From Burkholderiales bacterium (GTDB lineage Bacteria; Pseudomonadota; Gammaproteobacteria; Burkholderiales; Burkholderiaceae_C): a DNA stretch of 39,713 bases. The notes beneath the pieces are model-generated. The model searched no databases, had not been told where the DNA came from, and was given only the letters and a program-made list of their open reading frames with translations. The DNA is taken from the NCBI GenBank assembly GCA_947453625.1, contig CANGHK010000048.1, positions 1 through 39,713 of the forward strand, written 5' to 3'. This document shows positions 1 to 39,713 of the stretch, piece by piece. How positions within the stretch are numbered: the stretch's first letter is position 1; every line of letters begins with the position of its first letter. The translations under genes and the position numbers were made by a program.

Positions 1-1
1 C

Positions 2-163
2 AAACTCGGCAACATGTACGCGGATGGCCGAGGCGTACGCAAGGACGATAGGCAGGCGGTCTCGTGGTTTCGCAAGGCTGCTGAACAGGGCTATGCACAG
101 GCCCAACTCAGCCTTGGTCTCGTGTATGCCAAAGGCGAGGGCTTACCCAGGGCGATTGCATGA
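2..163 (+). pseudogene. Sel1-like repeat protein, 3' part, truncated by an IS
   Basis: The frame is open from the window edge and reads as Sel1-like (tetratricopeptide-type) repeats: GNMYADGRGVRKD, then AVSWFRKAAEQGYAQAQLSL, then GLVYAKGEGLP. The spacing and the conserved G, A, W and Y positions are typical of the family, whose members are helical solenoid scaffolds for protein-protein contacts, often exported. The gene sequence proper ends at about base 147. The last residues (RAIA and the stop) are encoded by the left inverted repeat of the inserted ISAs1 element, so the protein was cut short in the middle of a repeat. The 5' part lies outside the window, so length, signal peptide and partner genes are unknown. 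The family call is firm; the cellular role is not known. Confidence 0.8.
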
Positions 164-167
164 AGGA
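148..167 (+). repeat. Left terminal inverted repeat of the ISAs1 element
   Basis: These 20 bases are the exact reverse complement of 1379-1398. Read outwards-in from the flanking gene, the repeat supplies the residues RAIA and a TGA stop to the interrupted Sel1 gene. Confidence 0.85.
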
Positions 168-224
168 AACGACCAAAGATGTGGTAACAATGAAGTCGTT
201 CAAAACGAGAGGTCAGCACACCCA

Positions 225-1370
225 ATGCCCCACGAAACGCGCAGCGCGAGCTTGTTGACGTCCTTTGCCGACGTGCCGGACCCACGCACGCGAGCTTGCC
301 TGTATCCGTGGGACGAGTTGATGTTCACTGCCCTGTGTGGTGTGTGCAGCGGGGCCGACGACTGGGTGGGCGTTGTCGAATGGGCCACCATGAAGCTCGA
401 TTGGCTCAGGCAGTATCTTGCGTTTGACAACGGCGTGGCCTCGCACGACACCTTCAGCCGAGTGTTCAGTCTGCTCGATGCCCAGCGCTTTGAGGCTTGC
501 TTCGCAGGCTGGACCAAGGCGCTGTGTCCGAACCTGGCGCAGCAACTCATACCCATTGACGGCAAGAGTGTGCGTGGCTCGCACAACGGGCAGTCCCGCA
601 TGGCCCATCTGGTTTCGGCTTGGCACACCAAGCAGGGCCTGGTCCTGGCGCAAGTCAAGACGGCGGCCAAGAGCAACGAAATCACCGCCATCCCCGAGTT
701 GCTGGACGCGTTGGACGTTCAAGGCGCCATCATCACCATCGACGCCATGGGTTGCCAGCGCACAGTGGTGGAAAAGATCATCGCCAGGCAAGCTGACTAC
801 ATCATCGGAGTCAAGGACAACCAACCCTTGCTTGCGCAGGCGATTGAGAGGCTGTTTGACGCCAACGACGCGAATCCGTCGGCCACGCCACTGGAGCAAC
901 ACACCAGTGTGGACAAGGGACACGGCCGCGTGGAGAGCAGGGCCTGCACGGTGGCCAGCGATCTGCAATCCCTGGCCGAGCACGGCCTGCCATGGGCGGG
1001 ACTGCGCAGCGTGGTCCGCGTTCACAGCACCCGCGAGGTGGTCAACGGCAAGGGCAAGGGTGAGAGCAGCGTCGAATGGCGCTATTACATCAGCAGCCTT
1101 GCGCTCAGCGCCGACGCTTTCAATACCGCCATCCGCGCCCACTGGGGCATTGAGAACAGTTGCCACTGGGTGCTGGACATGACCTTCCGCGAAGACGACT
1201 GCCGCATCCGCGTAGGCGACGGCGCCCAGAACTTTGCAATCCTGCGTCGCATCGCACTGAACCTCATCAAGCAAGAACGCTCTGGCAAGTCGAGCGTCAG
1301 TATCAAACGCCAGCGGGCCGGTTGGAGCACCGCTTACCTTGAAAAACTGCTGGGACTCATAGCACATTGA
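225..1370 (+). CDS. ISAs1-family transposase
   Basis: This is a 381-residue DDE transposase that catalyses excision and insertion of the surrounding element. The catalytic residues are visible: D112 in IPIDGKSVRGS, D173 in IITIDAMGCQ, and E310 in HWGIENSCHWVLD. The last is followed by the FREDDCR stretch that is characteristic of ISAs1 transposases. The N-terminal region (SFADVPDPR, then the CSGADDW segment) is the usual start of the family, and the length matches the common 370-380 residues. The frame is open further upstream to base 24, but that part overlaps the Sel1 gene and the inverted repeat; the ATG at 225 gives the normal family start. The gene ends 8 bases before the right inverted repeat. 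It appears intact. Confidence 0.92.
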   Translation: MPHETRSASLLTSFADVPDPRTRACLYPWDELMFTALCGVCSGADDWVGVVEWATMKLDWLRQYLAFDNGVASHDTFSRVFSLLDAQRFEACFAGWTKALCPNLAQQLIPIDGKSVRGSHNGQSRMAHLVSAWHTKQGLVLAQVKTAAKSNEITAIPELLDALDVQGAIITIDAMGCQRTVVEKIIARQADYIIGVKDNQPLLAQAIERLFDANDANPSATPLEQHTSVDKGHGRVESRACTVASDLQSLAEHGLPWAGLRSVVRVHSTREVVNGKGKGESSVEWRYYISSLALSADAFNTAIRAHWGIENSCHWVLDMTFREDDCRIRVGDGAQNFAILRRIALNLIKQERSGKSSVSIKRQRAGWSTAYLEKLLGLIAH

Positions 1371-1378
1371 GCGACGGA

Positions 1379-1398
1379 TCCTTCATGCAATCGCCCTG
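1379..1398 (-). repeat. Right terminal inverted repeat of the ISAs1 element
   Basis: This is a perfect reverse complement of 148-167. On the minus strand it also gives the decayed IS1595 reading frame the same RAIA-stop ending as the left repeat gives the Sel1 frame. Confidence 0.85.
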
Positions 1399-2140
1399 GC
1401 CGCTGACGCGCCTTGCCCACATGTCCACCGGGCCCGACTACCACGGCTCATTGTGAATGTTGCTTTCCACACGAAATGACGAGGGGCCAGGTTGAACCGG
1501 TAGGCGAATGCGGCCTTGCAGTGGTCAGCGTACTTGCTGTACTTCAACGAATGAAACGCACCAGTCAAAGTTGTATTCAAGTTGCCAAGCACCGTGCTGA
1601 CCCACTTCAACTGGGGCAATTCTGGGGGCTTGAGATCACCCACGACGAATAGCATCTGAATGCATCCGGCCTCGGTCACCGCCGCCAAACAGTCCAGTCA
1701 CGACCGAGCCTGGCGCCAGGTTGGCCTTGGCCTATTCCTTGATTGCCTGCGTCGTGAAGCCACTAACCAGGTTGAGCTTCAGATGCATGGAATGCCCGTT
1801 TTCGTTGATCGAAACGGCTGCCACGATCGGAACCTTGTTCTCGGAACCATGACCGGGCTTGCCACCTGCGCGCGCGCCACCAAGATTGGCGTCATCGAAA
1901 TGGCCCATGCCGCCCAACTGATGGGGGCTGTCTTGTCGGGTCATCTTGCGGTCGAACTTCTGGTGCGGCAGCTAGGCAGTCGGGTAGCGGTAGCTCACGC
2001 CCACTTCGCGCATGAGCGCCAGCGCAGACAGCCCGGTCTTGGCTTAGCTGATCAAGTAGGCGGCGAGGAAACAGGTAGTCAGCAGCAGTTTGGTGTGCTC
2101 CATCAGACTGCCCGCGGTCAGAGAGGTCTGGTGCCTGCAA
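1383..2140 (-). pseudogene. Decayed IS1595-family (ISXO2-like) transposase
   Basis: Pieces of an IS1595 transposase can be read on the minus strand in order. First is the N-terminal part (TSLTAG, KLLLTTCFLAAYLIS, AKTGLSALALMREVGVSYRYP), near 2130-1980. Then comes the catalytic middle (DDANLGGARAGGKPGHGSENK, with VAAVSINENGH), near 1925-1800. Last is the C-terminal signature LPQLKWVSTVLGNLNTTL with AFHSLKYSKYADH and AFAYRFN, near 1640-1490. Three in-frame stops (codon changes of the CAA to TAA and CAG to TAG type) and a frame change near 1690 disrupt it, and the tail runs into the right end of the ISAs1 element. No terminal inverted repeats of its own were recognised. It is a non-functional remnant, older than the neighbouring intact element. 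Confidence 0.8.
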
Positions 2141-2584
2141 TCGGTTCAGGGGAAGAACTTGCGGGGGCCATGGCTGACGATATACGCCACAGCGAGAACA
2201 CTGAAGCAGCGCAGAAAATAAGTGATCTATATACCGTGCTGAAACAGAATTTGGTTGAAGGTCAAGGACTTCGCTTCGCCGTGAGGGAAATACATATTAT
2301 GAAGCGGAAAATTCATGGGATGAGCCTGCCTTAAATAGATTTTCAGCCAGGATAAAATATATTTACGCGAATACACTTACCCATGGACATACATACCTTA
2401 TGCGCACCAACGACAATGTCGAAAACACACCGCCACTTACCAATTAACCACTTGACTATTATTTGTCGCCTTGGGCTTTTCTGGCAGTCACTCCCAATAA
2501 TTCGATTATCAGGCTGAACGCAATCCATGAGAATTAGCCACGGAAGGACCGACTTTTGCCATTTTTACATATTAAAATATATCC
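2141..2584. other. Intergenic region, partly AT-rich, upstream of the envelope operon
   Basis: No convincing gene was found here. Bases 2141-2330 may contain eroded 5' IS1595 sequence. From about 2330 the DNA becomes markedly AT-rich, ending in a run of TATTAAAATATA just before the ATG at 2585. It probably carries the promoter of the operon starting there, but no clear -35/-10 pair with correct spacing was identified. Confidence 0.5.
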
Positions 2585-4300
2585 ATGTCATCCATTCAAA
2601 GCAAAACCTGTATCGCTCTAGCCATCACGCTCATTTCATCCGGCTGTGCTACAGGCCCCGAAGGTAAGCCCCTGAGTCTCGAAAAATCCTTCAACGCCAC
2701 ATTTGCCAGCGATGACCCCTGCTCCAACAACGCCCGCAATGCGGGCGTAGCGATCGGCTTGCTGACGGGTATCTTGCTAGCCAAGGCAACAGGGAATAGC
2801 AATAACAAGAGCCTGCTCATCGGCGCTGGTGCGGGTGCACTGGTGGGCGGCCTGATTGGCTCCGACATGGACCGACGCCGTTGCGAAATCTCCAAGATAG
2901 CCAAGGCCTACGATCTGGACATCGTGATGAGCGACATCAGCTTTGCCAACGGCGCGGCGGCCCCCGCGTCCGCTGCCGACACCACAGAGACGCTAACCGA
3001 TGCGCCCACAGCGGCGGCAGAGAAGCCTAAACCCGCTGGTATGAGCCTGACCATCATCGACCGCGGACAACAGTTTGAAAGTGGTTCGAAAAAACCTTCC
3101 GAAAAGACTCTGAAGGCCTTTGCCGAAGTAGCAGAAAAATACCATACGCTCGCAGTCGATAAGCAGGAACAGTCGGTAGAAATCGCTCAATTTCGCAACA
3201 AGCAGATGCGAGTTTTACTAATTGGCCACACGGATGACACAGGCTCTTCGGCGCTGAATGCCGATCTCTCCGAAGGACGTGCACAAGCAGTGGCCGAGAT
3301 TTTTGCCAAGCACGGCTTCAGCAAGGACCAGCTCTTTTACCAGGGCGCGGGCGAGGTCTTTCCGATTGCCAGCAACAGCACTGAAGAGGGCCGTGCGCGC
3401 AACCGCCGCGTGGAGATTGTCGACCTGAGCGACGATGCCACCTTTGCCGCCTTCCTGCAAGCCCGCAGACCCAATGTGGCGCACTACCGGACCGCGACAG
3501 AAAACAAGGCCCAGACTGAGGTGGCAGCCAGTGCCCCGGTGGTAGTGGCCAAAGCACAGGTGACGAAAACTCCCACATCAAATATTGCACAGGGCAAGGC
3601 AGCCAACATGGCCGTGGCACCCGCAACCGCATCCGGCAAAAAAACCAAGCCGGTGACCGTTACTGCAGCAGCGGCACCTGCAAGCGTGGCCAAACAGGTC
3701 ACTGTCACGGTATCGGCACTGACCAACTTGGATCTGGGCGGCAAGCCTGCCAATGGACAGTTCCGCAATGTAGACATCGGCAAGACTGCGGGCACCAGCA
3801 GTTTCAGCATCATTTCCTCTGCCTATGCCGCTGCCGACGACACACCGATGGGTAGTTGCGCCAACGACCGGCCGCGAATCAGCCGCGGTGTGAAGTCACT
3901 GAGCACAGGCCAGGTGCTCAAAACATCCGAATACCTGCCCGGCACCGCCAATGCATCCTGGGCTGGCATGGTCAACGGCCATCTGGTCGGCCTGACCCGG
4001 GTCGCGGTGCTACGCGATGGCGGACAACCCGCCAGCCAGCCGGATTTATGGATCTGGAAAAACTATGTAGAAAAAACCGCCGCCAAGTCAGACCTGCAGA
4101 CAACCGCCGATGTCAACGCCTACCAGGGCGATAAGGCACTGCTCTACCGCGTGTTCCCGGCAGACGGCCCAGTCCGCTGCATCGACCTAGTGATTCCAAA
4201 GGGAAAGGGGGCAGCAAGCACAGCGCCCAGTTCGAACATTGTGTACGAGCACAACGGCACGCCCTACCAAGCACTTTTTTCACCCAAGATTACCCGCTAA
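2585..4300 (+). CDS. OmpA-like peptidoglycan-binding lipoprotein with glycine zipper
   Basis: This 571-residue exported protein starts with a signal peptide ending in a lipobox-like ISSGC (Cys21), so it is probably lipid-anchored. Residues 55-95 are rich in Gly and Ala and contain a glycine-zipper stretch (GAGAGALVGGLIG), as in membrane-spanning or envelope-associated lipoproteins. Residues about 155-282 form an OmpA/MotB domain that binds peptidoglycan: IGHTDDTGSSALNADLSEGR, then GAGEVFP and the GRARNRRVEI ending. The remaining 290 residues are an Ala/Thr/Val-rich linker and a C-terminal domain (about 400-571) that I do not recognise. It is the first gene of a three-gene operon, 30 bases before the next ATG, suggesting a trans-envelope complex. 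No strong ribosome-binding site precedes the start. The OmpA domain is clear; the function is unknown. Confidence 0.8.
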   Translation: MSSIQSKTCIALAITLISSGCATGPEGKPLSLEKSFNATFASDDPCSNNARNAGVAIGLLTGILLAKATGNSNNKSLLIGAGAGALVGGLIGSDMDRRRCEISKIAKAYDLDIVMSDISFANGAAAPASAADTTETLTDAPTAAAEKPKPAGMSLTIIDRGQQFESGSKKPSEKTLKAFAEVAEKYHTLAVDKQEQSVEIAQFRNKQMRVLLIGHTDDTGSSALNADLSEGRAQAVAEIFAKHGFSKDQLFYQGAGEVFPIASNSTEEGRARNRRVEIVDLSDDATFAAFLQARRPNVAHYRTATENKAQTEVAASAPVVVAKAQVTKTPTSNIAQGKAANMAVAPATASGKKTKPVTVTAAAAPASVAKQVTVTVSALTNLDLGGKPANGQFRNVDIGKTAGTSSFSIISSAYAAADDTPMGSCANDRPRISRGVKSLSTGQVLKTSEYLPGTANASWAGMVNGHLVGLTRVAVLRDGGQPASQPDLWIWKNYVEKTAAKSDLQTTADVNAYQGDKALLYRVFPADGPVRCIDLVIPKGKGAASTAPSSNIVYEHNGTPYQALFSPKITR

Positions 4301-4330
4301 CAGGCAATACGGAACTTACCGGAGAAACAA

Positions 4331-5770
4331 ATGACATTTGGAACTACTGACTTTATGGTGCGCATGCCGGTGTTTGGCCTGATCGCGCGGAATGCGAAGA
4401 ATTTTCAACCAGGACGCCTGGACTGGCTGAATGCAGAAGAAAAACTCTGCAATGTATATAAGAAATACATTTCGCAGTTACCGGAATCGAAGTTCAACCA
4501 GCGCATCGAGTACATGAAGTACGCTGGTGACCTGGGCCGTACCCCTATGGGCATAGGCATGAAGTTGTTCCTGTTTATACTTGTGGCAGCCGAGTCCATG
4601 GGTTTTTCCTACCTGCTCGGAACCTGGGCCGCCAGCGACGGCACGGCCAACCTTTACACCCAACTGATGTACGGCATCGTGTTTGTGCTGGCCTCGATTC
4701 TGGCCATGGTGACCCACAAGGCCGGCGAACAGTACTACCGCACCAGCCTGTTGCGCAGCAACTTCGCCCACTACAAGGGCACTGGCAGCACCGAAGACCG
4801 GGCAAAGCAAATAATTGCTCTCAGCGATGACCAATTTGCGGACAAGGGTGATCTAATGCCAATCCGCTGCTACAGCCGCATTGCCAAAGGTCCGGACGAC
4901 CGTGGCAGTTACTCTTGGTCGTGGGTCGCTGGAATTTTTGTTGCTATTATATTTATTCTATCAGGCGTGATGCGATTCACGCACATGCAGGCCGAACAGA
5001 CGCGCGAATCGCAGGCCATCGACGCCACCACTAGCAACCCGTTTACCTCCTCCAAGTTACCCGCCGAATTGGTGGCGCCGCAGCAGGCCGCTGACAAGAA
5101 GGCCAATGCCGAGGCCCGTGCCGACAACACCATTGAAGGTGCTGCCGCCATAGTCATCCTGGGCGTTATTTTTGTCGTGACCCAGATCGTGGGCTTTGGC
5201 GCCGGTCACAAGCACAGTTTTGCAGGCCAGCAAACCTACAAGAAAGCCAAGGGCAGCAACGCATCCTGGTACTGGTCGGAACACGAAGGCGCCTATGCCG
5301 AAACCTGGGGTTACTCCACCTACGATGCCTACTGGGAAGCCATGCAGCCCATCAAGGACATTGTGAATTCTCGCCTGAAGGACTTGCAGCAGATCCTGCA
5401 CCACAACTCGAACAGAAACCTGAAACTGCCCAAGACCTTTGATGACTACCTAGCCTTTGAGGCAAAAGTTACGCGCAGTTCCAAGAATGCGCAAAACGAA
5501 CACGACACAGCCAATACCACAGCGCCCGTGGCTGCACCGGAGACCAGACCTGCATCAGTTGCACCCTCGACGGTCGCCGCTGCGCCCGCCCTGTCTCCGA
5601 TAGAACTGGCCAAGCGCGACATCGAGGCCATCACCGACAAGGCAGAACAACAAGCCTATTTCGGCAAGCTCAGACCCGAGGTGCGCGACGCGCTCAAGCC
5701 CTGGCTGAAGGAGCGCAAGGAAAAGGCAGTTGCGGTCGTTTCCCAAGCGGAATTGGACGACCTCTTTTGA
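4331..5770 (+). CDS. Four-pass inner-membrane protein, unknown function
   Basis: This 479-residue protein has a GGAG ribosome-binding site shortly before its ATG. Four hydrophobic segments are visible: about 78-100 (LFLFILVAAESMGFSYLLG), 112-128, 197-214 (WVAGIFVAIIFILSGVM) and 271-290 (AAAIVILGVIFVVTQIVG). Between the second and third is a soluble stretch of about 70 residues, and between the third and fourth an Ala/Lys/Glu-rich one. After the fourth, a cytoplasm-like tail of about 190 residues has an aromatic patch (ASWYWSEHEGAYAETWGY), an Ala/Pro/Thr-rich linker and a charged C-terminus. I do not recognise a family. Its place between an OmpA-like lipoprotein and an exported VWA-like protein, with a 1-base overlap to the latter, suggests it is the inner-membrane part of an envelope complex. 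Confidence 0.72.
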   Translation: MTFGTTDFMVRMPVFGLIARNAKNFQPGRLDWLNAEEKLCNVYKKYISQLPESKFNQRIEYMKYAGDLGRTPMGIGMKLFLFILVAAESMGFSYLLGTWAASDGTANLYTQLMYGIVFVLASILAMVTHKAGEQYYRTSLLRSNFAHYKGTGSTEDRAKQIIALSDDQFADKGDLMPIRCYSRIAKGPDDRGSYSWSWVAGIFVAIIFILSGVMRFTHMQAEQTRESQAIDATTSNPFTSSKLPAELVAPQQAADKKANAEARADNTIEGAAAIVILGVIFVVTQIVGFGAGHKHSFAGQQTYKKAKGSNASWYWSEHEGAYAETWGYSTYDAYWEAMQPIKDIVNSRLKDLQQILHHNSNRNLKLPKTFDDYLAFEAKVTRSSKNAQNEHDTANTTAPVAAPETRPASVAPSTVAAAPALSPIELAKRDIEAITDKAEQQAYFGKLRPEVRDALKPWLKERKEKAVAVVSQAELDDLF

Positions 5771-6633
5771 TGGCTTCCGTCCGCTACCACCCCCGACTCC
5801 TAGCCCTTTGCGCAGCCGCCCTGCTGTCACCGCTGGCGCAAGCCGGCGTGGACAACGACATCCCGAGCTGCTATTTGGCCAACAAGATGAAGCTAGCCCC
5901 TCCGCCTGCCGAGACCGAAGTCTTTGTGCTGATTGACCAGACCACGCCGCTGGATACCGGCTTGCAGGATTCGGTGCGGGAGAACACTGGACGCCTCATC
6001 AAGGCCGGTTCGTCCTTTGTCATTGCAAGCTTCTCCTCGTTTGGCCAGGGCCGCTATCTGGAAGTCTTGAGCGCAGGCACCCTGGAAGGCAAAATCGACT
6101 CCAAGCTGCGCGATGACATTTCCGTCAAACTGCTGCGCAACTTCGACGCCTGCATGGCCGGCCAGGCCGACTTTGGCCGCGGCGCTGCGGCCAAGGCGCT
6201 GAACAAGGCGCTGGCGGGAACCAGTTCTTTGTTTGCAAAGTCCGACGTGATGGGCAGCCTCAAGGAATTGTCGTCGCGCATCAAACAGTCCACCGCCCGG
6301 GACAAGATCGTCTTCTTGGTTTCCGACATGTTGGAAAACTCCGGAATTTCCTCCTTTTATGCCAGCAAGAATGTGCGCGCCATCGAGCCCGCCGTGGAAC
6401 TGAAAAAGGCACAGGAGGCCCAGGCCGTGGGCGACTTCGGGGGTGCCCGCGTGTTTGTGCTGGGTGCTGGCCTAGTACAGGAAAACGCCGGTGGCAAGAA
6501 CAGGGACAGCGGTGTCTACCGCAATCCCAAGACCATGGCCGTCCTGCGCCAGTTTTGGGACGCCTATTTCGAAGCCAGCCATGCCAAGCTGGCCGAGTTC
6601 GGGGCACCTGCGCTGCTGTCTCCGGTGAAGTAG
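5770..6633 (+). CDS. Exported VWA-like protein of the envelope operon
   Basis: This is a 287-residue protein. The ATG at 5770 shares one base with the upstream stop (TGATG), a sign of translational coupling; an in-frame TTG one codon earlier is less likely. A signal peptide is clear (LLALCAAALLSPLAQA, cleavage after AQA near residue 25). The mature part begins a VWA-like fold at FVLIDQTTPLD. This corresponds to the first metal-site motif of VWA domains, but the usual DxSxS is changed to DxTxP, so metal binding may be altered. The strand KIVFLVSDMLENSG fits the later Asp-containing VWA strand. The protein is probably periplasmic. With its two upstream neighbours it looks like a dedicated envelope module; no substrate or process can be named. 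Confidence 0.7.
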   Translation: MASVRYHPRLLALCAAALLSPLAQAGVDNDIPSCYLANKMKLAPPPAETEVFVLIDQTTPLDTGLQDSVRENTGRLIKAGSSFVIASFSSFGQGRYLEVLSAGTLEGKIDSKLRDDISVKLLRNFDACMAGQADFGRGAAAKALNKALAGTSSLFAKSDVMGSLKELSSRIKQSTARDKIVFLVSDMLENSGISSFYASKNVRAIEPAVELKKAQEAQAVGDFGGARVFVLGAGLVQENAGGKNRDSGVYRNPKTMAVLRQFWDAYFEASHAKLAEFGAPALLSPVK

Positions 6634-6841
6634 CAACCGGTCGCCAGGCTGGGTTGCGCCCGTCACCGAATTTAGGCCCGTTTGATTTATCCAACAGACA
6701 TTTCAAACGCCATTATTTTCATAACTCTCCTGGCCCTCCAGTACTCCCGCTGCGCATTGCTGAGAGCGGCTTTGTTCACCACAGCGCTCGTTTGTTCAAA
6801 GTCGCTGAGTGAGATCTTCTACTGTCCATCGCCCAGCTTGA

Positions 6842-7048
6842 TCAAAATCGCGCGACAGGGACATCAGCATCCGTGCTCGTGCTCACTGGCAGACGACCGC
6901 GCTGCAGGTACTCGACACGCTGATCGAGGCCGCCTACACGCGTGATCGCGCCGCCCTGCTGCGACGCGCCAACCTCGACCTGGAAAAGCTGCGTTTCTGG
7001 GTGAGGCTGGCCAAGCCGCCAGCAGGAAATCATCCCCTGCCCGGCTGA
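6842..7048 (+). pseudogene. Fragment resembling Avd, accessory protein of diversity-generating retroelements
   Basis: An open stretch with no start codon encodes ALQVLDTLIEAAYTRDRA, then LLRRANLDLEKLRFWVRLAK. That is the helical core of Avd-type four-helix-bundle proteins, which pair with the reverse transcriptase of diversity-generating retroelements (DGRs) during mutagenic retrohoming. The N-terminal helix is missing: a TGA stands directly upstream (6839-6841), and the residues before ALQ do not fit the family well. The tail after VRLAK is abnormal, so the fragment is probably a dead remnant. No reverse transcriptase, template repeat or variable repeat was found nearby. The call rests on pattern memory of the LIEAAY/LLRRANLxLEKLR motifs. 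Related four-helix proteins of the S23 type are the main alternative. Confidence 0.5.
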
Positions 7049-7055
7049 CCTTCAC

Positions 7056-7454
7056 TCAACTCGACACGCACCAAGGCCCTGAACTGCTGTAACCGCTGGG
7101 GCAAGAGCCATGGCCCGCGAAGGCGTGGCAAGTGCCTGTGTGGCCGATGCAGAACGCGCCGCTGCTGCTGTAGCCGCTAGGGCAACTGCCGGTCGACGGG
7201 GGTTTGATCAGCACAAAGCCGGCCGACGACCCGCTGGGCGAGCACAGCCTGCCGCTGGTGGAATAGCCGGACGGGCATGAATCGCGGACCGATCCTTTGT
7301 CGAACGGCAGTGCCGCCGGCGCGGGATGCTTGCAGGCCGCGCCGGCCGACAAGGCGGTCAGGCCCAGTAAGCCCATCAGCAGCGCCGCCGATGGCAGGCA
7401 GCGCCGGGTGGGCGCGCCAGCCGGCGCCTGACGGGTGCTGCGTATTTCATTCAT
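7056..7454 (-). CDS. Small exported Cys-rich protein with three CPSGYSxSG repeats
   Basis: This 132-residue protein has a hydrophobic signal segment (SAALLMGLLGLTALSAGA, about residues 22-39) followed directly by Cys41, so it is either secreted or a lipoprotein with a poor lipobox. The mature part contains three copies of CPSGYS[TS]SGxxC, near residues 60, 93 and 117, with extra Cys and Gly in between. This suggests a small disulfide-stabilised repeat protein. Its start overlaps the stop of the upstream PH-like gene by 8 bases, so the two are probably co-translated. It ends 8 bases from the convergent Avd-like fragment. No function is known to me. Confidence 0.62.
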   Translation of the reverse strand: MNEIRSTRQAPAGAPTRRCLPSAALLMGLLGLTALSAGAACKHPAPAALPFDKGSVRDSCPSGYSTSGRLCSPSGSSAGFVLIKPPSTGSCPSGYSSSGAFCIGHTGTCHAFAGHGSCPSGYSSSGPWCVSS

Positions 7455-7863
7455 TGATGACGGTCCTCACGCCACGGGCCTCACGGGCCCGGTTGGACAG
7501 GGTTCGGATCTGCTCGCGCTTGTCCGGCGCGCCAGGCAGGTTGTGGAGGAAGAAGGAACCGCTGGCATCGGTGCTGTTGACCTCCACATCGCCAAGGCCC
7601 ACCAGCCTTTGCGGCAGGCTCTGGTGCACCCGGGTGTCGCGGATGCGGTAGAGCTCGACCTCGTCGGTCTCCTTGGTCAGAACGCCGGAAACCCTGATCA
7701 GCCGCTCATTGGTCAGGCGGTAGCGCGTGCTGTATCGTTGAAGCCAAACCACCGCGGCGTAAGCACCCAGCGTCAGCAGCGAGAAGACCCAGTGCTTGGG
7801 GTTGACATAGAAATCCCGCATGCTGGCGGTCTCTTGCCAGAGGTCGGTCTCTTCAGGGCTCAT
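7447..7863 (-). CDS. PH-like (YdbS/bPH2-type) membrane protein
   Basis: This 138-residue protein starts at an ATG preceded by AGGAAAG about 9 bases upstream; a longer in-frame extension exists but has no such site. A single hydrophobic segment (WVFSLLTLGAYAAVVWL, about residues 21-38) is followed by a compact domain: YRLTNERLIRVSGVLTKETDEVELYRIRD, then GLGDVEVNSTDASG. This is the usual pattern of bacterial PH-like YdbS/bPH2 domains, which sit at the cytoplasmic face of the membrane. The best guess is a small membrane-associated accessory protein. It overlaps the downstream Cys-rich gene. Its biological role is unknown. Confidence 0.7.
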   Translation of the reverse strand: MSPEETDLWQETASMRDFYVNPKHWVFSLLTLGAYAAVVWLQRYSTRYRLTNERLIRVSGVLTKETDEVELYRIRDTRVHQSLPQRLVGLGDVEVNSTDASGSFFLHNLPGAPDKREQIRTLSNRAREARGVRTVINE

Positions 7864-7966
7864 GGGGTGGGTTGACTTTCCTGGCCAGGGTTGAATGGAA
7901 GAGGTCTGGGTCAGACACGCTGCAGAGACAGCAGACGCGCCAGGGTACTGCAATGCGGCGGGCCGC

Positions 7967-8965
7967 TCATTTTGAGACCCTGCGGCCCTTGCCAGGTTCG
8001 AATTCAAGACCATTGCCCAACGAGGCTAGGCAAAGGCGTTCGGGCCGCTGCAGCGCCTCCCACCAAGTGCCAGATGGCGGGGCTCCGCGGTGTTGTTCGC
8101 CGCTCCCGGAGGTGACCTTCATCCGGCCCGTCAAGTAGTTGACGCTGCGATCCAGGGTGTGGCCAGTGCCTCGATGCCGATAGCGGTCTTCAAAGCCGAT
8201 CAAGCGCCAACAGTCATTCTCGGACCGGAACAAAAAGTCGCGGGTGAATGTGTCGTAGGTGCCCGCGCTTGCAAAGAATTCCAGGCTGACCTTGACGCTA
8301 CCGCGCTGTATGGCGACGCCGGAGAAGGCGTCGGTGATGATCGCGTCGACATGGCGCGGAATCAAGCGATGGTCTTGCAGCACCAGTCTGAAACCGCCCG
8401 CTTCATCCGCGTAAGCCACCGCCAATAGGCGCGGGTTCGTGTCGAGCGACCGCACGCCAAGGCCACCGGTATTGGGCAGGATGTTGCGGCGGTCGCGCTG
8501 GTGCAGCACAAACAATCGATCCGGCCTGCCGTCGCCGTTCAGGTCACCCTGCACCTCCCGCTCCAGCACCCAGCCTTGGGGAACGAAACCCTTGACGGAC
8601 GCGGCCCGGGCAGCGAGCACCGGGTAGGTCACCTCGGGGGGATAGCGCATCACCGCCAGAAGGTCACCGCCGCAGAACATCATCGAGGCGATGACCCATG
8701 CAGCGCGCAAGCGCTGCAACGGTGCGCGGGCGCGGGCCGAAGTCAAGGCGGGGACACCGCATGCGCCAATCCGGCAAGCGGCCTTTGGCCTGCCAGCAAC
8801 AAGGACTCGCGATCCGAGTGTCGAGCCGCGCGGTTCGACCTGCGTGCGCTTGAGTTGGCGCAACCGAGGGAAACCTCGGCTGCGCTTGATGATTTCTTGT
8901 TCGCGGGTCTGCCCAAGCTGAGCCGCGCTCACCTGCGCCAAGTCGTCGGCAAGGTCAGTGTCCAT
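7967..8965 (-). CDS. Hypothetical protein with a DLNGDGRPD (FG-GAP-like) motif
   Basis: The C-terminal 225 residues look like a real exported domain: EVQGDLNGDGRPDRLFVLHQ is a Ca-binding-type Dx[NG]xDG loop as in FG-GAP/VCBS repeats, followed by strands such as RLLAVAYADEAGGFRLVLQD and FLFRSENDCWRLIGFEDRY. The start is uncertain. The ATG at 8965 overlaps the upstream gene's stop by 11 bases and gives 332 residues, but its first 75 residues are Arg-rich and unlike a protein. A TTG near 8746 would place a signal-like segment (AAWVIASMMFCGGDLLA) at the N-terminus and is an attractive alternative. It lies directly behind the DUF2779 nuclease gene, probably in one transcript. Function unknown. Confidence 0.5.
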   Translation of the reverse strand: MDTDLADDLAQVSAAQLGQTREQEIIKRSRGFPRLRQLKRTQVEPRGSTLGSRVLVAGRPKAACRIGACGVPALTSARARAPLQRLRAAWVIASMMFCGGDLLAVMRYPPEVTYPVLAARAASVKGFVPQGWVLEREVQGDLNGDGRPDRLFVLHQRDRRNILPNTGGLGVRSLDTNPRLLAVAYADEAGGFRLVLQDHRLIPRHVDAIITDAFSGVAIQRGSVKVSLEFFASAGTYDTFTRDFLFRSENDCWRLIGFEDRYRHRGTGHTLDRSVNYLTGRMKVTSGSGEQHRGAPPSGTWWEALQRPERLCLASLGNGLEFEPGKGRRVSK

Positions 8966-10934
8966 TCGGCTCATCGAACCAGGCCTGCAACACCATCGCC
9001 ATCGCCAGCGTGTCGAGCTCGCAGTAGCGCAACAGCGCCTGTTCGGTGGCGCGCCGATGGGCGGGCGAAAGGTCGTCCGACTGCAGCAGCGCATAGGCCG
9101 CCATCGCGGCACCGCCCTCTTGCAGCGACGACGGAAATTTCGCCTCCATCGCGGCTTGCGTGGCCCGGTCCATCCCGGCAAAGACCGGCGGCAGCAGGGA
9201 ATAGGGATCCAGCACTTCACCGCCGCGCTGCTGCCACCAGACCACGGGCTGCGTGAAGTTCAGGCTAGGCATCGCGGCGCTGCCGTAAACGGGCTGTGCG
9301 TAGAGCTCACGCAGCCGCGGCGCGCTTTGCATCACCGCCGGCAAGACCCGCTTCAGCGACGAACTGCCCCGGGTGGACGGATGAAAGTAGAACAGTTCGG
9401 CCAGCTTGCACAAATCCACCATGGCCCGCGCGCCAATCGCATGGACCTCCTTCGTGCTTCTGACGACCAGCGTGTCGATGAAGGCGATCAGTTCAGCGGC
9501 GTCATCAGCGGGCGCAGGCTGTTGGGCCAGCAACTGCCGCCTCAGTTGGAGCAGCACCGTGTTCTCATGGTCAGCCCAACGGAAGACCGAGCCCTGGTCG
9601 TCCTGCAGCGCCGCGCGCAGCGCGCGCAGGAACGCCAGGTTTGGATCCTGGGCGGGATGGGCATGCAGGAACTGCGATTGGTGCACCAGGCGGCCGTCTT
9701 CATGCAGCACATGGTGCGAGAACTGGAAGGCCGTCGTCTCATATGGCCGCTTGCCGCGCACGAAGGGAATGGGTGCGGCCGAGGTCTCGAAATCGATCAG
9801 GTGCAGCGGATAACGCCATTGACTGCGCTCCCGATCGAGCGCGGGCTTGTCGAGATAGAAGCTGCCGCCCCCTGGCCACCCACCGTGGCACTGGTACCAC
9901 TGCCTGTGCTTGCGGGACAAGCCGCCGCCGCCGGGTGGGGAGCCGTCGAAGTCCAGCACGGGCAGGGTGACCTGGCTCAGTTTCAGGACCCGGCCGTCGA
10001 TGCACAACTGTTTGCGCGTGAAGTTCCAGAGATCGAGCACCGTGCCGCCAGAGAAATCGCTGTCGCTCCAGCCGAACGCTGCCCGCCAGCATTCGTGAAA
10101 TCCGCTGCTGGGGGACAAGGCATCGGGCGGCGCGGCGGCCTTGAATTCGCAAGCCTGGCAGGCCGACCCCGGGAACGGGCCCAGCCGCAAGTCCTGCGCG
10201 CGGGCGGTGGTCATCTCGCGCACCGCCTGGCCGAAGGGCAACCACGGCCCGTCGCCAAACGGCAATTGCCCGTTCAGGATTACAGCCACCTCGGCATCGA
10301 CAGGCACCTCTGTCAACACCGGGTCACCCAGCAACTCAGCGGTGGCGCCCGGCGGCAGAGTGTCGTGCGCGGTTTGGCCCAGAGTGCTGCGCGCAACCCG
10401 CTGGTTGAGCCCGTCGACGCTGGCATACCGCGTGGTGTCCACCAGCATCAGGCTGCAGGTGAACGCCAGCCCCGGATAGGCCAGACCCGCCACATGGCGC
10501 TGGAATGCGATGTCGCGCAGGTGAGGCAGAAAGGCGGCCGCGATTGTGCCGCCCGAGTTTCGAATGCCCTTGTCAGGACGCCAGGAGGCGGCCTTGACCT
10601 CGACGAGTTCGATGACCGCGCCGCGCTTGCGCAGGATGTCCACCCGCACGAACAAGCCATCGGCCGCCAGCGCCGCCTCATGGATCGTCACCTCGTCGCG
10701 GTCAAGCCATTCCCGGGTACGGGCCAGGGCGGCATCGTGGTCCTGGACATCCACCAGGGACTCGCCCGGGTTCATCAGCCTGGCCAGTTGGCCCACCAGG
10801 TGCCCACCCTCGGCCAGCGCGGTCATGAAGTCGTCGCCGACCGAATTGTCGAGGTAGGCCGGCTTGCCCGCGTAGAACAGCTTGGTCGGGCATTCAAGCG
10901 CTTTCTTGAAGAGCGATTTGGTCAGGTAGCGCAT
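8955..10934 (-). CDS. DUF2779 protein: Cas4/RecB-like nuclease fused to DEDDy exonuclease
   Basis: This 659-residue protein is preceded by a GGAG site. The N-terminal half has PD-(D/E)XK features: D99 in VRVDILRKRG and the E112-V-K114 core in ELVEVKAAS. Cysteines that could hold an Fe-S cluster as in Cas4 and AddB are C15 (ALECPTKLF), C259 and C262 (GSACQACEF) and C282 (FHECW). The C-terminal half is a DnaQ-like DUF2779 domain: D381-F-E383 in HLIDFETS, a middle Asp in AFIDTLVV, and Y637xxxD641 in RYCELDTL, giving a DEDDy set. It should therefore bind DNA or RNA ends and may degrade them through two active sites. Its position at the edge of an AAA+/VWA/Mre11 cluster fits nucleic-acid defence or repair. 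The domains are well supported; the substrate is unknown. Confidence 0.8.
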   Translation of the reverse strand: MRYLTKSLFKKALECPTKLFYAGKPAYLDNSVGDDFMTALAEGGHLVGQLARLMNPGESLVDVQDHDAALARTREWLDRDEVTIHEAALAADGLFVRVDILRKRGAVIELVEVKAASWRPDKGIRNSGGTIAAAFLPHLRDIAFQRHVAGLAYPGLAFTCSLMLVDTTRYASVDGLNQRVARSTLGQTAHDTLPPGATAELLGDPVLTEVPVDAEVAVILNGQLPFGDGPWLPFGQAVREMTTARAQDLRLGPFPGSACQACEFKAAAPPDALSPSSGFHECWRAAFGWSDSDFSGGTVLDLWNFTRKQLCIDGRVLKLSQVTLPVLDFDGSPPGGGGLSRKHRQWYQCHGGWPGGGSFYLDKPALDRERSQWRYPLHLIDFETSAAPIPFVRGKRPYETTAFQFSHHVLHEDGRLVHQSQFLHAHPAQDPNLAFLRALRAALQDDQGSVFRWADHENTVLLQLRRQLLAQQPAPADDAAELIAFIDTLVVRSTKEVHAIGARAMVDLCKLAELFYFHPSTRGSSSLKRVLPAVMQSAPRLRELYAQPVYGSAAMPSLNFTQPVVWWQQRGGEVLDPYSLLPPVFAGMDRATQAAMEAKFPSSLQEGGAAMAAYALLQSDDLSPAHRRATEQALLRYCELDTLAMAMVLQAWFDEPNGH

Positions 10935-11244
10935 GGGCGGGGATCTCCAATCGGGTCATTTCAAATGCAGCGCGGGTGCTGGTGCTGTGACAGGCGGACA
11001 AGACGGCCTCAGGGTGGCGGCTATGCCTATGGCGGATGCGTCATGGCAGACCAAGCAGACAGTACGCTGGCCAGTCAGCGGAGGATCCGAGGGCAGGCTC
11101 GTAATCGCGAATTCGGCACGCGCGCGCCACCCGGTCAGTGCCGATGCATTCGGCGTGAAGTGCCCCGACAGTCACTGCGTATCGGGTTGATGGGTGCCGC
11201 TCAGGCGCATTGCGGACAGACTGAGCGGTCGCTCATTCAGACTG
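10935..11244. other. Intergenic region between two minus-strand genes
   Basis: No gene is supported here. The next minus-strand gene upstream ends at 11245 and the DUF2779 gene starts at 10934. A plus-strand open frame exists (10933-11190), but it has no ribosome-binding site and its composition looks non-coding. The region presumably holds the DUF2779 promoter; no recognisable site was seen. Confidence 0.4.
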
Positions 11245-11484
11245 CTAAAGAACCCAGCCTGGCAATGGGAACATCGTCACCTCGCCAAGTTCCAACTGTT
11301 GCTGCCCACAACGCGCATGGGCCGTCTGCTCGCCAGGACTCACCGAGATGACGATGTCGAACCCGGGTGGCATACATTCCTCGGCAAAGTGCGCCACATT
11401 GATGGGGGCGATCCACGCATTGACCTTGTCCACCTGTTCGGCGGACAAGGTGATCAGGACGGTGCCGGGTTGGGTCTTTTTCAT
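11245..11484 (-). CDS. Small conserved-looking hypothetical protein
   Basis: This is a 79-residue cytoplasmic-looking protein. The sequence is balanced and protein-like: VLITLSAEQVDKVNAWIAP, then INVAHFAEECMPPGFDIVIS, then ARCGQQQLELGEV. The pattern of a helix (SAEQVDKVNAWI) followed by strands (FDIVISVSP, TAHARCG) suggests a small alpha/beta fold. No signal peptide or membrane segment is present, and the start has no clear Shine-Dalgarno sequence. It is transcribed away from the hydrolase gene across a 378-base gap. I do not recognise a named family, and its role is unknown. Confidence 0.55.
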   Translation of the reverse strand: MKKTQPGTVLITLSAEQVDKVNAWIAPINVAHFAEECMPPGFDIVISVSPGEQTAHARCGQQQLELGEVTMFPLPGWVL

Positions 11485-11862
11485 GTAGGTTCTGATCGAG
11501 GAAGTGGGCTAGCGCTGCGGCAAGCCTGCCTCAAGCTGCGCCACGGACCCACCGGGACTTGAAAATATTTCCAGCCCGTAGGTGGTGGGCTCAAACAGCC
11601 GAGGAAATTGCAAGCATCCACCGTCTCCAGAATCGGCAAAATCTGCATCCGATGGAGAATTGCCAAAATAGTGTAAAGCAATGATAATTTTCTGCGCCTG
11701 AATTTGCAACTTCAAACATGGCGAACGCTTGCCAACTGAGCGGCCCCGCGCTTCGACATCGCGACGGCCTGCGTGGCCACGGGGTGTCCGCACTGCCCTT
11801 TCACCATCAAGAGGGGCTGACGCTGGCCTCGGCGCCACCCATTGAACACAGAGGAACTCTCA
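11485..11862. other. Divergent intergenic region with promoter
   Basis: This separates the small minus-strand hypothetical gene from the plus-strand hydrolase. No protein-coding gene is supported. An AT-richer stretch at 11640-11720 holds the promoter candidate listed separately. The remaining sequence towards 11862 would be a 5' leader of about 170 bases for the hydrolase. Confidence 0.45.
11660..11688 (+). promoter_or_regulatory. Candidate sigma-70 promoter for the hydrolase gene
   Basis: TTGCCA (11660-11665) and GATAAT (11683-11688) are separated by exactly 17 bases. Each hexamer is close to consensus (4 of 6 and 5 of 6), and the spacing is optimal. It lies about 175 bases before the ATG at 11863. 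Confidence 0.45.
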
Positions 11863-12435
11863 ATGCATTCGCTGCTGGTCGTCTTCTCACATGGCAAAGA
11901 GTCGGGCCCCTGGGGCTGCAAGATCTTGAAACTGGCCGAGGTGGCGCGGGCGGCGGGCGCCCAGGTCCTGTCGGTGGACTGCCGCACCGACGCCGCGGGC
12001 GTGGCGCAAGACCACCACCAGGCGGGTGAGGCGGAACGGCGGGTCAAACAACTGCTGGCCACGCCGCTGCCTGCCCACGACCAACTGGTGCTGGTTGGGT
12101 CGAGCATGGGCGGCTATGTCGCCACCGCGGCCACCGCGAAGTTGGCCACCGCCGGGCTGTTCTTGCTGGCGCCGGCGTTCTACCTGCCGGGCTATACCGA
12201 CCAGAGTCCCCGCTCGGCGGCCGGATGCACTTCGGTCGTCCACGGTTGGGCTGACGACGTGGTGCCGCAGGACAACAGCGTCCGCTTTGCGCGTTTTCAG
12301 CAATGCGACTTGCATCTGTTGCCGGGTGATCACCGGCTCGACAGCAGCATGCAGGTGATAAAGCCTCTGTTTCGGGATTTCCTCCAGACCGTCATTGACG
12401 CTGGCCAAGATGCGGCCAAGCCTGCGCCAGGTTGA
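11863..12435 (+). CDS. Small alpha/beta hydrolase
   Basis: This 190-residue protein starts at an ATG with GAGGA seven bases upstream; a TTG at 11842 in the same frame lies before this site and is not needed. The fold is a minimal alpha/beta hydrolase: the strand LLVVFSHGKESGPWG carries the oxyanion-type HG, the nucleophile elbow is GSSMGGY, the acid is the Asp pair in HGWADDVVP, and the catalytic His is in GDHRLD. The complete Ser-Asp-His triad suggests an active esterase, thioesterase or peptidase-like enzyme of the YqiA/dienelactone-hydrolase size class. The substrate cannot be told. It is followed after about 300 bases by a VWA protein on the same strand. No signal peptide, so cytoplasmic. 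Confidence 0.78.
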   Translation: MHSLLVVFSHGKESGPWGCKILKLAEVARAAGAQVLSVDCRTDAAGVAQDHHQAGEAERRVKQLLATPLPAHDQLVLVGSSMGGYVATAATAKLATAGLFLLAPAFYLPGYTDQSPRSAAGCTSVVHGWADDVVPQDNSVRFARFQQCDLHLLPGDHRLDSSMQVIKPLFRDFLQTVIDAGQDAAKPAPG

Positions 12436-12732
12436 CGCGGCATCCCAACACACCAGACGCCGAGGTGACCGGCCGCGGGCTGGGTCCGCCTGCTTTGATG
12501 AACGAAGCGGACCACCGCACCACGGCGCAGCCGCTGAAAACGCCCGCGGCCCGGGCCTTGCTGGCGGGTCGGCGCCAGTGACAAGACCACCCGGTCCGCC
12601 AGGCACGACAGAAAATGTCGCCCCTAGACGAGACACTTGAGGGCTTGGGACAGATCGCCACCCGCCGAACGCAGGTGGATGCCGCGATCTGCCCAGGCCC
12701 ACCACAGTCAAGTCCATCTTTCGGGAGCCGCC

Positions 12733-14058
12733 ATGAATGAATTCCTTTCGCTGTCGTCAAGCCTCGTGATCGAGCCTCTGCGCGCGGGCTTGTGTGCTGG
12801 CCGCGACAACCAGGTCGACCTGCTGGTGCGGGTGCAGGCGCCCGACCTGCCGCCCCAGGAGGGCGCAGCGCGTCCGCCTCAGGCCGTGGCGCTGGTGATC
12901 GACAAGTCCGGATCGATGCGCGGGGACGCGATCCAGGAGGCGCGGCGCTGCGCTGAGTTTGTCGTCTCGCGCATGCGCAAGTCCGATGTGATTTCGCTGG
13001 TGCAGTTCGACGACCAGGTCACCCGGCTGCAAGAGGCGGTGCCGCAGGGCGATGGCAGACTGCTGCGCGCGGCGATCCACCAGATCCGGGTGGGCGGCAA
13101 CACCGATCTGCACGGTGGTTGGCTGGAGGGCGCAGAAACCTTGACGGCGGTTTCCGGCACCGCCTTGAAGCGCGTGATCCTGCTGTCGGACGGCCAGGCC
13201 AACATCGGATTGACCGACCAGGAGGCCATCGCCACCCAATGCCGCGACTGGGCCGCCCGGGGCATCAGCACCAGCACCTACGGCCTGGGCGACGGGTTCA
13301 ACGAAGACTTGATGGTGGCGATGGCGCGCGCAGGGAGCGGCAACCACTATTACGGCGACAAGGCAGAAGACCTGATGGAGCCCTTCGAGCAGGAACTGGA
13401 CTTGATGGCCAACCTGGCCATGCGCCAGGTGCGGCTGCAGTTGTCCGCGCCTGACGGGCTGGGCCTGGAGGTGCTGAACGACTCGACCGCATCTGCGGCC
13501 GACTGGCAGTTGCCCGATATGGCGTGGGACACGGAGGCCTGGGTGGTCGTGCGCCTGACCCTGCCTGCCGCGGCGATGCCAGCGCCGGGCGAGCGCATGA
13601 CGCTGCTGCGCGCACAGGTGACGGCCCTCACTGCGGCGGGCGACCCGGTGTCGCTCGAGCGCACCAGCCTAGCACTGCCGGTGCGGCAGGCTGGCGAGTG
13701 GCAAGCGTTGCCAGAGAGTGCGTTGGTCGCGCGCCGCGTGCTCGAAGTTGACGCCAGTCGCATGCTGTCAGCGATGCGGCAACTGGCGCAAGAAGAGGAG
13801 TGGCCGGCACTGGACAAACTGCTGTCCGAGGCCGAGCAGCGCTTCAGCGGGCATGAATGGCTGACCAGCATCATGCAGGCGATGCGGGGCGTGGCGAGCA
13901 GCCGATCGCGCGAGCGGATGATGAAGGAATCGTTCTTCTCGTCGCGCAAGCTGAGCGCCCGCTTGGCAGCCAAGAACGAACAGGCCGCCAACCCGGAGGG
14001 CACCGACGAGCCTGCGTTTCTCAGGCGCAAGTCGCTGCAGGGCAAGCGCGACCACTGA
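12733..14058 (+). CDS. VWA-domain protein (paralogue 1)
   Basis: This is a 441-residue cytoplasmic VWA protein starting at the ATG behind GGGAG. The metal-ion-dependent adhesion site is complete: D57-K-S59-G-S61 (ALVIDKSGSM), Thr in GGNTDLHGGW, and Asp in VILLSDGQAN. After the VWA domain come a beta-rich region (about 230-340) and a helical C-terminus with SRSRERMMKES and a final LRRKS tail. The same layout and tails occur in the protein at 31741-33111, so the two are paralogues. VWA proteins of this type usually work with AAA+ ATPases as adaptor or substrate-selecting subunits. Candidate partners are the MoxR ATPase (17451-18650) or the double AAA+ ATPase (29466-31616). It converges on a sirtuin gene with a strong hairpin between them. 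Confidence 0.85.
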   Translation: MNEFLSLSSSLVIEPLRAGLCAGRDNQVDLLVRVQAPDLPPQEGAARPPQAVALVIDKSGSMRGDAIQEARRCAEFVVSRMRKSDVISLVQFDDQVTRLQEAVPQGDGRLLRAAIHQIRVGGNTDLHGGWLEGAETLTAVSGTALKRVILLSDGQANIGLTDQEAIATQCRDWAARGISTSTYGLGDGFNEDLMVAMARAGSGNHYYGDKAEDLMEPFEQELDLMANLAMRQVRLQLSAPDGLGLEVLNDSTASAADWQLPDMAWDTEAWVVVRLTLPAAAMPAPGERMTLLRAQVTALTAAGDPVSLERTSLALPVRQAGEWQALPESALVARRVLEVDASRMLSAMRQLAQEEEWPALDKLLSEAEQRFSGHEWLTSIMQAMRGVASSRSRERMMKESFFSSRKLSARLAAKNEQAANPEGTDEPAFLRRKSLQGKRDH

Positions 14059-14090
14059 ATCCGCCGCACAGCGCAAGCCGAACGCGCCTG

Positions 14091-14109
14091 CCTGGCGGCA
14101 CCCGCCAGG
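14091..14109. terminator. Hairpin between convergent VWA and sirtuin genes
   Basis: CCTGGCGG (14091-14098) and CCGCCAGG (14102-14109) form a perfect 8-bp GC-rich stem with a 3-base loop. Its location between two convergent stop codons suggests a bidirectional terminator, although there is no T-tract on either side. Confidence 0.45.
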
Positions 14110-14117
14110 CGCTGAGG

Positions 14118-15080
14118 TCAACCGCGCGTCGGCTTGGATCCCTCGTCAGAGCGGACCGCCCGGGTGGAGAGGGACGTGCGGGTGGATCGCCCCGAGGGCA
14201 GCGCCCATCCCTCCCCCAAGGCGCGGCCTATCGCCGCCAAGCCGGCCGATGCGCCGGCGGCCAGCGCTACGCCCTGGCCGGCCGGCACGCCGGACTGGTA
14301 GGGGTTGATGCGAACCAGACTGCCTCCCAGTTCATCGACGACACGCTGGCTGAAATAGCGCACCGAGGGAATGGTGGTGCCGGCGCCCAACTCGATCACG
14401 ACCGGGCGCTTGACCAACGCCAGCCAGGCCTCCTGCCGGTCCGACTGCGCATCGGTGCGCGCCTCCACCCAACCGGTGTCGTGAAACATCATGATGTTGG
14501 GGCGGGCCAGCGCGCCACACTTTGGGCAGCTTGGCGCGGTGTTGGTCAGGCGGCAAACCACGTCGTCGACCGCGGGCTTGAAATCGCCCGCCGACCAGAC
14601 CGACTCTCGGCAAGGCACGAGACACTGCAAATGGTGGATGGAGCCATGGCATTCGTGGATGCGAGCGAGGTCGAAGCCCGCCTTCTGAAACTGGCCATCG
14701 ACATTGCTGGTGAACACGCTGTAGCCCTGCGGCATGCGCTCGCCCCAGTGCTTGAGCAAGGCAAAGCCGGCATGCGGCAGCGTGCGGCGGTACAGCGCCA
14801 GCCGGTGGCCATAGAAACCCCAGGCCAGCGCGGGCGCCGATTCGAAGGTCGACGGCGAGGCGATGCTGCTGAAATCGACACCCGAGTTGCGCAATGCCGG
14901 ATAGGCGCGCCAGAACCCCTCTGTGCCCCGGAAATCCGGCAGCCCGGAATCCACCCCCATCCCTGCGCCGGCGGCCACGATCAGGGCATCGGCTTGGCTT
15001 ATCAGGGCGGCAGCTTGTTCGGCGGCAAGTGCCAGGGCGGATGCTGGTGATGGGGATGGGAATGGGAATGGAGTTGGCAT
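14118..15080 (-). CDS. Sir2-family NAD-dependent deacylase (sirtuin 1)
   Basis: The 320-residue form starts at the ATG at 15080, behind an AAAGG; a TTG at 15116 in frame is a weaker start. Sirtuin motifs are complete: GAGMGVDSGLPDFRG (NAD site, residues 38-52), TSNVDGQF (124-131), the catalytic His145 in ECHGSIHH, zinc-type cysteines 153/157 and 185/188 (the second pair CPKCG), and GAGTTIPSVR with INPYQ near the end. It should cleave NAD while removing an acyl group from lysine, though related Sir2 domains act as NADases in phage defence. The N-terminal Pro/Phe/Ser repeat reflects a short GGGAAT-type DNA repeat. It lies 60 bases downstream of an unknown gene on the same strand. The family call is firm; the target is unknown. 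Confidence 0.88.
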   Translation of the reverse strand: MPTPFPFPSPSPASALALAAEQAAALISQADALIVAAGAGMGVDSGLPDFRGTEGFWRAYPALRNSGVDFSSIASPSTFESAPALAWGFYGHRLALYRRTLPHAGFALLKHWGERMPQGYSVFTSNVDGQFQKAGFDLARIHECHGSIHHLQCLVPCRESVWSAGDFKPAVDDVVCRLTNTAPSCPKCGALARPNIMMFHDTGWVEARTDAQSDRQEAWLALVKRPVVIELGAGTTIPSVRYFSQRVVDELGGSLVRINPYQSGVPAGQGVALAAGASAGLAAIGRALGEGWALPSGRSTRTSLSTRAVRSDEGSKPTRG

Positions 15081-15140
15081 TCTTGGCCTTTGTTGGGAAT
15101 GGATGTGTTCTAGCAAGCCCGAGCACCGACCTGCCAGGGC

Positions 15141-16076
15141 TCACGACGCCGCACCAGGGCCCGAAAAATCCCAGCCCATGAAGCGCGCCAGATCGCCCAT
15201 CAATCGGACGAGGTCCGCCTTGCGCAGCTCGTGGTTGACGCTGACACCATGGATCGCGAAATGGTACAGACTGGAGAACAAGGGCCTGTGGGCATAGAGC
15301 AATTCAGGCGTCGACTCGACTGCCGGCAAGGCGGATCTGGTCACCAGCCGGTGTCGTCGATCGCAGTCGACGAGATGATCCATCAATCTGCCGCGCACCG
15401 GCTTCGGCCCGGCGGGCCGGGCCAAGGCCATCACCGAGCGGCAAGCGCCGATGAACACCTCCAGAGGGTCGTCCAGTGACCAGGCCAGGCAGGGAGAGGC
15501 CGGCGCAGGCAGACCGTCCAGCCTCAATAGCCGGCCTCCGCGATCACCACTCACCTGCAGGCTGGGCCTGTCTGGCAAGACCAGCCCTTCGGGCTCGAAT
15601 GGAATTTGTGCCAACTCGAGAACCTCTGCTGACAGACCCTCGCCGAAGTTGACCGCATCGATCACCGCCTGGGACGACGCACTCTGCCGCAATTGGTCGA
15701 TCGCCGCCACCGCTCGAGGGTGATGAAACAGCACGCCACCGCCGGTGCCATGCGACAGCGTGGTGAAAGCGTCAATGACCTCCGTGCGTGCCACGAAGGT
15801 CAAGCTGGACCCATTCACCTGGAAAGGAATGTTGCCCTGGAGAAAGACCTGCCGCGACGACAGCCTGGGCGGCTCTCCAGCAGGTGGCAGGTCCCGCATC
15901 ACCCTGGCCTGCATTTCAAAGTGGTCGGGGTGCAATTCGAAGCGCTCAACTCGCCCGAGACCGAGGTAGGCCTTGGTCTTGAAAAAACAGACCCGGCCAG
16001 GCAGTGTGCGCACGGCCAGCAACACACGCCCGTAGGCCTCGCCGGACGGAACATCCCTCAAATTCGATTCGTACAT
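15141..16076 (-). CDS. Uncharacterised protein of the VWA-MoxR block
   Basis: This 311-residue protein starts at an ATG with GAGGAG seven bases upstream; a TTG six codons earlier lacks such a site. It looks globular and cytoplasmic, with no signal peptide or membrane helix. Visible segments are a strand-rich first half (GRVLLAVRTLPGRVCFFKT, VERFELHPDHFEMQARVM), a middle TFVARTEVIDAFTTLSHGTG, and a helical C-terminus (SLYHFAIHGVSVNHELRKAD, LVRLMGDLARFMGWDF). I do not recognise the family. It follows the VWA-metallopeptidase and MoxR genes with only an 87-base gap and precedes the sirtuin, so it may be the system-specific third component that often accompanies MoxR/VWA pairs. Confidence 0.6.
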   Translation of the reverse strand: MYESNLRDVPSGEAYGRVLLAVRTLPGRVCFFKTKAYLGLGRVERFELHPDHFEMQARVMRDLPPAGEPPRLSSRQVFLQGNIPFQVNGSSLTFVARTEVIDAFTTLSHGTGGGVLFHHPRAVAAIDQLRQSASSQAVIDAVNFGEGLSAEVLELAQIPFEPEGLVLPDRPSLQVSGDRGGRLLRLDGLPAPASPCLAWSLDDPLEVFIGACRSVMALARPAGPKPVRGRLMDHLVDCDRRHRLVTRSALPAVESTPELLYAHRPLFSSLYHFAIHGVSVNHELRKADLVRLMGDLARFMGWDFSGPGAAS

Positions 16077-16163
16077 CGGATCACTCCTCACCAATCAAGC
16101 CGCGCCGGCAGCAAGGCCGTCCGCGTCAAAAATGCCCGTCGCGATGACGGCTCTGCGACGGCT

Positions 16164-17435
16164 TTACGCAGCCCAGTCGTCAAGGCGACGGCTTGACTTC
16201 ACCCTCACCGCTTCGCCCCAGGAGGGCGGCTCGCCCGCATCAGCGGTCAACACCCACAGCACCGGAAAGCCCGGCGCAACGGCAGGCAGCGGACCATAGC
16301 CGTCGGTCAGGTACACCAGACAGGACGGCGGGTTGCGCGCGGCCAGTTCGAACGGCGGCCGCAAGTCGGTGCCGCCGCCACCGAGGATGCCTTCTCGCAT
16401 CACGCGGCCGACATCCTCGCGCTGCAGTTGCCGCACGCGCGAGATGGTCGTGTCGCACTCCACCAGCGTCAGGTCGACCCGGTCGAAGTCGCCCATCATC
16501 GCTTCGACCTCGGCCATGAACTGGCTCCAGTAGTCGCTTGTGCTGCCGCTGGTGTCGATCGCCACCATCACTCGCAGCGTGTCGGCACGCATGCCGGGCA
16601 GCCACAACTGGCGGTACAGGTGGCGCCGCGACGGCGGGCTCCAGCGCCGCGATCCGCCGCAAGTGCGCTGCACGAAACGCCGCATCAGCACCGTCCAGGG
16701 CAGTTGCGGCGCCACCCGCGACTGCAGCCAGGTCTGTATTCCCCCGGGCAGCCTGCCCCAGCTCCGGACTTGCTGCGCGGCGCCAACGGCACGCTCGATC
16801 CAGACCCGCGCCAGTTCTGAGGTGCCGGCCTGCGGCAGGAAGTCCGGATCAAAGACCAGCGCTTGCCCCGCCCCACCCTTGCCGATCCCGGCCGCCGATG
16901 GCGCGTGGTCGTCGAACTGCACCTGGCCCTGCCGCACCCCGCGGCCGGCCAGCCAGGTGTAGACGGTCTCGGCGCTCTTGCCGTCCATCGATTTGAAATA
17001 CACCGCGTCGCGCGGCAGCGGCAGGCCGTCGTGTTGCAGCAGCGCATTCACCTCATGGTCGGCGGCCAGGTTCCAGCGCTCGGGGTCGCGGCCGACCCGG
17101 CGCACGAAATGCCCGGCAACGCAGTGCCACACCTCATGGGCCAGCACGAACAGGCGCGTCGCGTCGTCCAGCGCGGCCAGGAAGCGGATGTTGGCGAACA
17201 GGCTGCGGCCGTCGGTGGCAGCGGTGGCCAGGCGCGAGTCGAGCACCGGCACCAGTTCGAGCTGCAAGGCCAGCGAGGCGGTGAACGGCTGCGTCATCAG
17301 CAAACGGGTTCGATCAGCCTCCAGCACGCGCTTCCAGCGCTGTTTTTCGAGCCGGTCGTCGGCGCTGGGCTGCGCGGGGCTGGCGGCCTGGTCCCACAGG
17401 GCGCCTGTGGCCACCGCGTCAAGAATCGCGTTCAT
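16164..17435 (-). CDS. VWA-like protein with N-terminal metallopeptidase domain (DUF2201 type)
   Basis: This is a 423-residue protein. Residues about 25-280 form a zincin-like domain with HEVWH at 100-104 (FVLAHEVWHCVAGH) and the downstream ADHEVNALL helix, as in the putative metallopeptidase domain next to DUF2201. The last 130 residues are a VWA domain: VAIDTSGSTSD gives the DxSxS metal site, GGGGTDL the Thr, and LVYLTDGYG the last Asp. Such proteins are encoded next to MoxR ATPases, here 15 bases upstream, and are thought to form a remodelling machine in which the ATPase acts on substrates chosen by the VWA protein. The HExxH motif suggests proteolysis is possible. Start ATG follows a GGGA site. 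The domain calls are strong; the function is inferred. Confidence 0.85.
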   Translation of the reverse strand: MNAILDAVATGALWDQAASPAQPSADDRLEKQRWKRVLEADRTRLLMTQPFTASLALQLELVPVLDSRLATAATDGRSLFANIRFLAALDDATRLFVLAHEVWHCVAGHFVRRVGRDPERWNLAADHEVNALLQHDGLPLPRDAVYFKSMDGKSAETVYTWLAGRGVRQGQVQFDDHAPSAAGIGKGGAGQALVFDPDFLPQAGTSELARVWIERAVGAAQQVRSWGRLPGGIQTWLQSRVAPQLPWTVLMRRFVQRTCGGSRRWSPPSRRHLYRQLWLPGMRADTLRVMVAIDTSGSTSDYWSQFMAEVEAMMGDFDRVDLTLVECDTTISRVRQLQREDVGRVMREGILGGGGTDLRPPFELAARNPPSCLVYLTDGYGPLPAVAPGFPVLWVLTADAGEPPSWGEAVRVKSSRRLDDWAA

Positions 17436-17450
17436 GCCGAATATTCCCGA

Positions 17451-18650
17451 TCAGGCCGCGCCAGCGGCTTCGATCGCATGCGACAGCGGACCCGGCATGC
17501 CTGCGCTTCCACGTTTGCCGCGCGGCTGCTGCCGTTGCGGGCCGGGATCAGCCAAGGGCGCCTGCGCTGCCAGCACCGCACCCTGCAGCTTGCTCCATGG
17601 CTGGAACAAGGGGTGGCCGAACAGCGCGGCCAGTCGGTCGGTGTTGTCCTGGGTCTCGAGCTGCTGCATCAGGTCGACCATCGCCATCACTGCGAAATCG
17701 CTGCCCAGTTGCAGCCCGATGCGCAGGAACTGGCCGAGGCAGGCCAGCTGATCGGCCTCGGGCGCACGCAGCAGATGGAACACCAGCGCCGCGCAGAGCG
17801 CGAAACGCTGGTCGGCCCGCTCGGGCACGCTGAACGCGATCTCGCCGCGCAGCAGCGCGGGCACGTCGGGCAACTGCGCGGCCCAGCGCCTGAAGGCCAG
17901 GAATTCGGTGGCCGCGCCGCGACCCACCAGGCCGTGGATCATCAACGCCAGCACCGCCTCGTCCAGCCCGTCGCCATGCTGCAGCGTCAACGCCACGCGC
18001 TCCCAGCTGCGCGGGCTGGGCCAGCCGCGCTCCACGCTGCCTTCCATGCTGAAGAAGCGCTGCGGCATGAAGCGCAGAAAGGCCACCACCTCGGGGTGCA
18101 ATTGGCATCGGTTGGCCCAGCGTATCCAGCTGTCCAGGTCGGGCTGCAGTTCCACATGGCAAAAGCGGTTGGCCAGCGCGCTCGACAGCGTCATCGCCAC
18201 CGCCCGGTCGTCACTGCGGTTGCCCGCAGCGCACACCATCCAGCCCGGCGGCACCTGGTACAGATCGCCCAGCCGCCGGTCCAGGATGAACTCGTAGGCC
18301 GCCACCTGCAGCGTGCGGTCGGCCGCGGTGAGTTCGTCGAAGAGGATGATGCCGCGGCTGGCCGGATCGCGCGGCCACTCGGACGACAGCAGCCAGCGCA
18401 CCTCGTCGCCGTGCGGCACGGGCAGGCCGCGGATATCGACCGGCTCGCGCTGCGCCAGCCGCACGTCGATGAACCCGATGCCGAGTTCGGCGCACAGTTC
18501 GCGGATCACCGTGCTCTTGCCGACGCCGGGAGCGCCCCAGATCATCACCGGGGCGACCTGCGTGGCCAATTGCGGGCAGCGCCACAGCCAATGCAGTTGA
18601 TGCCGCAGGATCTGGCGCGTCTGGTCTATGGTGGCGGTAATTTCAGTCAC
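17451..18650 (-). CDS. MoxR-family AAA+ ATPase
   Basis: This is a 399-residue AAA+ ATPase. Walker A is GAPGVGKST (39-47), Walker B IILFDE (101-106), followed by an AAYEFILDRRLGD segment, sensor-1-like VCAAGN, and the ALANRFCHVEL arginine-finger region, all typical of MoxR. MoxR proteins form rings and act as chaperones that activate or remodel partners through VWA proteins. It lies between the repeat protein (8 bases upstream) and the VWA-metallopeptidase (15 bases downstream), so the three are almost certainly one transcript. The C-terminal part (from about 270) is helical and ends in a Gly/Pro/Arg-rich tail. The family is certain; the client is unknown. Confidence 0.9.
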   Translation of the reverse strand: MTEITATIDQTRQILRHQLHWLWRCPQLATQVAPVMIWGAPGVGKSTVIRELCAELGIGFIDVRLAQREPVDIRGLPVPHGDEVRWLLSSEWPRDPASRGIILFDELTAADRTLQVAAYEFILDRRLGDLYQVPPGWMVCAAGNRSDDRAVAMTLSSALANRFCHVELQPDLDSWIRWANRCQLHPEVVAFLRFMPQRFFSMEGSVERGWPSPRSWERVALTLQHGDGLDEAVLALMIHGLVGRGAATEFLAFRRWAAQLPDVPALLRGEIAFSVPERADQRFALCAALVFHLLRAPEADQLACLGQFLRIGLQLGSDFAVMAMVDLMQQLETQDNTDRLAALFGHPLFQPWSKLQGAVLAAQAPLADPGPQRQQPRGKRGSAGMPGPLSHAIEAAGAA

Positions 18651-18658
18651 AGTGGCTT

Positions 18659-20494
18659 TCAGAAAGTGGGGATTGCGGGGGACTTGCGAGCAGACGTCGC
18701 CGAAGTGGCTGAGCCCTCAGGCAGGCGTCCACTGAGCATCAGGATGCGGGCCAGGCGGCGGAACTCGGCCACCGATTTGGCTGACTCATTGAAGCGCGAC
18801 GTATTGCTGATCAAGCGGGACAGTTGCAGCCGGGTGGCCAGCGGATCGCGCTGCATCTGCGACGCCATCACGCGCAGCAGCGCATCGGATGGCCCGCGCT
18901 TGATAAAGCCCTGCAGTGCCGCTTCACGCAGCCCGTCCAGGTCGTCGCCATCGCGCAGCGCATGGAGGATCTTCTCGGCCCAGGTCGACAGCAGGTCGTC
19001 CCAGGTCGAGGGGCTGGCCGAATCGATCACCGCGCGCAGGAACCAGCGGACTGGCGGCAACGCCAGCGCGGCCGGTCGCAGCAGCGGGGGCAGCAAGGCC
19101 TTGGGCAAGGACCCCGCCTGGACGAGATCGCGCGCCATGGCCCGGGCATAGTCCTGCATGCCGGGCAGGTGGCTGCAGTCACGCCAGAGCGTGAAATCGG
19201 CGCGCCAGCCATCGATGGCCAGGTCGTTGCTCATCTGCCAGCGCCAGGCCGTCATCGCGCGAGCGGGATTGGCCTGCTCAGGCTTGACCGCGCGCTTGCG
19301 CCCGCCGGCCTGGTTGCGATTGGCCGCCTGGTTGCACAGGTTGAGCATATTGCGGGCTTGCCACACTTCGGCGGCATCGGCACCGGACGCCAGCACGGAC
19401 AGCAGCGCCTTCAGCGCGGCCGGCACATGGCGCGGCTGGCAGGCATGGGGCAGCAGTTCACACAGCTGCGGCCAGGCCTCGGCATCGCCCGCCTCATGGC
19501 GCCGCGCCAACTCGCCCAGCAAGGCCTCGTTGGCGAACACCCGCGACACGCCCATCAGCGGCGGCGGCACATGGCCTTCGCACTCGACGGGGCAGCCGTC
19601 GGGCAAGGTGACCTCGTTCAGCGCAAAACAGCGCAGCAACTGCAGGCTGGTCGGCTGCGCCAGGCTCAGGCGCCGGATGCGGCTGTCGGCGATGACCAAC
19701 TCGTCGCACTTCAGTTCCAACGCCAGCCCGGCGGCGGCACCGCTGCCGTCGTGCAGATACACCGAGCCGCAGCCCGCCTGCGCCCGCACCCGGGCCAGCG
19801 CGGCACAGCGTGCAAACAGCAGGCGCTGGACCGGCCCGGCCAGTTCGACTTCGGCCAACTGCGCGGCCCCGGCGATCTCCAGCATCGTCAGCGCCGTCGT
19901 CGGGCCCAGCAGTCGGCGCACGCCGCCCGCGTCGACCAGCACCACCGCCTCGGTGCCCGAAGCCGAGGGCAGTTGCAGCGTGTCCACGGCCTGCCCACCG
20001 CACAGCAGCACGAGCAGACCAGCCGCAGGCCCATCCTGCGCGTTGCCGGCCGAGTGGACGCCCGTCACCAGACCCCCTGCCCAAACCTGTGCGGCATGGG
20101 GCTGGACCAGGAAGGATGAACCGGCCCAGCAGGCATCGATATGCGCCACAGCGCCCTCGATCCGCAAGTCGGGTGCCTGGTTGCCACCGTCGATGTGCAG
20201 GACCGCGCCGCCGCTGGCGCCACCGTCAGCCGGCAGCCGCACCAGGCGCAGGCCCTCGCAGCCGCGCACGCAGAGGTGGATGCCGGGCGCGGCGCCGCGC
20301 AGATCGAGGGTCTGCAGGCGCGGGCTGTCGCACAAGTCCAGCGCGCGGAGTGCCGTCAAGTCGATCTGCAAGTGGTCGGCGTCGGGTGCGGTGACCGTGA
20401 CGCCGCCGCTGTCGCCCAGCCGGCCGGTGACCAGGCCGCTGACATCGGGTTCGGCGGCAGGAATGACCAGGGGGGTGAAATTCTGGATGGGCAT
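18659..20494 (-). CDS. Large protein with repeat-rich N-terminus, unrecognised family
   Basis: This is a 611-residue protein. The first 300 residues are built of short leucine-spaced strands (IDLTALRALDLCDSPRLQTL, DLRGAAPGIHLCVRGCEGL, LRRLSLAQPTSLQLL) that resemble an LRR-like or beta-solenoid fold, a typical recognition surface. The C-terminal 280 residues are helical, with Trp-rich ARAMTAWRWQMSNDLAIDGW and WFLRAVIDSASPSTWDDLL, and resemble no domain I can name. No signal peptide. It is encoded 8 bases before the MoxR gene and 57 bases after the SMC-like gene. The tight spacing points to a joint complex, possibly as the sensor or adaptor that presents a target to the ATPase; that is inference. 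No clear ribosome-binding site was seen at the ATG. Confidence 0.6.
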   Translation of the reverse strand: MPIQNFTPLVIPAAEPDVSGLVTGRLGDSGGVTVTAPDADHLQIDLTALRALDLCDSPRLQTLDLRGAAPGIHLCVRGCEGLRLVRLPADGGASGGAVLHIDGGNQAPDLRIEGAVAHIDACWAGSSFLVQPHAAQVWAGGLVTGVHSAGNAQDGPAAGLLVLLCGGQAVDTLQLPSASGTEAVVLVDAGGVRRLLGPTTALTMLEIAGAAQLAEVELAGPVQRLLFARCAALARVRAQAGCGSVYLHDGSGAAAGLALELKCDELVIADSRIRRLSLAQPTSLQLLRCFALNEVTLPDGCPVECEGHVPPPLMGVSRVFANEALLGELARRHEAGDAEAWPQLCELLPHACQPRHVPAALKALLSVLASGADAAEVWQARNMLNLCNQAANRNQAGGRKRAVKPEQANPARAMTAWRWQMSNDLAIDGWRADFTLWRDCSHLPGMQDYARAMARDLVQAGSLPKALLPPLLRPAALALPPVRWFLRAVIDSASPSTWDDLLSTWAEKILHALRDGDDLDGLREAALQGFIKRGPSDALLRVMASQMQRDPLATRLQLSRLISNTSRFNESAKSVAEFRRLARILMLSGRLPEGSATSATSARKSPAIPTF

Positions 20495-20551
20495 GGGTTG
20501 GGTGGGCGAGTGAGTTGGGGCTTCTCGAAACGGCCTGGCATTGCCGCGCTG

Positions 20552-23233
20552 TCAACGCGCAGGCAACTGCCGCAGCGTCACCGCCATGTCGCGCCAGGCT
20601 TCGGGATGGCAGGTGAACAGCAGCACCTGATGGCGTTGTGTGGCGTCGAAAAGCACGCGTTTCATCTGTGCCAGGCGCTGCGCGTCGCTGTGCACCAGCG
20701 CGTCGTCCAGGATCAGCAGCGTGGGGCGGCCCGCTTGCTTGAGCAGGTCGGCGTAGGCAAAACGGCTGATCACACCCAGTTGCTCGCGCGCGCCAAAACT
20801 CAGGTCGGCTACCGCGCCGGTCTGCGGCTGGCCTGCGGCCGACGCTCGAGTCAGCTTGTCGGGCGCCAGCGTCGCGTCCGAGACCTGCATGCTGGCGCCA
20901 CGCAACAGCAACGGCAGGTAATGCTGCAGACGCTGCTGCAGCGGTGCCTGCAGGCGCGCCACCGTGGCCTGGCGCTTGGCGTCGAGCTTGCCGCACAGCA
21001 GATCGAGCGCCGCGGCGCGGCGCTTCAGCTGCCCGTGGCGATGCACGGCGCGATCCCGCGCGGCCTGTGCCTGGGCGCGGCGCTCGTCCAGGTTTTGAGC
21101 ATCTGCACTTTGAAGGGTGTTGTCGAGCACCAGGATCTGGTCGCGCAACTGGCGGTGGTCGGCCAGCCGCTGCTCCCGGCTGCGCTCCAGGCGCTGGATG
21201 TCCTGTGCCAGGATGTCGGGCCGTGCTTCCTCGAGTTGAGTGGCAAGTTGCCGGATACGCCCACCCAGCGCATCTTGCTCGTTGCGCGCAACCAGGAACT
21301 GCTGCTGGGCGCGTTGCTGACGATGCTCATGCTCGGGGTCGGCCAACGCAGCCTCGGCGGCGGCATGCTCACGCACGGCCGCATCGCGCCGGCCATTGGC
21401 TTCCGCCTGCGCCAGCATGGCCTGGGCCAGCGTCTGCTGAGCAGCCTTGTCGTCTTGCGTGGCGGTGGCCTCCTGAGCCTCGGCCTGCGCTTGCGACGGA
21501 ATGAGCTGCGTGGGCTCGGCAGGCAGGCGCGCCAAAGTCTCTTGGGCGGCTTGAAGCCGGCCGCCTGACTGCGCCACTGCGGCACGCAACGGCTCGAGGC
21601 CCTGCGGCGCAACGATCGCTAGCGCATTGGCAGCCATCGCGAGTTGGGATTGCCCATCCAAATGAGCTTCCAGGCGCGCATCGGCTTCCGCCAGGTCGGC
21701 CAGGCCCGCCGATTGCAGCGCGGCATGCAGCCGATCTTGCGCATCAGCGTGGGCGCGTACCAGCTCAGCCAGATCCCGGCCACCCGGCGTGATGACCAGT
21801 TCGCCTCCGCCGGGCAAGCGCAGCGTGGCGGGCATGTCTAGCAGTCGCTCGCCGCTGGATTGCAGTTCATGCTCGGCACCGGCGGTTGCCATCGTCACCG
21901 ACTGCCCGGCAGGCAGACTGAACTGCAAGCGCGTGGCCACGGCCTGCCGCAACAAACCGGCCTCGCGCGCCTTACGCTCCAACCCGCGCAACTGCTCCAC
22001 TTGGTCCTGCGTGATCGGCAGCACCGCGGTTACGCGCTTGCGCAGCGCCGCCAGATCCTGTTCCGCCTGCTCGGCGCGCTGCAGCGTCTGGGCGTCACGG
22101 TCTGCCTCGGCCTGCAACAACGGCAAGTCCTGCAGCAGGCCGGTGCGCGTGGCCTCCTGCCTCGCCAGTCGCAGCCCCTCGGCAGCAGCCAGCGCAGCGG
22201 CGTTGGCCTCGTCAGCCCGCTGACGGGCAGCAGCTACCATCTGGTCGGCCAGTTGCTTCGCCTCGGTCTCGCCGGTCAAGGCGTGCTGGCGTGCAAGCAG
22301 GACATCGCGCTTCCCGGCCAGCGTGGCCAGTTCCTTGTCCAGCAACTCCAGGGTCTGCTGCAGTTGGGCCTGGCGCTTGTGGTCGTCGCCAAGTTGCTGC
22401 CGACAAGCCGCCACATCCTTCTCGGCCTCACGCGCCTGATCCAGTTGGCGGCCGAGTTCGTCCCAGGGTTTCGCAGCCTCGTCGGCCTGGCGCTGCTGGC
22501 GCAGGGTAGCCAGTTCATCGACCTGCTGCTGGTAGAGGCCGATCGACTGGTCCAGTTCGGCCAGTTCAGACTGCACTTCCTGCACGTTCTTCAACGCGGT
22601 GGCCAGATCACCGGTAGGCTGCCCGGTCCTGGCCGTCAGCAGTTCATCGCGCTGGACGCGCAGCTTCTTGAGCAGCATGTCGCCGCCGGTAGCAGCCAGC
22701 GCGCCGGCCGCCGCATCGCCAGCGCCTTGCGCCAGACCTTGCAGTGCGTTGTGCAGGTAATTCCTGGCGTAGTCCAGTTGCAGTTCCTGGCCTGTGCCCT
22801 GCTCCACCCACAACAGACCCGGAATGCCCCAGAGCTCGGGCCGGCTGGGGCCTCTGACCGGAATAGCGAATCCGAAGCTGTTGGCAAGGTAAGCCTCGGC
22901 AGCATCGCCCTCGATCATGGTCTGATCGATATGCAAAGTGCAGCGGCGCCTAAGCAAAAAGGTCTTGGACAGTCGATGAGCCTTGCCGCCCAAGTCGAAC
23001 TGCAACTCAACCGTCGGCGCGGCGGTGGAGTCTTCCCAGGGTTGCAGGTCCCTGACCGAGGTCGAAGCGTAGCGCTCCAGGAACGCAGCGCGAATGGCCC
23101 GCACCAGCGTGCTCTTTCCGGCCTCGTTCGGCCCGCTGATGATGTTCAGACCAGGCGCGAGGTCGGCCAATTCGAAGGACTGGCGGAACTGGCGCAGTTC
23201 CGCGACGCGCAGTGATTTCAGGTGCATGCCCAT
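20552..23233 (-). CDS. SMC/SbcC-like (YhaN-type) ABC ATPase
   Basis: This is an 893-residue ATPase. Walker A GPNEAGKST is at 34-42, and the C-terminal lobe has LSFGAREQLGVIS (signature) and LLILDDALVHSD (Walker B and D-loop). Between them lie long Gln/Ala/Glu/Arg-rich coiled coils. The size and N-terminus (LKSLRVAELRQFRQSFEL, then GLNIISGPNEAGK) match the YhaN/SbcC/Rad50 group, which works with an Mre11/SbcD nuclease on DNA ends and hairpins. The Mre11-like gene ends one base before this ATG (TGA-C-ATG), so the two are co-translated subunits. A zinc-hook CxxC was not seen, as is usual for the YhaN branch. It probably belongs to the same transcript as the MoxR/VWA genes downstream. Confidence 0.88.
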   Translation of the reverse strand: MGMHLKSLRVAELRQFRQSFELADLAPGLNIISGPNEAGKSTLVRAIRAAFLERYASTSVRDLQPWEDSTAAPTVELQFDLGGKAHRLSKTFLLRRRCTLHIDQTMIEGDAAEAYLANSFGFAIPVRGPSRPELWGIPGLLWVEQGTGQELQLDYARNYLHNALQGLAQGAGDAAAGALAATGGDMLLKKLRVQRDELLTARTGQPTGDLATALKNVQEVQSELAELDQSIGLYQQQVDELATLRQQRQADEAAKPWDELGRQLDQAREAEKDVAACRQQLGDDHKRQAQLQQTLELLDKELATLAGKRDVLLARQHALTGETEAKQLADQMVAAARQRADEANAAALAAAEGLRLARQEATRTGLLQDLPLLQAEADRDAQTLQRAEQAEQDLAALRKRVTAVLPITQDQVEQLRGLERKAREAGLLRQAVATRLQFSLPAGQSVTMATAGAEHELQSSGERLLDMPATLRLPGGGELVITPGGRDLAELVRAHADAQDRLHAALQSAGLADLAEADARLEAHLDGQSQLAMAANALAIVAPQGLEPLRAAVAQSGGRLQAAQETLARLPAEPTQLIPSQAQAEAQEATATQDDKAAQQTLAQAMLAQAEANGRRDAAVREHAAAEAALADPEHEHRQQRAQQQFLVARNEQDALGGRIRQLATQLEEARPDILAQDIQRLERSREQRLADHRQLRDQILVLDNTLQSADAQNLDERRAQAQAARDRAVHRHGQLKRRAAALDLLCGKLDAKRQATVARLQAPLQQRLQHYLPLLLRGASMQVSDATLAPDKLTRASAAGQPQTGAVADLSFGAREQLGVISRFAYADLLKQAGRPTLLILDDALVHSDAQRLAQMKRVLFDATQRHQVLLFTCHPEAWRDMAVTLRQLPAR

Positions 23234-23234
23234 G

Positions 23235-24377
23235 TCAGATACCCCCCTGTGCGTTGGCCGCCACCGGCGCCTGTTGCATCAACTCTTTGGCCAGCAACGC
23301 CAGCGCATCCTGCGCGGTGCAGGCAGCTTCATCGCCGAAAGCACTGGCCGCGCGAAGTTCGGCGATCACTTCACCCACATAGCCGTCGGCCTGCAGCGCC
23401 GCGATGTCGTCGTCGGTGGGTTGCAGGCGCAGCCCCGACAGGTCGGACTGCAGCAGCAGGGCCCGGGCATCGGCACGACCGATCGCATCGTCGAGCCGAC
23501 GCTGCCCGGCCAGATCGATCTGGCCGACCACGACAAGATCGACCACCTGCTGCGCGTCGAGCTGTGCCAATTGATCGGCAAGGCCGTCGAGATCGCTGCC
23601 CACCCGCAACTCGGCCGACAAGGACTGCCACCGGTAGTGGCCCGTGGGCACGCGCGTGACCCGCGGCGCGGCGCCAGGTGCATCGAGTTCCACCAGCAAG
23701 GCCAGGCCTGATTCGTTGTTCCTGAAGCGGTCAGGCTCGGGCGTGCCGGCGTACCAGGTGCGGTCATCGATGGGCTTGCAGCCATGCCAGTCGCCCAGCG
23801 CCAGGTAATCGAGCCTGGCACGCACGGCGCGGTCAGCGGCGATCGGATTGGCCGAGTCGATGTCGGCCGCCAGCACGCCCTGCACGCTGCCATGGGCCAG
23901 GCCGATGCGCAGCAGGCCGTCGGGCGTGGCCGCGTGATCGAACCACTCGGTGGCATCGCCATAGGTGTGGCGCTGGGTCAGCGGAGCGGGCAGCACCGCA
24001 AAGCCCAGGTCGGCAAACAGCCTGAGCTCAGGGGTCAGCAACAGGTGTGCATTGGCGGGCACGGCGTTCAGGCGTTGCGCGCGGGTCCACACGCTCTCGG
24101 TCAACGCGGCATCGTGATTGCCAGGGATCATCAGCCAGGGGCCGGCAAATCCGGACAAGGCCTCGAACAGGCGCCGGATGGTGCGCTGCGAGACGGTCTG
24201 GGCATCGAACACGTCGCCGGCCACCAGCACGGCCGCCACGCGATGCTGGGTGGCCAGCGCGGCCAGGCGTTCGACCACCTTGATACGCTGCTCGAACAGC
24301 GGCGCAGCATGCTCAGGGTTGAGGCTGGAGAATTGGCGGCCGATCTGCCAGTCAGCGGTGTGCAGGAAGGTGGGCAT
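23235..24377 (-). CDS. Mre11/SbcD-like (YhaO-type) DNA exonuclease
   Basis: This is a 380-residue metallophosphatase. The phosphoesterase motifs are in order: HTADWQIG (H6, D9), AGDVFD (D55), GNHD (86-89), GLAHGS, and GDWHG. These build the two-metal nuclease site of the Mre11/SbcD family. The protein is expected to trim DNA ends together with the SMC-like ATPase encoded immediately downstream. The cap and helical C-terminus (about 230-380) are Ala/Asp/Gln-rich as in YhaO. The upstream 265 bases contain a perfect inverted repeat 36 bases before the start codon, a possible operator. As first gene of the nuclease-MoxR-VWA run on the minus strand, it may set the expression of the whole block. 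Confidence 0.88.
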   Translation of the reverse strand: MPTFLHTADWQIGRQFSSLNPEHAAPLFEQRIKVVERLAALATQHRVAAVLVAGDVFDAQTVSQRTIRRLFEALSGFAGPWLMIPGNHDAALTESVWTRAQRLNAVPANAHLLLTPELRLFADLGFAVLPAPLTQRHTYGDATEWFDHAATPDGLLRIGLAHGSVQGVLAADIDSANPIAADRAVRARLDYLALGDWHGCKPIDDRTWYAGTPEPDRFRNNESGLALLVELDAPGAAPRVTRVPTGHYRWQSLSAELRVGSDLDGLADQLAQLDAQQVVDLVVVGQIDLAGQRRLDDAIGRADARALLLQSDLSGLRLQPTDDDIAALQADGYVGEVIAELRAASAFGDEAACTAQDALALLAKELMQQAPVAANAQGGI

Positions 24378-24412
24378 GGTGCTTATTCCGAGGGAAAATG
24401 GTGCGCGACGGT

Positions 24413-24431
24413 TGGCTCACAGCGTGAGCCA
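24413..24431 (-). repeat. Perfect inverted repeat upstream of the Mre11-like gene
   Basis: TGGCTCAC (24413-24420), a 3-base spacer and GTGAGCCA (24424-24431) form an 8-bp dyad 36 bases upstream of the minus-strand start at 24377. It may be an operator for a transcription factor or a hairpin terminating the upstream ankyrin transcript. No T-tract follows. Confidence 0.35.
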
Positions 24432-24642
24432 CTTGACGGCAGCGCGTGCCGGGGTGAGTTGCCGTCCGAGCTCGGTGGCGTGGGGAAGAACAAGGGGCTG
24501 CGAGATCCATGCAGACAGAGACGCCGCTGCAGCCGAAATGTCAGCATGGCGCCGAGGGAAATTTATCGGCTTGGCTCGGCGCTTGGCCTGGCGCCTGGCC
24601 TGGCACCGCGCCGATGCGCCGAATCCAGCCCCTGTTGCCGGC

Positions 24643-25968
24643 TCAATCCAGCAGTTCGACCATCCGCGTCAGGCCGCGACTGCTGGCGATCGCCTTGGCG
24701 GTCGCACCGCGGGATGTTGCCAAGTCGACCTTGGCGCCCTTGGACCGCAGGCGCTTGACCGCTTCCTCGCTGTCGGCCACCACCGCCATCATCAGCGGCG
24801 TGACGTCTTCGATGCCGTCGATCACGAAGGTCGCATTGACGTCAGCCCCCTTATCGAGCAGCCAACCCACCATCTCCATGTCCATCGGCTGCGCGCGCAA
24901 CACCATGCCCAGCGGCGTCACGCCGGTGGACATGCGGGCATCGAGCGGCATCCCCCCGGCGAGCAACGCCCTGGCGGTGAGGTTCATTCCACCGGCAAAC
25001 ATGGCACTGGGGTCCGCAGCCATCAGGAACTCTCGCGCCGGCTTGCTGGTTGAGACCATCTCGGCGGCAACGGCATCCATGCGCTTGGCCAGCGCCAGCT
25101 TGATGGGAGAATTCTCCTGCTGGTCTGGCGCCATCGGATCGACTCCAGCCTGAACCAGCGCTTGCGCAGCAAGAGGCTTGTTTTGCTGGATGGCGATGTG
25201 CAATGGGCTCTGGTTGAGTCGGTTGCGCGCCGACAGGTCGACACCGGCCACGGCCTTGAGCGCCGTGATGAGTTCCCGTGAATCGGCCAAGGTCGCGTAG
25301 TGCGCGATGGTGTTGCCGGCGTCGTCGGTGTACTTGGCAAACGCCGGCGCCTTGGCAAAGACCTCTAGCGCACTCCACTTCTGCAGTTGGACCGCGTAGG
25401 GAACGGCACGCGCGTCCGGCGCACCGTCGGCGGGCGCCAACTTGAGCACCGCTTCCAGAATGCCGGCATTTTGGCCATCGATGGCCTTGATGGCGAGTTG
25501 AATGAAGTCCTTCCGGTTCGGCTCGTTGTCGATCTTCGCGCCGGCTGACAACACCATCGCCAGCACCTCGGGCGAACCGCTGGTGATGGCGGCTTCGATG
25601 ACCCCAGGCGTCTGCGCAATGTCGATGCCGATCTTGTGAAATGGCGCGATCAACTGGCCATCACCGTGGGAGAGCGCTGACAGCAAACCGCTGGCCTCGG
25701 CTTCCAGGCCCGCCTTGGCAATGGCAGCCAGCGCCGACTGCCTGAGTTGGTACTGCGCGGCAGCAACTCCCGCCGCCACAAGAACGACCACACCGACGGC
25801 GGCCACCGCCGCCCGCGTGCCCTTGGACAGCGTCACGGCGACCGTGCCTGGCACCAGATCGCTGTCGATCAGGGTGAGAGCGGCCGCGGCCGGCTCATCC
25901 CACCGAAGTGGCGGAGCGATGTCTGAATGATTCTGCATGGCGCCGGGTATTTCAATCAGCTTCAACAT
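24643..25968 (-). CDS. Ankyrin-repeat membrane protein
   Basis: This is a 441-residue protein with one N-terminal membrane segment (AAVAAVGVVVLVAAGVAAA, about residues 53-71) and a long ankyrin-repeat region. Clear repeats are DAGNTIAHYATLADSRELI, RLNQSPLHIAIQQNKPLAAQ and the TGVTPLGMVLRAQP segment with WLLDKGADVN, plus a last one ending in KRLRSKGAKVDLA. Ankyrin repeats bind other proteins. The short Asp/Pro-rich N-terminus would face the cytoplasm and the repeats the periplasm if the positive-inside rule holds, but the orientation is uncertain. The ATG at 25968 is taken; an ATG ten codons later is possible, and neither has a good ribosome-binding site. It follows a PH-like membrane protein after 15 bases, so both probably act together at the membrane. 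Confidence 0.75.
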   Translation of the reverse strand: MLKLIEIPGAMQNHSDIAPPLRWDEPAAAALTLIDSDLVPGTVAVTLSKGTRAAVAAVGVVVLVAAGVAAAQYQLRQSALAAIAKAGLEAEASGLLSALSHGDGQLIAPFHKIGIDIAQTPGVIEAAITSGSPEVLAMVLSAGAKIDNEPNRKDFIQLAIKAIDGQNAGILEAVLKLAPADGAPDARAVPYAVQLQKWSALEVFAKAPAFAKYTDDAGNTIAHYATLADSRELITALKAVAGVDLSARNRLNQSPLHIAIQQNKPLAAQALVQAGVDPMAPDQQENSPIKLALAKRMDAVAAEMVSTSKPAREFLMAADPSAMFAGGMNLTARALLAGGMPLDARMSTGVTPLGMVLRAQPMDMEMVGWLLDKGADVNATFVIDGIEDVTPLMMAVVADSEEAVKRLRSKGAKVDLATSRGATAKAIASSRGLTRMVELLD

Positions 25969-25983
25969 GATGCAGCCCCGGGC

Positions 25984-26583
25984 TCAGACGATCGCCGACG
26001 GGTTGTGGAGCTTCTGTGCTTTCTGATTGTCGATGATGGTCAGGACAATCCGGGTGACAAGCTCCATTTGCTGCTCATTGATTTCCTTGTTCTCGATCAC
26101 CGATTTCTTCAAGACCATTTCATGGTCGGCCCCGTTGTTGTCGGTAATGCCGATCACCAGTTGCTTGTTCAGGAAGTAGTAAATGGCCGCGATCAGCAGG
26201 CCAAGCAGCACGATACCGACCCCAAACCAGAGCACGCCAGGGCCGTCAGCGTCACGCGCATTGCCAATGCTCGCCGTGATGATTTGACCGCCGGCCAGCA
26301 GCGCCATGAAGAAGATCCCCACTGCCTGCTTCCAGGGTTTGTGGTAGCCGTAGTAGCTCGAACTGATCGAGTCGATCGGAATGATCACCTTGCGATAGCC
26401 GGTGAAACTCGCCGTCTGAAAAACGAGCCGCCGGTGATTGATCGACAGGAAGTAGGTCGGATCGATGCGCAGCAGCGCGAGCAACCAGGCCAGCAGGCCC
26501 GAGTTTCTGGCAAGGATTTCGACGTAGTTGTTGCGTTCATTGGGGTTCGCATCGGCGTACCATTGCTTGGGAACGAGTGCCAT
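25984..26583 (-). CDS. PH-like two-pass membrane protein
   Basis: This is a 199-residue protein. The first 90 residues read like a PH-type domain (TYFLSINHRRLVFQTASFTGYRK, VIIPIDSISSSYYGYHKPW). Two hydrophobic helices follow, about 95-108 (AVGIFFMALLAGGQIIT) and 119-139 (LWFGVGIVLLGLLIAAIYYFL), and the C-terminus resumes a short strand-rich part (KQLVIGITDNNGADHEMVL) and a helix. It probably sits in the inner membrane with cytoplasmic ends. The 185-base upstream gap is AT-rich, with no clear Shine-Dalgarno sequence. It is followed by the ankyrin protein 15 bases later. It resembles the other PH-like membrane protein (7447-7863) in architecture class only. Function unknown. Confidence 0.6.
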   Translation of the reverse strand: MALVPKQWYADANPNERNNYVEILARNSGLLAWLLALLRIDPTYFLSINHRRLVFQTASFTGYRKVIIPIDSISSSYYGYHKPWKQAVGIFFMALLAGGQIITASIGNARDADGPGVLWFGVGIVLLGLLIAAIYYFLNKQLVIGITDNNGADHEMVLKKSVIENKEINEQQMELVTRIVLTIIDNQKAQKLHNPSAIV

Positions 26584-26674
26584 TTTATATTATTGAGTTA
26601 ATTTATCAATCAAATTCGATACCAGCCGAATGCTTATTCTTCCGGCCGGCGTCCGCGCCACCAACTTGCAAGGG

Positions 26675-26686
26675 ATATAATTATAT
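26675..26686. promoter_or_regulatory. AT-rich perfect palindrome upstream of the PH-like gene
   Basis: ATATAATTATAT is its own reverse complement, in the 185-base gap between the TIR-like and PH-like genes. It contains a TATAAT on both strands. It could be a -10 element or protein-binding site, but no matching -35 was found. Confidence 0.25.
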
Positions 26687-26742
26687 TTCGTCAACCTCAC
26701 TGTTCTCGATCGAACTCTTCGTCATCAGTCGCATCGCCGCGC

Positions 26743-27980
26743 CAATTTCAACCCGCTCAGCCGTCTTATTACGCATGGACCCGCCGCGTCGACAGGCTCC
26801 GCCGCGCCTCCGCGCTGAAGATCTCCTCGCTGTTCATCCAGGCCAGCAGCGGATCGAGCTCGGCGCCCGAATCCAAGCGGATCATGTCGCGCCGCAGCGC
26901 CAGGTTTCTCAGTTTCAGATACAACAGCAAGCCCCAGCGGCCGGCTTTGTTCAACGCTTCAAAGGCGCGCGTCATGTCGTCCGGCAGGCTGGCCGCGCAG
27001 CGCGTCAGCGAGAACGGTGCGAGTGTCCGCAGCAGCGCCAGCGCTGGCTGATCCTCCAGATACCTCAGCAGAAAATCGCGGTTGATACCGGGCCGCGATT
27101 CATCGGCGCTGGCCTGCAGGATGAACAGATTGCCTTCGAAACTGGGCAGCATCGTCGCCATCCCCAACTCGAATACAGCATTCTGGTTTTGCAGTCCTGC
27201 GGCTGGCGGGCCGAAATGCGACAGGATCAAATCGGCACGCTGCATCTTCAGGCGCAGGCGCTGCAGGCGCGAATTCATCTCCAGACGCTGCTCGGGAATC
27301 GTGCAGACGACCCGGATATCCAGCGCCATGGCGCCGGGATGCGCCATGGCGTCCTTGGCCAGCAGCGATACGGTATCAGCCACCAGTTCACGCAACAGGC
27401 CCGGGCCGACCGCCAGGAAACTGCGGTCGAAGGCCTGGGGATGTTGCAACTCCGTCTCTGACCAATTGGCTGACAACAGCAGATAAATCGCATTCGATAT
27501 CTTTTCGGTCGCGAATGCAAAATCGTAACCCTCGACTCGTCGCGTCGGCACGCCCGATTCAGCGCCGCCGGGATACCAGGGCTCGAGCAGCGGGGCAACA
27601 TTCAACAGGGATTTCTCGGCGCGTCCGGCCCGGACCATCTGTCGCGTCGTGAAACTCCTCGCCGGTGGCGCGGCCGATTCCCGGGTAATCAGCGCCTGGC
27701 GCAAATCAGCCAGGAAACGATCTGAATCATCCGTCGCGGGGCGTTTGCCCGACAGAATATCCAGGCTCTTGTCCTGCCGCTCGATCTGATCGAACTGGCG
27801 CAGCAGCCGGTCGGCCCTGCGCGCTATCTCGTCCTCGTCAGGCACCGGGAACTGCTGGCGGTCGAGCAATGCCGCGCGCAGGTCGGCAGCCTGCGCGGCG
27901 ACAACCGCATCGGCCACCTCATGCCCGGCCAGGGCCTGCAGCCAGAGCTCGGCGTCCCGGGTTTCGGCGGGGTCCATCGC
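26743..27980 (-). repeat. Long duplicated segment, copy A (matches 38476-39713)
   Basis: This stretch pairs colinearly with 38476-39713, both 1238 bases and apparently without net indels. It covers the coding region from residue 104 to the end and about 25 bases past the stop. Runs of 50 or more identical bases occur, for example around the codons for the SADESRPGINRDFLLRYLE segment. The copies are in the same orientation, 11.7 kb apart. Confidence 0.8.
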
Positions 27981-28286
27981 CGGGGAGGCGGGCTCGAACG
28001 AATCGCCCCGCTCCTGCGCATCGATGCGCGCCAGCAAGGCCGCCACGCGGTCTTCCAGGCCCTGGTCGTTAGCCGGTGCTTGGTCGAGTTGCTGCTGCAG
28101 CAAGGCCTGCCGGATGTCGGCGATAGGCCTTTCGGCACTGCTGATGGGGGAGGCTTGGCCCCGCAGCAGGTCCAAGGCCCGCCGGGCGACCGCGCCCGGA
28201 ATGGGGGACGCCTCGTCATCGCGCATCGGGTTCACGCGACCCTGTTTTGCCGGGGTCGACTTCGGCTGGAACCAGTCATTACTCAC
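26769..28286 (-). CDS. TIR/deoxyribosyltransferase-like protein, paralogue A
   Basis: This 505-residue protein starts at a GTG with GGAGAG six bases upstream. The N-terminal 200 residues are helical and carry three copies of a short motif: ADIRQALLQQQ (56-66), ADLRAALLDRQ (134-144) and ADLRQALITRE (193-203). The C-terminal half contains DIRVVCTIPEQR, then KMQRADLILSHF (348-359), then NQNAVFELGMA (367-377) and NLFILQASADE. The ADLIL ... NxxxFELG pattern is the shared signature of TIR-like and nucleoside-deoxyribosyltransferase-like folds, whose conserved Glu cleaves N-glycosidic bonds in NAD or nucleotides. The rest of the fold is not obvious, so this is a low-certainty domain call. A second copy starts beyond the right edge. 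It sits 42 bases behind the sigma-factor gene. Confidence 0.6.
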   Translation of the reverse strand: MSNDWFQPKSTPAKQGRVNPMRDDEASPIPGAVARRALDLLRGQASPISSAERPIADIRQALLQQQLDQAPANDQGLEDRVAALLARIDAQERGDSFEPASPAMDPAETRDAELWLQALAGHEVADAVVAAQAADLRAALLDRQQFPVPDEDEIARRADRLLRQFDQIERQDKSLDILSGKRPATDDSDRFLADLRQALITRESAAPPARSFTTRQMVRAGRAEKSLLNVAPLLEPWYPGGAESGVPTRRVEGYDFAFATEKISNAIYLLLSANWSETELQHPQAFDRSFLAVGPGLLRELVADTVSLLAKDAMAHPGAMALDIRVVCTIPEQRLEMNSRLQRLRLKMQRADLILSHFGPPAAGLQNQNAVFELGMATMLPSFEGNLFILQASADESRPGINRDFLLRYLEDQPALALLRTLAPFSLTRCAASLPDDMTRAFEALNKAGRWGLLLYLKLRNLALRRDMIRLDSGAELDPLLAWMNSEEIFSAEARRSLSTRRVHA

Positions 28287-28328
28287 AGATCTCTCCGTTG
28301 AAGTTCGTCGGATAGACAGCGCCGGCGC

Positions 28329-29024
28329 TCAATGCCGCCGCTCCTGTGGCCATGGCGGCCCTGCGCGGAAGTGCTTGAGCATCGCGTGGATGCTTTGGGT
28401 CATGTTGCCGGCCTGCCGATCGGTGACCGACTTGACCGGGATGTCGAGTTCGACCGAGGCGATCTCGAGTGCCGAGCATCCCGCCACCCACAAGGCCAGG
28501 CGCTGGTACTTCAGCGGGCAAGCGTGCTCGTAGGCGGCCAGCAGGCGGCGCAGGTCGGCGCGGACGTCGGGGCCTAGGCCCTTGTCGATCGTCTCTCCAG
28601 GGTGAGCGCGGCCCGGAAATCCGTCATCGTGACGCACAGTTGTCCTGTGGTCGAAACCGTCTCCGTCGTCCTCATCATCGTCGGACGACCCCGGCGGCGA
28701 ATCATCCGGCTGCACCTTGCCGGGACGAAGTTGCCTCAGGTAGTCGACAAACAGGTTGTGCAGGATGCGGTAGTAGTAGGCCTGCGGATGGCTGACATCG
28801 GCCAACGGGCGGCTACGGAACAGTTTGAAGATGACCTCCTGACCGAGATCCTCGGCCTCGTGCCTGGGAACACCCTTGCGTGTGAAGTGGCCCTGGGCGT
28901 GACCCTCCACATGGCGAAGCCACAGCCGCGCCACCTCCTGCTGTCGGTCGGCCGGCAAGGGCTGGCCCGCCGCGGTCTCCGCGAAGATGAGAAATATTTT
29001 CTTGATCGCCTCTTGCCAATTCAT
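28329..29024 (-). CDS. ECF-like RNA polymerase sigma factor
   Basis: This 231-residue protein starts at the ATG behind CAGGAG; the frame is open upstream but without coding character. Residues 40-100 match sigma-70 region 2: HEAEDLGQEVIFKLF, then SHPQAYYYRILHNLFVDYLRQ. Residues 170-220 correspond to region 4 (KYQRLALWVAGCSALEIASVELDIPVKSVTDR). The two are joined by an acidic, Asp-rich linker (about 107-150). Lack of region 3 and the small size place it in the ECF group. It heads the minus-strand run with the TIR-like, PH-like and ankyrin genes and is divergent from the AAA+/VWA pair, so it likely controls one or both directions. No anti-sigma factor gene with a typical zinc motif is adjacent; the PH/ankyrin membrane proteins could fill that role, which is speculation. 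Confidence 0.75.
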   Translation of the reverse strand: MNWQEAIKKIFLIFAETAAGQPLPADRQQEVARLWLRHVEGHAQGHFTRKGVPRHEAEDLGQEVIFKLFRSRPLADVSHPQAYYYRILHNLFVDYLRQLRPGKVQPDDSPPGSSDDDEDDGDGFDHRTTVRHDDGFPGRAHPGETIDKGLGPDVRADLRRLLAAYEHACPLKYQRLALWVAGCSALEIASVELDIPVKSVTDRQAGNMTQSIHAMLKHFRAGPPWPQERRH

Positions 29025-29465
29025 CGCTGCTCCTGTTTCCAAAAAATTCTTGTCGCCCCGCGTGGGTGCCGATCCAGACCCCTGGCTTGTCGCACTTGCA
29101 CCAGACCCTTGCCGCGGGCGCCTCCACCCTGCAAGCAGAGACCGTGGCCTGCGGTTTTCATCAGCAGGGGCTGCAAAAAAACTTTTTTCTCGGCGCAAGC
29201 CCCTCGGGCGCCAGCAAGTTGCCGTTGCGGCGCGTCTACACACAAGTGGCTGGCCCGCAGGCCCATGGGCTTGCGGGTCCCGTCACCGAATGAACCCGGC
29301 GTTGCGGGCTGGACAGGGAGAGTCGATCAAGGCCTGACCTGATGAATCCGCCCGCAGCACGTCTCTACCCCGTACACGCCGACCTTGCACGACAAGGCCG
29401 GTCACCCCCCACGTCGCTGGCCCTTCGCCAGGGTCCGCGACAGGGTTCACACAGGAGATCTGAAC
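29025..29465. other. Divergent control region between sigma and AAA+ genes
   Basis: No gene is supported in these 441 bases. The region must hold promoters in both directions. Features seen: an A-tract/T-tract block (AAAAAAACTTTTTT near 29165-29180), a shorter A-rich block near 29040-29048 next to the sigma start, two copies of CTTGTCGC (29049-29056 and 29086-29093), and CGTCTA at 29233-29238, which resembles the -10 element of several ECF-type promoters. The last is suggestive of sigma-dependent control of the plus-strand genes, but no matching GGAAC-type -35 was found. Confidence 0.4.
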
Positions 29466-31616
29466 ATGACCCTTCCGCCGCCCTTCCACGCCGACCTGCC
29501 GGACGAATTCACTGATGTGACGGACGCGACTGGCGCGGTCCTGCCCCGCAGTTTCACGCGACTGTGCCGTTTGTTCGCGCTGCGCGCACTGGTCGACCTG
29601 GGCGGCATGTTCAACGTGGTTCACGACGGCCACTGCTCCGCGCCGGAGTTGCTGCGCTTCGTCAGGGCTGAACCCGATCCGGACGCCGACGACTTCGACC
29701 CGGCCAGCGTCATGGCCAAGCTGCGTGCACGCCATCGTGTCATGTCGGAGCGCAAGCCTTGCTGGCCCGAAGGCAATCCGATGATGCGCAATGCGCGCTG
29801 GCTGCAAGCGCGGGTCGGCCTGACGGAGACCGAACTGCACCTGATGCTGCTGTGCGTGCTCGCTCGCCACCACCCGGAACTGGGTCAGGCGCTGGATTCG
29901 GTGGGCGGCCTGGCCGGGCTGCACCTGACGTCAGCGATCTCCACCTTGCTGGACACGCCGATGGCCGAGGTCAGCAGCGCGTTGTCTGCTGATAGCGCGC
30001 TGGCAAGTTCGGGCCTGGTCAAGGTCGACGAGAACGCGACCTATCCGTTTCTCCACAAGTTGGACCTGCTCATGGGGCTGGAGCAGCGCTTGCAGACGTC
30101 GCACGACAACCCATTCAACCTGTTTGCCGACAACTTCGTCGTCGCACCCGCGCCGACGCTGCAAGCCGATCGCTTCGATCACCTGCAGCCCAAGCTCAAC
30201 CACATCCTGCAGTACCTGCGCCATGCGGTGCAACAGGGCCGCACCGGCGTGAACATCCTGATCTGGGGCCCGCCCGGCACGGGCAAGACCGAAGTGGTGC
30301 GCACGCTGGCCGCGGCGATACAGGCCGAACTGTTCGAGGTCTCGGTCTCGCGCCAGTGCGGCCACCGCATCGAGGGCATGCAGCGCGTGTCGGCCTACGC
30401 GCTGTCGCAAAAAATCCTGGCCAGGCGCGGCGGCGCGCTGATCATGTTCGACGAGATCGAGGACATCAGTGGCGGCTCGGACGACGATGACGACTTCATG
30501 TTTCCCAGCCGCTCGCGCAAGTCGGGCAACAAGGCCTGGATGAACCAGATGCTAGAGACCAACCCGGTGCCCGCGGTGTGGGTCTCCAACCGCATCACCC
30601 AGATCGACGCCGCGCATTTGCGCCGCTTCGACTACCACCTGGAGATGGACACGCCGCCGGCGGCGGTGCGCACGCGCATGTTGGTCGAGCGCGCCGGCCC
30701 GCTGGGCGCCAGCGAAGCCTGGTGCCGCCAGATGGCGACCAACGACTGCATGGGCCCGGGGGTGATGGCGCGTGCTGCCAGCGTGGCCGGGGCGATGCGC
30801 GAGGCCGGGGTCACCACGCCGGTGGAGTGCCTGCTGGAGGAGTTGATAGGCGGCTCGCTGAGTGCGCAGCGCCTGCAGACCTGCGCCAAGCCGCAGCGCG
30901 CCGGCCAACTGCACTACCGCATCGACGTCACCCACGCCAGCAGCGATCTGGCGGCGCTGGTGGCCGGCCTGCGCCGCCAGCCGCAGGCCCGCCTGTGCCT
31001 GTACGGCCCGCCGGGCACCGGCAAGAGCGCCTTCGCCCAGCACCTGGCCGAGCAACTGGGCATGCCGGCGATGCTGCAGCGTGCCAGCGACATCGTCAGC
31101 GCCTTAGTCGGCGAGACCGAGCAGCAGATGGCGGCCATGTTCCGCCGCGCCAAGGAGGACAACGCCGTGCTGATCCTCGACGAGGCCGACAGCTTTCTGA
31201 TGAGCCGTCAGGGTGCGCGCCAGAGTTGGGAGGTCAGCAGCGTCAACGAGATGCTGACGCAGATGGAGTCCTTCGAGGGCATCTTCGTCGCCACCACGAA
31301 CCTGATGGACCGCCTGGACGAGGCCAGCCTGCGCCGCTTCGACGCCAAGATCGCTTTCGACTACCTGCGCCCGGGCCAGATCGTCACGCTGCTGCAAGAG
31401 GCCTGCGCCGTGCTGGGGCTGGACGCCACCGGCAGCCAGGCCCAGGCCAGCCAGTTGCGTGCGCTGACCCCGGGCGACTTTGCCACCGTGATCCGCCAGG
31501 CCCGCTTCAGCCCCGTTCGCGACCTGGCCGACCTGGGCCGCCGGCTGGCCGACGAGACGCGAATGAAGAGTGTCACCACCAGCCGCCCCATGGGCTTCGT
31601 GCTCCAGGCGGCCTGA
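29466..31616 (+). CDS. Double AAA+ ATPase
   Basis: This 716-residue protein starts at the ATG behind AGGAG (9 bases). The N-terminal 230 residues are helical with no recognised domain. Two AAA+ modules follow. The first has Walker A GPPGTGKT (268-275) and Walker B LIMFDE (325-330). The second has Walker A GPPGTGKS (514-521) and Walker B LILDEAD (569-575), followed by NEMLTQMESFEG, ATTNLMDRLDEASLRRFD and sensor-2-like regions as in the Cdc48/FtsH/katanin branch. In the first module the loop after Walker B carries an unusual Asp run (GGSDDDDDF). Such tandem AAA+ proteins unfold or remodel proteins as hexamers. The VWA paralogue encoded 125 bases downstream is the likely partner. No protease domain is fused, so remodelling rather than degradation is expected. 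Confidence 0.85.
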   Translation: MTLPPPFHADLPDEFTDVTDATGAVLPRSFTRLCRLFALRALVDLGGMFNVVHDGHCSAPELLRFVRAEPDPDADDFDPASVMAKLRARHRVMSERKPCWPEGNPMMRNARWLQARVGLTETELHLMLLCVLARHHPELGQALDSVGGLAGLHLTSAISTLLDTPMAEVSSALSADSALASSGLVKVDENATYPFLHKLDLLMGLEQRLQTSHDNPFNLFADNFVVAPAPTLQADRFDHLQPKLNHILQYLRHAVQQGRTGVNILIWGPPGTGKTEVVRTLAAAIQAELFEVSVSRQCGHRIEGMQRVSAYALSQKILARRGGALIMFDEIEDISGGSDDDDDFMFPSRSRKSGNKAWMNQMLETNPVPAVWVSNRITQIDAAHLRRFDYHLEMDTPPAAVRTRMLVERAGPLGASEAWCRQMATNDCMGPGVMARAASVAGAMREAGVTTPVECLLEELIGGSLSAQRLQTCAKPQRAGQLHYRIDVTHASSDLAALVAGLRRQPQARLCLYGPPGTGKSAFAQHLAEQLGMPAMLQRASDIVSALVGETEQQMAAMFRRAKEDNAVLILDEADSFLMSRQGARQSWEVSSVNEMLTQMESFEGIFVATTNLMDRLDEASLRRFDAKIAFDYLRPGQIVTLLQEACAVLGLDATGSQAQASQLRALTPGDFATVIRQARFSPVRDLADLGRRLADETRMKSVTTSRPMGFVLQAA

Positions 31617-31740
31617 TCCGCGGGCATCTTTTCCGCGGGTGTCTTTTCCGCGGGAACGTCGCACCGCGGCCGCAAGCATCTCTCCCCCCCAACGGCAGCA
31701 CCGGAAGCGGCCCCCGAATCCCTCATCAAAGGAAGAAACC

Positions 31741-33111
31741 ATGAACACCCCTCTGTCCCTGTCCACCACCGTCACATTGATCGCCCATCGCGCCGGCCTG
31801 CACGCCGGCCGCGACAACGAGGTCGAGGTGCTGGTGCGCATCGATGCGCCCGACATGCCGGCCGGCCATGTCGCCCAGCGCCCGCCGCAGGCGCTCGCCC
31901 TGGTGATCGACCGCTCGGGCTCGATGCAAGGCCATCCGCTGGACGAGGCCAAGCGCTGTGCCGCCTACGTGGTCGGCCAGTTGCGGCCGACCGACAAGGT
32001 CTCGCTGGTGCAGTTCGACAACCGGGTTCGCCGGCTGTGGCCCGCCGTGCCGCTGGGTGACGGCGCGGCGCTGCGCGAGGCCATCGCCGCGATCCACTCC
32101 GGCGGACAAACCAACCTGCACGGCGGCTGGCTAGAGGGTGCCGATAGCCTGCGCGACGTGGGCGGCTCCGGACTCAAGCGCGTGATCCTGCTGTCGGACG
32201 GCCAGGCCAACGCCGGGCTGACCGATCCCGTGGCGATTGCGGCGCAATGCACCCAGCAGGCCGCGCAAGGCGTGACCACCAGCACCTATGGGCTCGGCCG
32301 CGGTTTCAACGAGGACTTGATGGTGGCCATGGCGCGTGCCGGGGGTGGCAACCACTACTACGGCGACACCGCCGAGGACTTGATGGACCCGTTCCAGCAG
32401 GAACTCGAGTTGCTGGGCAACCTGTGCCTGCGCGAGTTGCACCTGTCCGTGGACCTGCCTGGCGGCGTGACGGTCAAGATGATCAACGACCTGCCCCGCG
32501 CCGACGGCGGCTGGCGGATGCTGGACCTGACCTGGGGCGCGCAGGCCTGGGCCGTGCTGCGGCTGACGGTGCCGGCGGCAGCACTGCCGGCCGCGGGGCA
32601 GTGGCTGTCGCTGCTGCAGGTCAGCATGCGTGGCCGGACGCTGGACGGCGAGGCGGTGACGCTGGAGCGCACCAGTCTGGCGCTACGGGTGTTGCCGCCC
32701 GATGCCTTCAGCCAATTGGCCGAGGACGACACCGTGGCCCGCCGGCTGGTCGAACTGGCCGCGGCCGATGCGCTGACCCGGATGCGCCAGGCCGCATTCG
32801 ACAGTGACTGGGTGAGGGTGGACGACTTGCTGCAGCGGGCCACACTCGATTTCGCCGACAACGACTGGGTGGCCGCGGTGCTCGATGCGATGAAGGCGGT
32901 CGCCAACAGCCGCTCGCGCGAACGCATGATGAAGGAATCGATGTACTCGTCGGCCAAGATGCGCAGCCGCCTGACGAGCCGGGACGAAGACCAAGGCTTC
33001 TCCGCGGCCCAGGGGGAGGCCGCGACGCCGTCCTATCTGCGGCGTAAATCAGCCCAAGGCAAGGCCGCGCCCGGCGCTGACCGTGGCGGCGACGACCCCG
33101 CCAAGCGCTGA
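31741..33111 (+). CDS. VWA-domain protein (paralogue 2)
   Basis: This is a 456-residue protein with an AAGGAAG site just before the ATG. It has a complete VWA metal site (LVIDRSGSMQG; GGQTNLHGGW; VILLSDGQAN), followed by GLGRGFNEDLMVAMARAG and GNHYYGDTAEDLMDP, nearly identical to the corresponding parts of the protein at 12733-14058. The conserved C-terminal helix SRSRERMMKES and the YLRRKSAQGK tail are also shared. The long upstream extension of the frame overlaps the AAA+ gene and is not coding. It is presumably co-transcribed with the double AAA+ ATPase, in the usual ATPase-VWA pairing. The Thr of the second metal motif is present in both paralogues, so both should bind a divalent metal. 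Confidence 0.87.
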   Translation: MNTPLSLSTTVTLIAHRAGLHAGRDNEVEVLVRIDAPDMPAGHVAQRPPQALALVIDRSGSMQGHPLDEAKRCAAYVVGQLRPTDKVSLVQFDNRVRRLWPAVPLGDGAALREAIAAIHSGGQTNLHGGWLEGADSLRDVGGSGLKRVILLSDGQANAGLTDPVAIAAQCTQQAAQGVTTSTYGLGRGFNEDLMVAMARAGGGNHYYGDTAEDLMDPFQQELELLGNLCLRELHLSVDLPGGVTVKMINDLPRADGGWRMLDLTWGAQAWAVLRLTVPAAALPAAGQWLSLLQVSMRGRTLDGEAVTLERTSLALRVLPPDAFSQLAEDDTVARRLVELAAADALTRMRQAAFDSDWVRVDDLLQRATLDFADNDWVAAVLDAMKAVANSRSRERMMKESMYSSAKMRSRLTSRDEDQGFSAAQGEAATPSYLRRKSAQGKAAPGADRGGDDPAKR

Positions 33112-33169
33112 GGAGATTCGCAAGGCGCTGGCGAGCGGCCTTGCGGCGCGAATCATTCGACTCGACAGT

Positions 33170-33196
33170 TTCGATGCCCGCGAAGACGGGCACGAA
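33170..33196. terminator. Hairpin between convergent VWA and receptor genes
   Basis: TTCG-A-TGCCCG and CGGGCA-CGAA form a 10-bp stem with one bulged base and a 6-base loop, in the 158-base gap between two convergent stop codons. No T-tract follows; a bidirectional terminator is the simplest reading. Confidence 0.4.
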
Positions 33197-33269
33197 GCCG
33201 GAGACGGGATCGGATGATTGGCTGGACCGATTCGGCGCCTTCTCAGAGCCGGGAAGATCGCGATCCCAC

Positions 33270-35420
33270 TCAGAACTCGAGGCTGGCCGATGCGGCGACC
33301 GACCTCGGTGCGCCGGGAAAGAGCAAGTCCGCACTGTAGGCTTCACCGACGTCGCGCCAATAGCGCCGGTCGGCCAGGTTTTTGACGCTGAGCGCAAGCA
33401 CGGTGGTCGTCGATGCGATGCGGGTCTTCCAGGACAGGCCCAGATTCAGCAAGTCATATTCGGGTACGGTTGCGGCGCCGTCACGGCGCGCATTTCGAAG
33501 GCCGCGGTGTGTCCACGACAAGCTGTACTCCAGACCCGGGGTGATGCTCGGCGCATGAATCACGCGAACAAAGCTGCTCAGGCGCGGCACGTTCTGGATC
33601 TGGACGTTTTCAAGTGCCGACACGCCCGTGCCCGTTGCCCGCGCGCGGATGTATGCGGCGCTGGCTTCAAACCGCAGGGGCAACTTTTCTGTGCTCTGGT
33701 ATGACACCTCCAGTCCGTCGTGGACTTGGCTCCCGCTGCTGACGTAATCCCCAAGCCCGGCCCATGAGCCGCCGACGGGCTGGGTGAACTCGTAGGGCCG
33801 TACCATCCGGAACGCGGAAACGGTCCAGGCTGCCCCTGCGCTCAAGTGCCCTTTCCATCCGGCCTCTGTCTGGTTCGTGCGCCGCGGGGCGAGCAGTGCG
33901 CCCGCGTTCGACGCGGTCAGCGGCGCTTCTGATCCGAATTCCACCCCGCGCGCACGGCTGACATACAGGGACTGTCCAACGGTCGGTGCCCATGTCACCG
34001 CGAACTGCGGAAGCAGGTGGTGCTCTCGAGCCCCTGACGGCTGCTGGTCGATGCCGACAGCGCGAAGCCCGACGAGCACGCTCACGCCGCCAAGACTCAT
34101 GTTGTCCGACAGCACCGCGCCAGACTGAATGGCTCGCGTCGCCGGCCGGTTGATGCCCATGCCAATCGGAGCCTCGAGCGGCGTTGCCGTGGTGGCGATA
34201 TTCTGCACAAGGCCATTCCCGATCGCATCGTAAATCGTCGCCGAGTAGAGATTGTCCTGTCGCACCGACCGGTCGACTCTTTCCACACCCAAAGCCAGCG
34301 CATGCGCCACCGCGCCAGACCGTGTCGCGGCTGAAATGGACGCCGTCAGATGACGCCCCGCACGCCGTTCTCTTGCGTGATAGTCGTAGAGGACGAAATC
34401 ACCGTTTGAACAGAAGTATTGGACCGGGCTCGTGTTGCAGCCCCAGGGCGTCGCGAGATTGTCATCGATCATGGCCACAGTGCTTGCGGCACCAGCCTGA
34501 AAAGCCAACCCTTCCGCGATTTGCCAACTCAGGCGCAAGTCGGCCATCACACCCTCGTTGGTCACCGGCCGAGACCACGATTGGCGATTGATGTTGACGT
34601 CGCGCGCATTGCTGTCAGGCAGTGTTGTTCCCCCCAGGAGTTGAAACCCCGGTACCACCTGCTGGGAGCGTCGCTGTGCGATCAGGTCCGCCATGATCAG
34701 CAAACCTGGTCGCAATCGGGTGTCGACCGCCAGACTCAGCAGATCGCGCTGACCGTCCGCCGCGGGCTGGTTCGGCCGCATCTCTGCGTGCGCGGCACCC
34801 AAGCGCAGACCGGTATCGCCGGGTGTGCCGAGCCGATAGGCCAGGTCGGCTGCGGTGACGATGCCGCCGCGCTGCGAGACTTCGGCGCGCACGACGTTCG
34901 GGCCGTCAGAGCGTCGGGTCACGAAGTTGACGCTGCCGCCTGCGCCGATCAGGCCACCTTGTGGCCCCGCAACGCCCTTGAGCACTTCGACGGAGTCGAC
35001 CATGTCCAGCGGAATGTGGAATTCGCCGGGCACGACAAAGCCGTTGATCCGGTAGGAGGTTCCGAGATCCAGCGTGAACCCGCGCACCGTGAAGTTCTCG
35101 TAATAACCGGATGTGGCAAAGTTTTCACCAACGGAAGGCACCCGTGCCAGCACAGAGGCAATGGACAGGCTGCCAGGCTCTGCCAGCGCATCGGCGGCAA
35201 TCACTGACATGCTGAGCGGCGCGTCCAGCATGTCACCACGCGCACCCAGCAGGCTGGCCGGCCTTGAATACTCCCGGGCGCCGATGACGACCACGCTGCC
35301 AGCCGTTGGAATAGCGGACGTCAGCGCTTCGATTGGGTCAGCCGCAAACGCCGCGGCAGGGATCCATAGCGTGGCTGCAACGCGCGTGACTACGGTTTTG
35401 AATATCATTTTTATAATCAT
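33270..35420 (-). CDS. TonB-dependent outer-membrane receptor, probably for an NAD precursor
   Basis: This is a 716-residue receptor. It has a signal peptide (TLWIPAAAFA, cleaved before ADPIEA), a TonB-box-like SVVVIGARE, and a plug domain with LDAPLSMSVIAADAL, SIASVLARVPSV, YENFTVRGF, IPLDMVDSVEVLKG and GGSVNFVTRR. It then continues as a 22-strand-type barrel ending in the C-terminal Phe (SASLEF) needed for outer-membrane insertion. Sequence style is that of siderophore-type receptors. Its ATG overlaps the NadR stop in ATGA, and NadR overlaps PnuC in the same way, so the likely substrate is nicotinamide riboside, NMN or a related NAD precursor rather than iron. That assignment is from context. 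No ferric-uptake box was noticed. Confidence 0.85.
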   Translation of the reverse strand: MIIKMIFKTVVTRVAATLWIPAAAFAADPIEALTSAIPTAGSVVVIGAREYSRPASLLGARGDMLDAPLSMSVIAADALAEPGSLSIASVLARVPSVGENFATSGYYENFTVRGFTLDLGTSYRINGFVVPGEFHIPLDMVDSVEVLKGVAGPQGGLIGAGGSVNFVTRRSDGPNVVRAEVSQRGGIVTAADLAYRLGTPGDTGLRLGAAHAEMRPNQPAADGQRDLLSLAVDTRLRPGLLIMADLIAQRRSQQVVPGFQLLGGTTLPDSNARDVNINRQSWSRPVTNEGVMADLRLSWQIAEGLAFQAGAASTVAMIDDNLATPWGCNTSPVQYFCSNGDFVLYDYHARERRAGRHLTASISAATRSGAVAHALALGVERVDRSVRQDNLYSATIYDAIGNGLVQNIATTATPLEAPIGMGINRPATRAIQSGAVLSDNMSLGGVSVLVGLRAVGIDQQPSGAREHHLLPQFAVTWAPTVGQSLYVSRARGVEFGSEAPLTASNAGALLAPRRTNQTEAGWKGHLSAGAAWTVSAFRMVRPYEFTQPVGGSWAGLGDYVSSGSQVHDGLEVSYQSTEKLPLRFEASAAYIRARATGTGVSALENVQIQNVPRLSSFVRVIHAPSITPGLEYSLSWTHRGLRNARRDGAATVPEYDLLNLGLSWKTRIASTTTVLALSVKNLADRRYWRDVGEAYSADLLFPGAPRSVAASASLEF

Positions 35421-36538
35421 TTTACTCGCTCAACGATGGGTATCGCAAAATTCCAATGCCGCTTGAGCGCGGTATCGATGAGCACTGCCGCCCGTTCGGC
35501 ACGTTCCTCGCGTGTGCCTGTCAGAACGTGATACGGGAACCCATGTGCGTCCAGGACCTCAATGAATCGACGGGTCATCCAGGCGCGGCGATACTCGCCA
35601 TCTCGAAGGCCGTCCTGCTCGAATGGCACGCCGTCATGGTGCGTGATCAGGTACAGGATGGGAGGCCTGCCGTGGCGCAAGCCAATCAAGTCCTCACGCC
35701 AGGTACCGACATAGCGTTCGTGCCACACGGCAGTGGCCAGGACGTCCGTATCGCAGATGAGAACAGGACCGCCACGCGCGGCGGCACCCTCTTCGGCTCG
35801 CTGTTGTTGCCGTGCAATCAGATCGAACTCGTCGCTGTGCCAGGCCAGGTCGTCCAGATCGGGAACGGATGTGGCTTCAATCTGCGCCCGCGCGATGGAG
35901 CGGGCGAGTTTGGCGACCGTGTACTCGCGTCCGAACTCGGGTACCCACTGGGTGAGGCTGTTGGCGCCACCGCGCCGGCGCCAACGGTCAACCAGATCCC
36001 GCGACAGCGTGGTGGTACCCGACGACTCCGCGCCAAGCACGACGATCCGAGCGGCAAGCCCTGCCCGCACTGGCGCGGACAGGAAGTCCCAGTTGCCGGG
36101 GACATCGCGACGGATTTTGGTCGAGGATGTCTGCACCAGCGCGCGGCCCCTGTCGAGCACGACCGAGCGTGCGGAGAACCGGTGCGCCATCTCGGCACCG
36201 TAGGACTCGGACGTGAAGACATGCGTGACGGCCGGCGCGACCAGGGTCTGGAGCGCCTGCCGCATCAGGGCGATATGCTGGTCCCAGATGGCCGGATCGC
36301 CATAGTCGACCGGCACGTCATCCATGATCCCGACGACGGTGACGTTTGGCGCGCCAGCATGGGCTTCCTGCATCCACGCCACGCGGCTGGCCAACGGAAC
36401 CGACTCCTGAGTCGATGCCATCACCACCACCGAGACCTGGTCACAACTCGCCGCTGCGGTGTCTATCAGCAGGTGGTGGCCGCGGTGCGGAGGATAAAAC
36501 TTGCCGATGACAAGAGCGTGGGTGGCTTGCGTTGTCAT
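35417..36538 (-). CDS. nadR: NadR-type NMN adenylyltransferase / ribosylnicotinamide kinase
   Basis: This is a 373-residue bifunctional enzyme that phosphorylates nicotinamide riboside to NMN and adenylates NMN to NAD. The N-terminal adenylyltransferase domain shows GKFYPPHRGHHLL with the HxGH set at 18-21 and SSTKIRRD (138-145). The C-terminal kinase domain starts at VVLGAESSGTTTLSRDL (167-183). Its P-loop has Thr175 where a Lys is usual (GxESSGKTT); I recall such Thr variants in some NadR proteins, but activity should be tested. There is no N-terminal helix-turn-helix, so it is not the repressor form. The ATG at 36538 overlaps the pnuC stop by four bases (ATGA); a longer open frame upstream only shadows pnuC. 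Confidence 0.9.
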   Translation of the reverse strand: MTTQATHALVIGKFYPPHRGHHLLIDTAAASCDQVSVVVMASTQESVPLASRVAWMQEAHAGAPNVTVVGIMDDVPVDYGDPAIWDQHIALMRQALQTLVAPAVTHVFTSESYGAEMAHRFSARSVVLDRGRALVQTSSTKIRRDVPGNWDFLSAPVRAGLAARIVVLGAESSGTTTLSRDLVDRWRRRGGANSLTQWVPEFGREYTVAKLARSIARAQIEATSVPDLDDLAWHSDEFDLIARQQQRAEEGAAARGGPVLICDTDVLATAVWHERYVGTWREDLIGLRHGRPPILYLITHHDGVPFEQDGLRDGEYRRAWMTRRFIEVLDAHGFPYHVLTGTREERAERAAVLIDTALKRHWNFAIPIVERVK

Positions 36539-37134
36539 GCCTGTTGAGCCTGAAGTCGGCTCAGCCAGGCGCGCAGCCCGATGACTGCCATGACGAGGAA
36601 GATCAAGTACAGGGCCGTCGTCAAATGGAGCGATCGGCTCCAGTACAGCGGCACAGAGATGAGGTCGACCAGAATCCAGTACCACCATCCCTCGATCCGT
36701 CGCCGAGCCTGGAGCAGCGTGGCCAGCAGACTGAACGTGAACACCGCAGCGTCGGCAAACGGCGCGGGGCTGTCCGTCAAGCGAGCCAGCACCAAGCCCA
36801 CGGCCGCTGTGCCCATGACACCCCCGCCCAGCGCGGCCAGGCGCTCGTTCCGTGCGCCGGTCAAGACCCGAATGTCGACCGCAGCCGACGACCCGCACTT
36901 ACGCCACTGCTGCCAGCCGTGGACGCTGGCAACGACAAAGGCGAGTTGAAGCAGGGCGTCTGCGTACAGTTTGGCTTCGAAGAACACCAGGGCATAGCAG
37001 CCGACGCTGACGATGCCTACTGGCCAAGTCAACAGGTTCAGTTTGAGGACGAACCAGACTGACAGCAAACCGGTCACGACAGCGATGACTTCTACGGGTG
37101 ATACCGGCTGACCCAGGATCGACAGTTCAGGCAT
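36535..37134 (-). CDS. pnuC: PnuC-type nicotinamide riboside transporter
   Basis: This is a 199-residue inner-membrane protein with about seven hydrophobic segments. PnuC hallmarks are visible: NLLTWPVGIVSVGCYALVFF, YADALLQLAFVVASVHGWQQW, and the late WWYWILVDLISVPLYWS segment. PnuC proteins let nicotinamide riboside cross the inner membrane by facilitated diffusion, trapped by phosphorylation through NadR, whose gene overlaps by four bases. It is the first gene of the salvage operon and is preceded by two perfect stem-loops in the leader. The ribosome-binding site is weak (only a purine-poor GAATCCTAA before ATG), so translation may be low or regulated. Confidence 0.92.
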   Translation of the reverse strand: MPELSILGQPVSPVEVIAVVTGLLSVWFVLKLNLLTWPVGIVSVGCYALVFFEAKLYADALLQLAFVVASVHGWQQWRKCGSSAAVDIRVLTGARNERLAALGGGVMGTAAVGLVLARLTDSPAPFADAAVFTFSLLATLLQARRRIEGWWYWILVDLISVPLYWSRSLHLTTALYLIFLVMAVIGLRAWLSRLQAQQA

Positions 37135-37155
37135 TTAGGATTCTTGCAATCGAAG

Positions 37156-37194
37156 ACTGTTCTGCAACAGTGAGCCGCAACGCAAAGGCGTTGC
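37156..37194 (-). promoter_or_regulatory. Two tandem stem-loops in the pnuC leader
   Basis: On the minus strand, GCAACGC-CTTT-GCGTTGC (37194-37177) is followed after 5 bases by ACTGTT-GCAG-AACAGT (37171-37156), then 21 bases to the pnuC ATG. Both stems are perfect (7 and 6 bp) with 4-base loops. The second loop GCAG can pair with TTGC further down, which would make a pseudoknot near the start codon. This could be an RNA control element or a DNA operator for an NAD-responsive repressor. It does not match any riboswitch consensus I can recall in detail. Confidence 0.45.
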
Positions 37195-37211
37195 TGGTCA
37201 GGTGGGCACTG

Positions 37212-37241
37212 AAAATAAATTTGGCACCCCGAGGAGTGCCA
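37212..37241 (-). terminator. Rho-independent-like terminator of the sirtuin gene
   Basis: On the minus strand TGGCAC (37241-37236), an 8-base loop and GTGCCA (37227-37222) form a 6-bp stem followed by AATTTATTTT. It lies 60 bases beyond the sirtuin stop and before the pnuC leader, so pnuC should have its own promoter in the following 80 bases. Confidence 0.5.
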
Positions 37242-37300
37242 CGCGAAATCTGTGATGATTGCATAGGGAGGAATTTATTCCTGGGACATCCTGAAAGACA

Positions 37301-38146
37301 TCAATTTCGCCTGGAAAGCCACCTGGAGAGGCTCGCCAATACGGAAGGCTGCGCGGCATCCGCGCTTGGAAGTTGCCGGTGCGGTTCACTGGGCAATCGT
37401 ACTATTCCTGCCTCACTCGTCATCAGTTCGATAATTCTTGGCAAGGTATCTTCGGTGCGTCCATGGATCACCGCGGCCGCCAAATGGTCGAGGGGAGTCG
37501 GCTCCAGGTTGATGATGACGAGCTTTGCGCCCTGGGCAACCGCCAGCTTCGCCAAATCAGCCGCAGGGTAGACGACAGCACTCGTGCCCACCAGGAGAAA
37601 TACTTCCGAGGACTTGGCCGCTTGCTTCGCTGCGTTGCTGATACGGGCATCAAGATTTTCACCGAACAGCACCACATCAGGTCGCACTGTCGCTGCGCCG
37701 CAAGAAGGACACCGGCTTCCCTGGGCCAGACTGGCTTCGTCCAATGAGGGAAATACGGCACGGCAAGAACCACAGCGGTCCCGCAACAGGCTGCCATGAA
37801 GTTCCAGCACGCCGGTCGCCTCCGCCTTCATCAACAAGCCGTCAACATTCTGTGTCATCAAGGTCACTGCAGGCCTCAGCAGTTGCAACCTGGCGAGCGC
37901 AAAGTGCCCGGGATTGGCTTGCGCCACTTTGATTTCACTCTGCCGTGCGGCCCAGAAGTCCCGGAAACCCTCTGGATTCTTCTTCAGTTCGGCAGCGGAA
38001 CTGAATCGAATAATTCCCTCTTGAGTCCACAGCCCGCCATTGTCACGGTACGTCGGTATGCCGGAAGCCTTGGACAGGCCGGCGCCCGACAAAACTGCGA
38101 TTCTTTCCGCGGCATCAAACAACGCAGATATTTTTTCGACTTGCAT
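37301..38146 (-). CDS. Sir2-family NAD-dependent deacylase (sirtuin 2, CobB-like)
   Basis: The ATG at 38146 is preceded by AGGGAG six bases upstream, and a GTG stands one codon earlier. The product has 281 residues. Motifs: GAGLSKASGIPTYRDNGGLW (21-40), TQNVDGL (98-104), catalytic His117 in ELHGSLLRDRC, zinc cysteines 125/128 and 146/149 (CGSC, CPSCG), and VGTSAVVYPAADL with IINLEP. This is a standard sirtuin that uses NAD to remove acyl groups from lysines and releases nicotinamide. It is only distantly similar to the other sirtuin of the window (14118-15080). Placed between the NAD-salvage operon and the TIR-like paralogue B, it may take part in NAD turnover; that link is from context. Confidence 0.9.
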   Translation of the reverse strand: MQVEKISALFDAAERIAVLSGAGLSKASGIPTYRDNGGLWTQEGIIRFSSAAELKKNPEGFRDFWAARQSEIKVAQANPGHFALARLQLLRPAVTLMTQNVDGLLMKAEATGVLELHGSLLRDRCGSCRAVFPSLDEASLAQGSRCPSCGAATVRPDVVLFGENLDARISNAAKQAAKSSEVFLLVGTSAVVYPAADLAKLAVAQGAKLVIINLEPTPLDHLAAAVIHGRTEDTLPRIIELMTSEAGIVRLPSEPHRQLPSADAAQPSVLASLSRWLSRRN

Positions 38147-38498
38147 CACCGGCTCCCTTCAGTATTATTAATTTTACGCGCAAATTTGACCGTTGCAGTC
38201 TGTCCATGGCGAGCCTTCGCCACCATCAGGTAGCAGGACTGTTCGCTGAGGCCGCAGGCGCGACGCATTGTGAAACGCAAGCCCGAGTGCCATCATTTGG
38301 AATCGGGGCCGGGTGTCATCAAGCGCTTGCTGGGGGTGGGTTCTGTCGACCGGCAACATCAAGGTGCTGGCGACATCCCTGCTCGACACTGCATATCGAT
38401 CTTCCCCGAGAAAACTCAGCAGGCACGGCGCGCAGCGGCCTCGGCGCGCTGTCGATAGGGATCTCATTGCTGCGGCAATTTCAATCCACTCGGCCGTA
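38147..38498. other. Intergenic region upstream of sirtuin 2, with a possible gene remnant
   Basis: The first 30 bases are AT-rich and probably include the sirtuin promoter. The minus frame at 38174-38467 encodes 97 residues (LMLPVDRTHPQQALDDTRPRF, LRPQRTVLLPDGGEG) without a ribosome-binding site. It has the look of a piece of an old mobile gene, but I could not identify it. The last 23 bases before 38498 belong to the duplicated segment. Confidence 0.35.
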
Positions 38499-39713
38499 TT
38501 ACTGCGCTTGGACGAGTTGCCGCGACAGGCTCCTGCGCGCCTCCACGCTGAATATATCCTCGCTGTTCATCCAGGCCAGCAGCGGATCGGGCGCGCCTCG
38601 CGAGTCCGACTCGATCATGCCGCGCCGCAGTGCCATGTTTCTCAGCTTCATATACAGCAGCAATCCCCAGCGGCCAACTTTACTCAGCGATTCAAATGCA
38701 CGCGTCATGTCAGCCGGAGCACTGGCCGCGCTGCGCGTCAATGAAAAGGGTGCGAGTGCGCGCACCAGTGCCAGCGGTGGTTCATCCTCCAGATACCTCA
38801 GCAGAAAATCGCGGTTGATACCGGGCCGCGATTCATCGGCGCTGGCCTGCAGGATGAACAGATTGCCTTCGAACGTGGGCAACATCGTCGCCATGCCCAG
38901 CTCGAATACCGCGTTCTGGTTATTGACGCCTGCGTCGGACGCGCCGAGATGGGACAGGATCAAATCGGCACGCTGCATCTTCAGGCGCAGGCGCGGCAGG
39001 CGCGAATTCATCTCCAACCGCTGCTCGGGAATCGTGCAGACGACCCGAATATCGAGCGGTATGGCGCCGGGATGTGCCATCGCGTCCTTGGCCAGCAGTG
39101 ATACCAGATCGGCCACCAGTTCACGCAACAATCCCGGGCCGACCGCCATGAAACTCCGCTCAAAAGCCTGGGGATGCTGCAATTCCGGCTCTGTCCAATT
39201 GGCTGACAACAGCAGGTAAATGGAATTCGATATCTTTTCCCTGGCGAATGCAAAATCGTAACCCTCGGCCCTTCGGCTCGGCAGGCCCGGTTTACCGTGG
39301 CCGGGATACCAGGGCTCGAGCAGCGGCGCGACATTCACCAGCGAGTTTTCGGCGCATTCCATTTTTTCAATATCTCGCGCATCGATATTGACGTCGGGCT
39401 GAGCGGCCGATTCGCTGATGACAAGCGCCTGGCGCAAGTCGGCCAGGAAACGATCCGAATCGTCCGTCGCGGGGCGTTTGCCCGACAGAATATCCAGGCT
39501 CCTGTCCTGCCGCTCGATCTCATCGAACTGGTGCAGCAGTTTGTCGGCCCTGCGCGCTGCCTCGTCCTCGTCAGGCTCAGCGAACTGCTGGCGGTCGAGC
39601 AATGCCGCGCGCAGGTCGGCGGCCTGCGCGGCGACGGCGGCATCGGCCACCTCATGCCCGGCCAGGGCCTGCAGCCAGACCTCGGCGTCCCGGGTTTCGG
39701 CGGGGTCCATCGC
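38476..39713 (-). repeat. Long duplicated segment, copy B (matches 26743-27980)
   Basis: Same-orientation copy of 26743-27980, of equal length within the window and reaching its right edge, so the true repeat is longer. Homology continues past the stop codon (CAATTTCAAYCCRCTCRGCC), showing DNA-level duplication rather than convergence. Confidence 0.8.
38499..39713 (-). CDS. TIR/deoxyribosyltransferase-like protein, paralogue B (5' end beyond the window)
   Basis: This is the C-terminal 404 codons or so of a second copy of the protein at 26769-28286; the frame is open to the window edge, and the Met at its visible start is internal (it equals Met104 of copy A). The ADLRAALLDRQ and ADLRQALVISE helical motifs, KMQRADLILSHL, NQNAVFELGMA and NLFILQASADE are all kept. 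The copies differ mainly in the linker after the third helical motif (AAQPDVNIDARDIEKMECAEN here, against a quite different stretch in A) and at the last residues. The preserved catalytic-type Glu and open frame indicate selection on both copies. It probably starts its own operon or follows a gene to the right of the window. Confidence 0.65.
   Translation of the reverse strand, partial: AMDPAETRDAEVWLQALAGHEVADAAVAAQAADLRAALLDRQQFAEPDEDEAARRADKLLHQFDEIERQDRSLDILSGKRPATDDSDRFLADLRQALVISESAAQPDVNIDARDIEKMECAENSLVNVAPLLEPWYPGHGKPGLPSRRAEGYDFAFAREKISNSIYLLLSANWTEPELQHPQAFERSFMAVGPGLLRELVADLVSLLAKDAMAHPGAIPLDIRVVCTIPEQRLEMNSRLPRLRLKMQRADLILSHLGASDAGVNNQNAVFELGMATMLPTFEGNLFILQASADESRPGINRDFLLRYLEDEPPLALVRALAPFSLTRSAASAPADMTRAFESLSKVGRWGLLLYMKLRNMALRRGMIESDSRGAPDPLLAWMNSEDIFSVEARRSLSRQLVQAQ

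Follow-up and report, generated by a model that had tools for sequence, protein, structure and literature searches.

In NDTs the Glu of the xELG motif is catalytic. In conflict systems of the MoxR-vWA ternary type (Kaur et al. 2020, PMC7159879), genes for an AAA+ protein and a VWA protein are neighbours. The window analysed here, i.e. one whole contig of 39,713 bases from a Burkholderiales bacterium (CANGHK010000048.1), holds at 26769-39713 two paralogous genes, copies A and B, between which a preliminary description had placed a sigma factor, a double AAA+ ATPase, a VWA protein, PnuC, NadR, a TonB receptor and a sirtuin. All the genes so named are confirmed as open frames where they had been placed (Table 1), and both paralogues do, as had been reported, retain the motif ADLIL...NQNAVFELG with its Glu (residues 351-375 and Glu373 of copy A). 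Our preferred reading, which we hold tentatively at a probability of about 0.42, is that of a duplicated sigma-factor/orphan-protein pair in a mosaic region; the C-terminal domain of the orphan is probably NDT/TIR-like and may act as a nucleotide N-glycosidase. What lies between the copies has the look of several independent modules, most of them ordinary, and not of a single new defence system based on NAD.

Table 1. Features of the region at 26769-39713 of the window
Feature	Position	Strand	Details
Copy A	26769-28286	minus	505 aa, starts at GTG; orphan with repeats in its N-terminal region and an NDT/TIR-like motif in its C-terminal domain
Copy A residues 225-430, putative NDT/TIR-like domain	26997-27614	minus	alignment to phage motif proteins; guided model
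Copy A residues 351-375, ADLIL...NQNAVFELG	27162-27236	minus	Glu373 at putative catalytic place
Copy A residues 1-224, repeat region	27615-28286	minus	three ADLR.AL-like repeats
ECF-like sigma factor	28329-29030	minus	PF04542 31.5 bits, cut-off 24
Double classical AAA ATPase, 718 aa	29460-31616	plus	PF00004 twice, 154 bits
VWA protein, 456 aa	31741-33111	plus	PF00092 60.4 bits
TonB-dependent receptor	33270-35420	minus	PF00593 and PF07715 above cut-off; TIGR01783 219.6 bits against cut-off 223.5
NadR-like NMN adenylyltransferase / ribosylnicotinamide kinase	35417-36538	minus	PF13521 91.3 and PF01467 22.3 bits, above cut-off
PnuC nicotinamide riboside transporter	36535-37134	minus	PF04973 176.5 bits; TIGR01528 90 bits, cut-off 42.45
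Sirtuin, NAD-dependent deacylase type	37301-38149	minus	PF02146 126.9 bits, cut-off 24
Copy B, 404 aa, 5'-truncated at contig end	38499-39713	minus	81% identical to copy A
Copy B motif ADLIL...NQNAVFELG	38895-38969	minus	kept as in copy A

Results

Copies A and B are paralogues, and both are under purifying selection, dN/dS between them being lowest in the motif segment (0.216) and higher in the linker (0.597) than over the whole (0.332). Copy B is cut by the end of the contig at 39713, where the last 60 bases of the contig are identical to copy A at 59 positions; the assembly seems to have broken here within a repeat, which places the N-terminus of copy B, together with any sigma gene preceding it, out of sight. 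The N-terminal repeats of copy A begin at residues 56, 134 and 193, and the scores of the three repeat pairs were equalled by 0%, 0% and 4% of 200 shuffles, respectively. No RNA families were found in the window.

Relatives of copy A were found, in the samples searched, within its own contig only. There were none in the genome contigs, viral contigs, plasmids or phages searched, nor in 298 other family genomes or 368 other class genomes, and the suggestion that homologues might recur beside AAA+/VWA genes found no backing, since no relative was seen there or elsewhere. One weak match among 20 other genus genomes (E 0.067) lay outside the motif and contained a stop, and a phylum search with copy A gave weak matches in 42 of 397 other genomes (E up to 0.3), the motif being kept in none of the 19 realigned, i.e. 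those from the 42 genomes for which loci were returned. The best-looking phylum match (L057) was judged by eye to be an antisense frame of a Clp-like ATPase and is spurious, though rather motif-like; matches to PHROG 16465 (E 0.15, on the N-terminal part of copy A) and to RusA chains of the PDB (E 1) were read as chance. Searches with the motif domain of the copies against Pfam, NCBIfam, PADLOC and PHROG profiles came back empty, those against PDB sequences gave nothing better than chance, and two DNA patterns (N-x-N-A-V-F-E-L-G then x-A, and N-Q-N-[AV]-hydrophobic-F-E-L-G) had no match in viral contigs. The copies represent a very rare orphan gene, absent beyond one species in the samples searched.

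The motif pattern occurred in none of 1170 and none of 1273 background ORFs (0/2443 together) and in 4 of 200,000 shuffles of copy A; these figures apply to a pattern composed after the copies were seen, to a first background that includes some overlapping loci, and to a second from which 104 phage-motif ORFs, the reason those loci were fetched, had been taken out. Eight phage proteins with the motif were scanned, of which four match PF05014 (all below cut-off), two PF10137 (above) and two nothing, and a profile of the phage motif proteins finds DNPH1, NDT and CMP N-glycosidase in the PDB. When aligned with these proteins, the copies present a first strand with Tyr, an AD-x-[IV] strand and then xELG with its Glu, which is in register in 44 of 44 rows, all picked by the motif. 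A search of the copies' own genome with a profile of 50 motif proteins returned nothing even at E 10; ranked by the same profile, copy B came ninth of 1172 ORFs and copy A lower, neither significantly. Among the 33 ORF families used in profile comparisons, the two bearing the motif took the first and second ranks with the core, and the first and third with the longer domain, at probabilities of only 1-5%; trimmed sets of motif proteins gave 7-31%. Comparison with PF10137 members gave 2.6-5.5%, using 6 of the 11 (five were dropped for wrong-strand reading, a stop inside or shortness). In Pfam the copies and their core stretches match no family, PF05014 and PF10137 included, and the genome that carries them has no match to PF10137 at all.

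Structure prediction with a fold search, as the preliminary description had proposed, gave a divided answer. An unguided AlphaFold model (pLDDT 38.9) had no fold match, and a guided model with motif proteins as its rows (pLDDT 57) resembles NDTs (Foldseek E 0.01, probability 0.98, TM-scores 0.27/0.45), a likeness that is partly circular because the rows had been chosen by motif. The earlier TIR/NDT-like reading stands in part: it is plausible by way of the motif, given that phage proteins bearing it match PF05014 and PF10137, and it is the motif that carries it, the profile searches having failed. Accepting this, the C-terminal domain would most likely adopt an NDT/TIR-like Rossmannoid fold in which the Glu of the ELG motif perhaps cleaves the N-glycosidic bond of a nucleotide, with NAD as one candidate substrate; the N-terminal repeat region would probably regulate this domain, perhaps via the co-encoded sigma factor.

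A serious alternative, which we put a little below our preferred reading, is that the motif resembles those of NDT/TIR proteins through chance or convergence. The C-terminal domain would then have some other fold and be no nucleotide-cleaving enzyme, and the protein would be a sigma-factor partner or a structural orphan. The failure of every profile search, the lack of a fold match for the unguided model and the spurious antisense frame of the Clp-like gene, likewise motif-like, are what such a likeness would lead one to expect, whilst the shared order of the motif elements with the phage family, the empty background of 2443 ORFs (with the 104 phage-motif ORFs set aside) and the position of the motif segment as the most constrained part of the copies argue against it.

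The sigma gene, 42 bases upstream of copy A on the same strand, likely forms a two-gene unit with it, and the two may be functionally linked. The factor is ECF-like, with all NCBIfam models below cut-off. Its relatives comprise weak matches in 2 of 119 other family genomes, near which tblastn found no relatives of copy A, and none were found in plasmids. A scan of 28200-29600 for promoters of the sigma-70 type, as distinct from the ECF type, found none before the sigma gene.

The AAA ATPase is IetA-like in PADLOC (125 bits, no cut-off given) and NCBIfam (116 bits, cut-off 510); its best match is PF00004, bpMoxR reaching 34.8 bits with a best stretch of only 35 residues around the P-loop. The VWA protein has a paralogue at 12733-14058 (54%) and occurs in 7 of 150 family genomes, its own included. 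No relative of this VWA protein was found near AAA relatives in eight genus loci and five plasmid loci, and this AAA gene is likewise missing from the six loci of the VWA, of which one is a short contig (4.8 kb). In a Sphaerotilus plasmid, the genes lined up with an AAA relative encode SIR2, MoxR and VWA-like DUF2201 proteins; these are relatives of other window genes (14-20 kb) and not of the VWA protein and sirtuin in Table 1. The AAA gene is probably a separate module.

PnuC and NadR, and NadR and the TonB receptor, are joined by 4-base overlaps, the receptor being the last gene of the salvage operon. With pnuC adjoining nadR and both above their Pfam cut-offs, the pair qualifies as nicotinamide riboside salvage; NadR scores 148.5 bits with TIGR01526, below the cut-off of 341. 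PnuC-NadR stands alone in all three plasmid loci read (of 22 records), which lie on unrelated plasmids, and of the 21 genus genomes searched for NadR (E up to 1e-20) the only one to hold it was the genome analysed here. The sirtuin resembles ordinary deacylases by its sequence matches: it scores 229.9 bits with NF001753 (cut-off 243) and 203.9 with NF040867 (cut-off 320), its best PDB match is 1ma3 (1.6e-44), and no PADLOC defence family matches it. Zinc-ribbon cysteines were seen in it by eye.

Discussion

On our preferred reading, the salvage operon, the sirtuin, the AAA gene and the VWA gene would be separate modules that met in a mosaic region. It is unlikely, we consider, that copies A and B are instead a gene duplication flanking some 10 kb of laterally gained cargo that homologous recombination inserts, deletes or amplifies, their co-location with it reflecting growth of an island and not shared function. 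Such a history would suit direct repeats 11.7 kb apart, in which the repeat on the visible side is confined to the gene and about 40 bases after its stop, and the patchy distribution of the cargo, i.e. of NadR and VWA in the genus and family samples above. However, at just 81% identity and under purifying selection the copies are not fresh recombination ends, and the right junction falls past the contig end.

The preliminary description had envisaged a single system centred on NAD: hydrolysis of NAD by A and B, its rebuilding by PnuC-NadR, and activation gated by a machine of ATPase and VWA protein. All the parts do lie within 13 kb, neither NadR (at the same E threshold) nor the A family was found in 20 other genus genomes, so that the two could have arrived together, and the row of genes on the Sphaerotilus plasmid speaks in its favour. 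We nevertheless regard this system as very improbable: no second genome with the whole set was found, AAA, VWA and PnuC-NadR recur separately in the loci examined, the named genes are split between the strands and likely make up three or more transcription units, the best match of the ATPase is to classical AAA and not clearly to MoxR, and the sirtuin resembles deacylases. Slighter still is the chance of a sigma-coupled, duplicated NDT/TIR-like NAD glycohydrolase whose sigma factor is released or made as the enzyme fires, the adjacent salvage operon making good the NAD lost by survivors or neighbours.

Should the C-terminal domain truly be an NDT/TIR-like enzyme, it is one missed by all the profile libraries used, and through the sigma link a single two-gene unit would combine nucleotide cleavage with control of transcription. 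Otherwise, the locus is a warning that a nine-letter motif and suggestive neighbours can conjure an absent system.

Comparison with known systems

As in the ECF-sigma conflict systems of PMC8195603, a sigma gene here stands beside a possible effector gene; unlike in them, no EACC2, caspase or TRADD-N was found among the proteins scanned here. The adjoining AAA+ and VWA genes recall the MoxR-vWA ternary systems of PMC7159879, from which the locus differs in an ATPase that best matches classical AAA, in having no recognised third conserved component, and in AAA and VWA relatives that are not together in the loci examined. The adjacent pnuC and nadR are those of nicotinamide riboside salvage, as on the three unrelated plasmids, although here a TonB-dependent receptor gene is joined to them. 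With the CAP12/Pycsar TIR domain (PF10137) the copies share N-x-N-[VA]-x-F-E-L-G and a Glu in the same place, whereas they lack a PF10137 score and carry no recognised sensor as a fusion; among the proteins scanned there was neither a cyclase nor any other partner of the CBASS/Pycsar kind. With the NDT/DNPH1-type N-glycosidases (PF05014) they have in common the Tyr strand, the AD-x-[IV] strand and the xELG Glu in the same order. They differ from these enzymes in having no PF05014 score, and in bearing extra residues around the motif, a long N-terminal repeat region, a C-terminal tail and a sigma gene next door.

Gene content and transcription units

The window is one complete contig of 39713 bases in an assembly of 127 contigs, and every gene named in the preliminary description was found in its stretch 26769-39713: copy A, an ECF-like sigma factor, a double AAA ATPase, a VWA protein, a TonB-dependent receptor, NadR, PnuC, a sirtuin and copy B. 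Judged from strand and spacing, these genes likely form at least three transcription units.

Features of the window and their arrangement
Feature	Position	Strand	Remark
DUF2779 protein	8955-10934	minus	
VWA paralogue	12733-14058	plus	54% identical to VWA
Five-gene row	14118-20494	minus	SIR2, unnamed protein, DUF2201 (VWA-like, putative metallopeptidase domain), AAA/MoxR-like ATPase, unnamed 611-aa protein
SMC/SbcC-like ATPase and calcineurin-like phosphoesterase	20552-24377	minus	Pfam AAA_23, Metallophos; SbcCD-like by eye
Ankyrin-repeat protein	24643-25968	minus	
Copy A	26769-28286	minus	unit with sigma factor, gap 42 bases
Sigma factor	28329-29030	minus	
AAA	29460-31616	plus	unit with VWA, gap 124 bases
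VWA	31741-33111	plus	
Receptor	33270-35420	minus	PnuC-NadR-receptor unit, two 4-base overlaps
NadR	35417-36538	minus	same unit
PnuC	36535-37134	minus	same unit
Sirtuin	37301-38149	minus	166 bases before the PnuC-NadR-receptor unit
Copy B	38499-39713	minus	at contig end

Copies A and B

The two copies are 81% identical across 402 common residues. The contig ends within copy B, where the DNA matches copy A at 59 of 60 positions, so that the break is probably a repeat left uncrossed by the assembler; the start of copy B, with any sigma gene before it, falls beyond this end, and on the visible side the repeat comprises the gene and approximately 40 bases downstream. Between the copies dN/dS is 0.33 overall, with a minimum of 0.22 at residues 311-430 and a maximum of 0.60 in the linker, a pattern which suggests that both are maintained by selection and that constraint is strongest in the motif segment. 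The N-terminal region of copy A carries three ADLR.AL-like repeats.

Comparison with Pfam, PADLOC, NCBIfam and PHROG gave no family match for either copy, except for one chance-level PHROG match to the N-terminal part. Outside its own genome, copy A found only weak matches, and no convincing relative, among overlapping samples of 298 family, 20 genus, 368 class and 397 phylum genomes, and no relatives in the genome_contigs, viral contig, plasmid and phage collections.

Nature of the C-terminal domain

NDT and TIR families have a catalytic acid, and the preliminary description placed the Glu of the ADLIL...NQNAVFELG motif at this position. Scanning the DNA of viral contigs for NPNV.YELG gave at least 120 stretches, and a second pattern, NPNV.[IVM]ELG, gave 15. 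Eight phage proteins bearing the motif were scanned, of which four matched PF05014 (NDT; under cut-off), two PF10137 (CAP12/Pycsar-TIR; over cut-off) and two no family at all, and a profile of 50 such proteins, thinned by likeness from 111 candidates, matched DNPH1, NDT and CMP N-glycosidase in the PDB (E 0.0002-0.044). When the copies were aligned with 42 motif proteins, rows selected by the motif itself, two Asn, the Glu, Leu and Gly and the preceding AD-x-[IV] strand were conserved and the first strand was plausible. The motif pattern occurred in 0 of 2443 background ORFs, 104 phage-motif ORFs having been removed, and in a profile comparison starting from the copies' core two motif-bearing families ranked first and second among 33 ORF families, at low probabilities. 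The 50-row profile gave no match by hmmsearch of the copies' own genome up to E 10; in ranking 1172 ORFs it placed copy B 9th and copy A below, a 15-row profile placed them 2nd and 8th, respectively, and a profile of PF10137 members placed copy B 8th, none of these ranks being significant.

An AlphaFold model from the two copies alone (pLDDT 38.9, pTM 0.26) was of no value and its fold search gave no match. Addition of the 42 motif proteins raised these values to 57.1 and 0.49, and Foldseek then placed NDTs on top (PDB, E 0.010, probability 0.98; viral library, E 0.0038, probability 1.00), with low TM-scores and nothing below E 0.001. Since the added rows were motif-selected, this guided model indicates that threading of the sequence onto an NDT fold is possible and is not proof of that fold. 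The motif is present and its reading plausible, but unproven; we put the probability that the C-terminal domain is NDT/TIR-like at roughly 60%, and regard an active enzyme as less probable than this.

Neighbouring genes

A search of the 20 other genus genomes gave no NadR (E up to 1e-20; of the 21 genomes in the set, 12 have a completeness of 90% or more and a contamination of 5% or less), so the PnuC-NadR operon looks like a local gain. NadR relatives occur in 22 plasmid records; pnuC was adjacent in all three loci read, which held neither the motif nor relatives of this AAA or this VWA. On a Miltoncostaea plasmid (L223, 2240-6074) pnuC-nadR is preceded at a short distance, two genes intervening, by a sigma factor gene and followed by genes for NAD synthase and nicotinate phosphoribosyltransferase. 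By its matches (PF02146, 126.9 bits; top PDB match 1ma3, E 1.6e-44) the sirtuin looks like an NAD-dependent deacylase; it scores slightly under the nearest NCBIfam cut-off and matched no PADLOC model.

The second AAA domain resembles the anti-phage ATPase IetA, at a score far under the NCBIfam cut-off. Eight of the 20 other genus genomes carry AAA relatives (E up to 1e-60), and the eight surroundings fetched lacked relatives of the VWA, the sigma factor, the copies, the salvage genes and the sirtuin; the AAA relatives of L027 and L030 adjoin a putative metH, by eye. Five plasmids examined, out of ten records with AAA relatives, carried neither a relative of this VWA nor the motif. A DUF2779 gene adjoins the AAA relative, with WYL nearby, on two of these five (L218, L219) and in another genus member (L025; DUF2779 called from 58% likeness to the window's, WYL by eye), which looks like a recurring module. 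Of 149 other family genomes, six carried a VWA relative (E up to 1e-30), none with this AAA in its surroundings, although one of these contigs is only 4.8 kb long.

Comparison with known systems

The proposal of a coupled system, in which NAD loss through the copies is balanced by salvage and gated by AAA/VWA, is thus unsupported: relatives of AAA, VWA and PnuC-NadR lie apart in the loci examined, where no copy A homologue was seen beside AAA/VWA genes. Further study is best directed at the sigma-copy A unit. Among the papers listed in literature searches, no title or abstract opening described such a gene set. One of the five plasmids examined, from Sphaerotilus, carries relatives (33-64%) of four of the five genes at 14118-20494; they follow an AAA relative, and BREX genes lie close by. 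There SIR2 lies directly behind the AAA relative, followed by MoxR and DUF2201 genes, all three being relatives of window genes at 14-20 kb; although its VWA-like protein and SIR2 are different ones and copy A is absent, this row comes closest to the AAA/VWA/Sir2 arrangement originally envisaged.
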